Assembly (NCBI RefSeq): GCF_003985145.1 | Contig: NZ_ML133535.1 | Coordinates: forward strand, 1 to 64,000 | DNA: 64,000 bases | Source: Rhizobium anhuiense | GTDB lineage: Bacteria; Pseudomonadota; Alphaproteobacteria; Rhizobiales; Rhizobiaceae | Direction of reading: 5' to 3' | The notes under the pieces: generated by a model | What the model saw: only the letters and a program-made list of their open reading frames with translations | Database searches by the model: none | What the model was told of the DNA's origin: nothing | In this document: positions 1-64,000 of the stretch, piece by piece | Numbering within the stretch: position 1 is the first letter of the stretch | Layout of the letters: each line of letters opens with the position of its first letter | Made by a program: the position numbers and the translations under genes

Positions 1-445
1 GGCCTTGCCCTTCCTTCCACAGCCCCTGGGATTTGAGCCGGTCGGCCACATCCTTCGGCATATAGGTCTCGTCATGCTTGGCCAGCACGGTGTCGGCGAC
101 GAAGACATTCGTTCCCGGCGTAAACATGCCTTCGGTGACGACGCCCTGGCCCTCGCGGAAGAGATCGGGAAGGATGCCGGTATATCTCACCTTCACGGCA
201 TTGGCGCTGGCGTCGGTGACGGCAAATTCCACGGTCGAGCCGGTGCCGCGCACGACGCTGCCCTCGCCGACCAGGCCGCCGAGGCGGATGCGGGTTTGCG
301 GCGCCACCGGCGTCTTCGCCAGATCGGCCGGCATGTAGAAATAGGCGACCGACTGGCTGAAGGCGAACATCACCAGCAGCACGGCGGCGGCAATGAAGCC
401 CATGCCGCCGGCGATCACCGCCAGGCGCTTCTGCTTGCGCGTCAT
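1..445 (-). CDS. ccmE: cytochrome c maturation heme chaperone CcmE (CycJ), partial at window edge
   Basis: Periplasmic, membrane-anchored heme chaperone that receives heme from the CcmABCD system and passes it to the CcmF/CcmH ligase for attachment to apocytochromes c. The 148 visible residues show an N-terminal membrane anchor (about residues 8-28), a beta-barrel domain, and the heme-binding motif [10 protein letters not shown] with the covalent heme ligand His124 and Tyr128. The ATG at 445 overlaps the ccmI stop as ATGA, so the two are translationally coupled. The 3' end lies beyond the left edge. High confidence from the motif and the ccmI neighbour; ccmF and ccmH are expected next, off window. 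Confidence 0.95.
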
Positions 446-1524
446 TGCGCCATTCCTTCCGTTGCTATGCCGAGTTCCCGGGCAAGCGCCAGCAATTGCC
501 GGCCCTGTTCGCCGGCCGGCGGAAAGGCCGCAAGCCCGCGCTTCAGGGCGCCGGCGGCACGATCCCTATCGTTCAATACGGCGTAAGAGCGGACGAGCCT
601 GAGCCAGCCATTCAAGTCGTCCGGGCTTTCGGAAAGCTTTGCGTCCAGGCCCGTCACCATGGCTTCGATCGCCTGACGTCGATCCGCAGTCCCGGCGGCG
701 ATCAGCGGAACTCCGCCATTGGCGGCGATGTGCTGATTGACGAGAGGCAGCCACGGCGCGTCCGCTGGCGACAGCCTGGCAAGTGCCGCAAAGGCCATCA
801 GCGCCTCATCGGGACGGCCCGCCTGCTCCATGCCGAGAGCGATGTAGAACAGGGCGCGCGGGTTTTCAGGTTCGAGCTGAACGATCTGTCGCAGGACGTC
901 GACCGTCTCCTTGTTCACCGAACCATGCGCCTCGGCCATCAGGGCTTCGGCAAGGCCACCCAGGCGATGAATGTCCGGGCCCAGCAGACGCAGGGCATTG
1001 CGGTAAGCCGACCGCGCGTCGGCGATCCGGCCGGCCCTGAGGTAGATTGGAGCGATCACATCCCATCCGCGGCCATCATCCGGCTGGCTCGCGAGGTGGC
1101 GCTCGGTTCTCGCGACCAGTATTGCAATGTCCTGGCCAGGATCCTCCAATCGCGCTTGCAACGGCAGCGACGGCATGTCGGGCGAACCCGCAAGACCATA
1201 GAGGCCAATGCTCGCCAAAGGCAGAAACGCGGCGATCGCCAACCTCAGCCACCTGTGCGGATGCGGCAACCTGCGGCATTCTTCTTGCTTCTGCTCGCTT
1301 GCCTTAAAAAGGCGCCGCGCTGTTTCAGCCCGCGCGCATTCATACTCGTTGCAGCCGATTTCGTTCGCCAGCAATTCCCTGTCGAGTTCGAGAAGTTGAT
1401 CCCGATAGACCCGGCCGGCTGCGGCCGCACCATCGTTGAACCGGACACGGCCTGACGCAAGTGGATGAAGAAGAGAGGCGATGATGGCAGTCGTGATGAC
1501 CGCGAAAACAATCCAAATAACCAT
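442..1524 (-). CDS. ccmI: cytochrome c maturation protein CcmI (CycH)
   Basis: Apocytochrome c chaperone that holds the unfolded C-terminus for heme ligation. The protein has 360 residues, with two membrane helices (about 1-20 and 95-115) flanking a cytoplasmic loop, then a long periplasmic region with TPR-like helical repeats (for example around [18 protein letters not shown]). The frame is open to 1578, but the start at 1524 (MVIWIVFAV) puts the first membrane helix at the N-terminus as in the family, so I chose it. It is followed by ccmE with an ATGA overlap. A FixK-type box lies 54 bases upstream, which would tie cytochrome c maturation to low oxygen and to the adjacent cbb3 oxidase genes. 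That link is inference. Confidence 0.9.
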
Positions 1525-1577
1525 AACGTCCAGACGCCCTTTTGCGCTTGAACATACCGAGGCCGGGGGACGGCACA

Positions 1578-1591
1578 TTGATTCCGGTCAA
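1578..1591 (-). promoter_or_regulatory. FixK/FNR box upstream of ccmI
   Basis: Read on the minus strand the sequence is TTGACCGGAATCAA, 9 of 10 matches to TTGAT-N4-ATCAA. It ends 54 bases before the ccmI start at 1524, a good spacing for class II activation. It lies in the 101-base gap between the Crp/Fnr gene and ccmI, so ccmI probably has its own promoter. Confidence 0.7.
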
Positions 1592-1625
1592 CGACGACGA
1601 GCTCTTCCATCCCAATTTTTCGGGT

Positions 1626-2297
1626 TCAGCACGCTTCGCGAAGCAGGTCGACGCTTTCGACCAGGACGACCTTGCCTCTGACTTCGACGCCCGATGCCGC
1701 GAGCGTCGCAAACGCTCGCGACAGGGCTTCCGGCGCCAGACCCAATTTGCCGGCCAGGATTCTCTTCCGGTAAGGGAGGCGGAACGCGACCCGCGAGGTG
1801 GACGCCGAGGCGGGGCAGCGGCTCATCAGGTAGTTTGCCACACGTTGCGCCGCCGTGAGCAGCCGGTCACCGGCAATACAATCCATCGCGCCGAGCAGAT
1901 GCCTGACCATGATGCGCATGACGTTCCGGTGAATGACCGGATGTTGGTCAGCAAATGCCTGCAACTCCGCAAGCTCGAACAGCGCGACCTCGGCCCCGTC
2001 GGCCGACCACGCGCTATAGGCATAGGAGCCGCCGCCTGAGAGAAGATATTCGCCAAACGTGTCGCCCGGCTCGCACACGCAGATATCAGCCTCGCGCCCG
2101 GCGGATTCCGATTTTGAAAGTCGGACAAACCCGTTCGTGACGCAGTAGACGAATGATGCCTGCTGGCCCTCGCTTATGATCTTCTCGTCAGCAGCGAAGG
2201 TGCGAACCTCAGCCGTTGCGGTGAATTGCTCCACGGTCGCCGGATCCAAACCAGCGAACAGGTCGGACTGCAGAAGGACTGAATTTTTCGCAAGCAT
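1626..2297 (-). CDS. Crp/Fnr-family transcriptional regulator without FNR cysteines
   Basis: A 223-residue regulator with an N-terminal cyclic-nucleotide-type effector domain (about 15-120) and a C-terminal Crp-type winged helix. The recognition helix contains the E-x2-SR motif (PEALSRAF) that in this family reads TTGAT half-sites. The N-terminus lacks the four-cysteine cluster of FNR/FnrN, so it should not carry an oxygen-labile Fe-S cluster. Its only cysteines near the effector pocket are in FVYCV and ICVCEPG. By architecture it resembles DNR/NnrR-type regulators more than FixK. It starts 33 bases after fixS, preceded by AGGA, so it is probably the last gene of the fixGHIS transcript. Effector unknown. 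Confidence 0.85.
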   Translation of the reverse strand: MLAKNSVLLQSDLFAGLDPATVEQFTATAEVRTFAADEKIISEGQQASFVYCVTNGFVRLSKSESAGREADICVCEPGDTFGEYLLSGGGSYAYSAWSADGAEVALFELAELQAFADQHPVIHRNVMRIMVRHLLGAMDCIAGDRLLTAAQRVANYLMSRCPASASTSRVAFRLPYRKRILAGKLGLAPEALSRAFATLAASGVEVRGKVVLVESVDLLREAC

Positions 2298-2330
2298 CCA
2301 TCTTCCTTTCGTGTTTGGACCCGGTTGCGG

Positions 2331-2489
2331 TTAGGGTTTTCTTCGATCGGTTTCGTCCTCGGCGAGAATTCGCCAGGCGGCCCCTTGAAGATCGTCATAC
2401 TGGCCGCTCTTCAGCGACCAAAGAAATGCCAGCAGTCCCATTCCTCCCATCAGCAGTGCGATGGGTATGAGATAGATCAACATGTTCAT
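2331..2489 (-). CDS. fixS: cbb3 oxidase assembly protein FixS (CcoS)
   Basis: A 52-residue protein with a single N-terminal membrane helix (MLIYLIPIALLMGGMGLLAF), then the short hydrophilic tail WSLKSGQYDDLQGAAWRIL typical of CcoS. The family is needed to put the copper and heme cofactors into cbb3 oxidase. The start overlaps the fixI stop (ATGA at 2489-2486), the usual coupling in fixGHIS; a second ATG two codons later (2483) is also possible. It is the fourth gene of the fixGHIS operon. Confidence 0.93.
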   Translation of the reverse strand: MNMLIYLIPIALLMGGMGLLAFLWSLKSGQYDDLQGAAWRILAEDETDRRKP

Positions 2490-4768
2490 GCGGCCTTGAC
2501 CTCCGCACTCCGGCCGACCCGCCCCCGAATCTGCATAGCCGGACGCTTGCCGAACGCGTTCAGGCGCAGTGCGTTCATCACGACGATGATCGAAGATGTC
2601 GACATTGCCACCGCCGCTATGAGCGGCGTCGCCAATCCAGCGATGGCAATCGGCACCGCCAGGACGTTGTAACCGATGGCGAGAGCGAAGTTCTGCCGGA
2701 TGAGGTTGGCGGAGCTTCGCGCAATGGCGATCGCTTCCGGCACAGCGTCGAGGCGATCGTTGAAGAAAACGAGGTCGGCGGCCTGTCTGCCGATATCGGA
2801 GGCCGTGGCCGGCGCCATCGAGACATGGGCCGCAGCAAGGGCAGGAGCGTCGTTGATCCCGTCGCCAACCATGAGCACGCGACGCCCTTCGCCGTTCAGC
2901 CTCTGGCATTCATCGACCTTCCGTTTCGGCGTCAGAGAGCCCAAAGCCCTGCCGATGCCCAGAGCATGCGCCGTATTGTCGACGACGATCTGACGGTCGC
3001 CGGACACGATCAGCGTTTCAAGGCCGGCTGCGTCGAGCTGGCCGATGGCCTCGCGAGCGCCCGGACGAAGCGTGTCATCGAAGAAGAAACGGGCAAGATC
3101 GACGCCGTTCTGCGACAAGACCACTTCCGAGAACGGACTATCGGCGGTGCGGGGCACGCAGCTGGTTCCGCAGGCAAATGCCGTGTTGCCCAGTCGATAG
3201 ACGTCAGCGCCTTTCCTGGCTTCCAGTCCCCCGCCGGGGATCTCCGTGACGCTGTCGAAGGACATGGGGGCGGTTTCGGTGCCCCGCAGCAGAGCCTGAG
3301 AAAGAGGATGCCGTGAATGCACGGCCAATCCGCGGGCGATTGCTGTGGTCTCTTCCATGGCGTCCATTCTGACAAGGCGCAGCCTGCCCATCGTCAAGGT
3401 GCCCGTTTTGTCAAAGGCCACAGTGTCGGTCTCGGCCAGTCTTTCGAGTGCCGAACCGTCCTTCACCATGATGCCCTTGCGGAAAAGCTCCCCCGCGGCG
3501 ACGACCTGGACCACGGGCACGGCAAGGCCCAATGCGCATGGGCAGGTAATGATCAGGACCGCTACCGCGACCAGCATTGCCTGTTTCCAGTCTCCGCCGA
3601 GGAAGCCCCAGGCAAGAAACGAGACCAGCGCCAACAGATGCACGGCCGGCGAATAGAGCGCCGCAGCGCGATCGGCGATCCTGCGGTAGCGAGCTCTTCC
3701 GCCCTCGGCTGCTTCCATGAGGCCGATGATCTCCGAAAGAAGCGAATTCTTGGCAATGCGCGTCGCGCGCAGGACGAGCGAGCCGGTCAGGTTCATCGCG
3801 CCCGAACTCACCTCGCTGTTACTGGCGACGGCGACGGGGCTGCTCTCGCCGGTGACGATGGAGAGATCCACGTCGCTTTCTCCGCTGACCACTACGCCAT
3901 CGACGGGAACCCTTTCGCCTGCCGCTATCGAGATTTCATCTCCCACCGCGATCTCTTCTACCGCAATGTAACGTCGGGACCCGTCCGGATTGATCAGCAA
4001 GGCCCCGCGCGGCGCCAGCCTTGCAAGTCCGTTGATCGCCGCCCGAGCCTTTTCCCGCATGATATGATCGAGGGTCCTGCCGATCAGCAGGAAGAAGAGC
4101 AGCGAAACCGAAGCGTCGAACCATGCATGTTCACCGTGATGGATGGTCTCCCACAGTGAAACGGCATAGGAGAGCGTCACGGCGAGAGAGATCGGAACGT
4201 CCATGTTGGTGCGCCCGCGGCGGAGCGCATTCCAGGCCGATTTGAAGAAGAAACGCCCGGCATAAACCAGCGCGGGCGCTGCTATCATCGCCGAGATCCA
4301 ATGAAACATGTCGCGTGTCGCGGCATCTGCGCCAGACCAGACCGATACCGAAAGCAACATGATGTTGGCGGCCGCAAAGCCGGAAACGCCGATCGCCAGG
4401 AGAAGCTGATTGCGGGTTCTGTCGTTTTCGGCGGCCGAGGGGGTAAAGAGATGCGCGCGATATCCGGCCGAGTTGATCGCTGCGAGGATCTCGGACGGAT
4501 CGGCGGCATGTGTCTCCATCTCCTCCTGGTAGACGCAGGTTACCCTTCGAGCCGTAAGATTGACGCGCGCCGTCTTGACGAAAGGAAGTGTCAGCAACGC
4601 CCCTTCTATGGTCGAAATGCAGCCACCGCAGTGAATATCAGGAACGCTCAAGTCCAACTGGCGCAGTCCGCCGCCGAGCGGCTGGCTGGCAAGGCGGACC
4701 TCTTCGGCACTGGATGACGTCGTGCTGAGAGCAAGCACGCTTTCCGCGTCCATGGTGCAGCAGGTCAT
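2486..4768 (-). CDS. fixI: copper-translocating P1B-type ATPase FixI (CcoI)
   Basis: Inner-membrane copper pump of the CtpA/CcoI type that supplies Cu for cbb3 oxidase assembly. The 760 residues show, in order: an HMA metal-binding domain with CGGC (Cys47, Cys50); membrane helices from about residue 120; the actuator-domain TGES (307-310); the transmembrane metal motif CPC (409-411); the phosphorylation motif DKTGT with Asp453; the HP locus (SRHPL); and the hinge motif GDGIND. An extra cysteine pair (MTCC) sits at the very N-terminus. It overlaps fixH upstream and fixS downstream by four bases each. Confidence 0.96.
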   Translation of the reverse strand: MTCCTMDAESVLALSTTSSSAEEVRLASQPLGGGLRQLDLSVPDIHCGGCISTIEGALLTLPFVKTARVNLTARRVTCVYQEEMETHAADPSEILAAINSAGYRAHLFTPSAAENDRTRNQLLLAIGVSGFAAANIMLLSVSVWSGADAATRDMFHWISAMIAAPALVYAGRFFFKSAWNALRRGRTNMDVPISLAVTLSYAVSLWETIHHGEHAWFDASVSLLFFLLIGRTLDHIMREKARAAINGLARLAPRGALLINPDGSRRYIAVEEIAVGDEISIAAGERVPVDGVVVSGESDVDLSIVTGESSPVAVASNSEVSSGAMNLTGSLVLRATRIAKNSLLSEIIGLMEAAEGGRARYRRIADRAAALYSPAVHLLALVSFLAWGFLGGDWKQAMLVAVAVLIITCPCALGLAVPVVQVVAAGELFRKGIMVKDGSALERLAETDTVAFDKTGTLTMGRLRLVRMDAMEETTAIARGLAVHSRHPLSQALLRGTETAPMSFDSVTEIPGGGLEARKGADVYRLGNTAFACGTSCVPRTADSPFSEVVLSQNGVDLARFFFDDTLRPGAREAIGQLDAAGLETLIVSGDRQIVVDNTAHALGIGRALGSLTPKRKVDECQRLNGEGRRVLMVGDGINDAPALAAAHVSMAPATASDIGRQAADLVFFNDRLDAVPEAIAIARSSANLIRQNFALAIGYNVLAVPIAIAGLATPLIAAVAMSTSSIIVVMNALRLNAFGKRPAMQIRGRVGRSAEVKAA

Positions 4769-5250
4769 CGGTCCAACTCCTTGGTATCGATGCGTTTGGC
4801 CTCATGCATGACGACCAAGCCGTCGTTTCGCGAGATGGCCTCCACGATCCAGTCACCCTCGGCCAGGTTGTGATCTGCTTCGAACCGTCCCTCGGCTGTT
4901 TTTCTGAGCGTGAGGTGGAAGTCTTCGTGATCTCCGACGGGTCGCTTGAAATTCAGCACGACCTCGTCGACGGTCGCAGGCGCGCCGCTCTTGTCGTGAA
5001 TGTCGTAGCGGATCTGATGCCCTCTTATGGAGAGATCGCCCGCGACGCCGGAAGCCGCCATTGCCTTCATCGCCGCCGCTTTGCGGTTGAACTCCTGACT
5101 GGCGACATAGGTATTTTCCACGACCAGACCGCTCCAGCTGGAGGAGGCATAGAAGGCCATGGTGACATTCACCGCGATCACCACAGCGAAGAAGGTCGAG
5201 GTCGCAACCAGCATGTGCAGGCCTGTAAAACCTTGGGCAGAGGTCTTCAT
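4765..5250 (-). CDS. fixH: FixH family protein (CcoH)
   Basis: A 161-residue protein with one N-terminal membrane helix (about 12-35) and a periplasmic beta-rich domain, the FixH/CcoH layout. It is needed for stable assembly of the cbb3 oxidase and is thought to contact subunit CcoP. The start overlaps the fixG stop and the stop overlaps the fixI start, both by four bases, so expression is tightly coupled within fixGHIS. Confidence 0.94.
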   Translation of the reverse strand: MKTSAQGFTGLHMLVATSTFFAVVIAVNVTMAFYASSSWSGLVVENTYVASQEFNRKAAAMKAMAASGVAGDLSIRGHQIRYDIHDKSGAPATVDEVVLNFKRPVGDHEDFHLTLRKTAEGRFEADHNLAEGDWIVEAISRNDGLVVMHEAKRIDTKELDR

Positions 5251-6815
5251 TTGGTGTCTCCCGGTGCATTGAACGCCGCGCGGTAGGTTGCCCGATCGGC
5301 GCGATCCGTATCTTCGATCACGAACAGAAATTCACTGATTGCGGCGCCGGTGGGCTTGCGCGTAACGAAGACCTTGAGCGTCGTGGCTGCGTCCGGTTCG
5401 GCATGGACGGTAAAGCGGCGAGCGTCTTCCTTGCCGAACTCGGGAATACGCATCGTCGCCCCCTCCAGCCCGACCAGGCTTATGTTCACATCCCGCGGCG
5501 TCGGCACCATGTTCAGGATCCGAAGCGTGTAGCCATTCCGCAGTGAGCCGTCGCTTTCCAGAACATATTGGGGGTTTCGGTCGTGAACGACGTTGAGTTC
5601 AAGGCGCTCGCGAAAGGCGAGGTGGACGAGCATGGCCACGCCGACCGATGCCCAGGCGACCGCGTAAAAGACGATTCTCGGACGAAAGACGATGCGCCAG
5701 TTGAAGTGCCGGATCGCCGGGACGAAGCTTCCATCCTCGTTTCGAACCCTAGACGGCTGGACGGCCGTTCGCCCTTCGTCGGTCGCCAGTGACATGTTGC
5801 TCGCGTATTCGCTCAGCGTGGCATAGGCAATCAGGCCGCGAGGCTTTCCGAGTTTGTCCATGACACCGTCGCAGGCGTCGATGCAGAGCGCGCATGTGAT
5901 GCACTCCATCTGCTGTCCGTCGCGAATGTCGATACCCATCGGGCACACCGCCACGCAGGCATTGCAATCGACGCAATCGCCCACCGGCAAGCCTTTGGCT
6001 TGCGCCTTTTTCGCGTGACGCGACCGCTGCTCGCCCCGCCAGTCATGATAGGTGACGACGAGAGAATTCTCGTCGAGCATCGCACCCTGGATGCGTGGCC
6101 ACGGGCACATATAGGTGCAAACCTGCTCGCGCATGAGGCCGCCGAGCACATAGGTCGTCGCAGTAAGGACGGCGACCGTGGCGTAGGCGGCTGCAGGAGC
6201 GCGGCCAGTGAACAGCGAAACAAGCAGGCTCGGCGCGTCGGCAAAATAAAAAATCCACGCTCCGCCCGTGGCGACGCCGATCAGCAGCCAGATCGAATGT
6301 TTGACGACACGCTTCCTCAGCTTGGCAAAGCTCATGGGAGCGGCGTCAAGCTTCATTCGCGCGTTTCGATCGCCTTCGATCGCGCGTTCGACGACGAGAA
6401 AGAGATCGACCCAGACGGTCTGCGGACAGGCGTAGCCGCACCAGGCGCGGCCGACCGCGGAAGTGACGAGAAACAGGCCGAACCCCGCCATGACGAGGAG
6501 ACCAGCCACATAATAAAATTCCTGAGGCCAGATTTCGATGAAGAAAAAGAAGAAGCGTCGTGAGGAAAGGTCGATGAGGATTGCCTGGTCAGGCGCGTAA
6601 GGACCGCGATCCCAGCGAATCCATGGCGCGAGATAGTAGATGCCGAGCGTGACCAGCATGACGATCCATTTGAATCGACGGAATCGCCCCTCTGCACGCT
6701 TGGGAAAAACCTTCTTCCGAGGTGCATAGAGAGGCTGCCGATTGCGACGGGCGTTGACCGGCTCGACGCTGAGCCGTTCGATGCTGTCGGGATCTGGTGC
6801 AGTGTAGAGGTTCAT
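5247..6815 (-). CDS. fixG: cytochrome c oxidase accessory protein FixG (CcoG)
   Basis: Membrane-bound iron-sulfur protein, first gene of fixGHIS; CcoG-type proteins reduce copper during cbb3 oxidase assembly. The 522 residues contain about five membrane helices in the first two thirds, a conserved C-x3-CP motif (CGYACPQTVW), two [4Fe-4S] ferredoxin motifs (CVDCNACVAVCP and CITCALCIDAC), and a C-terminal immunoglobulin-like FixG_C domain. A perfect FixK box lies 53 bases upstream of the start. The fixNOQP transcript ends at a terminator upstream of this gene, so fixGHIS is a separate unit. Confidence 0.96.
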   Translation of the reverse strand: MNLYTAPDPDSIERLSVEPVNARRNRQPLYAPRKKVFPKRAEGRFRRFKWIVMLVTLGIYYLAPWIRWDRGPYAPDQAILIDLSSRRFFFFFIEIWPQEFYYVAGLLVMAGFGLFLVTSAVGRAWCGYACPQTVWVDLFLVVERAIEGDRNARMKLDAAPMSFAKLRKRVVKHSIWLLIGVATGGAWIFYFADAPSLLVSLFTGRAPAAAYATVAVLTATTYVLGGLMREQVCTYMCPWPRIQGAMLDENSLVVTYHDWRGEQRSRHAKKAQAKGLPVGDCVDCNACVAVCPMGIDIRDGQQMECITCALCIDACDGVMDKLGKPRGLIAYATLSEYASNMSLATDEGRTAVQPSRVRNEDGSFVPAIRHFNWRIVFRPRIVFYAVAWASVGVAMLVHLAFRERLELNVVHDRNPQYVLESDGSLRNGYTLRILNMVPTPRDVNISLVGLEGATMRIPEFGKEDARRFTVHAEPDAATTLKVFVTRKPTGAAISEFLFVIEDTDRADRATYRAAFNAPGDTK

Positions 6816-6867
6816 GGGACCTATCCGATTTCACCCGACCTTGTCCCATCCGCCGCGCATCCTTTCC

Positions 6868-6881
6868 TTGATACAGATCAA
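6868..6881 (-). promoter_or_regulatory. FixK/FNR box upstream of fixGHIS
   Basis: TTGATACAGATCAA, a perfect match to TTGAT-N4-ATCAA. It is 53 bases before the fixG start, consistent with activation of fixGHIS by FixK or an FNR-type protein. Confidence 0.9.
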
Positions 6882-6904
6882 GACGAAGGTCTTCCCGCCA
6901 ATGG

Positions 6905-6936
6905 AAAAGGCCACGCCCTGGAGAGAGGGCGTGGCC
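6905..6936 (-). terminator. Rho-independent terminator after fixNOQP and its downstream small gene
   Basis: An 11-base-pair perfect stem (6909-6919 with 6926-6936) with a six-base loop, followed on the minus strand by TTTTCC. It separates fixNOQP and the small gene from the fixGHIS promoter. Confidence 0.85.
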
Positions 6937-6989
6937 TGGAGGAACCGCGGGGAACGAACACCGCTGGGACGTCCTCGACAAGTCTGCAG

Positions 6990-7175
6990 CTAGCGGCTTG
7001 TCTGCTCGTGGTCTTTGAGGCAGGTCAAACTGATGATCGAACTGCCGATCTTTGCCGGATCATCCTGATCGGACGGTGGCGGCAGGGCCTTGGCGCGCGC
7101 CGACACACGTGATCGTATCGCTGCGCGCGGCGTGCCGTAGAGATCGAGGATCGGATTGTGGCCGTGAGCCGCCAT
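6990..7175 (-). CDS. small conserved-context protein after fixP (hypothetical)
   Basis: A 61-residue frame starting 11 bases after the fixP stop, with a ribosome binding site AAGGAG eight bases before its ATG, and followed by the fixNOQP terminator. I recognise no family. It has no membrane helix and is basic in its middle part (RAAIRSRVSARAKALPP), with one cysteine near the C-terminus. Its place inside the fixNOQP transcript suggests a role linked to the oxidase or its regulation, but that is inference only. Confidence 0.55.
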   Translation of the reverse strand: MAAHGHNPILDLYGTPRAAIRSRVSARAKALPPPSDQDDPAKIGSSIISLTCLKDHEQTSR

Positions 7176-7186
7176 AGCTCTGCTCC

Positions 7187-8050
7187 TTACGTTCCGCCGC
7201 CAAGCGAATGCACGAAGATCGTCAGTTCCTTGACCGTCGTATCGCCGAGGCGCCCTGCCCAGGCGGGCATGACGCCATGCTTCGGAGAAGCGACCTGGCG
7301 GATGATCGCATCCTCGCCGCGGGCCTTCAGCCAGATCGCATCAGCGAGATCCGGCGCGCCCATTTCGGCTTTTCCTTTGGCATCCTCGCCGTGACATGCG
7401 GCACAGTTGTCGACGAAGACCTGTTTTCCCGCCTCTGCGAGACCGGGGTCCGACGGTGTATTGGTCAGCCCCCAGACGTAAGCCGCGACCTGCCTTGTCT
7501 GGATGGGATCCAGAACATCGACAAAGGGCGGCATCTCGGAAGCATGAGTGTCCGTATCCCCGTCGAAGCGAATCCCATGCGCGATCGTCGTCTGGATGGC
7601 ATCCAGGTCTCCGCCCCACAGCCAATCGTCGTCGTTGAGGTTCGGAAATCCAGGACCGCCGCTTGCTCCCGAGCCGTGGCATGGCGCACAATTCACCTTG
7701 AATGCTGACGCGCCGCCGGCGATTGCGAATTCGCGAAGGGCAGAATCGGAATCGATTTCCTGTACCGTCTTGGCGGCGATCAGATCATGAAATTGCATTT
7801 GCGATGCCTTGGCCTGGTCCAGGTTCTGCTGCAGTTCGGCGCGGCTGGAAAAACCGAGCATGCCCTTCGTAGCGTCGGTAATCATCGGGATCGCGGGATA
7901 TGCGATCGCATAGCCCAACGCCCAGACAATGGTGGCGTAGAAGGTCCACACCCACCAGCGGGGCATCGGATTGTTGAGTTCGCGGATGCCGTCCCATTCA
8001 TGTCCGGTCGTTTCGACGCCGCTAAATTCATCGATATGTTTTTCCGACAT
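7187..8050 (-). CDS. fixP: cbb3-type cytochrome c oxidase diheme subunit III FixP (CcoP)
   Basis: Membrane-anchored diheme cytochrome c that feeds electrons to the FixO/FixN core. With the ATG at 8050 it has 287 residues: one membrane helix near residues 33-55, then two cytochrome c domains with CAPCH (121-125) and CAACH (216-220). The frame also has an ATG at 8059, but AAGGA sits eight bases before 8050 and too close to 8059, so I prefer 8050. It follows fixQ with a one-base gap. Confidence 0.96.
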   Translation of the reverse strand: MSEKHIDEFSGVETTGHEWDGIRELNNPMPRWWVWTFYATIVWALGYAIAYPAIPMITDATKGMLGFSSRAELQQNLDQAKASQMQFHDLIAAKTVQEIDSDSALREFAIAGGASAFKVNCAPCHGSGASGGPGFPNLNDDDWLWGGDLDAIQTTIAHGIRFDGDTDTHASEMPPFVDVLDPIQTRQVAAYVWGLTNTPSDPGLAEAGKQVFVDNCAACHGEDAKGKAEMGAPDLADAIWLKARGEDAIIRQVASPKHGVMPAWAGRLGDTTVKELTIFVHSLGGGT

Positions 8051-8051
8051 C

Positions 8052-8204
8052 TCAATCATCCTTCAAGGGAATATCGGCGGCCTCTTTCGCCGTCTGCTTG
8101 CTGCCTGGGCGAAGGGTGAACACAACCACGCCGACGAAGAATGCCGCCATTGCCAAAAGGCCCCAGCTGTCGGCGAAGTGTCTCATTGCAGTGTAGGTTT
8201 CCAT
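8052..8204 (-). CDS. fixQ: cbb3-type oxidase subunit IV FixQ (CcoQ)
   Basis: A 50-residue protein reading METYTAMRHFADSWGLLAMA at its start, with a single membrane helix (about 14-31) and a short charged tail ending LKDD. Size, topology and position between fixO and fixP are those of CcoQ, the small subunit that stabilises the CcoP association. The ATG at 8204 is eight bases after the fixO stop and the TGA ends just before the fixP start. Confidence 0.93.
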   Translation of the reverse strand: METYTAMRHFADSWGLLAMAAFFVGVVVFTLRPGSKQTAKEAADIPLKDD

Positions 8205-8212
8205 GGATCACC

Positions 8213-8947
8213 TCACCGGTAGCCGGTCGCATCGTCGTAGGTCGAGAAATCGACCAACGTTCCGAGCATCTGCAGGTAGGCCACTAAGGCATCCATTTCG
8301 GTCAGCGCAGCGGGATCGCCGTCGAAATCGCCGGTCTTCGCCTTCGGATAGCGGGCAAGCAGGGCCGTCGTATCTGCGTTCGGATCGGCTTGGGCCTTCA
8401 TGTCGGCTTCCGCATTCGCCAGCATGTCGTCGTTATAAGGTACGCCCACGTCCTCGTTGGCCTTCAGGTCCATTCCCACGTCCTTGACCGTCACCCGTTG
8501 CTCTTTGAGGAAGGCGTAACTCGGCATGATCGACTCCGGCACCACTGCCCGGGGATCGGCGAGATGCTGGACATGCCATTCGTTGGAATAGCGTCCGCCG
8601 ACGCGGGCCAGATCCGGCCCGGTTCGTTTGGATCCCCATTGGAAAGGATGATCGTACATGGACTCGGCCGCGAGCGAGTAATGGCCGTAGCGTTCCACCT
8701 CGTCGCGGAACGGTCTGATCATCTGGCTGTGGCAGAGGTAGCAGCCTTCGCGGATGTAGATGTTTCGTCCGGCCAGCTCGAGCGGCGTATACGGCCGCAT
8801 GCCTTCCACCTTTTCAATCGTGTTCTGCAGGTAGAACAGCGGTGCGATTTCGACGATGCCGCCGATGCTCACGACGAGCAGCGAGCCGACGAGAAGAAGC
8901 GTCGCGTTCTTCTCGAGGATCTTATGTTTATCAAGTATCGATGCCAT
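8213..8947 (-). CDS. fixO: cbb3-type cytochrome c oxidase monoheme subunit II FixO (CcoO)
   Basis: A 244-residue membrane-anchored monoheme cytochrome c, the second subunit of the cbb3 oxidase. It has one membrane helix (about 16-40) and the heme c motif CYLCH (69-73) followed by SQMIRP, the conserved CcoO sequence. It begins eight bases after the fixN stop and is followed by fixQ. Confidence 0.97.
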
Positions 8948-8955
8948 GTCTCACC

Positions 8956-10578
8956 TCACTCGGCAGGCTGTGCTTGGGGCACGAAAGTGGTTGGGATCGC
9001 AGCTTCGTCACGCACGCGGCCGCGGATCGTCATGAACACGTTCCAGGCCATGACGAGACCACCCGCCAGGTAAAGCGTTCCGCCCACCGCGCGCAGCACG
9101 TAGTAGGGGAACATGGCCGCGACCGTCTCCGCGAAGGAATAGACGAGGAAGCCCTGGGAATTGTACTCGCGCCACATCAGCCCCTGCTGGATGCCGGCAA
9201 CCCAAAGCACGGCGGCGTAGATGACGATTCCGAGGGTTGCGAGCCAGAAGTGCCAGTTGACCATCCGCGGGCTGTAGAGGCGCTCGCGTCCCCATAGCTT
9301 CGGCGTCAGATAATAGATCGCGCCGAAGGTGATCATTCCCACCCAGCCGAGCGCGCCGGAATGCACATGACCGATCGTCCATTCTGTGTAATGGCTGAGC
9401 GAATTGACTGTCTTCACCGACATCATCGGACCTTCGAAGGTCGACATCCCGTAAAAGGCGATGGCAACGATCATCATGCGGATGATCGGATCGGTGCGGA
9501 TTTTGTCCCAGGCGCCCGAAAGGGTCATGAGACCGTTGATCATGCCGCCCCAGGAGGGCATCCAGAGCATCACCGAGAAAACCATGCCGAGTGTCTGGGC
9601 CCAGTCGGGCAGTGCCGTGTAATGCAGATGATGGGGCCCGGCCCAGATGTACATGAAGATCAGTGCCCAGAAGTGGATGATCGAAAGCCGGTATGAATAG
9701 ACGGGTCGGTTGGCCTGCTTCGGCACGAAGTAGTACATCATGCCCAGGAAGCCGGCGGTGAGGAAGAAGCCGACGGCGTTGTGGCCGTACCACCATTGGG
9801 TCAGCGCGTCCTGTACGCCCGAGAAGGCGGAATAGCTTTTGGAGCCGAGAAACGACGCCGGAACCGCCAGGTTGTTGACCACATGCAGCATCGCGATGGT
9901 GACGATGAAGCCGAGATAGAACCAGTTTGCCACGTAGATGTGCGGCTCTTTGCGCTTGAGGATCGTCCCAAGATACACGGCGAGATAGGCGACCCAAACG
10001 ATGGTCAGCCAGAGGTCGACGTACCATTCGGGTTCGGCATATTCGCGGGCTTGGGTGATTCCGAGGACATATCCGGTCGCAGCCATCACGATAAAAAGCT
10101 GGTAACCCCAGAATACGAACCAGGCGAGGTTCCCGCCGAAAAGACGTGCGCGGCAGGTGCGCTGCACGACATAAAACGACGTCATGATGAGGGCGTTGCC
10201 ACCGAAGGCGAAGATAACCGCCGACGTGTGAACCGGCCGCAGCCTTCCGAAATTGAGATAAGGCGCAATGTTGAGGTCGGGAAAGGCCAGTTGCAGCGCG
10301 ACGATCACGCCCACCAGGAAGCCGACCACGCCCCAGAACACCGTGGCGATCAAGCCATAACGCACCACTTCGTCGAAATAGCCGGATATGTCGACTTTGC
10401 GTTGCTGGCCTGCCGGTGAAAAGTCCACGTTCCTGACCAGCAGCAAAGCGCCGATGACGAGGCAGAGGCAAAGTATGCCCATATGGATCGCAAAGAGATG
10501 ATCATGGGCGAATGCGGCTCCTAGCAACGCTAGAAACGCCGCGACCGTGATCACCATCGTTTCCGTTGTGTAATTCAT
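8956..10578 (-). CDS. fixN: cbb3-type cytochrome c oxidase catalytic subunit I FixN (CcoN)
   Basis: Catalytic subunit of the high-affinity terminal oxidase (heme b, heme b3-CuB) used at micro- to nanomolar oxygen, as in symbiotic nitrogen fixation. The 540 residues form about twelve membrane helices with the family sequences [24 protein letters not shown] and [14 protein letters not shown], which carry the CuB and heme histidines. A perfect FixK box lies 80 bases upstream. First gene of fixNOQP, divergent from fixK-fixL. Confidence 0.98.
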
Positions 10579-10657
10579 GATGTCGTCCCCAGTGCACAGA
10601 CGACCGCGTCGCGGCCGGCTTTCTCGGCAGGACTGTCACGAAGCTGCGAATTACTCC

Positions 10658-10671
10658 TTGATCTACATCAA
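10658..10671 (-). promoter_or_regulatory. FixK/FNR box upstream of fixNOQP
   Basis: TTGATCTACATCAA, a perfect TTGAT-N4-ATCAA match 80 bases before the fixN start, in the divergent gap with fixK. Confidence 0.92.
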
Positions 10672-10705
10672 CGAGCGGACAGTAAGACCGGCGCGGACCG
10701 CCGCA

Positions 10706-10721
10706 GTTACAAACTGTTACA
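10706..10721 (+). promoter_or_regulatory. K-box (candidate FxkR site) upstream of fixK
   Basis: GTTACA-AACT-GTTACA, an exact tandem match to the K-box GTTACA-N4-GTTACA, which from memory is the FxkR recognition element at fixK promoters in R. etli. It ends 85 bases before the preferred fixK start (10807). The gene for the matching response regulator is at 17763. Confidence 0.8.
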
Positions 10722-10806
10722 AACTTTCACCCTTTGGCACCGTCCGCTCATTCCGGTGTGACGCAGGGGCGTTCTAGTACATGTCCTGACAATGGGGGAC
10801 ACGACG

Positions 10807-11538
10807 ATGCTGATGCAGAAAAACCAAGCGTTCGAACATGCCGAAATGACGAACGAAACGATCTATGCCGGTCGATCTTTGTCCGCGCTCTTCCTCTCCT
10901 CCGCAATGGAGTCCATCTCCGCCGGGAGAGCCATCTGCTGGGAGGGCGACGAGGCGAAACATCTCTTCCAGGTCGTGGAGGGGGTTGTTCGTCTCTATCG
11001 CATCGTCGGGGAGGGCCGCCGTGTGATAACCGCGTTTTGCTTCGCCGGCGACCTGATCGGTGCATCGCTGCAACGCGATTTCCTCTTCACCGCGGAAGCC
11101 GTGACCGAATGCCGGATTCGCCGCGTATCCCGGAAAAGCTTCCACGACGAAGTCGCCCGGTCGGATGCTCTTCACACCGCATACATTTCCCTGCTCTGCC
11201 AGGAGACGGCTGCCGCACACGAACAGATGGTACTGCTCTCGAAGAAGAATGCAGAAGAGCGCCTGTGCAGTTTCATCGCGAAGCTTGTATCCCGCCGCAA
11301 TCCCCAGGCGCGGCAGAGCCTGCTGCGCGTCCCCATGAACCGGCAGGACATTGCAGACCATCTCGGTTTGACCATTGAAACCGTGTCTCGCACCCTCACC
11401 AAACTTGCATCGCGAAACGTCGTCGCTCCAGAGGGCAGGCATGATTTGCGAATCGTCAATCGCGCCCTTCTTAAGCAGTTGTCCGGCGACGCTGATGATT
11501 TTTCGGAGAAATCCTGTCATAGGGTCAGCTTGCACTGA
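10807..11538 (+). CDS. fixK: FixK-type Crp/Fnr transcriptional activator, fixL-linked copy
   Basis: Cytoplasmic activator that binds TTGAT-N4-ATCAA boxes. 243 residues from the ATG at 10807: an effector domain with the FixK-like stretch EGDEAKHLFQVVEG, a dimerisation helix, and the Crp-type helix-turn-helix DIADHLGLTIETVSRTLTKL with the E-x2-SR recognition motif. It lacks the N-terminal cysteine cluster of FNR/FnrN, so it is regulated by its transcription rather than by direct oxygen sensing. The frame opens at 10792, but GGGGGA seven bases before 10807 favours that start. A perfect K-box is upstream and fixL follows after 27 bases. Confidence 0.92.
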   Translation: MLMQKNQAFEHAEMTNETIYAGRSLSALFLSSAMESISAGRAICWEGDEAKHLFQVVEGVVRLYRIVGEGRRVITAFCFAGDLIGASLQRDFLFTAEAVTECRIRRVSRKSFHDEVARSDALHTAYISLLCQETAAAHEQMVLLSKKNAEERLCSFIAKLVSRRNPQARQSLLRVPMNRQDIADHLGLTIETVSRTLTKLASRNVVAPEGRHDLRIVNRALLKQLSGDADDFSEKSCHRVSLH

Positions 11539-11565
11539 CGTAACGAAGCCGCAGGATCGACGTTC

Positions 11566-13491
11566 ATGCCTCACCGCCTCATATCACCGCGAACCGTATC
11601 GTCCCAGGAACTGGATGCCATGGTGCACGTGCTGGACGGAGCCGACATCCTGATCCATCGTTTTGAGGGAACTGTCACGCATTGGTCCATTGGCTGCGAG
11701 AACATGTATGGCTGGGCAAGAGAGGAAGCGGTCGGGGAGGAGGTGCACGAATTGCTGGCGACGCAGTTCCCCGAACCGGTGGAAAACATCCGCAACCAAC
11801 TGAAGTCGCGCGGCTTCTGGCAGGGTGAAATCATTCATCGTCACAAGAGCGGGCACGAGATTCATGTTGCCTCTCGTTGCGTGCTGGTCAATTTGCCGGA
11901 TGGCGATCTTGCCGTCATCCAGACAAACAGCGACGTCAGCGCGTTGAAGCGAGCGCAAGAGGTAGTCAAATCCCGCGAAGCGCATCTGAGCTCGATCCTG
12001 GACACCGTGCCGGATGCCATGGTGGTGATCGATGACAAGGGAATGGTGCTTTCGTTCAGCAAGGCTGCCGAGAAGCTGTTTGGAATGTCTTCCGATCAAA
12101 TTTGCGGCCGCAACGTCAGCAACCTGATGCCGAACCCCTATCGCGATGCCCACGACGGCTACATCGACCACTATATCGATACGGGCGAGAAACGTATCAT
12201 CGGCTACGGGCGTGTCGTCACCGGTCAGCGGGCCGACGGTTCGCAATTTCCGATGGAACTCCACGTCGGCGAAGCGACGGCAAACGGAGAGCGGATATTC
12301 ACCGGTTTTATCCGCGATCTCACCAGCCGTTACAAAATCGAGGAAGATCTTCGCCAGTCACAGAAGATGGAAGCTGTCGGGCAGTTGACCGGAGGCATCG
12401 CGCACGACTTCAACAACCTCCTCACCGTCATCAGCGGCAATCTCGAAATGATCGAGGACAAACTGCCGCCCGGCAACCTTCGTGAAATCCTGGGAGAGGC
12501 TCAGGCCGCGGCGGAGGACGGAGCTGTTCTCACGGCTCAACTGCTCGCTTTCGGTCGCCGACAGCCGTTGAATCCGAAGCACGCCGATCTTGGTCAAGTT
12601 GTGAGCGGCTTCTCGGATCTGCTCCGTCGAACGCTCGGCGAAAATATCAGGTTGTCGACCGTCATCGATGGATCTGGCCTGAACGTCCTTGTGGACAGCT
12701 CGCAGCTCCAGAATGCCATTCTGAACATCGCTTTGAACGCAAGGGACGCCATGCCCAGGGGCGGCAGTCTGACGACGACGATCTCGCGCGTCTATCTCGA
12801 TGCCGACTATGCGAAAATGTATCCGGAGCTACGCAGCGGCAATTTCGTGCTGGTCACGATGACGGATACCGGTTCCGGCATGACGGAGGAGGTCAGGAAG
12901 CATGCGATTGAGCCATTTTTCACGACAAAGGAAGTCGGCTCGGGCACAGGTCTCGGACTGAGCATGGTCTACGGCTTCGTCAAGCAATCGGGTGGGCATC
13001 TGCAGATTTACAGTGAGGTGGGGCGCGGCACGACAGTCCGGATATATCTCCCCGCAACCAATGGCGGGAAGCCTCAAGAGGCGGCACCGGACCATGGCGC
13101 GGGTGAGAGCCAACTGCCGCAAGGGGACGAAGTCGTGCTCGTCGTCGAAGATGACGCCCGTGTTCGCCGCGTAGCCGTCGCCAGGCTCGCCTCGATGGGC
13201 TATACGGTGCGCGAAGCCGAAAACGGTCACCGCGCGCTCGATCTCCTCAAGGAAAACACTGACGTCGCGCTGCTTTTTACCGACATCGTGATGCCGGGCG
13301 GGATGACGGGTGACGAGCTCGCAAGAGAGGTGCGTATTTTACGGCCGGACATTGCCGTGCTCTTCACGTCGGGATATTCCGAACCGGGTCTCGCGGGCAA
13401 TGATACGGTTCCGGGCGCCCGGTGGCTGCGCAAACCCTATACCGCCAAGGAGCTGGCGTTGAGGATTCGCGAACTTCTCGACGCAAGGTGA
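11566..13491 (+). CDS. fixL: hybrid oxygen-sensor histidine kinase FixL (hFixL)
   Basis: Heme-based oxygen sensor at the top of the microaerobic cascade. The 641 residues comprise an N-terminal PAS domain (about 20-125), a second heme-binding PAS (about 140-255) with proximal heme ligand His196 (HDGYI) and, exactly 20 residues on, Arg216 matching the distal FixL arginine, then HisKA with His280 (GGIAHDFNNLL), an HATPase (N box NIALNARDAM, G box GTGLGLSM) and a C-terminal receiver with Asp573. There are no membrane helices, unlike S. meliloti FixL. The residue matching Arg206 of B. japonicum FixL is His202. Probably co-transcribed with fixK. Confidence 0.94.
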   Translation: MPHRLISPRTVSSQELDAMVHVLDGADILIHRFEGTVTHWSIGCENMYGWAREEAVGEEVHELLATQFPEPVENIRNQLKSRGFWQGEIIHRHKSGHEIHVASRCVLVNLPDGDLAVIQTNSDVSALKRAQEVVKSREAHLSSILDTVPDAMVVIDDKGMVLSFSKAAEKLFGMSSDQICGRNVSNLMPNPYRDAHDGYIDHYIDTGEKRIIGYGRVVTGQRADGSQFPMELHVGEATANGERIFTGFIRDLTSRYKIEEDLRQSQKMEAVGQLTGGIAHDFNNLLTVISGNLEMIEDKLPPGNLREILGEAQAAAEDGAVLTAQLLAFGRRQPLNPKHADLGQVVSGFSDLLRRTLGENIRLSTVIDGSGLNVLVDSSQLQNAILNIALNARDAMPRGGSLTTTISRVYLDADYAKMYPELRSGNFVLVTMTDTGSGMTEEVRKHAIEPFFTTKEVGSGTGLGLSMVYGFVKQSGGHLQIYSEVGRGTTVRIYLPATNGGKPQEAAPDHGAGESQLPQGDEVVLVVEDDARVRRVAVARLASMGYTVREAENGHRALDLLKENTDVALLFTDIVMPGGMTGDELAREVRILRPDIAVLFTSGYSEPGLAGNDTVPGARWLRKPYTAKELALRIRELLDAR

Positions 13492-13561
13492 CATCTGTCG
13501 GCGGTGCAGCTCACCCGCTCTTGCGCCTTCGCCCGCGCGGTGCGTGTGGTTTCTCCCGCGT

Positions 13562-13575
13562 TTGACCCGCATCAA
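13562..13575 (+). promoter_or_regulatory. FixK/FNR box upstream of pseudoazurin
   Basis: TTGACCCGCATCAA, 9 of 10 matches to the consensus, 74 bases before the preferred start of the pseudoazurin gene. Confidence 0.75.
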
Positions 13576-13649
13576 AGAACCGGCGTCCTGCATGTCTTAA
13601 AAAACGTCCGCGAGGCCGAACCGGACCTCGGAGAACAGGAGATATGCAA

Positions 13650-14108
13650 ATGCGTTTGAAATTCGGTCTGATCGCTGCAACGGCAGCCTTGATCGCTTCG
13701 GCTGCACCGTTGATGGCTGCTGACCACCAGGTTCAGATGCTGAACAAGGGCGCGGACGGCGCGATGGTGTTTGAGCCCGGCTTCCTGAAGATCGCTCCGG
13801 GCGATACTGTCACGTTCATTCCCACGGACAAGAGCCACAACGTCGAGACGTTCAAGGGTCTCATTCCCGATGGCGTTCCCGAGTTCAAATCCAGGCCGAG
13901 CGAGCAGTATCAGGCGAAGTTCGATATTCCGGGCGCATATGTCCTGAAGTGCACGCCGCATGTGGGCATGGGCATGGTTGCATTGATCCAGGTCGGCGAC
14001 AACCCGGCCAACCTTGACGCGATCAAGATCGCCAAGGTGCCGAACATGGCGCGCAAGAGGCTGGATGCCGACCTCGCGCAGATCACCCCGGCTCAGATCA
14101 CCCAGTGA
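13650..14108 (+). CDS. pseudoazurin (periplasmic blue copper protein)
   Basis: Small periplasmic electron carrier. 152 residues from ATG 13650 with a signal peptide cut near LMA/ADHQ (about residue 24). The four type-1 copper ligands are His63, Cys101, His104 and Met109, whose spacing matches mature pseudoazurin (40/78/81/86) exactly. An in-frame ATG at 13644 lies too close to the AGGAG site, which fits 13650 better. A FixK box is upstream. Pseudoazurin usually donates to copper nitrite reductase, but none is in this window; donation to the cbb3 oxidase is a plausible alternative (inference). Confidence 0.93.
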
Positions 14109-14118
14109 TTGACCGACA

Positions 14119-14154
14119 GGTGCGGGACGGCACGCTTGCGCGCCGTCCCGCACC
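14119..14154 (+). terminator. terminator-like hairpin after pseudoazurin
   Basis: A perfect 13-base-pair GC-rich stem (14119-14131 with 14142-14154) starting 11 bases after the stop codon. There is no clear T-run after it, so termination efficiency is uncertain. Confidence 0.55.
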
Positions 14155-14218
14155 GTCCCGTTCAGCGCGTGCTGCTTCGCGATTATCGGCACGGCAGCTC
14201 GCGGCAGCGTCGCATTGC

Positions 14219-14710
14219 TCAGGCCGCCTCCGTTTGCGCAGCTGCATCGGGACGCGACGGCGGTTCGTCCTTCATTGCCCGTTGAAGCAACCTGATGATC
14301 TCCCGCTCCGACTTGATATGCCGGCGCATCGAACAGCAGAACGAACGCAGCTGATATCCTACGGCTTCCCAGGAGAGCCGGCAGCGCCCCTCGCTCAGGG
14401 TTTCCAGCGTGAAGACGAGGTGCTGAGCCGCATCATGATCGAATAGGCGACCGGCTTGCCGGTGTTCCCTCGCATCGGACAGCTCCTCGACCTCCATGAT
14501 CAGTCCGAGCGCCGACGAGACCAAATGCTCTTCGAGCTGGTGCGTCGTCAGCAACAGCGGGATCAGACCGCGTGAAAGACGGCGGCAGAGGCCTTCATCG
14601 ATATGGCAAGGCAGAAAGTCGGCAATTGCCTGCAGCACGTCGCACCACGACATAAGCTGCTCATAGCAGCTCTCGAGTTCTCCGAAACTGTCCGGGATTG
14701 GGTTCTTCAT
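14219..14710 (-). CDS. hemerythrin-like (HHE) domain protein
   Basis: 163 residues, predicted all-helical, with spaced histidines and acidic residues (TTHQLEEHLVSS, FDHDAAQHL, MRRHIKSERE) in the pattern of HHE di-iron four-helix bundles, which bind oxygen or NO or buffer iron. The open frame runs to 14962, but AGAGG just upstream and the family boundary support the ATG at 14710. It begins 67 bases after hemN ends on the same strand, so it is probably co-transcribed with hemN under the same FixK-type box. The exact ligand set cannot be confirmed by eye. Confidence 0.7.
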   Translation of the reverse strand: MKNPIPDSFGELESCYEQLMSWCDVLQAIADFLPCHIDEGLCRRLSRGLIPLLLTTHQLEEHLVSSALGLIMEVEELSDAREHRQAGRLFDHDAAQHLVFTLETLSEGRCRLSWEAVGYQLRSFCCSMRRHIKSEREIIRLLQRAMKDEPPSRPDAAAQTEAA

Positions 14711-14777
14711 CCTATTACCTCTGCAGCAACAAGCTGGCGGGCCATGGCAGCGCGCCGAGCAAGGGCTGGTTTCTCGC

Positions 14778-16130
14778 TCAAGCGGCCTTGCTGTGCGTGC
14801 GCCCATGCGAACTGAAATAGGCGTCGAATGCCGCGGCAACGGCGCGGACCATGAACCGTGCGTCTTGAGACACGACAATCCGATCTCCGCAAATCGCCGC
14901 GACGCCATCGGCGACAAGCTCACTGAGCCGATCGTTTCGGTCGATGAGGAATTCGATGTCAAAACCCGACTCTTTGCTCAATCCTGCGAGATCGACTTCG
15001 AAATCACACATAAGCCGTTCGATTATTTTGGCCCGGAGCTTATCTTCCTCGGTGAGAAGATATCCCTTGGCTGTCGGCAGGATGCCGGAAGCAACCCGCT
15101 CCTGATATAGCCCCAATGGCACATGGTTCTGGACATAGCCGATCGGCAGCCGCCCGATCGCCGAAGCACCGAGGCCGATCAGCGTATCGCAGTCATCCGT
15201 CGTGTAACCTTGGAAATTCCTTCTCATCGTGCCGTTGCGCGCAGCGATCGCGAGTTGATCGTCCGGCAGCGCAAAATGATCGAGCCCGATGCGCGCATAT
15301 CCGGCCTTCGCAAGCTCTTCCGCGATGGCTTCGGCCTGCTCGTTTCGCTGTTTTGCATCCGGAAGCGACGCTTCATCTATGAGGCGCTGGTGCTTCTTGA
15401 AGGTCGGTATGTGCGCATAACCGAAAACGGCGAAACGCTCCGGACGCAGCTGCGCGGCCAGTCTGACGGTGTCGATGCAGGATTGCACGGTCTGGTTCGG
15501 AAGGCCGTAGATCAAATCGAAGTTGATACTGGAGATGCCCACGGAGCGTAGCCCGCTGACCGCAATCTCCGTCTGTTCGAAGGATTGTGTTCGGTTGATC
15601 GCGGCTTGCACGATCGGGTCGAAGCTCTGAACGCCGAGGCTTGCGCGATCGACACCGCTTTCACCGAGCGCCTCGATCATTGGAGCAGCCAATGTGCGTG
15701 GATCGATTTCAACCGCGATGCTCGCATCTGCCTCAAACCGGAAGGCGCTCCGCAGCTTGGCCATGATTGCGGCAAACTCCTGCGGCTTCATAATCGTGGG
15801 GGTGCCGCCACCGAAATGAACGTTCTTGACGGGGACGTCGTTTCCGGCCGCGAAGGATACAAGCTCGATCTCCTGGCTCATGACATCCAGGTATTCGCGA
15901 ACCGGACCATCCTGCCGGGTGATGCTCGTGTGACAACCGCAGTACCAGCACATCGAGCGGCAGAATGGGACGTGGAGATAGACGGAGACGGGTCCGGCTT
16001 TTGCGATGTTGGCGAGTCCCCTCGCATATTCATCCGGCCCCACCGTGGCTGAAAAGGCTGGCGCCGTTGGATAGCTCGTGTAGCGCGGGAACCGCGCGTC
16101 GCCATACTTGGCGACCAGACAGTCGGACAT
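14778..16130 (-). CDS. hemN: oxygen-independent coproporphyrinogen III oxidase HemN
   Basis: Radical SAM enzyme that converts coproporphyrinogen III to protoporphyrinogen IX without oxygen, keeping heme synthesis running under hypoxia. 450 residues from ATG 16130; the radical SAM motif C-x3-C-x2-C is Cys57, Cys61, Cys64 (CRSMCWYC), followed by the family residues HFGGGTPT and YGLPNQT. A TTG at 16148 would add six residues, but AAAGGA supports 16130. A degenerate FixK box is 57 bases upstream; the hemerythrin-like gene follows. Confidence 0.95.
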   Translation of the reverse strand: MSDCLVAKYGDARFPRYTSYPTAPAFSATVGPDEYARGLANIAKAGPVSVYLHVPFCRSMCWYCGCHTSITRQDGPVREYLDVMSQEIELVSFAAGNDVPVKNVHFGGGTPTIMKPQEFAAIMAKLRSAFRFEADASIAVEIDPRTLAAPMIEALGESGVDRASLGVQSFDPIVQAAINRTQSFEQTEIAVSGLRSVGISSINFDLIYGLPNQTVQSCIDTVRLAAQLRPERFAVFGYAHIPTFKKHQRLIDEASLPDAKQRNEQAEAIAEELAKAGYARIGLDHFALPDDQLAIAARNGTMRRNFQGYTTDDCDTLIGLGASAIGRLPIGYVQNHVPLGLYQERVASGILPTAKGYLLTEEDKLRAKIIERLMCDFEVDLAGLSKESGFDIEFLIDRNDRLSELVADGVAAICGDRIVVSQDARFMVRAVAAAFDAYFSSHGRTHSKAA

Positions 16131-16186
16131 TGTCGCATCCTTTGACAAAACAGAATGGTTTATGACGTCAAAGCGCGCGATCTTCC

Positions 16187-16200
16187 TTGTTCTAGGTCAA
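16187..16200 (-). promoter_or_regulatory. degenerate FixK/FNR box upstream of hemN
   Basis: TTGTTCTAGGTCAA on the plus strand, 8 of 10 matches, 57 bases from the hemN start. Weaker than its neighbours, but position and context support it. Confidence 0.5.
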
Positions 16201-16347
16201 TGTTGGCGTCCACTGGTGAAATCGTCGTCCATCTCAGCTCGACGTCAAAGTCGGCCCGCTGATCCAGCCGCTCGCGGGCGAAGCGTTCCGACACACGCCG
16301 TCATGCCCCCAAGTTCCATGAGTTGCCGCACGGCAAATGATGTGGAG

Positions 16348-16361
16348 TTGACCGAGGTCAA
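16348..16361 (+). promoter_or_regulatory. FixK-type box upstream of the DUF1488-like gene
   Basis: TTGACCGAGGTCAA, with symmetric half-sites TTGAC/GTCAA (8 of 10 to consensus). The same half-sites occur upstream of the USP gene at 39733. It is 109 bases before the GTG at 16471. Confidence 0.55.
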
Positions 16362-16470
16362 AGTGTCTTTGTGCTGATCTCGTACCTTGAGAGGGAGCAC
16401 CACTGGCCGGCAGCAGTTCATGCAACGCAGGCTCCTGCTCAACGGAGATGCCGGCTCAAAGGAGATGAAA

Positions 16471-16821
16471 GTGCCGCACGATGTCGTCACAGCAAGCCTG
16501 AATGCACGAGATAAGTCTGGGCGCATCGATGTGCGTTTCGGCGCAGACATGAAAACCGTCATTGTCTCCAGGCGCGCGCTGCTCTCCGTAGCCTCGCCAC
16601 CTCGCGCAACCGAAGTCCGTTTCCTTCAATATGTCGACGCGTTCTGCGAAATCGCGGCGAGCGGCCTCGGTTCAAAGGAGGCCGGCGGTGACGTGGTCAT
16701 GATCACTGCAAATGATGTCCGCAGATGGCGTCGCGCGTGGCAATCGTCCGAAATGGCGGGGATACGAACCGCACATCGCTCGATGCCGCCGGACGCAGCG
16801 TCGTCAAAGCGCGTCGCATAA
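16471..16821 (+). CDS. small DUF1488-like protein of unknown function
   Basis: 116 residues from the GTG at 16471, which has GGAG six bases before it; the frame is open from 16387, so an upstream ATG cannot be excluded. The core (VIVSRRALLSVA, then FCEIAA and ITANDVRRW) has the pattern of the short DUF1488 proteins of rhizobia. It is clearly related to the protein at 39813-40118, which has VVIDRGALQEVA, FSRIAS and IGADDLLAW in the same order and spacing. It lies between hemN and the second fixK and has its own FixK-type box. Function unknown; the family name is tentative. Confidence 0.6.
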   Translation: MPHDVVTASLNARDKSGRIDVRFGADMKTVIVSRRALLSVASPPRATEVRFLQYVDAFCEIAASGLGSKEAGGDVVMITANDVRRWRRAWQSSEMAGIRTAHRSMPPDAASSKRVA

Positions 16822-16882
16822 ATTTGCGCCGCGCCGCTCGGCATTCCGGAAGTTTCATTCCGGCACTTTCGTCATTTCAGGA

Positions 16883-17635
16883 TCATTGGCGTTGCCTTCC
16901 AGCGTAGGCGAGCAAGCCGCGTTCGTCGCCATCATATTCGTCATCGTCGCCGGAGAGTTGCACCAGCATTCCATATTTCACGATGCGAACGCAATGACGG
17001 CCGGCCGATACCAGGATCCCCTTGTTCGCCAGCTTCGTCATCATTCGCGATACGGTTTCGATCGTCAGGCCGAGATAGTCGGCAATGTCGAGCCGGGTCA
17101 TCGGCAGCTCGACAATGGCATTGGACCGGCTATGGCCCGGGTCACGATGAAGCTGCTTCAGCAGGAAGCTGCAGACCCGCTCCTCGGCGTTCTTGCAGGA
17201 CAGCAGCACCATCTGGTTCTGGGCGGCGGCCATCTCGTCGCGAAGGCGGGCAAAGACCTCTGGCCGCAGCGCCGGCGAGTTGCCGACTTCGGCCTCGAAA
17301 GCCTTGCGCGAGAGGCGGCGGACCCTGGTGTCGGTGATGGCTTCGGCGCTGTAGAGATAGTGGTTCTTCAAAGACACGCCGACGATGTCGCCAGCTTGCA
17401 GAAAGCCGGTGATGACCCGGCGGCCATCGGAGATGATCCTGAAGATGCGCAGGTTTCCTTCCACCACTTCGAAGAGGTGTTTGGCGGCGTCGCCCTCGAA
17501 GAACAGCGATTCCCCGGCTGCCAGACGTTCGACCGGCTGCTTGTTGAAAAGCGCCTGCAGGCAGCTCTGTTCGGAGCCGAGAAGCACCGCATTGGCGATT
17601 TCCAGCGCGTGATGAAAATTGGTTGTCTGCAGCAT
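16883..17635 (-). CDS. fixK: second FixK-type Crp/Fnr transcriptional activator
   Basis: 250 residues closely similar to the FixK at 10807: EGDAAKHLFEVVEG in the effector domain and DIADYLGLTIETVSRMMTKL in the helix-turn-helix, with the same E-x2-SR motif and therefore probably the same target box. It has no N-terminal cysteine cluster, so it is FixK rather than FnrN. The C-terminus carries an acidic extension (GDDDEYDGDE). Upstream, in the divergent gap with the response regulator, lies a near-perfect K-box, so FxkR probably activates it too. Two FixK copies, as in R. etli, give redundancy or promoter preference. Confidence 0.9.
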   Translation of the reverse strand: MLQTTNFHHALEIANAVLLGSEQSCLQALFNKQPVERLAAGESLFFEGDAAKHLFEVVEGNLRIFRIISDGRRVITGFLQAGDIVGVSLKNHYLYSAEAITDTRVRRLSRKAFEAEVGNSPALRPEVFARLRDEMAAAQNQMVLLSCKNAEERVCSFLLKQLHRDPGHSRSNAIVELPMTRLDIADYLGLTIETVSRMMTKLANKGILVSAGRHCVRIVKYGMLVQLSGDDDEYDGDERGLLAYAGRQRQ

Positions 17636-17722
17636 GACCGTTCCCTCTGTGCTGTCGATGAGGACAACTAACCCGACGCTGGTGACACGCTGATGCCACG
17701 CGTGTTAAAGACGGTGCCATTG

Positions 17723-17738
17723 GGTAACAGTCTGTAAC
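17723..17738 (-). promoter_or_regulatory. K-box (candidate FxkR site) upstream of the second fixK
   Basis: On the minus strand GTTACA-GACT-GTTACC, 11 of 12 matches to GTTACA-N4-GTTACA, oriented towards the fixK at 16883-17635 and 88 bases before its start. It is also 25 bases from the divergent fxkR start, so autoregulation is possible. Confidence 0.75.
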
Positions 17739-17762
17739 AAGCAGCGGCTTGACGGATGGGCG

Positions 17763-18488
17763 ATGGCAACACTTCAGCATGACGCGCATCTTCTCGTCGT
17801 TGACGACGATCCGCGCATTCGTCAGATGCTGACGCGCTATTTCGAGGGCGAGGGTTACACCGTCTCTTCCGCTTCTGACGGCATCGAGATGCGGGTACGC
17901 CTGCGTCAGCAGAGTTTCGATGCCATCCTGCTTGACCTTGTCCTTCCCGGCGGCACGGACGGGCTTGATCTTGCCCGCGAAATTCGCGCCCAATCCGATG
18001 TTCCGATCATGATGCTGACGGGCCGCGACGACGTCGTCGACCGGATCGTCGGTCTGGAAGTCGGCGCCGACGATTACATCGCCAAACCCTTCCATCTCAG
18101 AGAAGTCCACGCACGGTTGAAGTCGATCCTGCGCCGCCGGCAATCTTCGGCACGCAATGCCGAGCCGGTCAGCGAGGAGATCATCGGTTTCGAGGATTGG
18201 AAGCTCAATCTCAGCCGCCGGCAGCTTCTCGATCCCGACGGCGCGGAGATCGAGTTGACGACCGGCGAATTCGACATGCTGGCAACCTTCGTGCGGCATG
18301 CCGGCCGGGTGCTAACCCGTGACGTGCTGATGGATCTGACCCGGGGCCGAAACCTCGAAGCCTTCGACCGGACGATCGATGCCCAGATCGTCCGGCTGCG
18401 CCGCAAGATCGAAACAGATCCGAAGAGACCGCAATTCATCAAGGCCGTACGCGGCGTCGGTTACGTCTTTACTGCCAGGCTGGATTGA
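17763..18488 (+). CDS. fxkR: OmpR/PhoB-type response regulator, probable FxkR
   Basis: 241 residues: a receiver domain with the acidic pocket (VDDD), phospho-acceptor Asp58, Thr86 and Lys108, then an OmpR-type winged-helix domain (GEFDMLATFVRHAGRVLTRD to VRGVGYVF). In R. etli the FixL signal reaches fixK through FxkR, an OmpR-family regulator binding K-boxes, instead of FixJ. This window has a hybrid FixL without FixJ, two K-boxes at fixK promoters, and this regulator beside one of them, so the assignment is strong though contextual. Phosphate probably passes via FixL's own receiver, but a phosphotransfer protein was not seen. Confidence 0.82.
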   Translation: MATLQHDAHLLVVDDDPRIRQMLTRYFEGEGYTVSSASDGIEMRVRLRQQSFDAILLDLVLPGGTDGLDLAREIRAQSDVPIMMLTGRDDVVDRIVGLEVGADDYIAKPFHLREVHARLKSILRRRQSSARNAEPVSEEIIGFEDWKLNLSRRQLLDPDGAEIELTTGEFDMLATFVRHAGRVLTRDVLMDLTRGRNLEAFDRTIDAQIVRLRRKIETDPKRPQFIKAVRGVGYVFTARLD

Positions 18489-18681
18489 CGAGTTCAGGAC
18501 ATGGTGACGCTTGCGGCGGCCACTTCCGTCGTCGTCCGCCGATGGTTTCGTGAAGCAGTTGCATCGTCAGATGTTTTTGCGCACGGGATAGGATGACTCC
18601 GGCCCGCACTCCTCGACATATCGCAAGAGACGAGATCAGGCCGGCGTGCGTAATGTGCCATGAACGTCGTCAAGAACCGCT

Positions 18682-18695
18682 TTGCGATGAATCAA
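18682..18695 (+). promoter_or_regulatory. FixK-type box (TTGCG variant) upstream of adhP
   Basis: TTGCGATGAATCAA, 8 of 10 matches, 61 bases before the adhP start. The half-site pair TTGCG/ATCAA recurs at 35209 and 36692. Confidence 0.6.
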
Positions 18696-18756
18696 TGCGC
18701 CGCCGGGCGCCGCCTTCATCATCCCCGCCGAACAAACATCGCGAAGGGATAAGATC

Positions 18757-19830
18757 ATGACGAACAAACTGATGAAGGCCGCAGTGGTGCGCGAATTCGG
18801 CAAACCGCTCGCAATCGAATGCGTGCCGGTGCCTGTGCCCGGGCCGGGCGAAATTCTGGTGAAGGTCGTCGCATGCGGCGTCTGCCATACCGATCTGCAC
18901 GCAGCCGAAGGTGACTGGCCTGTCAAGCCGACGCCGCCCTTCGTTCCAGGCCATGAGGCAGCGGGCATCGTGACCGCCCTCGGTCCCGGTGTCACTGATT
19001 TCAAGGAAGGCGATGCGGTCGGCGTCGCCTGGTTGCACGATGCCTGCCTTCGCTGCGAATATTGCGAAACCGGCTGGGAAACGCTCTGCGAACACCAACA
19101 CAATACCGGCTACAGCTGCAACGGCGGCTTTGCCGAATATGTCATCGCCTCCGCCGCCTTCGCCGCCCGCCTTCCCAAAAATGTCGACTTCGCCGAGATT
19201 GCGCCGATCCTCTGCGCCGGCGTCACGACGTATAAGGGCTTGAAGGAAACCGAGGCGCGCCCAGGTGAGTGGGTGGCGATATCGGGGATCGGCGGGCTGG
19301 GCCACGTCGCGATCCAATATGCCAAGGCGATGGGCCTCAAGGTGGTCGCGCTCGACGTCGCCGCCGCCAAGCTCGACCTTGCCCGCCAGGTAGGCGCCGA
19401 TCTCGCACTCAATGCGCTTTCCGAAGACACGATCGAGAAAGTGCTGAAGGTGACGAGCGGCGGAGCGCATGGCGTGCTTGTCACCGCCGTCTCGCCGCCC
19501 GCCTTCTCGCAGGCCCTCAGTATGGTACGCCGCAAAGGCACCATTAGTCTTGTCGGCCTGCCGCCGGGCAATTTCCCGACACCGATCTTCGACGTGGTGC
19601 TGAAGCGCATCACCGTGCGTGGTTCGATCGTCGGGACACGCCGCGACCTCGATGAAGCGCTCGCCTTCGCCGCAGAAGGTCGCGTCCGGGCCGAGATCGC
19701 CACCGCGCCGCTCGATGACATCAACGACATCTTTGACGGGCTGAAGGCGGGAACGATCGAGGGGCGCATGGTGCTCGACATCGCCGGACAGGCGAGCGCA
19801 GTCGCAACTCAGGGGCAGTCCGCGGCATAG
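18757..19830 (+). CDS. adhP: zinc-dependent alcohol dehydrogenase AdhP type
   Basis: 357 residues of the medium-chain zinc dehydrogenase family. Catalytic zinc ligands are in CGVCHTDLH and PGHEAAG, structural zinc cysteines in CLRCEYCETGWETLC, and the NAD-binding glycine motif is GIGGLGH. It interconverts ethanol or other primary alcohols with aldehydes. The FixK-type box upstream and the CoA-transferase gene at 22027 suggest fermentative redox balancing at low oxygen. The ATG at 18757 follows AAGGGATAAGATC. A second related dehydrogenase sits at 28553. Confidence 0.93.
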   Translation: MTNKLMKAAVVREFGKPLAIECVPVPVPGPGEILVKVVACGVCHTDLHAAEGDWPVKPTPPFVPGHEAAGIVTALGPGVTDFKEGDAVGVAWLHDACLRCEYCETGWETLCEHQHNTGYSCNGGFAEYVIASAAFAARLPKNVDFAEIAPILCAGVTTYKGLKETEARPGEWVAISGIGGLGHVAIQYAKAMGLKVVALDVAAAKLDLARQVGADLALNALSEDTIEKVLKVTSGGAHGVLVTAVSPPAFSQALSMVRRKGTISLVGLPPGNFPTPIFDVVLKRITVRGSIVGTRRDLDEALAFAAEGRVRAEIATAPLDDINDIFDGLKAGTIEGRMVLDIAGQASAVATQGQSAA

Positions 19831-19937
19831 CCGGCCGCTGCGCAGCGTTCCCGCCGGCCGAAGCGGCGGGGACACAGGCGGCGCGTGGCCCAATACCCTG
19901 TTCATCTGCCCGCGCCGTTTTCCTTGCCTTTTTGATT

Positions 19938-19951
19938 TTGACGCTGATCAA
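19938..19951 (+). promoter_or_regulatory. FixK/FNR box upstream of the CBS-BON gene
   Basis: TTGACGCTGATCAA, 9 of 10 matches, 122 bases before the CBS-BON start. Confidence 0.7.
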
Positions 19952-20073
19952 AGCATTTCGCTTTCATCGCAGTTACCTTCGTTCCACTGGTTTCGTCGGC
20001 AAATGCCGACGCGTTCGAAAGCTTCAGAGCGCCACCAGCATGATCCCAAACCTGTCTTTGTCAGGAGTTGAAA

Positions 20074-20796
20074 ATGCTCGTTCAAGCCATCATGACCTCA
20101 CCGCCGATCACCGTAACGGCATCCTGTTCCGTTGCCGACGCCGCGAAGTTAATGCTCGACAACAGGATCAGCGGCCTGCCGGTCGTTGATGCGAACGGAG
20201 CGCTCGTCGGCATCGTCAGCGAAGGCGATTTCCTGCGCCGCAGTGAACTGAACACGGAACGCAAGCGTTCCTGGCTGCTCGAATGGCTGACCAGCCCGGG
20301 CAAGATCGCCGACGAATATGTCCGCGCGCACGGGCGACGGGTCGAGGAAGTGATGACCGCCCCGGTCTCCGCGATCGCGCCAACCGCCTCGATCTCCGAC
20401 GCCGTCAGGCTGATGGAGCGTCAGGATATCAAGCGCCTGCCTGTCGTCGCCAATGGCAGGCTCGTCGGCATCGTTGCCCGCTCCGACCTGCTGCGCGCAC
20501 TCTCGCAAGCCCTGCCGGCCGCCGCCGTTTCCGCAAACGATGCGCAGATCCAGGCGGCGATCGACGCCGAGCTTGCCCGGCAGAGCTGGAGCCGTAACGG
20601 CTTCATCCATTGCCGGGTCACGAACGGCGTTGCCGAACTGAACGGCACCATCTTCGACGAACGCGAACGTCTCGCCGCGAAAGTCGCGGTCGAGAATGTC
20701 CCGGGCGTGACGTCGATCAAGGACCAGCTCGTCTGGGTCGATCCCTATTACGGCGTCGCAATCCCGCCGCCGGAGAGCGAGGCCAGACAGGCCTGA
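20074..20796 (+). CDS. CBS-domain pair with C-terminal BON domain
   Basis: 240 residues: two CBS domains (about 1-60 and 90-145, with MTSPPITV and MTAPVSAI openings and repeated GIVSEGDFLRR/GIVARSDLLRA ends), then a BON domain (about 165-235). CBS pairs bind adenine nucleotides and act as energy sensors; BON domains bind phospholipid or partner proteins. The ATG at 20074 has AGGAG six bases before it. A FixK box lies upstream and the ABC membrane protein follows. Its CBS unit recalls the hypoxia protein Hrp1 of the mycobacterial DosR regulon in kind, not by measured similarity. Confidence 0.9.
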   Translation: MLVQAIMTSPPITVTASCSVADAAKLMLDNRISGLPVVDANGALVGIVSEGDFLRRSELNTERKRSWLLEWLTSPGKIADEYVRAHGRRVEEVMTAPVSAIAPTASISDAVRLMERQDIKRLPVVANGRLVGIVARSDLLRALSQALPAAAVSANDAQIQAAIDAELARQSWSRNGFIHCRVTNGVAELNGTIFDERERLAAKVAVENVPGVTSIKDQLVWVDPYYGVAIPPPESEARQA

Positions 20797-20811
20797 ATTC
20801 GAGGGAAGATC

Positions 20812-20937
20812 ATGGAACACCCGGCTCCCAACGTTCGCATGGCCCAACTGCTGGCCACCTCGATGCTCGCAACGTCGGCACCGTCCGTACTTCTCGTTGC
20901 CGACATGGAAAAACTCGTCGTCTCATCGGAAGGGTGA
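20812..20937 (+). CDS. possible small ORF between CBS-BON and ABC membrane genes
   Basis: A 41-codon frame from ATG 20812 with GGGAAGATC just before it, 15 bases after the previous stop and 16 before the next start. It contains a mildly hydrophobic stretch (QLLATSMLATSAPSVLLVA). It may be a real small membrane protein or only a spacer. No family recognised. Confidence 0.3.
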   Translation: MEHPAPNVRMAQLLATSMLATSAPSVLLVADMEKLVVSSEG

Positions 20938-20953
20938 GGGGTCAGGACGTCAA

Positions 20954-21925
20954 ATGCCGAAAAACCTGTTCGGTTTCGTGCTCCTCATGGGTCGCCATCA
21001 TCAGATCGCGATCGCCGCCCTTTCGATCCTCCTCTTCCTCGCCGGTACGGCGCCGCTTGAGGTGCAAAGGCGCATCATCAACGCGGCCACTGGGGGCGCT
21101 TCCTACCAGGCCATCCTGATTCTTGTTTTCGCTTACCTCGGCCTCGCCCTGCTGGAAGGTCTGACAAAGCTGGCGCTGAACCTCTATCGCGGATGGATCG
21201 GCGAGGTCGCGATCCGCTGGCTTCGCATGGGCGTGCTCGCCGCATCCGAGTGCTCTCGCGAATCTCCCGTCGATGCGCTCGCCGAAGGTGTCCAGCTTTC
21301 GATCGTCCTGGCCGAGGCGGAACCCGTCGGTGGCTTCGTCGGCACCAGCGTTTCGGAGCCCCTCCTGCAGGCCGGCATCCTGATTGCGGTTGGCGGTTAC
21401 ATGATCTACCTGCAGCCGCTGATGGCGCTTGCCGTCGCCGTCGTCTTCTTGCCGCAGATCGGCTTCGTGCCGCTGATGCAAATGGCGATCAACCGCCGGG
21501 TCGAGACCAAGATCACGGTGATGCGACACGTCAGCGAGGGCATGGTTCGGCACGTCGTCACCAGCGATGCTCTCGATGCCCAGAGCGGCCGGGTGCAGCG
21601 GCTCTTCTCGACCAATATGAGCATCTACCGGATCAAGTTCACCATGAATTTTCTGATGAATCTGATGACGCAGGTCGGCTATGTCGGCATCTTCGCACTC
21701 GGCGGCTATTATGTCGTCACCGGCAAGACCGAGATAGGAACCGTCGTCGCGTTCATCTCCGGTCTGGCCAAGATCACTGATCCCTGGGGAGAACTGGTTG
21801 ACTGGTATCGCGATCTCAAAGTCACTCAGGTCAAATACGCCCTGATCCGCGATGCGAGCGATGCCGCCACCACTTTGCGGGGCGAAGGCGTTTCCAGGGA
21901 CGAAGTGCCGGCGCTGACGCGCTAA
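20954..21925 (+). CDS. ABC transporter transmembrane-domain protein lacking an ATPase domain
   Basis: 323 residues from ATG 20954 with about six membrane helices and the exporter-type ABC_membrane layout (LSILLFLAGTAPLEVQRRII at the first helix, helices near 120-165 and 225-270). There is no Walker A, signature or Walker B sequence, and no ATPase gene follows; the next gene is on the other strand. The frame ends naturally after a 60-residue soluble tail, so this looks like a stand-alone domain rather than a truncated gene. It sits in the FixK-boxed CBS-BON unit; a CBS-gated membrane partner is possible but speculative. Confidence 0.75.
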   Translation: MPKNLFGFVLLMGRHHQIAIAALSILLFLAGTAPLEVQRRIINAATGGASYQAILILVFAYLGLALLEGLTKLALNLYRGWIGEVAIRWLRMGVLAASECSRESPVDALAEGVQLSIVLAEAEPVGGFVGTSVSEPLLQAGILIAVGGYMIYLQPLMALAVAVVFLPQIGFVPLMQMAINRRVETKITVMRHVSEGMVRHVVTSDALDAQSGRVQRLFSTNMSIYRIKFTMNFLMNLMTQVGYVGIFALGGYYVVTGKTEIGTVVAFISGLAKITDPWGELVDWYRDLKVTQVKYALIRDASDAATTLRGEGVSRDEVPALTR

Positions 21926-22026
21926 AGGCTTGAATCGCGGACAAGGTTGTCTGTTCGGGTGTCCGCCGCCTTCCCGATCTCGTTTCTACGAGTGTCACGG
22001 AATTTCTGAGGATGCCTTACGGCCAC

Positions 22027-23517
22027 CTACGACAACATCCGTCCCGTTCGGCGCAGCTTATCGTGCCATCCCAAGGCTTCTTCGATCAGATGCGGCGTGT
22101 GCCCGCCGCGCAGCAGCGCCCGCCGATGATAATCCGCGAGTAGCTCGCGGTAGCTTGGGTGCACACAATTGGCAATAATGACTTTGGCGCGTTCCCGCGG
22201 CGCCAGTCCGCGAAGATCGGCAAGACCGATTTCGGTAACGAGGATGTCGACATCATGCTCGGTATGATCGACATGGCTGACCATCGGCACGACGCGTGAG
22301 ATCGCCCCGTCCTTGGCAAGCGACTTTGTCACGAAGATCGACATATAGGCGTTACGGGCGAAATCGCCGGAGCCGCCTATACCGTTCATCATGTGTGTGC
22401 CGCCGATATGGGTCGAGTTGACGTTGCCGTAGATGTCCAATTCCAATGCCGTGTTGATCGCGATGATACCGAGCCGGCGGATGACTTCGGGATGGTTGCT
22501 GATCTCCTGCGGCCGCAGCACCAGCCGCTGCTTGTAATGCCCGATCTCGGAAAGCACGCTGCGATGCCTTTGCGCCGAGAGCGTCATGGAAGATCCGGAA
22601 GCAAAGGCGAGCTTGCCGGCATCGATCAGATCGAAGGTCGAATCCTGCAGCACCTCGGAATAGAGGGTGAGATCGTGGAAGGGCGTCGCGGTGAAGCCAT
22701 AAAGCACCGCATTGGCGATCGTTCCGATGCCTGCCTGCAGCGGCTGCAGCCTTTCCGTCAACCGGCCACGCCGCACCTCGTGCGACAGGAATTCTGTCAG
22801 ATGGCCAGCGATCGCGTTGGTCTGCGCATCCGGCGGCTCCACTGTAGAGGCACTGTCGCTGCTTTGCGTGACGACGATTGCCGCAATTTTTTCCGCAGGG
22901 ATAGGAATGAACGGTACGCCGATGCGGCAGTCGGGCGCCACGATCGGGATTGCCTCGCGGCTCGGCCGCTTGGTCGGAATGTAGACGTCGTGGAGTCCCT
23001 CGAGAGCTTCCGGCTGAGAGAGGTTGATCTCGACGATCACTTTCGGGGCGAGAATCGCGAAACTCGCCGAATTTCCGACGGAGGTGGTCGGAACGATGCC
23101 GCCATCTTCTGTAATCGCGGTTGCTTCGACGACGGCGACGTCGACTGGCGGGACTTGTCCGCTGCGCAGGGACTCGACGGTCTCGGAAAGATGCTGGTCG
23201 ATGAACATCACCTCGCCGGCATTGATCGCCTCGCGCATGACTGGGTCCGATTGGAAAGGCATGCGCCGCGCGACGGCATGCGCCTCGACGAGGGTTCGAT
23301 CGAGATTGTGGCCAAGCGAGGCGCCAGTCATCAGCGTAATCCTTAGCGGATCGCGCCTTGCCCTTTCCGCCAGCGCCAGCGGCACGGCCTTGGCCTCGCC
23401 GGCCTGCGTAAAGCCGCTCATGCCGACGGTCATCCCATTGGTAATCAGGAGCGCCGCTTCCTCGGCACCGACAATACGATCCCAGAGCTTCGCGCTGCGG
23501 AGACGGTTTCTGAACAT
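22027..23517 (-). CDS. acetyl-CoA hydrolase/CoA-transferase family protein
   Basis: 496 residues of the Cat1/Ach1/ScpC family, which move CoA between acetate, succinate or propionate. Visible family features are GMTVGMSGFTQAGEAKAVP near the N-terminus, GIGTIANAVLYG in the middle, and the C-terminal stretch THMMNGIGGSGDFARNAY followed by VTEIGLADLRGLAPRERA. Substrate cannot be fixed from sequence; the length and family fit succinyl-CoA:acetate or propionyl-CoA:succinate transferases. A FixK box 187 bases upstream is shared with the divergent BON gene. Together with two alcohol dehydrogenases it suggests overflow or fermentative metabolism at low oxygen. Confidence 0.9.
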   Translation of the reverse strand: MFRNRLRSAKLWDRIVGAEEAALLITNGMTVGMSGFTQAGEAKAVPLALAERARRDPLRITLMTGASLGHNLDRTLVEAHAVARRMPFQSDPVMREAINAGEVMFIDQHLSETVESLRSGQVPPVDVAVVEATAITEDGGIVPTTSVGNSASFAILAPKVIVEINLSQPEALEGLHDVYIPTKRPSREAIPIVAPDCRIGVPFIPIPAEKIAAIVVTQSSDSASTVEPPDAQTNAIAGHLTEFLSHEVRRGRLTERLQPLQAGIGTIANAVLYGFTATPFHDLTLYSEVLQDSTFDLIDAGKLAFASGSSMTLSAQRHRSVLSEIGHYKQRLVLRPQEISNHPEVIRRLGIIAINTALELDIYGNVNSTHIGGTHMMNGIGGSGDFARNAYMSIFVTKSLAKDGAISRVVPMVSHVDHTEHDVDILVTEIGLADLRGLAPRERAKVIIANCVHPSYRELLADYHRRALLRGGHTPHLIEEALGWHDKLRRTGRMLS

Positions 23518-23703
23518 AGCGAGCGATCCTCAATGCGACATTGGAACGGGGAGGTTGATGTCCCTGACGGCGTCTCGGCCGTCATGTCATTCTGGCGGCG
23601 TAGCGGCCTTGCACATTGACACGGCTCAAAAACCTGACGGGGATCGTGCGGGGGACATGGCGATACCTTCGCCGGCGTCACAAAACTCTTGGAATTCGCT
23701 TTA

Positions 23704-23717
23704 TTGACCCGGATCAA
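23704..23717. promoter_or_regulatory. FixK/FNR box between CoA-transferase and triple-BON genes
   Basis: TTGACCCGGATCAA, 9 of 10 matches, 64 bases before the BON gene start (plus) and 187 bases before the CoA-transferase start (minus). Its position best fits the BON gene. Confidence 0.75.
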
Positions 23718-23780
23718 CGACGTCCCGGCTATTGCGGCCTATCGCTGTTCATGTCGATGAAACCAAGTGGAGAGAAGGCT

Positions 23781-24428
23781 ATGAACAACATTGCGTTGAG
23801 ACAGGCCATTCTGGACGAACTCGAATTCGAGCCAAGTGTCGATGCGGCCAATATTGGCGTAGCCGTTGATAGTGGCATCGTTTCCCTCACCGGACATGTC
23901 CGCACGTATTCGGAGAAGGAGGCGGTCGAGCACGTGGTCAAACGCGTGAAGGGGGTTCGCGGCATCGCCCAGGAAATCGAGGTTCGTATCTTTGGCGCTC
24001 GCATCACCGACGACGACGATATCGCGCAGCGGGCGGTAAAGATGATCGACTGGAATGTCTGCATCCCGAAGGAAGCGGTGCAGGTGCGGGTCCTCAAGGG
24101 TTGGGTAACCTTAACCGGCGCGGTCGAGTGGCAATATCAGAAGGACGCTGCGTCAGATGCCGTCAAAGACCTGGCCGGCATTGTTGGCCTCTCGAATCTG
24201 GTCGAGGTTAAACCCAAGGCCAGCGCGGCCAACGTCAGGAAACGCATCGAGGATGCCTTCGAGCGCGATGCGGAGTTGCAGGCCGAGGCAATCCGAGTCG
24301 ATGTTTCCGGCGGCAAAGTGACGCTGAAAGGCAAGGTCAGGACCTGGGCAGAACGACGCGCTGCCGAGCGAGCCGCTTGGTCGGCGCCCGGGATCACCAC
24401 ACTCGATGATCAGCTCTCGGTCGGTTGA
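23781..24428 (+). CDS. triple-BON-domain protein
   Basis: 215 residues from ATG 23781 (GAGAAGG just upstream), consisting of three consecutive BON domains (about 1-70, 75-145, 145-215), each with the core pattern V-x-V-x(2)G-x-V-x-L-x-G (for example VDSGIVSLTGHV, VLKGWVTLTGAV, VSGGKVTLKGKV). There is no signal peptide, so it is probably cytoplasmic like the osmotic-stress protein OsmY-related or KbpB-type multi-BON proteins. A FixK box is 64 bases upstream. Function in hypoxia unknown. Confidence 0.88.
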   Translation: MNNIALRQAILDELEFEPSVDAANIGVAVDSGIVSLTGHVRTYSEKEAVEHVVKRVKGVRGIAQEIEVRIFGARITDDDDIAQRAVKMIDWNVCIPKEAVQVRVLKGWVTLTGAVEWQYQKDAASDAVKDLAGIVGLSNLVEVKPKASAANVRKRIEDAFERDAELQAEAIRVDVSGGKVTLKGKVRTWAERRAAERAAWSAPGITTLDDQLSVG

Positions 24429-24494
24429 TCGACGTCTGACATCGATGGCGGCCCCCTGGCCGCCATCGGAGCGCTGAAACAGGTTATATTTGTC

Positions 24495-24794
24495 ATGGAC
24501 ACGATACCCACCCGGACGGGAGAAGCACTGCTTGCGGCGGCGGGCAGCCCTCCGCCCTATCATTCCGACCGTGATTTCCGGCTTGAGCGAAGCACGGATG
24601 ATGAATGGCGAATCGTCATTCTGTCGGCCCGCGCCCGAGCGTGGGTCCACGAACAGTTCTGTGGTCCGCTATGCCAATGTCTGAGTGACAGCATCGCTCT
24701 CGACATGCTGAGCGCCGATCGTTTTCTCAAGCAAGCGCACGATCAGGGCCTTCGAACGGAGTTCGTTGGGCGAAGCGGCAAAGATCTGTACTGA
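24495..24794 (+). CDS. hypothetical protein, 99 residues
   Basis: An open frame 66 bases after the triple-BON gene on the same strand. The protein is mixed charge, without membrane helices, and contains two close cysteines (FCGPLCQCL). No family recognised and no strong ribosome binding site, so it is a moderate call based on position and length. Confidence 0.45.
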   Translation: MDTIPTRTGEALLAAAGSPPPYHSDRDFRLERSTDDEWRIVILSARARAWVHEQFCGPLCQCLSDSIALDMLSADRFLKQAHDQGLRTEFVGRSGKDLY

Positions 24795-25216
24795 TCAATG
24801 AAGAAGATCACTGTCTGATGCGGAAGAAAAGCTGTCGCTGTCGTCTGAACCGCTGACGGCAAAGCCGAAACCGGCGCCCGCGAAGGTTCTCAACACTTGC
24901 TCGCGAGAGAGCGTTTTCGCAAACTTCCTTGCCCAGAGGCACCGTCCTCCGCACTGGCGCCGTGCGATGTCGGCTCGTCCCGATCCACCTGCCTCAAAGC
25001 CTCGTGTTGCAGCTATGCATGGGCGATTTTGCTCTGCCGTCTCACGGAGATTGCCCGGGCATCGCGGCGAAACACACATTGACGGCGATCAATGCCGCGT
25101 TGCCCGTTATCGGCTTTGATCGGTCCGTTGCCGAACGCGAAGTTCGGTTATTGCGGCGATCGTCTGCCGACCCCGCCGCGAAACGGTCCCACACGTTACG
25201 ACAGAGGAGCAAGAAC
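24795..25216. other. gap upstream of hsp20
   Basis: About 420 bases. It contains the FixK box at 25079-25092 and AGAGGAGC before the hsp20 start. A minus-strand frame of 94 codons is open here but has no supporting features and its start codon falls in the FixK box, so I do not call it. Confidence 0.5.
25079..25092 (+). promoter_or_regulatory. FixK/FNR box upstream of hsp20
   Basis: TTGACGGCGATCAA, 9 of 10 matches, 124 bases before the hsp20 start. Confidence 0.65.
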
Positions 25217-25732
25217 ATGGCCAACACAGCCACCAAACTGCCGATCAAGACCGATGAGAAGAACAAGACCCCGCAGAGGGGCCTTTCCACCTTCGAGAGC
25301 CTGCGCTCGGAGATCGATCGGCTCTTCGACGATTTCACGCCGAGCTTCTGGCATCGCCCCTTTTCGAGACTGTCCTTCGACAAGGCGCTCTCGACGATCG
25401 TCTCTCCGGCCGTCGATCTCGTCGAGAGAGACAATGGTTATGAAATCACGGCTGAACTGCCGGGTATCGACGCCAGCAATGTCGACGTGAAAGTCACAAA
25501 CGGCATTCTCGCCATTACGGCCGAAAAGCAGGAGACCAAAGAGGAGAAGGACAAGGAGTATCATCTTTCCGAACGCCGTTACGGCGCCTTCCACCGCGCA
25601 TTCCAGCTTCCGCCGAGCGTCGACAGCGCCAAGATCGATGCGTCTTTTGCCAACGGTGTGCTGACGGTAAAGCTGCCGAAAAGCAACGACGCCCTGAAGA
25701 GCGAACGCAAGATCCCGATCAAGGCGGGCTGA
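25217..25732 (+). CDS. Hsp20/alpha-crystallin small heat shock protein
   Basis: 171 residues from ATG 25217 (GAGGAGC upstream). A variable N-terminus with SEIDRLFDDF is followed by the alpha-crystallin domain (about 60-160) with AELPGIDASNVDV, the conserved FHRAFQLP and the family signature GVLTVKLPK, ending in the IPIKAG tail (I-x-I type). It is an ATP-independent holdase that keeps denatured proteins soluble. It is followed by a strong terminator. With its FixK box it parallels HspX/Acr in the mycobacterial hypoxia regulon. Confidence 0.93.
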   Translation: MANTATKLPIKTDEKNKTPQRGLSTFESLRSEIDRLFDDFTPSFWHRPFSRLSFDKALSTIVSPAVDLVERDNGYEITAELPGIDASNVDVKVTNGILAITAEKQETKEEKDKEYHLSERRYGAFHRAFQLPPSVDSAKIDASFANGVLTVKLPKSNDALKSERKIPIKAG

Positions 25733-25744
25733 CTCTTCCGATGC

Positions 25745-25771
25745 GGGCGCGCCGTAACGGCGCGCCCTCTC
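25745..25771 (+). terminator. Rho-independent terminator after hsp20
   Basis: A 10-base-pair GC stem (25745-25754 with 25758-25767) with loop TAA, followed by TCTCTT. It separates hsp20 from the P-type ATPase. Confidence 0.8.
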
Positions 25772-25785
25772 TTGGGACGAGTTCC

Positions 25786-25799
25786 TTGATGAAGATCAA
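25786..25799 (+). promoter_or_regulatory. perfect FixK/FNR box upstream of the P2A-type ATPase
   Basis: TTGATGAAGATCAA, a perfect match. It overlaps an in-frame ATG at 25789, so that codon is unlikely to be the start; the ATG at 25834 is 35 bases after the box. With the usual -41.5 spacing the transcript would begin almost at that ATG. Confidence 0.85.
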
Positions 25800-25833
25800 G
25801 GCGAGGCTGCCGGACATCCCGTCCTATGAGGGC

Positions 25834-28464
25834 ATGAACCACGCCGCTCAAATCCGCTGCGATGAGACAGGGCTTTCGCAAGCCGAAGCCGAAGCGCTGC
25901 TGCGTCGCTTCGGCCGCAACGAGTTGCCGAAATCAATTGCTCCCGGCTTCCTGCTCGTCTTCGCGCACCAGTTCCTGAGCCCGCTGATCTACATCCTGAT
26001 CTGCGCCGCGGCGGTTTCCGCCATTGTCAGCGATCTAAAGGACGCGGCCTTCATCGCGGTAGTCCTCATTCTCAACGGCGCGATCGGCGCTTTCCAGGAA
26101 TACTCGGCCGGCAAGGCTGCCGCTGCCCTGCGTAATCTCGAACAGCCCAGCGCGCTGGTGATCCGCGATGGAATGCAGCAGACCATTGCCGCAACCGACC
26201 TTGTTCCGGGAGATCTTCTCGTGCTGGAATCCGGTAGGCGCGCGCCGGCCGATCTCACGCTCTTTGCCTGCGACGACCTTCAATGCGACGAATCCCTGCT
26301 GACGGGAGAATCCGTGCCGGTGCGCAAGTTCGCAAACGGCAGCGGCTCCTCCCAGGTCTTCGCCGGAACCATGATCGTCAGAGGGCGCGGTCGCGGCCGC
26401 GTTTCGGCGACAGGGTCGGCCACCGAACTCGGCAGGATTGCAACCAGTATCGGCGAAAGATCACGTTCGCAGCCACCGTTGCTGATCCGGCTCGAGTATT
26501 TCTCGCGCAACATAGCCTACTCGGTCGCCGTTGCCACGGCCTTGCTTCTTGCTGCCGGCCTGGCGCGGGGCCTTTCACTTCACGATCTTTTCCTGATGAG
26601 CGTCGGTCTTGCCGTCAGCGCGATTCCCGAAGGTTTGCCCGTCGCCATCACCGTTGCGCTGGCGATCAGTATGCGCCGGATGTCGAAGGCCAATGTCATT
26701 GTCCGCAACATGACGGCCGTTGAAGCGCTCGGCTCGTGCACGATGATTGCCACCGACAAGACCGGCACCCTGACCATGAACGAGTTGACGGTGACGGAAA
26801 TGATCCTGCCGGAAGGAACCCGCCTCTTCTTCGACGCCGGCCATGACCTCGATCGCTGCGAGTTGCACGCACCCGGCGTCACCCGCGAAGTCGCTGCCGA
26901 AAGAGCCTTTTCGCTGCTGAAGGCTGCCGCCCTGCCGAATGAGGCGACCCTTCAGCAGCAGGCTGATGGCTGGAGCGGCACCGGCGACACCGTCGACATC
27001 GCACTGCTGGCGGCGGCCCGAAAAGCCGGCATCGATCACAGGCATCTGCGCGCGGATTTTCCCGCCCTCAGCGCCATTCCCTATGAGCCGGACCTGCGTT
27101 ATGCCGCCTCCTTCCACGACGCGGAAGACAGCGTCCATGTCTTCGTCAAGGGCTCGCCCGAGACGGTGCTCGCCATGGCCGATCGAATGGACACAGGCAA
27201 GGGTTTCGTCGCCCTCGACAAGGCAGCGCTCGTCAAACAGAAGGAAGAACTTGCCGGCCGCGGCCTGCGCGTGCTCGCCTTCGCCTATGGCGAGATGGCA
27301 GCGGCTTCCGACGACATCTATGGCCGCCATCATCTCGTCAACCTCGTCTTTCTGGGCTTCGTCGGCATGAAGGATCCGATCCGGCCCGAAGTACCCGATG
27401 CCATTCGTCGCTGCCGCACCGCGGGCATCGCGGTCGCCATGATAACCGGCGACGATCCCCGCACGGCGGCCGCCATCGCCGCCGAAGCCGGCCTGGATTT
27501 CGACGACGTCCAGATCGCAACCGGCGCCGAAATCGCCAAAGCGGAGCAGGAGGGGGCGGCGATCCTCGATGCTTTGACCGCCCGCACGCGGCTCTATGCG
27601 CGCGCGCAGCCGGCACAGAAGCTTTCGATCGTGCTGTCGCTGGCGCGGCAGGGCCATTTCGTTGCCATGACCGGCGACGGCGTCAACGATGCGCCGGCGC
27701 TGAAACACGCCCATGTCGGCGTTGCTATGGGTCGCAAAGGCACGGATGTCGCCAAGGACAGCGCCGACATCATCATCACCGACGACAATTTCTCCTCCGT
27801 CGTCGCCGGTATCGGCGAGGGCCGGGTCGCCTATGCCAATATTCGCAAGGTGATCTTCATGCTCATCTCGACCGGGGCGGCTGAAGTGCTGCTCTTCATG
27901 CTGGCAATTCCGCTCGGCCTGCCGATGCCGCTGCTGCCGGTGCAATTGCTGTGGTTGAACCTGGTCACCAACGGCATCCAAGATGTCACGCTCGGTGCCG
28001 AAAAGGCCGAAGGCGACGAATTTTGCCGTCCGCCACGCAAGCCCTCGGAACCGATCCTCGACCGGCTGATGTTGCGCCGTGTGCTGCTTTCCACCCTCGT
28101 CATGGGTCTTGGTGGTTTTGCCATCTTTTACTGGCTGCTGCTGAACGGCTATTCGGAAGGGGCGGCTCGCAACATGCTGCTCCTGCTCTTCGTCCTCTTC
28201 GAGAACGTCCAGACCTGCAACAGCCGCTCGGAATATCAGTCTCTCTTCAGGCAAGGTTTTGGCGGTAACCTGCTGCTGCTTGCCGCTGTGCTCGTCGCCC
28301 AGGCGGTCCACATGCTCGCTATGCACCTCCCCTTCCTCAGCGACATACTCTCCCTGCAACCGGTATCTCTTGGCGAATGGGCAACGCTTCTGGCGCTCGC
28401 CTGCGCTCTGCTTGCGGTCTCCGAGGTGGACAAATGGTGGCGCAGGCAGCACCGCGACAACTGA
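25834..28464 (+). CDS. P2A-type (calcium-pump-like) cation-transporting P-type ATPase
   Basis: 876 residues from ATG 25834; the frame is open to 25741, but those codons cover the hsp20 terminator and a perfect FixK box. Features in order: cation-ATPase N-terminal domain (GLSQAEAEALLRRFGRNELP), actuator motif LTGESVPV, the M4 motif PEGLP typical of Ca2+/Mn2+ pumps, DKTGTLTMNE phosphorylation site, KGSPE nucleotide-binding motif, and GDGVNDAPAL, with about ten membrane helices. The ion is unproven. It resembles CtpF, the P-type pump of the mycobacterial DosR regulon, in type. Confidence 0.92.
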   Translation: MNHAAQIRCDETGLSQAEAEALLRRFGRNELPKSIAPGFLLVFAHQFLSPLIYILICAAAVSAIVSDLKDAAFIAVVLILNGAIGAFQEYSAGKAAAALRNLEQPSALVIRDGMQQTIAATDLVPGDLLVLESGRRAPADLTLFACDDLQCDESLLTGESVPVRKFANGSGSSQVFAGTMIVRGRGRGRVSATGSATELGRIATSIGERSRSQPPLLIRLEYFSRNIAYSVAVATALLLAAGLARGLSLHDLFLMSVGLAVSAIPEGLPVAITVALAISMRRMSKANVIVRNMTAVEALGSCTMIATDKTGTLTMNELTVTEMILPEGTRLFFDAGHDLDRCELHAPGVTREVAAERAFSLLKAAALPNEATLQQQADGWSGTGDTVDIALLAAARKAGIDHRHLRADFPALSAIPYEPDLRYAASFHDAEDSVHVFVKGSPETVLAMADRMDTGKGFVALDKAALVKQKEELAGRGLRVLAFAYGEMAAASDDIYGRHHLVNLVFLGFVGMKDPIRPEVPDAIRRCRTAGIAVAMITGDDPRTAAAIAAEAGLDFDDVQIATGAEIAKAEQEGAAILDALTARTRLYARAQPAQKLSIVLSLARQGHFVAMTGDGVNDAPALKHAHVGVAMGRKGTDVAKDSADIIITDDNFSSVVAGIGEGRVAYANIRKVIFMLISTGAAEVLLFMLAIPLGLPMPLLPVQLLWLNLVTNGIQDVTLGAEKAEGDEFCRPPRKPSEPILDRLMLRRVLLSTLVMGLGGFAIFYWLLLNGYSEGAARNMLLLLFVLFENVQTCNSRSEYQSLFRQGFGGNLLLLAAVLVAQAVHMLAMHLPFLSDILSLQPVSLGEWATLLALACALLAVSEVDKWWRRQHRDN

Positions 28465-28552
28465 CGACAAGACGCGGCGGCCAGCCATGGCGGTAATTTG
28501 CGTGCGCCCGTCTGAAATCCCATCATGCAGTGGCCAGCGATGACCCATCGGC

Positions 28553-29536
28553 TCAGGGCTTCAAGACAGCCGCTCCGCTCAATCGGCCGGCACGCAGGTC
28601 GTCGAGCGCCGTATTGGCTTCGGCAAGCGGATAGACGGTCGTGTGGGTCCTGACGCCTGCGTGGCGGGCAATGGGGAAGAATTCCTCCGCATCTTCACGC
28701 GTCAGATTTGCGACCGAAACAACGCTTCGCTCCCCCCAGATCAGCGCATAAGGCATGGCCGGAAGCTCACTCATGTGGATACCTCCGCAGACGACCCTTC
28801 CGCCCTTTCGCACCGCCTTCAGTGCAGCCGGTACGAGTTCGCCGACAGGTGCGAAGATGATTGCGGCGTCGAGCATGACAGGCGGAGCTTCATCCGAACC
28901 CCCTGCCCAGGCAGCGCCAAGGCCGAGCGCAAAACCTTGCGCTGCAGCGTCGCCGCTGCGTGAGAAAGCGTAGACCTGACGGCCCTGCCAGCGGCATATT
29001 TGCGCGATGATATGGGCGGCTGCGCCAAAGCCGTAAAGCCCGATCCGGGCGCCGTCTCCAGCCTTCTTCAGCGAACGCCAGCCGATCAGTCCCGCGCATA
29101 GCAGCGGCGCAAGAGCGACCGGATCGGCCTCGCTGTCGAGCGCAAATGCGTAAGCTGCATCGGCAACGACATGGGTGGCAAAACCTCCATCGCGCGTATA
29201 GCCGGTAAATTGCGGTTGGTCGCAGAGATTTTCCTCTCCGCTGCGGCAGAACGAGCAGCGGCCACATGTGTGGCCGAGCCAGGGTACGCCGACCCTTTGC
29301 CCTCTGCGTGACGCCGCGACACCTTCGCCGACCGCCTCGACGACGCCGACGATCTCATGGCCGGGAACGAGGGGAAGCTTCGGGTTCGGAAGATCGCCGT
29401 CACAGACGTGAAGATCCGTCCTGCAGACGGCGCAGGCTTCGACCTTCAACATCAACTGGCCTTTGCCCGGCGCGGGATCGGCGCGCTCCACCAGACGTAA
29501 AGGGGTCCCGATCGCCTCCAAAATCATCGCCTGCAT
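28553..29536 (-). CDS. zinc-dependent alcohol dehydrogenase, AdhA type
   Basis: 327 residues from ATG 29536, which has AGGAG eight bases upstream. Medium-chain zinc dehydrogenase with catalytic zinc motifs CAVCRTDLH and PGHEIVG, structural zinc cysteines CGRCSFCRSGEENLC, and a Rossmann motif (GLYGFGAAAH) that departs from the usual GxGxxG by having Ala at the third position. Oxidises or forms alcohols; substrate not predictable. It is the second alcohol dehydrogenase of the island and has a FixK box 124 bases upstream, shared with the DUF3775 unit. Confidence 0.9.
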   Translation of the reverse strand: MQAMILEAIGTPLRLVERADPAPGKGQLMLKVEACAVCRTDLHVCDGDLPNPKLPLVPGHEIVGVVEAVGEGVAASRRGQRVGVPWLGHTCGRCSFCRSGEENLCDQPQFTGYTRDGGFATHVVADAAYAFALDSEADPVALAPLLCAGLIGWRSLKKAGDGARIGLYGFGAAAHIIAQICRWQGRQVYAFSRSGDAAAQGFALGLGAAWAGGSDEAPPVMLDAAIIFAPVGELVPAALKAVRKGGRVVCGGIHMSELPAMPYALIWGERSVVSVANLTREDAEEFFPIARHAGVRTHTTVYPLAEANTALDDLRAGRLSGAAVLKP

Positions 29537-29659
29537 CAGCGTCTCCTCATTTCGCAAACCGTTACGGTCTTGAAAACGCGACGATCGGCATCGACGAGCG
29601 TCAAGCCTACGTCCTGCCCATTCTCGTTCGCCGTTTTCGTCATGTGACGGTGGGGTAGA

Positions 29660-29673
29660 TTGATCCTTCTCAA
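29660..29673. promoter_or_regulatory. FixK/FNR box between adhA-type and DUF3775 genes
   Basis: TTGATCCTTCTCAA, 9 of 10 matches, 66 bases before the DUF3775 start and 124 bases before the alcohol dehydrogenase start on the other strand. Confidence 0.7.
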
Positions 29674-29738
29674 TGCAACGGCAGCCCGATGTCACATGGT
29701 ATATAATTGAAATGAAATATTGGGCGCGGAGGCCACTT

Positions 29739-30170
29739 ATGAATGACCCTGTGAACGAGGCATGGATGCCGAGCATTTCCCCGGAGACCGTCCGCTATCT
29801 CATCCTCAAGGCTAAGGAGTTCGACGTCAAGGATGTCATCACCGAGCCGGATCCGGGCTCGAACCCGAGCGACGACAACATGATCGGAGTGCTGGAAGAT
29901 CATGACGACGATCCCGTCGAGACCGAACTCAGGAGTGCAATCTGGGCTCTCAACGAAGACGAACAGATCGATCTGGTCGCCTTGGCGTGGCTCGGTCGAG
30001 GCGATGGGAATGTCAATGATTGGGATGAGCTTCGCAGCCGAGCAGCGGATGCGCACAATAGACGCACAGCGGCCTATCTTCTCGGCATGCCTCTCCTGCC
30101 GGATTATCTCGAGGAGGCGCTCGACCAGTTCGGTGAGACGTCCACAGACGATGCGCTGGGCCGGCTCTGA
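29739..30170 (+). CDS. DUF3775 domain protein
   Basis: 143 residues from ATG 29739 with GGAGG six bases upstream. The sequence WMPSISPETVRYLILKAKEF at the N-terminus and the C-terminal AAYLLGMPLLPDYLEEALDQ match what I know of DUF3775, an acidic, mostly helical family found next to stress and respiration genes in alpha-proteobacteria. No catalytic residues are known. It is the first gene of a unit continuing into the MgtC-like protein and a P1B ATPase. Confidence 0.75.
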   Translation: MNDPVNEAWMPSISPETVRYLILKAKEFDVKDVITEPDPGSNPSDDNMIGVLEDHDDDPVETELRSAIWALNEDEQIDLVALAWLGRGDGNVNDWDELRSRAADAHNRRTAAYLLGMPLLPDYLEEALDQFGETSTDDALGRL

Positions 30171-30232
30171 CATTGCCGGCGCATGATTCGAAATGAACGG
30201 CAACGACATAGACGGCACAGGTACCTTCCGCG

Positions 30233-31525
30233 ATGGATGGACCGGCACGTCTGGACCATCAGATGATGACATCATTGGTAACGACAGAAGCATTCCAGCG
30301 CCTCAGCCTCGCGCTTGCGATAGGCATCCTGGTCGGTATCGAGCGCGGCTGGCAGGATCGTGAGGCCGCGCCAGGCAAAAGGGTGGCGGGAATCCGCACC
30401 TATGGCCTGTCAAGTTTCCTGGGCGGCTTCTGCGGTTTCCTGCAGCCCGTCACGGGGCCAATTCTGCCGACGGCTATCTTTGTTTCCTTTTGCGTCACAA
30501 TCCTCGTTTTCAGCCGCATGCAGGCAACACATGACGAAGACTACAGTGCAACCGGCACGATTGCCGCAATAACGGTCTTCGCACTGGGTTTCGGCGCGGT
30601 CGTTGCAGATATGACGGCAACGGCAGCAAGCGCGGTTGCAATAACGGCCCTTCTCGCCGCGCGGGAACCCTTGCATGGATTTCTTCGGCGCCTGACCTGG
30701 CTCGAGCTGAGGGCCGCCCTGATCCTGCTGACGATGACGGTCGTCATCCTCCCGATCCTGCCCAATGAGCCGGTCGATCCCTGGCAGGCGATCAATGTCT
30801 TCGAGCTTTGGATGATGACGATCCTGGTGGGAGCCGTTTCCTTTGTTGGTTATATCCTGATCAAGATTGGCGGCGCCCGTGCCGGAATCCTGTTGACCGG
30901 CGCCAGCGGCGGTATCGTCTCGTCGACAGCCCTGACGCTTTCCTTTGCCCGCCAGTCGATACAGATGCCCGCCCTCTCACCGCTCCTTTCAGCCGGAGCG
31001 ATGCTGGCGGGAGCCGTTTCTCTCGCCCGGGTGCTTTTGATTTGCGGCCTCATTGCACCGGCTGTACTCAAGGAGCTGGCTCCATCGCTCGCTCCCGCTG
31101 CCATGATCTTCGCCATCGGAGGCGGCCTTGCCGCATCGTTGCGGCGCCCGGACGAGAGCACTGATTTTTTGCCGCGAAACCCGCTTGAGGTCATGGTCGT
31201 GCTGCGTTTCGCGCTTGTTCTCGCCGTCGTGACCGTCCTGACACGCTTGACCCTGATCGTCTTCGGAACCCAGTCATTGGTCGCCCTTGCGTTCATCACC
31301 GGACTGGGCGATCTCGATGCGATAACACTTGCCGTGGCGAAACTGTCATCCATCCAGGTGCCTGCAGATGCAGCCGCTCGCGCCATAGCGGTCGCGGCGT
31401 TCGCCAATATGCTTGCGAAGGCCGTTCTTGCGGCAAGTGTTGGGAGCATCGCCTATGCAATTCGTTTCGCGATCGCAGGCTGTGTCGCGACTTTTGCTGG
31501 GATTGCCGGCTTGGTTCTGGCATGA
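30233..31525 (+). CDS. MgtC/SapB and DUF4010 membrane protein
   Basis: 430 residues with about ten to twelve membrane helices. The N-terminal part (LALAIGILVGIERGWQDRE, then GIRTYGLSSFLGG) is the MgtC/SapB-like domain, and the C-terminal half is the DUF4010 membrane domain with GASGGIVSSTALTLSFARQS. MgtC relatives modulate ATP synthase or ion homeostasis; this fused form is uncharacterised. The stop overlaps the next ATG (ATGA at 31522), so it is coupled to the P1B ATPase, pointing to a joint role in ion handling. The start could also be the ATG at 30263. Confidence 0.85.
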   Translation: MDGPARLDHQMMTSLVTTEAFQRLSLALAIGILVGIERGWQDREAAPGKRVAGIRTYGLSSFLGGFCGFLQPVTGPILPTAIFVSFCVTILVFSRMQATHDEDYSATGTIAAITVFALGFGAVVADMTATAASAVAITALLAAREPLHGFLRRLTWLELRAALILLTMTVVILPILPNEPVDPWQAINVFELWMMTILVGAVSFVGYILIKIGGARAGILLTGASGGIVSSTALTLSFARQSIQMPALSPLLSAGAMLAGAVSLARVLLICGLIAPAVLKELAPSLAPAAMIFAIGGGLAASLRRPDESTDFLPRNPLEVMVVLRFALVLAVVTVLTRLTLIVFGTQSLVALAFITGLGDLDAITLAVAKLSSIQVPADAAARAIAVAAFANMLAKAVLAASVGSIAYAIRFAIAGCVATFAGIAGLVLA

Positions 31526-33381
31526 GTGCTTCTTCGCGTATCAATTACCGCCTTCCAATAACCTTCACGGTTATTCACCGCATTTGGCCTCTTTCGCTCG
31601 CGGCTATCGCAATCACAGGCCTCATCGTCGGCGGTCTGTTGCGGTGGTGGCATGGCGATCTGCTTTTCTGGTCCACCACCGCTCTGGTCAGCGCGACGAT
31701 CACTGTCATCGTCGCGCTTTCTGTTGACGTCGCACTCAGTTTGAGGCGTGGCGATATCGGCCTGGATCTTATCGCGGCCCTGTCCATGAGTGCTGCGCTC
31801 TGGTTTGGCGAATATTTTGCCGGCGCCATCGTTGCTGTCATGTATGCAGGCGGGCAGTTTCTGGAAAGCTTTGCTCAAGGGCGCGCAGAGAGCGGTATGA
31901 GCGAACTTCTGTCTCGCGCCCCCCGTAGCGCTGTTCGTGTCACCGCATCCGGCCTGTCCGAGGTTCCCATCGCGGCACTTGTCCCGGGAGACAAGCTGCT
32001 CGTCCGAAAGGGCGACGTGGTCCCTGCCGATGGCAAGGTTGTAGCCGGTCACGCGCTCTTGAACGAGGCGGCTCTCACCGGCGAGCCGTTGCCGGCGCGG
32101 CGGGAAAGCGGTGAATTGATCATGAGCGGGTCTTCCAATCTCGGCGATGCTTTTGAAATGATCGCCTCCGGCTCAGCAAGCGAAAGTACATATGCCGGAA
32201 TAATCCGCATGGTGAGCCAGGCCCGAAACTCGAAAGCGCCAATATCGAGATTGGCCGACCGCTTCTCCCTCGCCTTCCTGGCGATGACCCTGGTGATCGC
32301 CGGCCTGGCCGCATGGTTGTCGGGCGATCCCACGCGGATTGTTGCAGTTCTGGTCGTCGCGACACCTTGCCCGCTGATTCTCGCCGTTCCCGTCGCACTC
32401 GTGGCGGGAATGTCGAAAGCTGCCCGTGCAGGCGTCCTGGTCAAAGGAGCTCATGTCCTCGAGGTCCTCGCGACCATCTCGGTGGTCGTCTTCGACAAGA
32501 CAGGCACGCTGACGACTGGAGAGCCTGCTGTTGTCAGAATCGAGACCGATCGGGATGCCGAGGAGATTTTGCGTCTCGCGGCATCCGTGGATCAAGCCTC
32601 TGGCCACGTGATTGGTCAAACGATTGTCGAAGAAGCGAAGCGACGTGGCCTGAGGCTTGCCAAACCTGCCCAACTCGCAGAAGTGCCAGGAGAAGGCATC
32701 GAGGGATATGTGGACGGACGCAAGGTAGCCGTTGGCGGATGGGATTTCATTGCCGGCAAGACAAGGTCCGCCACTCGCCCTGGCCCGAAGGACAACAGCA
32801 CGGTCACAGCCTATGTCGCGATCGATGACGCTCTCGCCGGTACGATCGTCATGGCCGACCCGGTTCGCAAGGATGCTGTCCCGGCGATCGCGGATCTTCG
32901 ACGTTTGGGCGTCAAGCGGCTTAGCCTTGCGACCGGTGACAGGGCCGAAGTCGCGGACGCCGTCGGCCTTGCTCTTCGTCTTGATCAGATCAGTGCCGAG
33001 CTTGAGCCGGCCGAGAAAGTTCAGAGGGTGACGGCGGAAAGATCCTACGGGCGCGTCATGATGATCGGTGATGGCGTCAACGATGCACCTGCACTTGCTG
33101 CTGCCGACGTCGGTGTTGCCGTTGGCCGGCGCAATCTTGCCGCCGCCGCTGAAGCGGCGGATGTCGTGTTGCTGCGGGATGACCTGGGGCAGATTGGAAC
33201 TCTGCTGCAAACCGCGCGGCGGTCCCGTGCGATCGCTCTTCAGAGTGTCGCTTGCGGTGTCGGTCTATCGGTGATCGCGATGGTTTGTGCGAGCCTGGGA
33301 TACCTCACGCCTGTGCAGGGCGCCCTTCTCCAGGAGGTGATCGATGTTGCCGTGATCGGCAACGCACTCCGTGCTCTCTAG
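31522..33381 (+). CDS. P1B-type heavy-metal ATPase with TPC membrane motif
   Basis: 619 residues without any N-terminal HMA domain. Visible: about six to eight membrane helices, actuator motif LTGEP (185-189, where TGES is usual), transmembrane metal motif TPC (281-283, replacing CPC), DKTGT with Asp325, GDGVNDAP near the end. The HP locus reads SGHVIG (His362-Val), so the usual His-Pro is His-Val. These departures place it outside the copper (CPC) groups; the substrate is not predictable. It is translationally coupled to the MgtC/DUF4010 gene, and the stop abuts the convergent USP gene. Confidence 0.9.
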   Translation: MSASSRINYRLPITFTVIHRIWPLSLAAIAITGLIVGGLLRWWHGDLLFWSTTALVSATITVIVALSVDVALSLRRGDIGLDLIAALSMSAALWFGEYFAGAIVAVMYAGGQFLESFAQGRAESGMSELLSRAPRSAVRVTASGLSEVPIAALVPGDKLLVRKGDVVPADGKVVAGHALLNEAALTGEPLPARRESGELIMSGSSNLGDAFEMIASGSASESTYAGIIRMVSQARNSKAPISRLADRFSLAFLAMTLVIAGLAAWLSGDPTRIVAVLVVATPCPLILAVPVALVAGMSKAARAGVLVKGAHVLEVLATISVVVFDKTGTLTTGEPAVVRIETDRDAEEILRLAASVDQASGHVIGQTIVEEAKRRGLRLAKPAQLAEVPGEGIEGYVDGRKVAVGGWDFIAGKTRSATRPGPKDNSTVTAYVAIDDALAGTIVMADPVRKDAVPAIADLRRLGVKRLSLATGDRAEVADAVGLALRLDQISAELEPAEKVQRVTAERSYGRVMMIGDGVNDAPALAAADVGVAVGRRNLAAAAEAADVVLLRDDLGQIGTLLQTARRSRAIALQSVACGVGLSVIAMVCASLGYLTPVQGALLQEVIDVAVIGNALRAL

Positions 33382-34203
33382 TTAGTGGCAAAAGAGAGCG
33401 GGCATTTCAAGGCGCGTCAACAGTGACCGTGTGACCCCACCCAGAACGAATTCGCGCAGCCGCGAATGACCGAACGCGCCGGCGACCAGCAAATCAGCCT
33501 TGCGTTCCAGCGCCGCAGCTTGGATGACGCCGGCTGACGGTTCTCCGTTCGCCTGGACGGCCGTGACATCGACGGCAAGGCCGGCCTTTCGAAGTGCAGC
33601 CGCAAGGTGGTCTCGCCTGCGCTCGTCAATCTGCTTGTCGTCGGTCACGGAAATCAGGACGACACGCGAAGCCTGTTCCAGCAGGAATCTGGCACCTGTC
33701 AGTGCCCGCGCGACGGTGGCTCCCCCATCCCAGGCGACGGCGACAGCATCGATCCGCCCGCAGAAATTGTCCGTGGGAAAAAGCAGGAGCGGTCTACCGC
33801 TTTCAAACAGCACGCTCTCGATCAGCGGCCTCATTATTTCGGATGCTTCCAGAATCGAAAGATCATATGCGCGTGACAGCTCGGCAAGAGCTTGGGCGAC
33901 AAACGGTTGCCTCGCGTCGAATGGCTGGATCTCAACCTCGATCTCGGCTTGCTTCGCATAGTCACGCAGCGTCTGCCCGAGAACGGCGCCATTGTCTCTG
34001 CTGACGTGCTCGGCATCCGCACGCATTTTTTCCACGTCAAGAAATGACGGAAGTCGCGGTTGCACGGGTTCAATTCTGACCAACGGTATACTTGCCGTTA
34101 AATCAGCCTTTTGGTGAAGGGAAACAGCGACAGCATTCTGAAGGAGCGAAAAGGAGCTTGCGTCTGGATAGGTGACTAGGGGCAAATGAAATTGCGCTTT
34201 CAT
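33382..34203 (-). CDS. universal stress protein, tandem UspA domains (USP 1)
   Basis: 273 residues from ATG 34203 (GGGAGGACA upstream). Two UspA-like domains (about 1-140 and 145-273). The second has the nucleotide-binding pattern G-x2-G-x9-GG-x-T (GAFGHSRLREFVLGGVTRS); the first lacks it, as is common in tandem USPs. It closely resembles the USP at 38838 (same MK-x(4)LPL-TYPDA opening and GHSRLREFVLGG end). Divergent from another USP with one FixK box between them. Confidence 0.9.
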   Translation of the reverse strand: MKAQFHLPLVTYPDASSFSLLQNAVAVSLHQKADLTASIPLVRIEPVQPRLPSFLDVEKMRADAEHVSRDNGAVLGQTLRDYAKQAEIEVEIQPFDARQPFVAQALAELSRAYDLSILEASEIMRPLIESVLFESGRPLLLFPTDNFCGRIDAVAVAWDGGATVARALTGARFLLEQASRVVLISVTDDKQIDERRRDHLAAALRKAGLAVDVTAVQANGEPSAGVIQAAALERKADLLVAGAFGHSRLREFVLGGVTRSLLTRLEMPALFCH

Positions 34204-34259
34204 GGGTGATGTCCTCCCGATGATTGGAGCTAGCATCGCCTGTTCGTGCGGCCCGCGCT

Positions 34260-34273
34260 TTGACGAAAATCAA
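34260..34273. promoter_or_regulatory. FixK/FNR box shared by two divergent USP genes
   Basis: TTGACGAAAATCAA, 9 of 10 matches, 57 bases from the minus-strand USP start (34203) and 62 bases from the plus-strand USP start (34335). The near-central position suggests activation in both directions. Confidence 0.8.
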
Positions 34274-34334
34274 GGTGATAAATCGCAGAAGCGCGAGCAT
34301 GATTTGAATGTCCTCACGAAGGAGGGAGCCAGCC

Positions 34335-35159
34335 ATGACTTTCAAATCCATCCTTACGCATTTCGATATCGATGCCCAGCCCGATCATCGCTTCACCTTT
34401 GCGATAAACCTCGCTGAGCGTTGCAATGCTGAACTCGCCTGCATATCCGCGGCCCAGCCGCTATTCGTGATCGAGCCAAGCATCGGACCGACATCCGGAA
34501 CCAAAATCATGCGTGAAGAGATGGAGGCCGTCGAGACGCGACAACGCGACCTGCACGAGCGGATCATGCGACATGCGCCGTTCAGGAACCACGTCTCCTG
34601 GCAGACAAAGGCTGCCGACCCGGCAACTTTTGTCGTTGAAAATGCACGAGCGGCCGACCTTATTGTCCTCTTTGATGTCGAGAAGGGTCAGGCACGCGAT
34701 TACCGACGCACGGTTAACATACCGGACGTTTTGCTGTCGGCGGGCAGACCGGTGCTGCTACCTTCGGCCTCCCGGGCTCCTCTGGAAGCTCAGACGATTG
34801 TGATTGCCTGGAAGGACACGAAGGAATCGCGGCGGGCAATTGTCGATGCGATGCCTCTGTTGATCTTGGCGCAAGACGTGGTCGTCCTTTCGATCGAGGA
34901 GAGCCACCCGATCGATGAGCAAGCGCTGAATGATGTTGTTCGGTTTCTCTCCCGCCATTCGGTTCCAGCCCGGAGCATCATCGAGCCGCGACAGACAGGC
35001 GATGCAGGGATGACGATCATCGAAGCTGCAGATAGGTTGGCGGCAGATCTGATTGTCGCAGGCGCATATAGCCACAATCGATTTCGCGAACGTGTCTTCG
35101 GAGGGATCACCCGCACGCTGCTCCATAACAACGCCATCAACCGGCTTTTGTCGAATTAA
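34335..35159 (+). CDS. universal stress protein, tandem UspA domains (USP 2)
   Basis: 274 residues from ATG 34335 (GAAGGAGGGAGCC upstream). Two UspA domains; the C-terminal nucleotide motif is GAYSHNRFRERVFGGITRT, where the second glycine is serine, so ATP binding may be altered. The N-terminal half (TFKSILTHFDIDAQ) is a different subtype from USP 1, so the divergent pair did not arise by simple duplication. Shares the FixK box at 34260. Confidence 0.88.
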   Translation: MTFKSILTHFDIDAQPDHRFTFAINLAERCNAELACISAAQPLFVIEPSIGPTSGTKIMREEMEAVETRQRDLHERIMRHAPFRNHVSWQTKAADPATFVVENARAADLIVLFDVEKGQARDYRRTVNIPDVLLSAGRPVLLPSASRAPLEAQTIVIAWKDTKESRRAIVDAMPLLILAQDVVVLSIEESHPIDEQALNDVVRFLSRHSVPARSIIEPRQTGDAGMTIIEAADRLAADLIVAGAYSHNRFRERVFGGITRTLLHNNAINRLLSN

Positions 35160-35208
35160 CCGGTACTCCAAGGCGGGGAGAGTCTCGCCTCTGTGGGAGT
35201 TTCAGTCA

Positions 35209-35222
35209 TTGCGCTCCATCAA
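35209..35222 (+). promoter_or_regulatory. FixK-type box (TTGCG variant) upstream of the FMN-binding protein gene
   Basis: TTGCGCTCCATCAA, 8 of 10 matches, 57 bases before the start at 35280. Confidence 0.55.
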
Positions 35223-35279
35223 CGACAGGGTGTGATCAGGTGGTAATATATGAACTTGTCGCGGCAAGGAGAGTTACCG

Positions 35280-35738
35280 ATGAGCTACATCCTGAAAGAC
35301 TTGACGCAAGCAGAATGCTTCGCCGTTCTTGAGCATTCCCGGTTTGGCCACCTGGCCTGTTGCAAGGATGACAAGCCCTACTTGGTGCCGATCTACTTCG
35401 CTTATGCAAAGGGTGTGATCTACAGTTTTTCCATGCCCGGCCGGAAGGTCGACTGGATGCGCGCGAACGAAAACGTCTGTTTGCAAATCGACCAGCATGG
35501 CACGGGCAAGGGCTGGACGAGCGTCGTCGTCGATGGGCGCTTCGAAGAGTTTCCGGATACAGACCTTTGGCGCAATGAAAGGCTGCAAGCCTGGTCGTTG
35601 CTGCAAAAACACTTCGATTGGTGGGAAATCGGTGCCTTGAAGCCGCAGCCGCAGGCAACGGCCTCGGAGTCCGAGCACATATTTTACGGCATATTTGTCC
35701 GTGAGGTTACCGGTCGAACGGCGCTTTCCGTTGATTGA
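35280..35738 (+). CDS. pyridoxamine 5'-phosphate oxidase-like FMN-binding protein
   Basis: 152 residues from ATG 35280 with AAGGAG eight bases upstream. A split-barrel flavoprotein of the pyridoxamine-phosphate-oxidase-related group, with LEHSRFGHLACCKDDKPYLV and the phosphate-binding stretch FSMPGRKVDWMRANENVCLQ. Proteins of this type bind FMN, F420 or heme and often act as reductases; the double cysteine (ACC) is notable. It is a single-gene unit with a TTGCG-variant FixK box and a strong terminator. Confidence 0.85.
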   Translation: MSYILKDLTQAECFAVLEHSRFGHLACCKDDKPYLVPIYFAYAKGVIYSFSMPGRKVDWMRANENVCLQIDQHGTGKGWTSVVVDGRFEEFPDTDLWRNERLQAWSLLQKHFDWWEIGALKPQPQATASESEHIFYGIFVREVTGRTALSVD

Positions 35739-35769
35739 AAGCCGGGCCGTTGATTGAAAACCGGGGGAG

Positions 35770-35797
35770 GACGCCCGGGATGAACCCGGGCGTTTTG
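35770..35797 (+). terminator. Rho-independent terminator after the FMN-binding protein gene
   Basis: A nine-base-pair stem (35771-35779 with 35785-35793), loop ATGAA, followed by TTTGCTC. It lies between convergent genes and may serve both. Confidence 0.82.
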
Positions 35798-35798
35798 C

Positions 35799-36632
35799 TC
35801 AATGGGCGAGGAACAGGGGAATTTTGGTTTCCTCCAGCATCGATCGCGTTACACCGCCAAAAAGACGCTGCTGAAGCCGGGGATGATTATATGCGCCCAT
35901 GACGATCATGTCGGCAGCGACATCGGCGGCATGCTGGCGCAGCACCTCATCGACGCGGCGGCCGCCGCTTGCGACGCAATCCACATCAACTTTCACCCCG
36001 TGGCGTGCCAGAAAGGTGGCAACGTCAGCGCCTGGTTCTTCACCATTCGCCGATGATGATGCCAGCGGATCGACGAGCGTGATATGCACCGATTCAGCAG
36101 CCTGCAGGAACTCGATCGACTGACGTGCCGCGCGCGAAGCCTCGTCGCTGGAGTCCCAGGCCAGCAGGATCGCTTTTGGAGCAAGCCCGACATTGGACTT
36201 TCTCGGGTTGATCAGCATCGGTGTCGGCGACCGGAACAGGGCACCATCGATAACCCTGCGCCGCAGTTCCTGGTCACGGGCGGCCTGAGGGCCGACCAGG
36301 ACGAGATCGGCATAGAGTGCCCGCTCTGCAATATCTTCGTCCGCCCAGGCGAATTCGGTGTAGATCTCCTGCACCTCGAAAGAGACCTCGCTCCTTGCGA
36401 GGACTGCTTTGATCTCGGAACTCTTATCGGCCAGGCGATCGATTTCGCGCTGACGTTCTTCGACCCAGACCGTCGAGACAACCTCGTAGGAACCGATAGG
36501 GGGCGCTGCGCCCATCGAAATCGCCATTGCGGTGAGATGGGCGCCGTGGGTTTCGCAAAAGTCGATGGCGCCCTTCAAGTCTTCGTCGAAGTGATTGACG
36601 CCGAGGACGCTCAAAACAGTTTTGATGGTCAT
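35799..36632 (-). CDS. universal stress protein, tandem UspA domains (USP 3)
   Basis: 277 residues from ATG 36632. Two UspA domains; the C-terminal motif is GAYNHPRLQQRLFGGVTRS, with asparagine for the second glycine. The N-terminal domain begins MTIKTVLSVLGVNHFDEDL and is distinct from USP 1, 2 and 4. A TTGCG-variant FixK box lies 59 bases upstream, in the divergent gap with the metallo-hydrolase gene. Confidence 0.88.
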   Translation of the reverse strand: MTIKTVLSVLGVNHFDEDLKGAIDFCETHGAHLTAMAISMGAAPPIGSYEVVSTVWVEERQREIDRLADKSSEIKAVLARSEVSFEVQEIYTEFAWADEDIAERALYADLVLVGPQAARDQELRRRVIDGALFRSPTPMLINPRKSNVGLAPKAILLAWDSSDEASRAARQSIEFLQAAESVHITLVDPLASSSANGEEPGADVATFLARHGVKVDVDCVASGGRRVDEVLRQHAADVAADMIVMGAYNHPRLQQRLFGGVTRSMLEETKIPLFLAH

Positions 36633-36691
36633 GACCAGTTGCCTCTCTTGTTGGAATTGACCAACCCTAATCTCCCTTGCTCCCCCATTCA

Positions 36692-36705
36692 TTGATCTGC
36701 CGCAA
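36692..36705. promoter_or_regulatory. FixK-type box (TTGCG variant) between USP 3 and metallo-hydrolase genes
   Basis: On the minus strand TTGCGGCAGATCAA, 8 of 10 matches. It is 59 bases from the USP 3 start (36632) and 52 bases from the metallo-hydrolase start (36758), so it could serve both. Confidence 0.6.
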
Positions 36706-36757
36706 AGCGGTCGGTGTTCCCGCCGGCTAGGATGTGTAAACAATTGGGGGGCAGGCC

Positions 36758-38359
36758 ATGTCAGATCCTGTTTTATATTTTCACGGTGCAGCCGGATCGG
36801 TGACCGGCTCCTGCTTTCTTTTGGACCATCGTGGTGTTCGGATCGTGATCGATTGCGGCATGTTCCAAGGATCGAAAACGGAGAAGGAGCTGAACTATCG
36901 TCCTTTCCCTTTCGAGCCGGCCGCCGTTGACGCTGTCATTTTGACCCACGCACATATCGATCATTCGGGCCTAGTCCCCAAGCTGGTGAAGGCCGGGTTT
37001 GCCGGACATATTTACTGTACCGCTGCCACCTTGGACCTGTGCGGGATCATGCTCCAGGACTCCGGCCATATCCAGGAATCGGAGGTCGAGCAGCTCAATC
37101 GCCGCAATCGCTGGAGATCACGCGACGCCATAGAACCAATTTACAACGCGGATGACGCACGAGTCGCGATGACGCAATTTCAAGCCGTCGCTCATAAGGA
37201 ATGGCACGAGCTTTCTGGCCACCTCCGCTTCCGGTTCTGGGACGCCGGCCATCTTCTCGGCTCCGCATCGGTCGAAATCGAGCTTTCGGGAACGGATGAA
37301 CCGATCCGAATGCTGTTTTCGGGCGATATCGGGCCTCAGCATAAATTGCTGGAGGCTGCACCCGAAGCGCCCCAGGGGTTCGACTATGTCATCTGCGAAA
37401 GCACCTATGGCGATCGCGAGCGGGACGAAGTTTCGGATGAAGCACGGCGCGGGCTGCTCCTTGAAATTGTGCTGAAGGCCCATCACCCAAGCGGCGCTTT
37501 GCTGATTCCGTCCTTTGCGGTCGAACGAACCCAGGAGCTTCTGGCTGATCTCAACATCCTGATGGACGAAGGCAGTCTGCCGCGCTGTCCGATCGTGATC
37601 GACTCGCCGCTCGCGTCGCGCGCCACTGCGATATTCAAGCGTTACGCGCGCGCCATGGCGAACGGTAATTTGCTGGTCAAAGCATTGAATTCGAAGAACG
37701 TGCGCTTCACGGAAACCGCCGAGCAATCGAAGGCGCTCGACCTTATCCGTGGCTTCCACATTATCATCGCGGCAAGCGGAATGTGCGAGGCGGGCCGGAT
37801 TCGTCATCGGCTCAAGAACTGGCTTTGGCGCGATGAGGGCAGTGTTCTCATCGTCGGTTTTCAGGCGGAGGGAACGCTCGGACGTCTACTCCAAGACGGA
37901 GCGCGCACGGTCAGGATCCAAGGCGATGAAATCGTCGTGCGTGCAACCATTCACTCTCTGGAGGCGTATAGTGGTCATGCCGATGCGACCGAATTGATGC
38001 AGTGGGTGGCAGCGCGCAAACCGGTTCGAACAGGATTGTTCCTGGTTCATGGCGAAGATGCAGCGCGCGACCAGTTGAAATCCCGTTTGGCATTGGAGCA
38101 GCCGGATATCACGGTCCTTATCCCCTCGCTCGATGCTTGTTACCGCCTGACGAGGCAAGGCGCGGAACTCTTGGGCCCTGCTTCCCCGCGCCCGCGTCTT
38201 GCACCACAAGAGGTTGGCCATCCTGATTGGCACAATGAGTACCAGTCGATCGTTATCGACTTGGAAGAGCGCTTGCGCCGTCGACCTGATCGAAAGGGAC
38301 GAGCGGTGATCCTGCGTCGGGTGAAAAGAGCGCTCGATGATGAAATGGGAGAACAATGA
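36758..38359 (+). CDS. metallo-beta-lactamase-fold, beta-CASP RNA-processing-type hydrolase
   Basis: 533 residues. The N-terminal metallo-beta-lactamase domain has H-x-H-x-DH (THAHIDHSG; His64, His66, Asp68, His69) and later DAGHLLGSASVEIE and SGDIG; a beta-CASP domain follows (LLIPSFAVERTQELL, IDSPLA) and the C-terminal RNA-specificity part has HSLEAYSGHAD. This is the archaeal/bacterial CPSF-like (YSH1/RNase J-related) nuclease layout, so RNA cleavage is likely. The stop overlaps the ATG of the next gene (ATGA). Finding it in a hypoxia island suggests RNA turnover during oxygen limitation (inference). Confidence 0.9.
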   Translation: MSDPVLYFHGAAGSVTGSCFLLDHRGVRIVIDCGMFQGSKTEKELNYRPFPFEPAAVDAVILTHAHIDHSGLVPKLVKAGFAGHIYCTAATLDLCGIMLQDSGHIQESEVEQLNRRNRWRSRDAIEPIYNADDARVAMTQFQAVAHKEWHELSGHLRFRFWDAGHLLGSASVEIELSGTDEPIRMLFSGDIGPQHKLLEAAPEAPQGFDYVICESTYGDRERDEVSDEARRGLLLEIVLKAHHPSGALLIPSFAVERTQELLADLNILMDEGSLPRCPIVIDSPLASRATAIFKRYARAMANGNLLVKALNSKNVRFTETAEQSKALDLIRGFHIIIAASGMCEAGRIRHRLKNWLWRDEGSVLIVGFQAEGTLGRLLQDGARTVRIQGDEIVVRATIHSLEAYSGHADATELMQWVAARKPVRTGLFLVHGEDAARDQLKSRLALEQPDITVLIPSLDACYRLTRQGAELLGPASPRPRLAPQEVGHPDWHNEYQSIVIDLEERLRRRPDRKGRAVILRRVKRALDDEMGEQ

Positions 38360-38724
38360 TGTTGGTTACAGATCGTGACTGCCAGAGCGGAGGAGCGCGA
38401 TTTGCCGTGCCGACGCTCGGCGAAATCGAAGGAAAACTTCTGGTTTCGGAAGTGGTCGCTACCAGCTGCCTGCGGCACCTTTTCGCTCACACGAACGATG
38501 CCGTTGTGCCTGCCATCAAACGCCGGATCAGACGATCGCTCGAAACCCGCTGCCAGGCGGAAAAGCTCTGCCACGATGATACGGAAGCGGCCGTGGAATA
38601 TGCTTTTCAACTGGTGGAGGGGGCAGCCGAAGCGGCCGGCAGGAAGCGGACGGTTTCATCGAAACCTGGCGGCTGCGAGACGATTCGTCGGCTGAGGGCG
38701 ATGCATGGTCCTTCCGGTCGTTAG
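38356..38724 (+). CDS. hypothetical protein coupled to the beta-CASP hydrolase
   Basis: 122 residues starting in an ATGA overlap with the metallo-hydrolase stop. The sequence has a short beta-like start and a helical middle (FAHTNDAVVPAIKRRIRRSL) with four spaced cysteines; no membrane helix. No family recognised. Tight coupling suggests it works with, or regulates, the hydrolase. Confidence 0.6.
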   Translation: MMLVTDRDCQSGGARFAVPTLGEIEGKLLVSEVVATSCLRHLFAHTNDAVVPAIKRRIRRSLETRCQAEKLCHDDTEAAVEYAFQLVEGAAEAAGRKRTVSSKPGGCETIRRLRAMHGPSGR

Positions 38725-38787
38725 GTTGGAAGGGAGAATAACCGGCGTGCATATGTTCCATGCCTTCGATTGTTCTGGCGATACGAG

Positions 38788-38808
38788 TTCGGAGCCGTTT
38801 GCTCCGAA
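38788..38808. terminator. possible bidirectional terminator hairpin
   Basis: An eight-base-pair stem (38788-38795 with 38801-38808) with a five-base loop in the convergent gap between the hypothetical gene and USP 4. No T-run, so it is a weak call. Confidence 0.35.
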
Positions 38809-38837
38809 TTCGATCGTTGAAGATGGCGTGCCAGTGC

Positions 38838-39662
38838 TCAATGCGACAGCAGGATAGGCAGGCTGATATTGGTCAGCACGGCTTGAGTAGCGCCGCCGAG
38901 CACGAATTCGCGCAGACGCGAATGGCCGAACCCGCCCATGACGAGAAGGTCTGCCCGCAATTCGAAGGCTTTGGTCTGCAGCACCTCGCCGACTGGTTCG
39001 CCGCGCGCACGCACGCGCGTCGCCTCCGCGACGACACCGCTCTTCAGCAGATTCTCCACCAGATAATCGCCGGTCTCGAATTCCACCGGCTTCTCGTCGA
39101 TGACGGAAAGCAGGCAGACCTTGGAAGCCCGTTCCAGGAAAAACGAGGCATCATGTGCCGCCCGTGCGGCAGCGCGGCTGCCATCCCAGGCGATGGCGAC
39201 GTGATCCATCCGGCCGCCGAAAGGTGCAGACGGATATAGGATGAGCGGCCGACCTGACGCAAACAGCACCGCCTCGACGACCGGACGGGAGATCCCGGCC
39301 GATTCCAGAAGCACGAGATCGTAGGCGCGCGATGCTTCCGAAAGGACCTCGACGACGAAAGGCTCCGCAGTCTTGATCTCGCGCGTGCGCACATCCACGG
39401 AAGCGCCTTTTGCCGCATCGACCGCCATCCGGGTCAGCGCCGAGGCACGCTTGCGGCTGAGCGCCCCGGCATCCCGCGCCATCTTCGCCGCATCGATGAT
39501 CAGCGACGACAGGGCATTGGACACGTCGGGAACGGTAATCTCCACCGCACAGACGGTCAGCGTCGCCTGCATGTGGTGCGCAAGTGCGACGGCGTTGGCG
39601 ATCATGAATTCCGAAGTCGCATCCGGATAGGTGAGGAGCGGAAGAAAGAGGTGTTGCTTCAT
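38838..39662 (-). CDS. universal stress protein, tandem UspA domains (USP 4)
   Basis: 274 residues from ATG 39662. The closest relative within the window is USP 1: both open with LPL-TYPDA and share SRAYDL, then ESxLFxSGRPLxLxP and GHSRLREFVLGG. The C-terminal nucleotide motif G-x2-G-x9-GG is intact (GGFGHSRLREFVLGGATQ). A symmetric FixK-type box is 71 bases upstream. A paralogue pair with USP 1 that probably arose by duplication within the island. Confidence 0.9.
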   Translation of the reverse strand: MKQHLFLPLLTYPDATSEFMIANAVALAHHMQATLTVCAVEITVPDVSNALSSLIIDAAKMARDAGALSRKRASALTRMAVDAAKGASVDVRTREIKTAEPFVVEVLSEASRAYDLVLLESAGISRPVVEAVLFASGRPLILYPSAPFGGRMDHVAIAWDGSRAAARAAHDASFFLERASKVCLLSVIDEKPVEFETGDYLVENLLKSGVVAEATRVRARGEPVGEVLQTKAFELRADLLVMGGFGHSRLREFVLGGATQAVLTNISLPILLSH

Positions 39663-39732
39663 GCTGATCTCCAAACGGAAAGAGGCGAGAGCTGATATTC
39701 GCCACACTCTCGCACTGCCCTGGAATTATGAA

Positions 39733-39746
39733 TTGACGTACGTCAA
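39733..39746 (-). promoter_or_regulatory. FixK-type box upstream of USP 4
   Basis: TTGACGTACGTCAA, a perfect 14-base palindrome with TTGAC/GTCAA half-sites (8 of 10 to consensus), 70 bases before the USP 4 start. Confidence 0.65.
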
Positions 39747-39812
39747 AGAGGGCGCCCTTCTGCGTGACGACGGTGTTGATCGATAGGCTTGCCGGCGCAA
39801 GCTATGGACCGA

Positions 39813-40118
39813 TCAAGCTATGCTTGCCGGCTTGCTTTTGACATGCGCACTCTGCCGCCATGCAAGCAGATCGTCCGCGCCGATTCGGATGCGCCCATCC
39901 GGTTCGACGTCGCCGCAGTCATATTTCGCCGACGCAATCCGGCTGAACAAATCGATATTTTCCTGAAGCCGGCTTTCGTCGCAGCGTCGTGGTTCTGCGA
40001 CCTCCTGAAGAGCTCCCCTGTCAATGACGACCATCTGATTTGCGCCGCCCGCATCCATCGCAAGCAACGCTTCCTCGCCGGACGACTTCATCATTCCACT
40101 GATCAGTTTTAATGGCAT
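39813..40118 (-). CDS. small DUF1488-like protein, paralogue of the gene at 16471
   Basis: 101 residues from ATG 40118 (GGGAG upstream). The core VVIDRGALQEVAEP, then LFSRIASAKY and IRIGADDLLAWRQ aligns by eye with VIVSRRALLSVASP, FCEIAASG and ITANDVRRWRR of the protein at 16471. It has a perfect FixK box 106 bases upstream. No catalytic motif or membrane helix is visible. Function unknown. Confidence 0.6.
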   Translation of the reverse strand: MPLKLISGMMKSSGEEALLAMDAGGANQMVVIDRGALQEVAEPRRCDESRLQENIDLFSRIASAKYDCGDVEPDGRIRIGADDLLAWRQSAHVKSKPASIA

Positions 40119-40224
40119 CACCCTATCTCCCGACCGATTGATCTCTTTGGAAAACCTGCCGCAGGAATGTTGTTGGACTGCCTGGGCAAGTTGCCGGACC
40201 TTATCCCTGCTCGAAAAGCATGCC

Positions 40225-40238
40225 TTGATACACATCAA
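40225..40238 (-). promoter_or_regulatory. perfect FixK/FNR box upstream of the small DUF1488-like gene
   Basis: TTGATACACATCAA, a perfect match, 106 bases before the start at 40118. It is the last clear FixK box moving right through the window. Confidence 0.82.
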
Positions 40239-40349
40239 AGGAGACGGCTTGCTGAACGAATGGCAAGGTCCTGCAGGGGGGGAGCTACGCGTGGGCGGCG
40301 GAACGCTTCCGGCAGGCCGCTTGCGCAGCCCGCCGGCGCCTCGCGCTCC

Positions 40350-40586
40350 TCACGCCTCAACGATCACAGCCGTCAGCCGCTTGACCACCGGCAGCACCAG
40401 TAGCAGGACAGGAAAGGCGATCGCCCAGGAGAGCAGCCATGCCGAGGGCCACATAGCAAGGGCAGGCGCGGTCAGGCCTTGGGCTCTCACGATACTGATC
40501 GCCGAGACGACTGACGTCATCAGCAGCGAGAGGATGAACGGCATGATGATCGTATTGTAACGTTTAGGGAGTTTGCCTTTGAGCAT
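40350..40586 (-). CDS. DUF2798 small membrane protein
   Basis: 78 residues from ATG 40586 (GGAGATCGAA upstream) with two membrane helices (about 10-32 and 47-70) and the family's PKRYNTIIMPFILSLLMTSV opening. DUF2798 proteins are small inner-membrane proteins of unknown role. A possible degenerate FixK-like sequence lies about 60 bases upstream (TTGATTGACGTAAA) but is not convincing. Confidence 0.75.
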   Translation of the reverse strand: MLKGKLPKRYNTIIMPFILSLLMTSVVSAISIVRAQGLTAPALAMWPSAWLLSWAIAFPVLLLVLPVVKRLTAVIVEA

Positions 40587-40823
40587 TTCGATCTCCGTAA
40601 GGTGCCGATCAGACAATTGCGCAGCGCCGACCGGCGGGTTGCGCGTTGATTGACGTAAACGCTTACGGAGCTTCGATCTGAAGCAACGCCGTCTCTATGG
40701 CCGAAAATGTCTTGCCGTTCAAGTCCGCCTCACCTCCTTCCGATCGTCTTTGCCAATTCCTCAACGAAAGGAATTATCCTTGTTGCCGCAATCTCAGCGA
40801 TTCGGCTCCAGGACCTTCAGCCA

Positions 40824-41546
40824 ATGACCAGAGCAAGACGCCGCCGCATCATCCGGACCAGACGAACCCTGACCGGGCTCGCCCTCGTCGGCTCGATTTC
40901 GTTTCTCGCCGGTATGACTGATGCAACCGGTCTTCTGCTCACCGGCGATTTCGTTTCCTTCATGACCGGCAATACGACGCGGGCCGCACTCGCCTTGAGT
41001 GAGGGCAATCTTTATCACGCGGCAGTCCTGGTCTCTGCCATCATCGTCTTCGTGCTCGGCAATGCGGCAGGCATCGTCATCTCTCATCTTTCGCAACGCC
41101 GCATCTTCGTGGTGCTTGGCTGCGTCGGCCTCGTCCTGGCGCTCGCCTCGATGATGACGGTGCAAAACATGCTCTTCGCCCGGTTCTACCTGATCGTTTT
41201 TTCCATGGGCATGGTGAACGCCGCCGTCGAGCACATCGAAGGCCTGCCGATCGGCCTGACCTATGTAACCGGTGCCCTGTCGCGCTTCGGCCGCGGGATC
41301 GGCCGCTGGATCATCGGTGATCGTCGTGTCGAATGGACGATCCAGATCGTACCCTGGGGCGGCATGGTGCTTGGTGCAATCGTCGGCGCCGTCCTGACGC
41401 GGCTGACCGGCGCGCATGCGCTGTGGCTGGTCTCCCTCTTTGCCATGGCGCTGGCGCTTGTCGCCATGCTCATCCCGCGGCCGCTCCAGCGCCGCTTCAA
41501 TCAGAAGATCCCGCCGCACGGATCGGCCGTGCGGCGCGCGAAATAG
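40824..41546 (+). CDS. DUF1275 (YoaK-type) membrane protein
   Basis: 240 residues from ATG 40824 with about six membrane helices and the family signatures FLAGMTDATGLLLTGDFVSF, MTGNTTR and TYVTGALSRFGRGIGR. DUF1275 members are uncharacterised inner-membrane proteins with a pseudo-repeat. No FixK box seen; this gene probably lies outside the microaerobic island. The upstream reading frame is open to 40707 but the membrane domain fits 40824. Confidence 0.85.
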   Translation: MTRARRRRIIRTRRTLTGLALVGSISFLAGMTDATGLLLTGDFVSFMTGNTTRAALALSEGNLYHAAVLVSAIIVFVLGNAAGIVISHLSQRRIFVVLGCVGLVLALASMMTVQNMLFARFYLIVFSMGMVNAAVEHIEGLPIGLTYVTGALSRFGRGIGRWIIGDRRVEWTIQIVPWGGMVLGAIVGAVLTRLTGAHALWLVSLFAMALALVAMLIPRPLQRRFNQKIPPHGSAVRRAK

Positions 41547-41613
41547 ACCGTCGCATTCCTGTTACCGTCGAATCGGATAGAAGGGACCGCCGCCAATCCT
41601 CAAGGAGTGGGTC

Positions 41614-42402
41614 TTGTTCCTGATTTCGAAGCTTGTCTGGATTTTCGCTCAGCCGCTGTCGCTGGCATTCTTCCTCGTCTTCTTGGCCCTCATTGCCGGC
41701 CTTCTGCGCTGGCGTATCTTAAGTATCCTCGGCGCAGCTGGTTCGGCCCTCATCCTTTTCGTTACGCTCTACACCACGGCTGGCAACCTCCTGATGCAGG
41801 GTCTCGAGCAGCGCTTCGCAAAGCCGGCCGCCGATCCCGACAACCTGCAGTGCATGATCGTGCTCGGCGGCGCCTTCGAAAACGAGGTGAACACGGCGCG
41901 CCACGGCATAGAATTCAATGGCGGAGCCGACCGCTTCGTCGAAGCTCTGCGGCTCGCGCAGAAATTTCCGCAGTCGCGCATTCTGGTATCGGGCGGCGAC
42001 GGTTCGATCTCGGGCGTCTACGAAGGCGATGCGGCGGCATCCGAGCGGTTCTTCCCGCTCTTCGGCGTTGGCAAGGATCGCCTGATCGAGGAGAGACAAT
42101 CGCGCACGACCTTCGAAAACGCCGTCAACACCAAGGAATTCCTGGCAAGCCAGGGGCTTTCCCATTGCCTGCTGATCACCTCGGGCTTTCATATGCCGCG
42201 ATCCGTCGGCATCTTCCGCAAGCTCGGCATCGATATCGTGCCCTGGCCGACCGATTATCGCACCGACGGCCAGATGAGACTTGGATTGGATTTCACCCAG
42301 CCGAACCTCAATGCCCAGAACTTGGCAACCGCCATCCGCGAATGGTACGGCCTGGTCGGCTATTATCTCGCCGGCCGCACGTCGGAACTTTATCCGCAAT
42401 AG
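41614..42402 (+). CDS. YdcF/ElyC-family (DUF218) envelope protein
   Basis: 262 residues with two N-terminal membrane helices (about 1-25 and 30-52) and a DUF218 domain with CMIVLGGAFE, RILVSGGDG, SRTTFENAVNT and LLITSGFHMPRS, the pattern of ElyC/SanA/YdcF. Such proteins are linked to lipid-carrier or peptidoglycan metabolism. The start is a TTG at 41614 with AGGAG nine bases upstream. Confidence 0.9.
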   Translation: MFLISKLVWIFAQPLSLAFFLVFLALIAGLLRWRILSILGAAGSALILFVTLYTTAGNLLMQGLEQRFAKPAADPDNLQCMIVLGGAFENEVNTARHGIEFNGGADRFVEALRLAQKFPQSRILVSGGDGSISGVYEGDAAASERFFPLFGVGKDRLIEERQSRTTFENAVNTKEFLASQGLSHCLLITSGFHMPRSVGIFRKLGIDIVPWPTDYRTDGQMRLGLDFTQPNLNAQNLATAIREWYGLVGYYLAGRTSELYPQ

Positions 42403-42499
42403 AGCGCCGCGCGTCCAACAGGACGTGCCAAGGACGCTCGATCGCTTTGACTTTGCGCATGACCCGAATATCGATTCCGATTTCGGGTCATATGCTGCG

Positions 42500-42973
42500 C
42501 TATTTCTTCGAGATGGTGACGAATTTCGTGCCGCGGACGCGGGCCGTCACGATGCAGGGATCGCCCTCCGTGCGGTCGCAGAAACGCGGATGCATCTTCA
42601 TCGCCAGCACCATGTTGCCGAAGCGCTGGACGAAGTCGTAGCCATAGATCTGCGCCGTCGCGATCATGAAATAACCGCCTTCGGCAACCTGCAGGTAGAA
42701 ATTATAGGTGCAGCCGTCGTCATTGCATTGCGGCCCCTTCTGCCCGTCGCAGGTCAGCTGACCCTCATTGACCACCGCGTCGATCAGACCGTCATTGTTG
42801 ATGTCCTGCCGGGTGACGAAGCCGTCGGCAAATTCGGCCGTCTTGCACTGCTCCTGGAAATGTTTCTTCTCGTAGATCTCAGGATCGGAAATCAGCGATT
42901 GCTGGCCGAAGGCGACAGCCGGCATGACAAGCAGCAGGACGATATTCAGAACGGCGAGCACCAGCGTTTTCAC
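42500..42973 (-). CDS. small exported protein, unknown function
   Basis: 157 residues from a GTG at 42973, which has GAGG eight bases upstream and places a signal peptide (about 1-22, ending PAVAFG/QQ) at the N-terminus; the frame is open to 43021. The mature protein has six cysteines in the C-terminal two thirds (for example TCDGQKGPQCNDDGC) that could form disulfides, and a DINNDGLIDAVVNEG segment resembling an FG-GAP/EF-hand-like loop. No family recognised. Confidence 0.7.
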   Translation of the reverse strand: MKTLVLAVLNIVLLLVMPAVAFGQQSLISDPEIYEKKHFQEQCKTAEFADGFVTRQDINNDGLIDAVVNEGQLTCDGQKGPQCNDDGCTYNFYLQVAEGGYFMIATAQIYGYDFVQRFGNMVLAMKMHPRFCDRTEGDPCIVTARVRGTKFVTISKK

Positions 42974-43008
42974 GGCTTTCCTCTTTGGATAAAGGCTCTG
43001 TGGCCCAA

Positions 43009-43054
43009 TGCATGTCGCCAAAACTGTGCAGCGGTTCTAGGACAACGACATGCA
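43009..43054. repeat. rhizobial palindromic intergenic element, copy A
   Basis: A hairpin bounded by TGCATGTCG and CGACATGCA, with a core resembling AAAACTGTGCAGCGGTT. It matches in layout the element at 51417-51464, including the GCGCA/TGCGC-like centre. Confidence 0.7.
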
Positions 43055-43186
43055 TCACGTAAAGACTCGAGCTTTATGGCGCCCCCGCCTTGCGCCGCCC
43101 TTGCCGCCGTGGTTCTGTTCTCGAGAACAGAATGATTTTAGGCCTAATTGGCCCAAAATCTGAATCCTGTTGTCAATTCAAGAGTT

Positions 43187-43236
43187 AGAGCATGATGTCA
43201 TGAGAAAACCGCTCACACTTTTCGGCATCATGCTCT
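43187..43236. repeat. rhizobial palindromic intergenic element, AGAGCATGATG type
   Basis: An 11-base perfect inverted repeat (43187-43197 with 43226-43236) around a GAAAACCGCTCACACTTTTC core. I know this as a common repeat in Rhizobium intergenic regions, often carried upstream of genes. Confidence 0.75.
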
Positions 43237-43261
43237 GAACGTCTGCCGGTTCGGGGTTCGC

Positions 43262-43897
43262 ATGTCCTTGCTCGTCTATCTCGATTATGCCGGCATTGCG
43301 CTGTTTGCCGCGACAGGCGCGCTCGCCGCGTCACGCAAGCAATTGGACCTCATCGGTTTTTTGTTTTTCGCCATGGTGACGGGAACGGGCGGGGGTACGG
43401 TACGTGATATCGTGCTCGGCCGCGTTCCGGTCTTCTGGGTGCTGAACCCAGGCTATATCCTCGTCTGCTGCATCATGGGCGTCATCGTCTTTTTCACCGC
43501 CCACCTGCTGGAATCGCGCTATCGTCTGCTGATCTGGCTGGATGCGATCGGCCTTGCCGCCTATTGCGTGATCGGCGCCGCCAAGGGCCTTGCCGCCACC
43601 GGCTCCCCGACCATCGCGATCGTCACCGGCACGCTGACGGCGACCTTCGGTGGCATCCTGCGTGATCTGATGGCAAACGAGCCTTCGGTGCTGTTGAGGC
43701 CGGAAATCTACGTGACCGCAGCCCTCATCGGCGCCGGTGTGTTCACGGCGGCCAATGCGCTCGGAATGCAGCTCTATCTGGCGTCTGCCTGCGGCGTCGT
43801 GGCGGCCTTTGCGGTGCGCGGCGGAGCCCTGTGGTTCGGCTGGACCTTCCCGACCTACAAGCACAAGCCCGGCCGGCATCCCGACGATGTCATGTGA
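43262..43897 (+). CDS. TRIC-family (UPF0126) membrane channel protein
   Basis: 211 residues with about seven membrane helices in two repeated UPF0126 units; signatures are GTGGGTVRDIVLGRVPVFW and the second-unit GTLTATFGGILRDLMANE, each a G-x-G-x2-RD-type turn. The family forms trimeric cation channels (K+/Mg2+-like). The gene starts at 43262 right after palindromic repeats and converges with irr. Confidence 0.9.
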   Translation: MSLLVYLDYAGIALFAATGALAASRKQLDLIGFLFFAMVTGTGGGTVRDIVLGRVPVFWVLNPGYILVCCIMGVIVFFTAHLLESRYRLLIWLDAIGLAAYCVIGAAKGLAATGSPTIAIVTGTLTATFGGILRDLMANEPSVLLRPEIYVTAALIGAGVFTAANALGMQLYLASACGVVAAFAVRGGALWFGWTFPTYKHKPGRHPDDVM

Positions 43898-43910
43898 AGC
43901 GGCGGTGTCG

Positions 43911-44330
43911 TCAGCCCTGCTTTGCCCGCAGCCGGATCACCACGTCGACATGAGCGATCTCCATGCCCTCTGGCGGTTCCGGCAGATTGCCGATCGTCAG
44001 GTTGCTGACGGGAATGTCGAGCACCTCGTTCTCGCCTTCGATGAAGAAATGGTGATGGTCGGACACATTGGTGTCGAAATAGGTCTTGGCGCTTTCGACG
44101 GCGAGGACGCGGATCAGACCGGCTTCCGTGAACTGGTGCAGCGTGTTGTAGACGGTTGCCAGCGAAACCGGCACACCGGCGGCAACCGCCTCCTCATGCA
44201 GTTCCTCGACGGTCAAATGCCGGTCGCCCTTGGCAAACAGGAGGTCGCCGAGCGCCACACGCTGGCGGGTAGGGCGCAGTCCTGCACCGCGCAGCCTTAC
44301 CTCTATTGCGATCGGGAGCGTACCCGTCAT
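43911..44330 (-). CDS. irr: iron response regulator Irr (Fur family)
   Basis: 139 residues of the Fur superfamily. It has a winged-helix DNA-binding domain (LRPTRQRVALGDLLFAKGDR, then LATVYNTLHQFTEAGLI) and the HHH heme-linked motif (SDHHHFF) of rhizobial Irr. It lacks the CxxC pair of Fur proteins and the N-terminal cysteine heme-regulatory motif of B. japonicum Irr, as in R. leguminosarum. Irr represses heme and other iron-using genes when iron is low. The start at 44330 is preceded by CGGAG. Divergent from fabA. Confidence 0.92.
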   Translation of the reverse strand: MTGTLPIAIEVRLRGAGLRPTRQRVALGDLLFAKGDRHLTVEELHEEAVAAGVPVSLATVYNTLHQFTEAGLIRVLAVESAKTYFDTNVSDHHHFFIEGENEVLDIPVSNLTIGNLPEPPEGMEIAHVDVVIRLRAKQG

Positions 44331-44631
44331 CAAGACCAACTCCGGTTATTCTGGCATAAAGCAATCATGTTTCTTCAAGCGGTATAACTTTTGCACCGGA
44401 GCCTTTCAATAGTTCAATGAGGGCAAGAGCCTGATAAACGCGGCAAAAACCGGCTTTTGACGCAAATAGGTCTGGTCGCGGCCCTGGCCTTCCTGTATGC
44501 GACCACCAAATAATGGCGCAAGCCTGGTCCGGGGCGATGAATGAAGCTGCCTTGCTCGTGCTTCATTTTCTGAAGAACTTGGACTACACGTTCACATCCA
44601 TCGGCTTCACGCGGGGGGAAAAAGAAACTTT
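44331..44631. other. irr-fabA divergent intergenic region
   Basis: About 300 bases with no gene. It should hold the promoters of irr and fabA. I see an imperfect palindrome CGGTATAACTTTTGCACCG near 44380 and no FixK box. Confidence 0.5.
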
Positions 44632-45147
44632 ATGACGACCAGACAGTCCAGCTTCTCGTACGACGAACTCATCGCTTGCGCACATGGCGAGCTGTTCGGC
44701 CCCGGCAATGCGCAGCTGCCCCTGCCGCCCATGCTGATGGTTCATCGTATCACCGACATTTCCGAAACCGGCGGAGCCTTCGACAAGGGCTACCTCAGGG
44801 CCGAATATGACGTGCGCCCCGACGACTGGTATTTTCCCTGCCATTTCGAAGGCAATCCGATCATGCCGGGCTGCCTTGGTCTCGACGGCATGTGGCAGCT
44901 GACCGGTTTCTTCCTGGGCTGGCTCGGCGAGGAAGGCCGCGGCATGGCGCTTTCGACAGGTGAAGTGAAATTCAAGGGCATGGTCCGGCCGCATACGAAG
45001 CTGATCGAATATGGCATCGACTTCAAGCGCGTCATGCGCGGCCGTCTGGTCCTCGGCACGGCCGACGGCTGGCTGAAGGCGGACGGCGAAACCATTTATC
45101 AGGCGGCCGACCTTCGCGTCGGTCTATCGAAAGACAAGACGGCCTGA
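44632..45147 (+). CDS. fabA: 3-hydroxydecanoyl-ACP dehydratase/isomerase FabA
   Basis: 171 residues of the FabA family, which dehydrates 3-hydroxydecanoyl-ACP and isomerises the product to cis-3-decenoyl-ACP, starting unsaturated fatty acid synthesis. Catalytic His and Asp lie in [20 protein letters not shown]. It is followed by fabB and fabI in the usual rhizobial unit, with 45 and 4 bases between genes. Confidence 0.97.
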
Positions 45148-45192
45148 AACCGCATTTCGAGCGACGGACGAAAACAACAAAGGTTTGATCAG

Positions 45193-46425
45193 ATGAGACG
45201 GGTAGTTGTCACGGGTCTGGGTGTCGTGTCCTCGATCGGAAACGACGCGGCCGAAGTCACCGAATCCTTGCGGCAGGCAAAGTCGGGTATCTCCTTTTCG
45301 AGCGATTTCGCCGAACATGGGTTCAAATGCCAGGTATGGGGCAGTCCAAAGCTCGGTTCGGCGGAACTTGCCGAACTGGTCGACCGCCGCGCCATGCGTT
45401 TCCTGTCGCAGGGCGGCGCCTGGAACCATGTCGCCATGAAGCAGGCGATCGCCGATTCCGGTCTCGAGGACAAGGACATCGGCAACAACGAGCGCACCGG
45501 CATCATCATGGGTTCCGGCGGTCCGTCTACCCGCACCCTGATCGAGGCTGCCGAGATCACCGTGAAGAACAACAGCCCGAAGCGCATCGGCCCCTTCGCC
45601 GTGCCGAAGGCGATGTCCTCGACCGCATCGGCGACGCTTGCCACCTGGTTCAAGATCCACGGCGTCAATTATTCGATCTCGTCGGCCTGCTCGACCTCGG
45701 CGCATTGCATCGGCAATGCCGCCGAAATGATCCAGTGGGGCAAGCAGGACGTGATGTTCGCCGGCGGCCACGAAGATCTCGACTGGACGATGTCCAACCT
45801 CTTCGACGCCATGGGCGCCATGTCCTCCAAATATAACGACACGCCGGACAGCGCCTCGCGCGCCTATGACGTCAACCGCGACGGTTTCGTCATCGCTGGC
45901 GGCGCCGGTGTGCTGGTGCTCGAGGAACTGGAGCGCGCCAAGGCCCGCGGTGCAAAGATCTATGCCGAAATCGTCGGTTACGGAGCAACTTCGGACGGCT
46001 ACGACATGGTTGCCCCCTCGGGCGAGGGGGCTATCCGCTGCATGCGCCAGGCGCTCGCCACCGTCAAAGGCGACGTCGACTACATCAATACCCACGGCAC
46101 CTCGACGCCGGTCGGCGACAGCAAGGAAATTGGCGCCATCCGCGAGGTATTCGGCTCCAGGATTCCGCATATCCAGTCGACCAAGTCATTGACCGGCCAT
46201 TCGCTGGGTGCTGCCGGCGTGCAGGAATCGATCTATTCCCTGCTGATGATGCAGCAAGGCTTCATCGGCGAAAGCGCCCATATCGCCGAGCTCGATCCGG
46301 AATTCGAAGGCGTGCCGATCGTGCGCAAACGGATCGACGACGCGAAGATCGACATTGCCCTCTCCAACTCCTTCGGCTTCGGCGGCACCAACGCCACGCT
46401 GGTCTTCCAGCGTTATAACGGATAA
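45193..46425 (+). CDS. fabB: 3-oxoacyl-ACP synthase I FabB
   Basis: 410 residues. Condensing enzyme for unsaturated fatty acid elongation, with the Cys-His-His triad visible in [19 protein letters not shown] and [12 protein letters not shown]. It lies between fabA and fabI, as expected for the coupled unsaturated fatty acid pathway. Confidence 0.97.
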
Positions 46426-46429
46426 CAAC

Positions 46430-47236
46430 ATGTCGGGAATCATGCAGGGTAAGCGCGGGCTCATCATGGGCGTCGCAAACAACCACTCGATCGCCTGGGG
46501 GATTTCGAAAGCTCTCGCCGCACAGGGTGCGGAACTCGCCTTCACCTATCAGGGCGATGCGCTCGGCAAGCGCGTCAAGCCGCTGGCTGCCGAGGTCAAT
46601 TCGGATTTCGTGCTGCCCTGCGACGTCGAGGACATCGCCTCGGTCGATGCCGTGGTCGACGCGCTCGGTGAGCGCTGGGGCAAGCTCGATTTCATCGTCC
46701 ACGCCATCGGTTTCTCCGACAAGAACGAGCTGAAGGGTCTCTACGCCGATACGACGCGGGAGAATTTCAGCCGCACCATGGTCATTTCCTGTTTCTCGTT
46801 CGCCGAGATCGCCAAGCGCTGCGCTCCGTTGATGGAAGATGGCGGTGCGATGCTGACGCTGACCTATAATGGTTCGACGCGCGTCATCCCGAACTACAAC
46901 GTCATGGGTGTTGCCAAGGCCGCGCTCGAGGCCTCGGTGCGCTATCTCGCCGCCGATTACGGTCCGCGCGGCATCCGCGTCAACGCCATTTCCGCCGGCC
47001 CGATCCGCACGCTTGCCGGCGCCGGCATCTCTGATGCGCGCGCGATCCTCTCCTGGAACCAGCGCAATGCGCCGCTGCGCAAGACCGTGACCATCGATCA
47101 GGTCGGTAATTCGGCGCTCTACCTGCTCTCCGACCTGTCCGCCGGCGTCACCGGCGAGATCCACTTTGTCGACGCAGGGTTTAACGTCACCTCCATGCCG
47201 ACGCTGGAAACGCTGCGCAAGGCGGATGTCGAATAA
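46430..47236 (+). CDS. fabI: enoyl-ACP reductase FabI (NADH)
   Basis: 268 residues from ATG 46430, four bases after fabB. A short-chain dehydrogenase-type FabI with the N-terminal nucleotide motif GVANNHSIAWGI and active-site Tyr and Lys in YNVMGVAK (Y-x6-K). Final reduction step of each fatty acid elongation cycle and the target of triclosan-type inhibitors. Followed by a terminator. Confidence 0.96.
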   Translation: MSGIMQGKRGLIMGVANNHSIAWGISKALAAQGAELAFTYQGDALGKRVKPLAAEVNSDFVLPCDVEDIASVDAVVDALGERWGKLDFIVHAIGFSDKNELKGLYADTTRENFSRTMVISCFSFAEIAKRCAPLMEDGGAMLTLTYNGSTRVIPNYNVMGVAKAALEASVRYLAADYGPRGIRVNAISAGPIRTLAGAGISDARAILSWNQRNAPLRKTVTIDQVGNSALYLLSDLSAGVTGEIHFVDAGFNVTSMPTLETLRKADVE

Positions 47237-47257
47237 ACAACGACCCGATTGAAACTC

Positions 47258-47294
47258 AAAGGCCGTGCGCAGATGATGCGCACGGCCTTTTTGT
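47258..47294. terminator. Rho-independent terminator after fabABI
   Basis: A 14-base-pair stem including AAAGGCCGTGCGCA and its complement, five-base loop, then a T-run (TTTTTGTTG) on the plus strand. The A-run on the other side means it can also act on the convergent rsmC-like gene. Confidence 0.9.
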
Positions 47295-47334
47295 TGTATC
47301 GGTTGGGATGATCGGTATCGAAGCCGCTTGAGCC

Positions 47335-48351
47335 CTATTTCTTCGCCCACAGCACCTTGAAGCGGGCGTTGCGGCAGGTTTCACCGCTTTCTCTGAAATT
47401 CGCTGCCAGAACCGGCTCGTAAGGCAGGCCGCGATTGGCGACGAGCATCAGGCGGCCGCCGCCGCGCAGGGCGGATGCGGCGGTCTTGATCATGGCCTGG
47501 CCGAGCGAAGGTTCGGCGGCGTGACCTTCGTGGAAGGGCGGGTTCATGATGACGAGATCGTATTTGTCCTTGACCGGTTCGCCCGCCAGATCGTGCCAGA
47601 AGAAGCGCGCAGGCGCGTTCGGGCAGTTCTCCGCCAGATTGTCCCTGGCCGCCTCCAGAGCCGCGTGATCGGCCTCGTAGAGGTCGAGGCGGGTCAGTCC
47701 ACGCGATCTCCGCGCCAGTTCCACGGAGAGATAGCCCCATCCGGCGCCGAAATCCGCAACGTCGCCGGTGAAATCCTCAGGCAGGCGCGAGGCGAGCAGT
47801 TCCGATCCGGCATCGATCCGGTCATGCGAGAACATGCCGGCGGTCGCATGGAAACGGCCGTCGACGCGCACCGGCGCCTTTGCCAGCTTCGAGATGATCT
47901 CGCCGGCATCGGCAGGGCGACCGAACCAGAAGGCGACACCGTGATATTTCGGCATATGGTCGACGGCGAGATTGAAACCTTCCAGCCGCTTGCGTAGCGG
48001 CTGGATGCCGTCTTCCTTCGCACCGGCAACGACGATCAGGGCGCCGACCCGTGTGCGCGCGATCGCCGCGGCGAGGTTGGCTTCGTTCTCGCCCTTGTGC
48101 TTGGTGCAGAGCACCAGAGCCGCATCGTATTCGTCGCCGTCGATCTCCGGCTTCGCTTCGATCCGCTGCGCCAGCAGCTGCCGATAGAGCGGCCGGAAGC
48201 CCTGGACGGCGTTGAGCGAGGCGGCAAAGCCGTCCGGCAGCGCAAAGCCTGCCTCGGCGCCGAGGAAGAGCACGCGCTCGCCCTCGCCGGGCGCCTCGAC
48301 TGTGCCGCTGGCAAAGGGATGGAACAGGGTCTTCAGCGTCTCGCGGCTCAT
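47335..48351 (-). CDS. class I SAM methyltransferase, RsmC-like
   Basis: 338 residues from ATG 48351. The N-terminal half is an inactive-looking methyltransferase-like domain and the C-terminal half has the SAM motif VADFGAGWGYLSVELA and the N6/N2-methylation motif NPPFHEGH, the RsmC/RlmG arrangement. It probably methylates a guanine N2 of ribosomal RNA; which site is unproven. It lies immediately after the pnp terminator and reads into the fabABI terminator. Confidence 0.85.
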   Translation of the reverse strand: MSRETLKTLFHPFASGTVEAPGEGERVLFLGAEAGFALPDGFAASLNAVQGFRPLYRQLLAQRIEAKPEIDGDEYDAALVLCTKHKGENEANLAAAIARTRVGALIVVAGAKEDGIQPLRKRLEGFNLAVDHMPKYHGVAFWFGRPADAGEIISKLAKAPVRVDGRFHATAGMFSHDRIDAGSELLASRLPEDFTGDVADFGAGWGYLSVELARRSRGLTRLDLYEADHAALEAARDNLAENCPNAPARFFWHDLAGEPVKDKYDLVIMNPPFHEGHAAEPSLGQAMIKTAASALRGGGRLMLVANRGLPYEPVLAANFRESGETCRNARFKVLWAKK

Positions 48352-48375
48352 GGATCTCGTCTCGACTTCGGATAC

Positions 48376-48403
48376 AAAAAGGGCGCGGAAGATTCCCGCG
48401 CCC
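48376..48403 (-). terminator. Rho-independent terminator after pnp
   Basis: An eight-base-pair GC stem (48381-48388 with 48396-48403), seven-base loop, then TTTTT on the minus strand, 24 bases after the pnp stop. Confidence 0.88.
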
Positions 48404-48427
48404 GGAATCAAATCTGGGAGATGCGGC

Positions 48428-50566
48428 TTATTCGGCCGCTTCTTCCTTCTTCTTGTCGTTCGCAATTTCCTGGCCGGTGGCCTGGTCGACGACCTTCATC
48501 GACAGGCGAACCTTGCCGCGTTCGTCGAAACCGAGCAGCTTGACCCAGACCTTGTCGCCTTCCTTGACAACGTCCTGCGTCTTGGCGACGCGTTCGGAAG
48601 CAAGCTGCGAGATGTGGACGAGGCCGTCACGGGCGCCGAAGAAGTTGACGAAGGCGCCGAAGTCGGCGGTCTTGACAACAGTGCCTTCGTAGATCTGGCC
48701 GATCTCAGGTTCGGCAACGATCGAGTGGATCCACTTGCGGGCCGCTTCGATTTCCTTGCCGGAGGAGGAGGCGATCTTGACGGTGCCGTCGTCCTCGATG
48801 TTGATCTTCGCACCGGTCTTTTCGACGATTTCGCGAATGACCTTGCCGCCGGAGCCGATGACTTCACGGATCTTGTCGACCGGGATGTTCATGACTTCGA
48901 TGCGCGGAGCGAATTCGCCGAGCTGGCCGCGGCTTTCGGTGATGGCCTTGGCCATTTCGCCGAGAATGTGGGCGCGACCGCCCTGGGCCTGGCCGAGGGC
49001 AACCTTCATGATCTCTTCGGTGATGCCGGCGATCTTGATGTCCATCTGCAGCGAGGTGATGCCGTCAGCGGTACCGGCGACCTTGAAGTCCATGTCGCCG
49101 AGGTGGTCTTCGTCACCGAGAATGTCGGAGAGAACCGCGAAGCGATCGCCTTCCAAGATCAGACCCATGGCGATACCGGCAACCGGCTTGGCCAGCGGAA
49201 CGCCTGCGTCCATCAGAGCGAGCGAGGTGCCGCAGACGGTCGCCATCGAGGACGAGCCATTCGACTCGGTGATCTCGGAGACGACGCGTAGCGTGTAGGG
49301 GAACTGCTCAGCCGTCGGCAGCATCGGACGGATCGCGCGCCATGCGAGCTTGCCGTGGCCGATTTCACGGCGACCCGGGGAGCCCATGCGGCCGGTCTCG
49401 CCAACAGAGTAGGGAGGGAAGTTGTAATGGAGCAGGAAGCGCTCCTTGTACATGCCCGTCAGGCTGTCGACATACTGCTCGTCTTCGCCGGTGCCGAGGG
49501 TGGCAACCACGATCGCCTGCGTTTCACCACGGGTAAACAGCGCCGAACCATGCGTACGCGGCAGAAGGCCGACTTCCGAAACGATCGGACGGACGGTTTC
49601 GAGGTCGCGGCCATCGATGCGGCTCTTGGTGTCGAGGATGTTCCAGCGGACGATTTTCGCCTGCAGATGCTTGAAGATCGCGCCGACTTCCTCGGCCGTG
49701 TACCTGGCTTCGCCTTCCTCGGGGAGGAAGTGTGCCTTCACCTTCGCCTTGACGGCATCGACGGCGGCGTAGCGGTCGGCCTTCTGGGTGATCTTGTAGG
49801 CTTCACGAAGTTCACCTTCGGCAAGGCCGAGCATTTCGGTTTCGAGAGCGGAGTAATCTTCCGGCTGGAAGTCGCGCGGCTCCTTGGCGGCAACTTCGGC
49901 GAGCTTGATGATCGCGTCGAGAACCGGCTGGAAGCCCCTGTGGCCGAACATGACGGCGCCGAGCATGACGTCTTCGTTGAGTTCCTTGGCTTCGGATTCC
50001 ACCATCAGCACGGCGTCATAGGTGCCGGCGACGACGAGATCGAGGCTCGATTCGTCCATCTCGTCGAGATGCGGGTTGAGAACGTATTCGCCGTTGATGT
50101 AGCCGACGCGTGCACCACCGACCGGGCCCATGAAGGGAACGCCGGACAGCGTCAGCGCGGCTGAAGTGGCGACCATCGACAGGATGTCCGGATTGTTTTC
50201 AAGGTCGTGCTGGATGACGGTGACGACGACCTGCGTGTCGTTCTTGTAGCCTTCCGGGAAGAGCGGGCGGATCGGGCGGTCGATCAGGCGGGAAACGAGG
50301 GTCTCGTTCTCGCTCGGACGGCCTTCGCGCTTGAAATAGCCGCCGGGGATCTTGCCGGCTGCATAGGTCTTTTCCTGGTAGTTGACGGTGAGCGGAAAGA
50401 AGTCCTGGCCGGGCTTCGGCGCCTTGGCCGAGACGACGGTGGCAAGAACGACGGTTTCGCCGTAGGTGGCGAGAACCGCGCCGTCGGCCTGACGGGCAAT
50501 CTTGCCGGTTTCAAGCTTCAGCGGGCGGCCGGCCCACTCGATTTCCACGGTGTGTGTATCAAACAT
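48428..50566 (-). CDS. pnp: polyribonucleotide nucleotidyltransferase (PNPase)
   Basis: 712 residues from ATG 50566 (the open frame reaches 50638). Phosphorolytic 3'-5' exoribonuclease: two RNase PH domains ([20 protein letters not shown] and [17 protein letters not shown]), a KH domain ([20 protein letters not shown]) and a C-terminal S1 domain ([18 protein letters not shown]). Degrades mRNA and sRNA with the degradosome. Downstream of rpsO, as in most bacteria. Confidence 0.98.
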
Positions 50567-50939
50567 GTCTTGTCCTTCAATGCGGGAGCACGCGCCATCG
50601 CCGATATCAAGGCGCAGCGCACAGTCGACCGCAATCAATGTGACGTATCACGGGCAAGACAACGGGAGGCTTTTCATTCCTCGGGTTCCCGGGAAATCCG
50701 AAGATTTCCAGCAACCCGAAGGTTCCCTGGGGAACCGGGCCAGCACTCACTGATGAGCCTTGGCCGAAAGCATCCGGCAATCCTGCCCCATGACAGGTCA
50801 ACGGTTGGTTTGGCAGATCCGGCCCATCCGGGTCTGCCGGTCGTTCCACCGCTTAGATAGGGCGCGGCTGGAACATTTCATCGGGAGCCTTGTCCCGAAA
50901 CAGATCCGGCGGACGCTCGGAAGCGCCCGCCGGACAATC
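50567..50939. other. rpsO-pnp intergenic region
   Basis: About 370 bases. It holds the rpsO terminator-like hairpin (50906-50933) and, nearer pnp, a six-base-pair hairpin (50721-50736, GGTTCC-CTGG-GGAACC) that could be part of an RNase III-type processing site for pnp autoregulation, as in E. coli (inference). Confidence 0.5.
50906..50933 (-). terminator. terminator-like hairpin after rpsO
   Basis: A near-perfect 12-base-pair stem (50906-50917 with 50922-50933, one G-A mismatch) seven bases after the rpsO stop, followed by ATCTGTTT. Partial termination before pnp is likely. Confidence 0.6.
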
Positions 50940-51209
50940 TTAGCGGCGGATACCCAGGCTGGCGATCAGCTTGGAATAGCGGCCTTCATCCTTCTTCTTG
51001 AGATAATCAAGAAGCGAGCGGCGGCTCGAAACCATCGTCAACAGGCCACGGCGGGAATGGTTATCCTTCTTGTGGTCCTTGAAGTGTTCGGTCAGGTTGT
51101 TGATGCGTTCGGTCAGGATCGCGACCTGGACTTCCGGAGAACCGGTATCGCCTTCAACGGTCGCATATTCCTTGATCAGCGCAGCCTTGCGCTCAGCAGT
51201 GATCGACAT
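50940..51209 (-). CDS. rpsO: 30S ribosomal protein S15
   Basis: 89 residues from ATG 51209, with the S15 signatures [11 protein letters not shown] and [22 protein letters not shown] primary binder of 16S rRNA central domain. The usual rpsO-pnp order is kept; truB lies upstream, separated by palindromic repeats. Confidence 0.98.
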
Positions 51210-51360
51210 CGGGTGATCCTTTCTAAGAGAGGAGATAAAGGTCGCCAAAAGCCGGGATGTCGTCCAGCTTTGGCCGCGAATGCAATCGGGCGTACCCGAT
51301 GCTGGCGCTGCCTATAAACCATTCAGGCAGCAAAGGGAAGAGGCGTAAAACTGTGCCTCT

Positions 51361-51404
51361 CTAAAGCGCGTCGCGTCAATCCGGATTCATGCGACGCGCT
51401 TTAG
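51361..51404. repeat. rhizobial palindromic element, CTAAAGCGCGTCGC type
   Basis: A 44-base inverted repeat opening CTAAAGCGCGTCGC and closing with its complement, directly followed by a second palindrome (51417). I recognise the pair as a common mosaic repeat of Rhizobium intergenic regions. Confidence 0.8.
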
Positions 51405-51416
51405 GTCTTTGATTTA

Positions 51417-51464
51417 TGCATGTCGTTATCCCCAAAACCGCTGCGCACTTTTGGGCGACATGCA
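51417..51464. repeat. rhizobial palindromic element, TGCATGTCG type, copy B
   Basis: A 48-base hairpin bounded by TGCATGTCG and CGACATGCA around an AAAACCGCTGCGCACTTTT core. The same unit occurs, diverged, at 43009-43054. Confidence 0.8.
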
Positions 51465-51477
51465 TTGGGATAGCCGA

Positions 51478-52410
51478 TCAGCCGAAGACGCGCTTCGGGC
51501 GAAACTCGCCCTGGCCGATTTCGCCGATTGCGATCAGCTTGCCGCGGGCCGTCGCATAAGCTTCGCTTTCGGCAACCGGCGCATCGCGGCCACGCACCAG
51601 GATCGGGTTACCCATCTTCAGCCGGTGTGCCTGGTCGTCATTGATGACCAGGTGGGGTAGGGACGAGAGCGCTTCGCAGGTGTCGATCAGCAGCGCGTCA
51701 AGGGCCGCAAGCCGCTCGTCCATATCCTCGATCGCCTCCAGTGCCACGAGATCGGCAAGCGGCACCATGGCCTCTTCCGCAAAGGGCGCGACGAAGGTGC
51801 GCCGCAGCCCCGACACATGGCCGAAGCAGCCGAGCTCTCGGCCGAAATCGCGCGCGAGCGCTCTGACATAGGTGCCCTTGCCGCATTCCACTTCGAAATG
51901 CGCGCGATCGGCATCCGGGCAGGCGAGCAACGTCAGCCGGAAGATATCGACCTCGCGCGACGGGATTTCGACGGCTTCGCCTTCGCGCGCCAGATCATAG
52001 GCGCGTTCGCCCGCTATCTTGATAGCGGAAAACTGCGGCGGCACCTGGTTGATGGTGCCGATATATCCAGGCAGGATATCGCGGATCTGCTGTTCGCTTG
52101 GGCGCTTGTCCGAGCTTTCGGTCACCTCGCCCTCGAGATCGTCCGTCGCGCGCTCTTCGCCCCAGCTCACCGTGAATTCGTAGATCTTGCGGCCGTCCAT
52201 CACATAGGGAACGGTCTTCGTCGCATCGCCGAGCGCGATCGGCAGCATGCCGGAGGCGAGCGGATCGAGCGTTCCGGCATGGCCGGCCTTCTGTGCCTTG
52301 TAGAGCCACTTGATCTTGGAGACGGCTTCCGTCGAGCCGAAATCCACCGGCTTGTCGAGGATCAGCCAGCCGGAAATCGGCCGGCCCTTGGGTTTGCGTG
52401 GTTTGGACAT
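51478..52410 (-). CDS. truB: tRNA pseudouridine(55) synthase TruB
   Basis: 310 residues from ATG 52410, 13 bases after the rbfA stop with AGAAGAG upstream; the frame is open to 52437. The TruB motif with catalytic Asp is [20 protein letters not shown], and the C-terminal part has the ASCH/PUA-like RLKMGNPI. Makes pseudouridine 55 in tRNA. Part of the nusA-infB-rbfA-truB cluster. Confidence 0.97.
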
Positions 52411-52423
52411 CAGTCTCTTCTGT

Positions 52424-52828
52424 TTATTGTTCGTCATTATCGCCGTCGAGGTCGCGTTGGACCTCGGGCGAACGCAGCAGCTCGTCGATCTTCTTGTAAT
52501 TGTCGAAGCTGGTATCGTCGCGGAAGCGCACCTCCGGCATGTATTTCATCTGCCGAAGCTGCGGCCCGAGCCGGCCGCGGATGAACTTCGCATGACGGTT
52601 CAACGCCTCGATGACCACGCTATGGTCGGAAACGCCGAGCGGCGTCACATAGGCGGTGGCGATCTTGAGATCCGGCGACATGCGCACTTCCGAGATGGAG
52701 ATCACGGTCGCCTCGATGACGTCGTCGCGCACTTCGCCGCGTTGAAGCACCTGGGTGATAGCGGCGCGAACCTGTTCGCCAACGCGCAGCATGCGCTGCG
52801 AAGGCGCGGAGGAAGTTGGTCTGGTCAT
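52424..52828 (-). CDS. rbfA: ribosome-binding factor A
   Basis: 134 residues with the RbfA KH-like fold: [20 protein letters not shown] at the N-terminus, [18 protein letters not shown] and the [15 protein letters not shown] core. Late 30S maturation factor. Downstream of infB, separated by 153 bases containing a long hairpin. Confidence 0.96.
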
Positions 52829-52920
52829 TGTTATCTCTATTTGCCGATGCGGCTGGGAATCGAACCCGTCAAAGGAGAGCGTCCATGACTCTTTTGTTCC
52901 AAAAGGTCAAGTCGGCAGAT

Positions 52921-52960
52921 GCCCGAACGCCATCCGCCGGCTGGCGAATGGCGTTCGGGC
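52921..52960. repeat. long hairpin between infB and rbfA
   Basis: A perfect 13-base inverted repeat (52921-52933 with 52948-52960) with a partly self-complementary 14-base centre. There is no T-run on the minus strand, so it may be an RNA-processing or attenuation structure rather than a terminator. Confidence 0.55.
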
Positions 52961-52981
52961 TGATATATCGTGCGCAGCGGT

Positions 52982-55732
52982 TTAGAGCGTGCGCGTGATG
53001 TGTTCCACGCGGAAGCACTCGATGACGTCGCCGGCGCGCATGTCTTCGTAATTTTCGAAGGCCATGCCGCATTCCTGACCCATCGGCACTTCGGAGACTT
53101 CGTCCTTGAAGCGCTTGAGGGTCTTGAGCTTGCCTTCGTGAACGACGACGTCGTTGCGGATGAGGCGGACGCCCGCACCACGTTCGACCTTGCCTTCGAC
53201 GACACGGCAGCCTGCGACCTTGCCGACCTTGGTGATGTTGAACACCTCGAGGATCTCGGCGTTGCCGATGAAGGTTTCGCGGCGTTCCGGAGACAGCAGG
53301 CCCGACATCGCTGCCTTCACGTCATCCACGAGGTCGTAGATGATGTTGTAGTAGCGGATTTCGATGCCTTCGCGTTCGGCGAACTGGCGTGCCTGCGTAT
53401 TTGCACGAACGTTGAAGCCGATGATGGCCGCGTTCGAGGCTTCGGCGAGCGAGATGTCCGACTCGGTGATGCCGCCGGCGCCAGAATGGACGATGCGGGC
53501 GCGGACCTCGTCGGTGCCGAGCTTCTCCAGCGCGCCGGCAATCGCTTCGATCGAGCCCTGCACGTCACCCTTGATGACAAGCGGGAACTCCTTGATGCCG
53601 GCGCTCTGGCGCTGCATCATCATCTGTTCCAGCGAACCGCGCTGTCCCGACTGGCGGGCAGCCGCCTTGTCGCGGGCCAGACGCTGACGGTATTCCGAGA
53701 TCTCGCGGGCGCGGCTTTCGCTTTCGACGACGGCGAACTTGTCGCCCGCCTGCGGCGTGCCGGACAGGCCGAGCACTTCGACCGGCATTGCCGGACCGGC
53801 TTCTTTCACATGGTCGCCCTTGTCGGTGACGAGCGCGCGCACGCGGCCCCAGACGTCGCCGGCGACGATGATCTGGCCAGGACGCAGCGTACCCTTCTGG
53901 ACGAGCACGGTCGCGACCGCACCGCGGCCGCGGTCGAGCTGGGCTTCGATGACAGTGCCTTCCGCCGTCCGGTTCGGATTGGCCTTGAGGTCGAGAATTT
54001 CCGCCTGCAGCAGGATCGCCTCGAGCAGCTTGTCGAGGTTCTTGCCGGTCTTGGCCGAAACTTCGACGTCGAGCACTTCACCGCCCATGGATTCCACGAA
54101 GACTTCGTGCTGCAGCAGCTGGTTACGGACCTTCTGCGGATCCGCTTCGTGCTTGTCGACCTTGTTGATCGCAACGATGATCGGAACACCGGCCGCCTTG
54201 GCGTGGTTGATCGATTCGATCGTCTGCGGCATTACGCTGTCGTCGGCTGCGACGACCAGGATCGCGATGTCGGTCGCCTGGGCGCCGCGGGCACGCATAG
54301 CCGTGAAGGCGGCGTGGCCGGGGGTGTCGATGAAGGTGATCTTCTGGCCGTTCTGCTCCACCTGATAGGCGCCGATATGCTGCGTGATGCCACCGGCTTC
54401 ACCGGCAACCACGTTGGCATGGCGGATGGCGTCGAGCAGCGAGGTCTTGCCGTGGTCGACGTGACCCATGATGGTAACGACGGGCGGGCGCGAAACCAGT
54501 TCGCCATCTTCGTCGGACACGTTGAAGATGCCGAGTTCGACGTCGGATTCCGATACGCGCCTGACCGTATGGCCGAATTCGCCGGCGATGAGTTCGGCAA
54601 GATCGGCGTCGATGACGTCGCCCGGCTTCATCATCTGGCCTTCCTTCATCAGGTACTTGATGACGTCGACGGCGCGTTCGGACATGCGCTGCGACAGTTC
54701 CTGAATGGTGATGGTCTCAGGCAGAACGACTTCGCGGGAGATCTTCTCGCGGGTTTCCTGCATCTGGCTGCGGCGGAACTTCTCCTGCCGGCGGCGCATC
54801 GCCGAAAGCGAACGGCCACGAGCATTGTCGTCGCCATCTGCGTCAGCGGTGGTGATCGTCAGCTTGCCGCGGCGGCGCTCTTCTTCCGTCTTCGGACGCG
54901 TCGTGACCGGCTTTGCCGGTTCCGGGCGAACGACACGGCCACGGGCCGGACCGCCGCGCGCAGCGCCGCGATCGTCATCCTCGGTGTCGTTGCGACGGCC
55001 ACGGACACCGGCCGGTGCGGCGGCGCCCGGCGCCGGACGGGCGTCAGCGGGTGTTGCGGCATCGGGCCGGCGCGCAGCAGGCGCCGATGATGCCGGCCGC
55101 GGAGCGTTGGAGCGAGCTTCGGCCACAGCAGGAGCCGGTGCGGCCGCGGCGGCTGCCGGTTCGGCAGCAGCGGGCGCTTCCGCCTGTCGGACAGCCTCTT
55201 CGGCGGCCCTGCGGGCTGCTTCTTCCGCTTCGGCCGCCTTGCGGACAACCTCTTCGGCCGCACGGCGCTTTTCTTCCTCGGCGCGGCGAATGGCGTCCTG
55301 GGCGTCGCGCGCCTGGGATTCGGCCAATGCGCGGCGGCGGGCGTCCATCTCTTCCGGGGACAGATGGTTCAGCACCACCGGACGCGGACGATCGTTCGAG
55401 CGCGGCTGCTGATAGGGCTGCTGCGGACGCTGATTGGTCTGGCTGTTGTTGCCCTGCTGAACCCGCGGTGCCGGCGTCGGCTGCTGCGGGCGTGCCTGCA
55501 CGGGTGCAGGCGCCGGTTCGGCTGCGCGGACGGGCGCGGGAGCGACAGGTGTGATCGGCTTTTCGTCTTCCGGGCGCATCGGGCGCCGCTTACGGGTCTC
55601 GACGACGACCGCTTTGGTGCGACCTCGACCCATATCCTGGCGAACGGTGCCCTGGCTCATCCCCGATGGTTTCAGGGTAAGCGTCTTTTTGCCCGTCACG
55701 CTGATTGTCTTGTCGTCGTTACTATCGGTCAT
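52982..55732 (-). CDS. infB: translation initiation factor IF-2
   Basis: 916 residues. An alpha-proteobacterial-type long N-terminal region rich in Ala, Pro, Arg and Glu (about 1-290, with [20 protein letters not shown]-like coiled coil), an IF2-N domain ([20 protein letters not shown]), then the GTPase with G1 [16 protein letters not shown] and NKVDK, and domains II-IV. Brings initiator tRNA to the 30S subunit. In the nusA-ylxR-infB unit. Confidence 0.98.
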
Positions 55733-55833
55733 TCGTTCCCGTTCCTTCGGACAGGGAGCGATGACTAGATCAGACCCTGTCGTTCAATACTGTCGATCAA
55801 TGAGAATGGGACCGGCCGATGCCGGTGACCACG

Positions 55834-56529
55834 TCATTGTTTTTGCCGGCCAGCGCCGCCCGCTGCCCGGGACTGACCGCCAATACGGTACTGTTCGAGC
55901 ATCTTTGCGCGCTTCACTACACCCTCACCCGCCTGCCCTGCAAGCACTGCGGCATGGATAAAAGCATTCTGGCCCATCAGGCCTTCCATTTCGCTCTCCG
56001 AGAAGAGACGGAAGGAAGGTATCTCCTCCTCGGTCTCCATTCCGAGGTGCCAGGCCTTGCGGGCCTGGTCGATTTTCCGGACGCCGTCGTCCGCTGCGTC
56101 AGTCGAGTGGAACACCGCAAGCGCTGCTCCGCTTCTGACCGCGGCATCCACTTTCGCGGACCCGCTGACGAACTGGCCGGCTTTCCGCGCCATGTTCATC
56201 ATCTGCATCAATTGCGCCGCGAGCAGCCGATCGACGCTCGCGCCGAGATCGTCCGCCGCCTTCACATCCATTTTCAGTGCGCGGGCGAAGAGCTTCTTCG
56301 CCACCGCCCGGTCGACCAGCGACCGGTCGATCTTCACCCAGCATCCGCGTCCCGGAAGCTCGCGCTTCAGGTCGGCGACAATAGTTCCATCGGGAGCGGC
56401 AACGAAGCGGATCAACTCTTCCGGCGATCCGCTTTCGCGCGTCACGATGCACATGCGTCCGTTCACGTCATAACCTGCAAGATCGTCGTCCTCATCAGGG
56501 AGAGCGTCCGGCTCATGCACGGTCATCAT
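55834..56529 (-). CDS. YlxR-like RNA-binding protein with C-terminal L7Ae-type domain
   Basis: 231 residues from ATG 56529, overlapping the nusA stop as ATGA. The N-terminal DUF448/YlxR domain has RMCIVTRESGSPEELIRFVA and the GRGCWV motif; the C-terminal half (about 100-190) resembles a ribosomal L7Ae-like domain (NMARKAGQFVSGSAKVDAAV). YlxR-type proteins bind RNA and have been tied to RNase P modulation in other bacteria. The fused form is normal in alpha-proteobacteria. Confidence 0.9.
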   Translation of the reverse strand: MMTVHEPDALPDEDDDLAGYDVNGRMCIVTRESGSPEELIRFVAAPDGTIVADLKRELPGRGCWVKIDRSLVDRAVAKKLFARALKMDVKAADDLGASVDRLLAAQLMQMMNMARKAGQFVSGSAKVDAAVRSGAALAVFHSTDAADDGVRKIDQARKAWHLGMETEEEIPSFRLFSESEMEGLMGQNAFIHAAVLAGQAGEGVVKRAKMLEQYRIGGQSRAAGGAGRQKQ

Positions 56530-58127
56530 GCTTCTTGTTCGGCTTCGGTGACCTCTTCTTCGGTCCCCTTCGCCAGGTCCTCTTCGGTAATCCAGCCGGC
56601 CGAGAGGCGGGCCTGGACGATCATCTGTTCCGCCTCGACGCGCGAGACGTCGAATTTCGAGAACAGACCCTCGAACTTCTTCGTTTCGCCGTTCTTGCGT
56701 TCCGTCCAGCCGACGAGATCGTCGGCCGCACAACCGGCAAAGTCCTCGATCGTCTTGATGCCGTCTTCGCCGAGCGCCACCATCATCTGGGCGGTCATGC
56801 CGTCGATTTCACGCAGCTCGTCCTGGACGCCGAGCGCCTTGCGCTTCTCGTCCATCTCGGCTTCGAGACGCTCGAGGAATTCGCGGGCGCGCTGCTGGAT
56901 TTCCTGCGCCGTCTCCTCGTCGAAACCGTCGATCGAGGAGATTTCGTCGAGATCGACATAGGCCAGTTCTTCAACCGCGGCAAAACCTTCGGAGGCCAGA
57001 ACCTGGCCGACCATCTCGTCGACGTCGAGCGAATCCATGAACAGGTTGGTGCGCTCGTTGAATTCCTTCTGGCGGCGTTCCGATTCCTCGGCCTCCGTCA
57101 TGATGTCGATGTCCCAGCCGGTCAGCTGCGAGGCGAGCCGGACGTTCTGGCCGCGGCGGCCGATCGCAAGCGACAGCTGCTCGTCGGGAACGACGACTTC
57201 GATGCGCTCGGCATCCTCGTCGAGAACGACCTTGGCGACTTCGGCCGGCTGCAGGGCGTTGACGACGAAGGTCGCCGGGTCCTGGCTCCACGGAATGATA
57301 TCGATCTTCTCACCCTGGAGCTCGCCGACGACGGCCTGGACGCGCGAACCGCGCATACCGACGCAGGCGCCGACCGGATCGATCGAGCTGTCGTTCGAGA
57401 TCACCGCGATCTTGGCGCGCGAACCCGGATCGCGGGCGACCGACTTCACCTGGATGATACCGTCGTAGATTTCTGGCACTTCCATGGTGAACAGCTTCAC
57501 CATGAACTGCGGATGCGTGCGCGACAGGAAGATCTGCGGGCCGCGCTGCTCGCGACGGACATCATAGACATAGGCACGGACGCGATCGCCATAGCGCACG
57601 TTTTCGCGCGGGATCATTTCGTCGCGGCGGATGATACCTTCGCCGCGGCCGAGATCGACGATGACGTTGCCATATTCGACGCGCTTGACGGTACCGTTTA
57701 CGATTTCGCCGACGCGATCCTTGAATTCGTCGAACTGGCGGTCGCGCTCGGCTTCACGCACCTTCTGCACGATCACCTGCTTGGCGGACTGGGCGGCAAT
57801 GCGGCCGAAATCCATCGGCGGCAGCGGGTCGGCGATGAAGTCGCCGAGTGCGGCGTCCGGATTGCGGTCGCGGGCCAGCTCCAGCGGGATCTGCGTCGAA
57901 TAATCCTCGGCCTTGTCGACGACTTCGAGCAGGCGCTGCAGGCGGATTTCGCCGGTCTTCGGATTGATGTCGGCCCGGATGTTGGACTCGGTGCCGTAAC
58001 GGGAGCGTGCCGCCTTCTGGATAGCGTCGGCCATTGCGGCCAGCACGATCTCGCGGTCGATGACCTTTTCGCGCGCCACTGCATCTGCGATCTGCAGAAG
58101 TTCGAGCCGGTTCGCACTGACTGCCAT
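56526..58127 (-). CDS. nusA: transcription termination/antitermination factor NusA
   Basis: 533 residues: N-terminal RNA polymerase-binding domain, S1 domain ([20 protein letters not shown]), two KH domains ([20 protein letters not shown] and [20 protein letters not shown]) and two C-terminal acidic helix-hairpin-helix repeats. Controls pausing and termination. Downstream of rimP by 59 bases and overlapping ylxR. Confidence 0.98.
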
Positions 58128-58186
58128 TGTCTTGTTTCTCCGTCTTTACTCCAGGGTTCCCGTCCCTGGAGCGGTCTGTTGATCGG

Positions 58187-58783
58187 TTATTCTTGGTCGT
58201 CCGCTTCGTTCTGGTTGGCGGCCTGTGCTTTTGCCAGCTTGTCGGCGCGCAACGCATCGCGGATCAGGTCGTCGGTCAGAATGAGCTTCGCATCGCTGAG
58301 CGCCGTAAAGGGAATGGTGACCTTCTGCTCTTCCCCATAGGCGACCTGGTCACGCTCGAGCGTGAAACCATCTGCGCCTGCTTCGACGATCTTGCCGCGG
58401 AAGCGCTTGCGATTGTCGATCAAGATCGACGTCTCGCATTTCACAAGGTGGCCCTGCCAGCGGACGAAATCGGATTTCCGCACCATCGGACGATCGATGC
58501 CGGGCGAAGACACCTCGAGATGATACTCTTTATCGATCGGATCTTCCACATCGAGGACGGGAGAAATCGCCATCGAGATTTCTTCGCAGTCCTGAACCGT
58601 CATCGTGCCGTCGTTGCGTTCGGCCATGACCTGCATCGTCGCGCCGTTCTGGTTCAGCATGCGGACGCGGATAAGCCGGAAGCCCAGGCCGACGAGGACG
58701 GGTTCGATGATATCGGCAAGACGCTGGTCGAGCCCGGTTTCGGTAATCAGCCGCGGCTCAAGTTCGTTGTCTGCGTTTGTCAT
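58187..58783 (-). CDS. rimP: ribosome maturation factor RimP
   Basis: 198 residues from ATG 58783 ([13 protein letters not shown]); the open frame reaches 58816. RimP signatures are [32 protein letters not shown] and the C-terminal SH3-like [13 protein letters not shown]. Early 30S assembly factor and first gene of the nusA-infB cluster. A promoter-like sequence and a hairpin with a T-run lie in its leader. Confidence 0.95.
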
Positions 58784-58839
58784 GTCCGACAAGCGGTGCG
58801 CTCCTCGCAATTTCAAGCTGTTCGGGCGATCGCGCTAAT

Positions 58840-58870
58840 AAAAAAGAGCGGGTCCTTGCGGCCCACTCTT
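58840..58870 (-). terminator. terminator-like hairpin in the rimP-nusA leader
   Basis: A nine-base stem with one mismatch (58844-58852 with 58862-58870), loop of nine, followed on the minus strand by TTTTTT. It lies about 56 bases before the rimP start and downstream of a promoter-like sequence, so it could attenuate the operon. Confidence 0.6.
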
Positions 58871-58897
58871 CATCAAGCGATCAAGAATTTGAGAGGC

Positions 58898-58925
58898 ATA
58901 TAGTCGGGTTTTTCCGAAATTGCAA
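58898..58925 (-). promoter_or_regulatory. possible promoter of the rimP-nusA-infB operon
   Basis: Minus strand: TTGCAA (58925-58920), 16 bases, CTATAT (58903-58898). Sigma-70-like but with a weak -35 element. It lies just upstream of the leader hairpin. Confidence 0.4.
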
Positions 58926-59037
58926 GGTCCGCGACCGATTCCGCCAATTCGCTTGCCGCGCGTGAACAGGCCTATGGCCAGCGCCGGTCTTGCGCATATA
59001 TTGCCGCTGGGGCGCAATAACAAAAGCGGGAGAAATC

Positions 59038-60669
59038 GTGGCCTACACTTCCTCGACATTGGCGCCTTTGCGGCACGATACCTACCGCACCATCTGGTTC
59101 GCGAGCCTTTCCTCGAATTTCGGCGGCCTGATCCAGGCGGTGGGCGCTGCCTGGATGATGACGACCATTACCGCCTCGGAGGACATGGTCGCGCTGGTGC
59201 AGACCTCGACGGCGCTACCGATCATGCTGTTTTCGCTGATATCGGGGGCGCTGGCCGATAATTATGACCGTCGCCGGGTCATGCTGACGGCGCAATGCAT
59301 GATGCTCACGGTTTCGGCGCTGCTGACGGCCTCGGCCCTTCTCGGCTGGATCACACCCTGGCTGCTGCTCTTCTTCACCTTCCTGATCGGCTGCGGCACC
59401 GCGCTCAACAATCCCTCCTGGCAGGCCTCGGTCGGCGACATGGTGCCGCGCGCCGATCTGCCGGGCGCCGTCACCCTGAACAGCATGGGCTTCAACATCA
59501 CCCGCAGTGTCGGCCCGGCGATCGGCGGCGTCATCGTCGCCGCTGCCGGCGCGGCCGCGGCCTTTGCGGTGAACACGGTGAGTTACTTCGCCTTGATCTA
59601 TGCCCTGCTGCGCTGGCGGCCGGCCACGCCGGTCTCGACCCTGCCGCGGGAGGCGCTCGGCAGCGCCATCTTTGCCGGCCTGCGCTATATCTCGATGTCG
59701 CCCAATCTCGAAAAGGTCCTCGTCAGGGGCCTGCTCTTCGGCATCGGCGCCAGCTCGATCCTGGCGCTGCTGCCGGTCGTCGCCCTCGATCTCGTTGCCG
59801 GCGGGCCGCTGACCTATGGTTTCATGCTCGGCGCTTTCGGCATCGGCGCGATCGGCGGCGCGGTGATGAATGCGAGGCTTCGCCAGATGCTTTCCAGCGA
59901 GACGATCATCCGCCTGGCCTTTGCCGGCTTCGCGATGAGCGCCGTCATCGCCGCCGTGAGCCCGAGTGCCGTCCTCACCTCCGCCGGGCTGCTCGTCTCC
60001 GGCGCTTGCTGGGTCTCCGCACTTTCGCTGTTCAACACCATCGTCCAGCTTTCGACGCCACGCTGGGTGGTCGGCCGGGCGCTGTCGCTCTACCAGACCG
60101 TCACCTTCGGCGGCATTGCCGGCGGCAGCTGGCTGTGGGGCGTTGCCGCCGATCGTTATGGCGTCGCCGATGCGCTGCTGATGTCATCGGTCGTCATGCT
60201 GCTCGGCATCGCGATCGGCCTGCGTTTTTCCATGCCGGCCTTCGCTTCGCTCAACCTCGATCCGCTGAACCGCTTCATCGAGCCGGCCCTCAGCCTCGAC
60301 ATCACGCCGCGCAGTGGCCCGATCGTCATCCTTGTCGACTACGAGATCGCCGATACCGACCTTGCCGAATTCATGACGCTGATGGGTGAGCGCCGCCGCA
60401 TCCGCATCCGCGACGGCGCCCGCAATTGGGCGCTGATGCGCGATCTCGAAAATCCCGGGCTCTGGACGGAGACCTACCATACGTCGACCTGGGTCGAATA
60501 TATAAGACACAACCAGCGGCGCACGCAGGCCGATGCCGAAAACATCGACAGGCTTCGCGCGCTTCACCGCGGCGAAGGTTTGCCGCATGTTCACCGCATG
60601 ATCGAACGCCAGGCTATTCCGCCTGATAACGACGTCTTCCACAAGGCGCCGATCGATCTGCATCATTGA
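59038..60669 (+). CDS. MFS exporter, EntS-like, with C-terminal soluble domain
   Basis: 543 residues from GTG 59038 (GGGAGAAATC upstream). About twelve membrane helices with the MFS_3 signatures LADNYDRRRVML, GPAIGGVI and WVVGRALSLYQT, followed by a soluble C-terminal domain of about 130 residues (VDYEIADTDLAEFMTLMGER onwards) found in this rhizobial subgroup. Substrate unknown. The GNAT gene follows after nine bases. Confidence 0.85.
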   Translation: MAYTSSTLAPLRHDTYRTIWFASLSSNFGGLIQAVGAAWMMTTITASEDMVALVQTSTALPIMLFSLISGALADNYDRRRVMLTAQCMMLTVSALLTASALLGWITPWLLLFFTFLIGCGTALNNPSWQASVGDMVPRADLPGAVTLNSMGFNITRSVGPAIGGVIVAAAGAAAAFAVNTVSYFALIYALLRWRPATPVSTLPREALGSAIFAGLRYISMSPNLEKVLVRGLLFGIGASSILALLPVVALDLVAGGPLTYGFMLGAFGIGAIGGAVMNARLRQMLSSETIIRLAFAGFAMSAVIAAVSPSAVLTSAGLLVSGACWVSALSLFNTIVQLSTPRWVVGRALSLYQTVTFGGIAGGSWLWGVAADRYGVADALLMSSVVMLLGIAIGLRFSMPAFASLNLDPLNRFIEPALSLDITPRSGPIVILVDYEIADTDLAEFMTLMGERRRIRIRDGARNWALMRDLENPGLWTETYHTSTWVEYIRHNQRRTQADAENIDRLRALHRGEGLPHVHRMIERQAIPPDNDVFHKAPIDLHH

Positions 60670-60677
60670 GAACGGCC

Positions 60678-61133
60678 ATGTATAGGTTCAGGCTCGCCCG
60701 CCAATCCGATCTTGCCGCCATCGTCCGGCTTCTGGCCGATGACGATCTCGGCGGCGCCAGGGAGATCGTTACCGATCCCGTCGACGCACGGTATCTCTCG
60801 GCCTTCGCGGCGATCGAGGCGGACGCCAATCAGCTGCTGGCCGTCGCAACCGACGCGGCCGATCGTGTCGTCGGCTGCCTGCAGCTGAGCTTTCTTCCCG
60901 GCCTTTCGAGAACAGGCATGTGGCGCGGTCAGATCGAAAGCGTGCGTGTTGCCAGCGACCTTCGCGGCTCGGGCCTCGGCTCTGAATTCATCGCATGGGC
61001 GATCGCCCAATGCGTCGAGCGTGGCTGCGGCCTCGTGCAGCTGACATCGGACAAGACGCGGGCGGATTCAATCCGCTTCTACGAGAAGCTCGGTTTTGTG
61101 GCCAGCCATGAAGGGCTGAAGCGCAGTCTCTGA
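60678..61133 (+). CDS. GNAT-family N-acetyltransferase
   Basis: 151 residues from ATG 60678, just after the MFS stop. The acetyl-CoA-binding motif A is RVASDLRGSGLGSEFIAWAI, and motif B is near SIRFYEKLGFVASHEGLKRS. Substrate unknown. Likely co-transcribed with the MFS exporter. Confidence 0.9.
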   Translation: MYRFRLARQSDLAAIVRLLADDDLGGAREIVTDPVDARYLSAFAAIEADANQLLAVATDAADRVVGCLQLSFLPGLSRTGMWRGQIESVRVASDLRGSGLGSEFIAWAIAQCVERGCGLVQLTSDKTRADSIRFYEKLGFVASHEGLKRSL

Positions 61134-61139
61134 AGCCGG

Positions 61140-62393
61140 TTACTTCAGCTTGCCCTTCATCGTCGCTTCGGGAAAACATGTCGGCTTCATGCCGTTCTTG
61201 GCCTGCCACTGGCCGATCGAACGCCGCGTCTTGTAGCCTGGCAGACCATCGGAACCGCCGACATCATAGCCCTGCCGTTCCAGCGCCTTCTGCATGGCGG
61301 CGACATCCGAGCGCAACATCTTGCCGACATCGCCCCATCTGCCCTCAAAGGCGCCGCCATTATAGGCGATCCGATCGGCGAGATTACCGATATAGAGCGC
61401 GTAGAGATCGGAATTATTATATTCCTTGATGATGTAGAAATTCGGCGTGACGATGAATTCCGGCCCGTCGCGGCCGGCCGGCACCAGCATCATGCCTTCA
61501 GCCTTCATCTCGCTGGAGGGAAACCCCTTGCCGGAGATGCGGTCGATGCCGAGCGAGGCCCAGTGCGACAGCGGCTTTGCCAGATCGGGCCCCTCCTGCG
61601 CGCAGGAAACCGCCTCCGGGATCGACACCTCGAAGCCCCAGTCGCGGTCGCGCTGCCAGCCCTTCTTGACCAGGAAATTGGCGATCGAGGCGAGCGTATC
61701 GGGCACCGAGGTCCAGATGTTGCGATGGCCGTCGCCATCGAAATCCACGGCATATTTCAGATAGCTGGTCGGCATGAATTGCGGCTGGCCGAGTGCGCCC
61801 GCCCACGACCCCTTGAAATCGGCCGGTGCGACATCACCGCCATCGAGAATATGGAGTGCGGCCACCAGCTCGGTACGGAACATCTCCTTGCGCGTCGACA
61901 TGAAGGCCTTGGTCGCCAACACCTCGATTGCCGAGTTCGGGATCTTCGCCGCACCGAAGCCTGTCTCCCGGCCCCAGATGGCCAGCACGATCGAGCCGGG
62001 CACGCCATAGGTCTTCTCGATGCGTTTCAGCGTTGAACCGTATTGCGCCGCAAAGCCGCGCCCCGTTGCGGCAAGCTTCTTCAGCCGGTCCTCGTTGAAA
62101 TAGGGACCGGGCGAGGAAAATTCGGCCTGCGTCTGCTTCTGCTCCTTCGGCGGCGGGAAGCCGGGCGGGGCAAGATCGGGCAGGTTCCAGTTCAGCGTGA
62201 TGCCGGAAAAGGCAGCCTGGAAGGTCTTCTCGGAAATCCCGCCCGCCTTCGCTTCCGGCCAGAGGTCTTTCCGTACCCATGTCTCGAACTGCGCTTCGAC
62301 ATCGGCTTTCGAAGGGGCTGCGAGGGCGGAGAGGGGGAGGAGGGCGGTCGCTAGGGCGAGTGCGAATAGCCGCCGTGGAACATCTTTCGGCAT
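61140..62393 (-). CDS. lytic murein transglycosylase, MltB type with peptidoglycan-binding domain
   Basis: 417 residues from ATG 62393, which has GAGGGG seven bases upstream (an ATG at 62408 overlaps the recR stop but lacks such a site). Signal peptide about 1-26 (LPLSALA/APS). The MltB-type SLT_2 domain has the catalytic Glu in IWGRETGFG and the GALGQPQFMPTSYL signature; a peptidoglycan-binding domain closes the protein (MQKALERQGYDVGGSDGLPG). Cleaves glycan strands to 1,6-anhydromuramyl products. Confidence 0.93.
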   Translation of the reverse strand: MPKDVPRRLFALALATALLPLSALAAPSKADVEAQFETWVRKDLWPEAKAGGISEKTFQAAFSGITLNWNLPDLAPPGFPPPKEQKQTQAEFSSPGPYFNEDRLKKLAATGRGFAAQYGSTLKRIEKTYGVPGSIVLAIWGRETGFGAAKIPNSAIEVLATKAFMSTRKEMFRTELVAALHILDGGDVAPADFKGSWAGALGQPQFMPTSYLKYAVDFDGDGHRNIWTSVPDTLASIANFLVKKGWQRDRDWGFEVSIPEAVSCAQEGPDLAKPLSHWASLGIDRISGKGFPSSEMKAEGMMLVPAGRDGPEFIVTPNFYIIKEYNNSDLYALYIGNLADRIAYNGGAFEGRWGDVGKMLRSDVAAMQKALERQGYDVGGSDGLPGYKTRRSIGQWQAKNGMKPTCFPEATMKGKLK

Positions 62394-62404
62394 AGGCAAA
62401 CCCC

Positions 62405-63010
62405 TCATATCACTGTCCGCGCCCGAAGGGCCGCCGCGAGCGTTCCCTCGTCGAGGTAGTCGAGCTCGCCGCCAACAGGCACACCATGCGCCAGCCGGGT
62501 GATCTTCACGTCCAGCCCCTGCAACTGGTCGGTGATATAATGCGCCGTCGTCTGCCCCTCGACGGTGGCGTTGACGGCGATGATCAGCTCGCGGATACCG
62601 CCTTCGCCGACCCGGTCGATCAGCCCGCGAATGTTGAGATCGTCGGGCCCGACCCCGTCGAGCGGTGACAGCGTGCCGCCGAGGACGTGATAGGCGGCGT
62701 TCATCGCGCCCGCGCGCTCCAGTGCCCAGAGATCCGATACGTCCTCGACGACGATGATGACGGATTGATCGCGCTGCGTGTCGGTGCAGACGGTGCAGGG
62801 ATCGACCGTATCGACGTTGCCGCAGCGCGAGCAAATCTTCACCTTGTCATAGGCCTCGCCCATCGCATTCGACAGCGGGCCGAGCAACTGGTCCTTCTTC
62901 TTGATCAGATGCAGTGCCGCCCGGCGCGCCGAGCGCGGCCCGAGGCCCGGCACCTTCGCCAGAAGCTGGATGAGTTTTTCGATTTCGGGGCCGGTGACTC
63001 GTTTTGCCAT
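62405..63010 (-). CDS. recR: recombination mediator RecR
   Basis: 201 residues: helix-hairpin-helix ([18 protein letters not shown]), zinc finger with [16 protein letters not shown], and a Toprim domain ([19 protein letters not shown]). Loads RecA with RecFO at gaps. Classical neighbour of ybaB (and usually dnaX) in this order. Confidence 0.97.
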
Positions 63011-63067
63011 GCGCCGTTCTTAACTGATATGGAACGGAAACGGAATCGCGGAAGGATTGGCCATCCC

Positions 63068-63697
63068 ATGAAAATCCTGGCGCTGTGCACCGGCAATCCG
63101 GAAAGACTGCCGGGCAAGAGCTACAAGACCGGCATCTTCAAACATGCCGTCAACGGTGCGGTGATGATCGATGCCGAAGGTCTGGTCGGCGATGCCATCT
63201 GCAACCGCAAACACCATGGCGGTGTCGATCAGGCTGTTTATGTCGAGGGATCGCTGACGCTCGACTGGTGGAGCAGCGAGCTCGGTCGGCCATACGAGCC
63301 CGGCACTTTCGGCGAAAACATGGTGATCTCGGATCTCGACAATCGCGATGTCGCCGTCGGTGACCGCTTCGTGATCGGCGCTCTCGTCCTCGAAGTCACC
63401 GCGTGCCGCATCCCCTGCGCCACGTTTGCCGCCAGGATGGCCGATCCGAAATTCGTCAAACGTTATACCGCCGCCGCCCGTCCCGGCATCTATTGCCGTG
63501 TCATCCGGAGCGGCGTGGCCAAGGCCGGAATGTCGGTGGAATGCACGCCCTTTCACGGAGCCAAGATCACCATGCCGGAGCTGATGGAGACTTTCGGTCG
63601 ACGGCTTCGGGCGGCAGATCGGGCGCGATATCTCGCCGCCCCAATTCACTACAAACTGCGGGCTATGTTGGAATCCGAGAGCGACGAAGCGCGCTAG
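63068..63697 (+). CDS. MOSC domain protein (YiiM type)
   Basis: 209 residues from ATG 63068 (AAGGA upstream). MOSC signatures are NRKHHGGVDQAVYVE, PGTFGENMVI and the conserved cysteine in TACRIPCATFAARM. YiiM-type MOSC proteins handle molybdenum-cofactor-linked sulfur chemistry or reduce hydroxylamines. Lies between recR and ybaB on the opposite strand. Confidence 0.88.
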   Translation: MKILALCTGNPERLPGKSYKTGIFKHAVNGAVMIDAEGLVGDAICNRKHHGGVDQAVYVEGSLTLDWWSSELGRPYEPGTFGENMVISDLDNRDVAVGDRFVIGALVLEVTACRIPCATFAARMADPKFVKRYTAAARPGIYCRVIRSGVAKAGMSVECTPFHGAKITMPELMETFGRRLRAADRARYLAAPIHYKLRAMLESESDEAR

Positions 63698-63731
63698 ATC
63701 GGACTTTGGGCCTTGAATAGGTGCGCCCGTC

Positions 63732-64000
63732 TCAGAACGGCAGCTTGAAGCCCGGCGGGATCGGAAGGCCGGCGGTCAGCGCCTTGGTCTTTTCGGCGGC
63801 GAGCGCCTCGGCCTTGTCCTTGGCGTCCTTGTGAGCGGCGACGATCAGGTCCTCGAGGATCTCGACATCGTCTTCCTTGAACAGCGACGGGTCGATCTTC
63901 AGGCTCTTCAGCTCGCCCTTGCCTGACATGACGACGGCGACGAGGCCGCCGCCCGCCTTGCCTTCGGCCGTGAGCTCGGCGATCTCCGCCTGCATCTGCT
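63732..64000 (-). CDS. YbaB/EbfC-family nucleoid-associated protein, partial
   Basis: The C-terminal 89 or so residues are visible and the frame continues past the right edge. It has the family core [20 protein letters not shown] and ends [14 protein letters not shown]-binding protein usually found between dnaX and recR. The true start is off window. Confidence 0.93.

Follow-up and report, generated by a model that had tools for sequence, protein, structure and literature searches.

We conclude that the sequence studied here very probably marks where a genomic island of about 48 kb ends on its right-hand side in the Rhizobium anhuiense chromosome. The island would be an old plasmid-type insertion at a tRNA-Ala hotspot that lost any integrase and its right tRNA repeat and whose right join was later shortened. 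For the species, one plasmid stretch of 7.5 kb was compared and matches pRA_T24_2 of R. anhuiense T24 at 100% (rounded). An old island at a tRNA hotspot, now immobile, is the best reading of the comparisons below. The window, i.e. the whole stretch of 64,000 nucleotides that was analysed, begins at the first base of a contig (C15), and positions given without a contig name refer to it. The initial annotation had asked whether the strain carries its fix island in the chromosome or whether a plasmid segment has been integrated. Both appear to hold together, with the island chromosomal and most of it of plasmid type.

The join was located at 40308-40312 (TCCGG), where the final plasmid-homologous bases are also the first core-homologous bases. 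This homology puts the right-hand island edge within a span of five bases. Homology to plasmids runs to 40268 in pRL3b2 and others and to 40312 in pRltCC275eF, while core homology starts at 40308/40309 in 13 of the 28 loci compared (L013-L040), including the two island holders Vaf-46 and UPM1133, and in one further locus (L097). In the remaining 15 of the 28 loci, the core starts at 40337 (one locus) or at 40702-40746 (14 loci). The irr flank belongs to the chromosome in the records for R. johnstonii 3841 and for strain Norway, and DUF2798 DNA at the site is matched in some relatives and unmatched in others. The initial annotation correctly assigned irr to the core, but its core edge at about 43.9 kb lies 3.6 kb too far to the right and was rejected, because relatives' chromosomes hold 40.35-43.9 kb beside irr as core DNA and plasmid homology reaches 40312. 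The boundary described as sharp is sharp in homology but not in GC content, which stays flat across the join (0.598 for 39-41 kb and 0.601 for 40-42 kb); having no step, GC was rejected as a join marker. Likewise, the two palindromic repeats noted at 43.0-43.2 kb exist, but they are dispersed elements. The 113-bp palindrome, which we take to be RIME-like, has at least eight other copies on seven contigs of the same genome. A role as recombination site was rejected because of these dispersed copies, because 2.8 kb separate the element from the join, and because a G080 match runs in line across it. Rfam gave zero matches at gathering scores in 39.5-45.5 kb.

An assembly or scaffolding error, in which a plasmid contig was fused to the chromosome, might produce such a join in a draft of 44 contigs whose assembly broke at repeated ccm and hemA copies. 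However, the join lies within a 174.8-kb contig, and neither flanking sequence is closely matched anywhere else in the genome. The separate assemblies of Vaf-46 and UPM1133 show the same right join, with two TCCGG copies 87 and 86 bp apart, and in G080, assembled in four contigs, the site is occupied by a related, shortened island. The shared join in particular makes an error, which the initial annotation had named as a possible refutation, hardly credible. The comparison suggests that the R. anhuiense lineage later acquired a shorter right join, where one of the two TCCGG copies and the intervening 86-87 bp would have been lost between the repeats.

Table. Features of the window on both sides of the join (window coordinates).
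Feature	Position	Strand	Basis
Right part of the probable chromosomal island, pRL9-type microaerobic cluster	1..40307	.	Homology; contig (C15) starts at window 1
fixG, fixH, fixI	2486..6815	-	Pfam FixG_C and P-type ATPase; order per L116 annotation; fixH frame outside Pfam scan
fixNOQP, cbb3 oxidase	7187..10578	-	Pfam COX1 and FixP_N; fixO, fixQ named from L116
FixK-like Crp regulator and hybrid PAS sensor kinase (hFixL-like)	10792..13491	+	Pfam; similar neighbours on pRL9
Pseudoazurin	13644..14108	+	Pfam Copper-bind; name from L116
Second Crp-type regulator (-), response regulator (+)	16883..18488		Pfam
Zinc alcohol dehydrogenase (-), MgtC/DUF4010 protein (+)	28553..31525		Pfam
Beta-CASP metallo-hydrolase (+), universal stress protein (-)	36758..39707		Pfam; right end of plasmid cluster
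Last island gene, hypothetical	39813..40118	-	Start by eye from R. brockwellii gene; listed ORF 39813-40238
FNR/FixK-type box TTGATACACATCAA	40225..40238	.	Motif search
DUF2798 gene, first on core side	40350..40616	-	Homology
Core: DUF1275 (+), DUF218 (+), hypothetical 42500-43021 (-), Gly_transporter (+)	40707..43897		Pfam
Inverted repeats	43008..43236	.	Repeat search
Dispersed palindromic repeat, 113 bp	43124..43236	.	Genome comparison
irr (FUR family)	43911..44339	-	Pfam

The motif TTGANNNNGATCAA, allowing at most one mismatch, was matched 27 times, compared with an expectation of 4.0 from shuffles, and no match lies to the right of 40238, where the initial annotation had rightly seen the boxes end. 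Genome-wide there are 18 sites with the pattern TTGATN4ATCAA (0 for the reversed-pattern control), of which the window holds four, all left of the join. The last box is preserved in pRltCC275eF; Vaf-46 and UPM1133 have it with a single change in the spacer. As in clusters of the pRL9 type, the FixK-like regulator and hybrid kinase adjoin fixNOQP, with azu nearby. For pRL9 of strain 3841, PMC1557990 describes fixK-fixL-fixNOQP-azuP neighbours resembling this pair.

The clusters of pRL9 (R. johnstonii (leguminosarum) 3841; fixK-fixL-fixNOQP-azuP), pRL3b2 and pRltCC275eF resemble the island in gene content, gene order and the FNR box. About 80% of 1-40312 was matched by pRL3b2 at 87-91% identity, including the right end, and so was the left end of the cluster on contig C26. 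Absent from pRL3b2 is the stretch 25963-31573, whose zinc alcohol dehydrogenase and MgtC/DUF4010 genes are present in the Vaf-46, UPM1133 and G080 islands. In pRltCC275eF the cluster is bordered by toxin-antitoxin and IS genes, which were not seen at the join. Whereas the pRL9-type clusters lie on plasmids, the island stands in the chromosome behind tRNA-Ala, on a contig that joins irr.

In relatives, aroA and tRNA-Ala(GGC) precede the core side at a variable insertion site, and the insert was at most 2 kb in 46, 2-8 kb in 5 and above 8 kb in 16 of the 67 measurable genomes among 80. In our strain, tRNA-Ala(GGC) lies at C26:2336-2411; it is invisible in the window because it is on another contig. 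Homology to the flank of empty sites stops at the tRNA 3' end (C26:2336), and the left end of the plasmid-type cluster follows about 0.6 kb past the tRNA on the same contig. One island end, with C26 included by colinearity, thus coincides with a tRNA 3' end, and the site is empty or otherwise filled in relatives, as for tRNA-targeted islands. The first ~590 bp behind the tRNA, including an ArsR gene, are unmatched in pRL3b2 and pRltCC275eF, so that two events are needed. The initial annotation had seen neither integrase nor tRNA at the join; consistently, ARAGORN detected no tRNA in the window, and none of the nine PF00589 matches in the genome falls on C15, C26 or C33. A tRNA repeat at the join was also rejected, as the last 18 tRNA bases have no copy in the window with up to three mismatches. 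UPM1133 has a 17/18 match to the tRNA end (L111:14295), and an inverted look-alike of the repeat was noted by eye near 40277. Moreover, about 440-490 bp found between the tRNA and 40308 in L018, L021 and L097 are missing. With neither integrase nor tRNA repeat and with these bases missing, site-specific integration is undemonstrated for this copy.

The extent of the island was estimated from contig order. C26:1742-1, C33 and 1-40268 map to pRL3b2 557-44706 with order and orientation kept and gaps of 294 and about 989 bp, a colinearity that would make the island about 48 kb long. The order C26-C33-C15 would span two collapsed repeats, and the putative C26-C33 link follows the gene order of the plasmids. 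The hemA contigs C25 and C13 also compete for that junction. C30 ends in 193 bp that recur unchanged at the starts of both C15 and C3, so that gene order, rather than sequence alone, decides whether C30 or C33 meets C15. C30 and C3, the rival ccm contigs, have degP-feuPQ-glnE-like and two-component neighbours, which would be expected for a native ccm operon; gene names on C33, C30, C3, C25, C13 and part of C26 were assigned by eye.

On an assembled contig, fixN lay within 100 kb of the tRNA-Ala site in one of the 80 genomes, that of our R. anhuiense strain, as would follow from a recent plasmid-segment insertion in this strain alone. We consider such an event improbable, because the plasmids match at about 90% identity, which does not exceed what core DNA shows between these species, the right join is common to Vaf-46 and UPM1133, and islands sharing some of the genes occur in these two genomes and G080. 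The initial annotation would have withdrawn its proposal if related strains showed this order to be ancestral. That is partly so: the join common to three genomes looks old, but most measurable sites hold 2 kb or less. Placing the four island genomes on the core tree takes three changes, a score that 65 of 500 shuffles also reach, and a single insertion is therefore unproven. The fix copy on C15 groups with the symbiotic-plasmid copy of R. anhuiense T24 (95%) and falls outside those on R. leguminosarum plasmids, which largely mirrors the position of the species itself. This T24 copy is the nearest relative found. T24 plasmids are absent from the 60 of 65 listed records matching 30.2-40.3 kb. 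The pairing would fit a cluster that is old in the chromosome and gave rise to the plasmid clusters, a very improbable origin given that such fix clusters occur on many Rhizobium plasmids and the chromosomal site holds fixN in one of the 80 genomes. It is conceivable, if doubtful, that the ancestor shared by R. anhuiense and the R. leguminosarum complex had a long-lasting reservoir of the low-oxygen cluster in its chromosome, at the tRNA-Ala site. In most lineages the cluster would then have eroded or disappeared there, with plasmid copies remaining, whereas R. anhuiense would have retained it in full; fix genes would have been swapped between reservoir and plasmids on more than one occasion.

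Under the preferred reading of an old plasmid-type insertion, the hotspot would be flanked by cmk-aroA-tRNA-Ala on one side and DUF2798-DUF1275-irr on the other. The bulk of the island would be a pRL9-type plasmid microaerobic cluster with hemA, ccm, fixGHI, fixNOQP, the FixK-like regulator, the hybrid sensor kinase, azu, hemN and stress genes. It would have entered long ago, from plasmid to chromosome, the plasmid DNA probably recombining into an element already at the tRNA, and the integrase and right tRNA repeat would since have been lost.

A search for another fix copy, as the initial annotation had advised, found fixNOQP on C20 (FixN at C20:57994-59613) adjoining DNA with a match to rpoN-nifEN of symbiosis plasmids. 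Judged by gene content, the island would be a second, chromosome-borne set for low-oxygen respiration, complete with its own regulators and tied to the chromosome, in addition to the set near the nif genes. If so, strains of R. anhuiense would keep low-oxygen respiration on plasmid loss or swap. Comparison across genomes at this site also documents how plasmid-type DNA settles in a chromosome and decays. The high-affinity oxidase for nodule respiration is described as plasmid-borne in strains 3841 and UPM791. The expectation from the initial annotation that fix genes in R. etli and R. leguminosarum are on plasmids has exceptions, as the 4.86-Mb contig of G080 carries another fix cluster of like kind elsewhere. 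Our literature search on chromosomal fix islands and tRNA-Ala islands of Rhizobium, with most subscription journals outside its scope, turned up no report of the present island.

Among known systems, the symbiosis islands of Mesorhizobium (ICEMlSym) also hold fix genes in a chromosomal island. In contrast to these, no integrase was found, and the 40 window proteins scanned, a subset of frames, include no nif, nod or transfer genes. Relaxase and type IV secretion genes did not turn up in that subset. Strain 3841 has chromosomal islands abutting tRNA genes, e.g. RL0790-RL0841 (PMC1557990). Those islands were recognised by low GC3s, whereas ours has no step in total GC and carries respiration genes as cargo; in both, the variable DNA starts at a tRNA gene.

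Core-side homology starts were read for 28 loci (L013-L040) out of 38 named loci from relatives. Homology begins at 40308 or 40309 in 13 of them, including two strains that hold island sequence (Vaf-46 and UPM1133), whereas one starts at 40337 and the remaining 14, in all of which the DUF2798 stretch is unmatched at the site, start at 40702-40746. On the plasmid side, three plasmids of R. leguminosarum match up to 40268 and pRltCC275eF of R. brockwellii up to 40312, and the overlap of both homologies is the motif TCCGG. From these limits, the core edge placed at 43.9 kb by the initial annotation lies 3.6 kb too far right, and the genes for DUF2798, DUF1275, DUF218, a hypothetical protein and Gly_transporter belong to the core together with irr. 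GC content across the join is 0.598 (39-41 kb) versus 0.601 (40-42 kb). The suspicion that the join might be an assembly error is contradicted by the same right join in the separate assemblies of Vaf-46 and UPM1133; the join is not new. These two strains carry two TCCGG copies separated by 87 and 86 bp, respectively, as opposed to one copy in our genome, and a loss between the short repeats would explain the difference of 86-87 bp. The Vaf-46 contig begins within the island. Past the UPM1133 join, the DUF2798 side persists for just 174 bp; some 4 kb carrying an IS-type transposase come next, and after them a stretch matching the end of the tRNA at 17 of 18 positions, with the native flank beyond it.

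The pattern TTGANNNNGATCAA with at most one mismatch gave 27 matches versus 4.0 expected from shuffles, and none lies right of 40238, where the FNR/FixK-type boxes had been said to end. The stricter TTGATN4ATCAA occurs at 18 places genome-wide and its reversed control at none; four are in the window, the rightmost upstream of the last island gene. This rightmost box is conserved in pRltCC275eF and has one spacer change in Vaf-46 and UPM1133.

Features at the island, its edges and the second fix copy
Feature	Location	Remark
tRNA flank	C26:2336-3245	homology ends at final tRNA base
ArsR-type gene	C26, behind tRNA	Pfam
LysE/RhtB-like gene	C26, after ArsR-type gene	no Pfam match; name taken from pRltCC275eF
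Small gene, then hemA end	C26, at contig edge	
TTGATN4ATCAA boxes	6868, 10658, 25786, 40225	
Right join (TCCGG)	40308-40312	
Inverted repeats	43008-43055, 43113-43132, 43187-43236	
Dispersed palindromic element	43124-43236	113 bp
Second full FixN match	C20:57994-59613	

The draft genome comprises 7.12 Mb in 44 contigs, of which C15 (174,772 bp) contains the window as its bases 1-64000. The left island end probably lies on another contig, C26. C26 from 1742 down to 1, C33 (4,513 bp, two FNR boxes) and window 1-40268 are colinear and in the same orientation with 557-44706 of plasmid pRL3b2, the contigs being separated by gaps of 294 and about 989 bp. The pRL3b2 match covers about 80% of window 1-40312, the largest unmatched stretch being 25963-31573. 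Each gap corresponds to a repeat: hemA ends are found on C25 and C13 as well, and those of ccm on C30 and C3. Because C15 and C3 both start with the exact 193 bp that end C30, the contig order is ambiguous from sequence alone. However, C30 spans the ccm gap with degP-, feuPQ- and glnE-like neighbours (names assigned by eye), so that it looks like the native ccm operon, which fits C3 and leaves C33 for C15. By this colinearity across contigs, the island would total about 48.4 kb.

In relatives, the core is preceded on the left by rpsA, cmk, aroA, a TIGR02300-like gene (names again by eye) and tRNA-Ala(GGC), the last located in 12 of 19 scanned loci and not found within the stretch examined in the other seven. 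We searched both flanks in a sample of 80 genomes from the genus. In 67 of these they share a contig and a strand, spaced by at most 2 kb in 46, 2-8 kb in 5 and more than 8 kb in 16 (maximum 56 kb); five distances are slightly negative because they were extrapolated from match ends. Four genomes (G016, G070, G078 and G085) have oppositely oriented flanks 38-42 kb apart, and in nine, including ours, the flanks are on separate contigs or one is absent. The tRNA-Ala/DUF2798 site is an insertion hotspot. Loci L020 (4344-4539, 9498-10734) and L026 (7606-8215, 9928-12301) contain second partial DUF2798/DUF1275 segments to the left of the core one, which earlier hotspot elements might have duplicated; in L020, the final 18 bases of the tRNA moreover recur without mismatch at 3952, with no whole tRNA in the stretch examined. 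Genome G080, whose fix copy equals that of pWSM4643_2 from Rhizobium sp. WSM4643, holds 8.7 kb here that include the ADH-DUF4010 block as well as an ArsR gene with 93% likeness to the one on C26. Directly behind tRNA-Ala lie a gene with a below-cut-off CHAT-domain match in G080 (L112 1321-3144) and a Beta_protein gene in UPM1133 (L111 1338-2369), perhaps defence cargo.

The island's final 490 bp found some match in 24 of 148 genus genomes, over most of their length in six. Three of the 24 (ours, UPM1133 and Vaf-46) have it at the hotspot; in 20 the match and tRNA-Ala are on different contigs, a draft contig not necessarily being a separate replicon, and in G153 tRNA-Ala was not among the matches listed. 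FixN matches occurred in 53 of 80 genomes; ours is the only one in which such a match shares a contig with the hotspot flanks at a distance of at most 100 kb. No FixN match lies at the UPM1133 site (13.6 kb); that of Vaf-46 is divided between contigs, and FixN may lie in its hidden part. Within the stretches fetched, pRL9-type neighbours are absent beside the fix copies of both strains. The Vaf-46 copy has the same neighbours as that on C20, and on this side the UPM1133 stretch breaks off within the operon. G080 has a further fixNOQP cluster, with its genes in pRL9-type order, on a 4.86-Mb contig (L200, G080:C1:3238000-3257900); it is 73-79% like pRL3b2 in the main matches and separated from the tRNA-Ala site by about 1.3 Mb, with no tRNA in the 20 kb examined.

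A second fix copy, whose existence the initial annotation had raised, is indeed present: our genome has two full FixN matches, on C15 and on C20, the latter next to a stretch matching rpoN-nifEN regions of symbiosis plasmids. In a tree of 15 rows built from 8.3 kb of fix DNA, the C20 copy clusters with plasmids of WSM1274 and WSM4643 (100/100), and the C15 copy pairs with the symbiotic-plasmid copy of R. anhuiense T24 (100/100). Among the relatives found, this T24 copy, on pRA_T24_3 (L182), stands nearest to the chromosomal one (95%), and their likeness suggests exchange within the species. A 7.5-kb stretch of T24 plasmid pRA_T24_2 is 100% (rounded) identical to our genome over its whole length, and on this basis the organism is assigned to R. 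anhuiense. In a quick tree built from 9 kb on the core side of the join, our genome falls outside ten R. leguminosarum complex rows. No T24 plasmid matched window 30.2-40.3 kb among 60 of 65 records listed, or 16.8-25.0 kb among 40 of 80, lists in which near records may be omitted; one does appear among the matches listed in another search. This absence fits a chromosomal cluster in T24 as well.

Pfam matches in the island include cbb3 oxidase subunits and assembly factors, Crp-type regulators, a hybrid PAS kinase, a response regulator, a copper protein, Hsp20, universal stress proteins and a HemN-like radical SAM protein, with HemN_C itself under the cut-off. The strain 3841 genome paper describes fixK, fixL and azuP adjoining fixNOQP on pRL9, as well as islands abutting tRNA genes (PMC1557990), and a 2021 abstract describes hFixL working via FxkR on fixK (PMC7888657). 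Judged from this content and literature, the island should serve low-oxygen respiration controlled by FixK/FnrN. The island has probably lost its mobility: we found no integrase for it, no tRNA repeat marks the edge on the right, and the site has lost 440-490 bp of native DNA.

The palindromic repeats noticed earlier at 43.0-43.2 kb, right of the join, are real inverted repeats, and the fold of 43110-43245 beats all 200 shuffles (z -5.4, DNA parameters). The 113-bp core of this stretch is a dispersed element resembling the RIME elements of Rhizobium; it recurs at 84-90% in at least eight further places of this genome, and many copies at 78-93% are among the matches listed in relatives.
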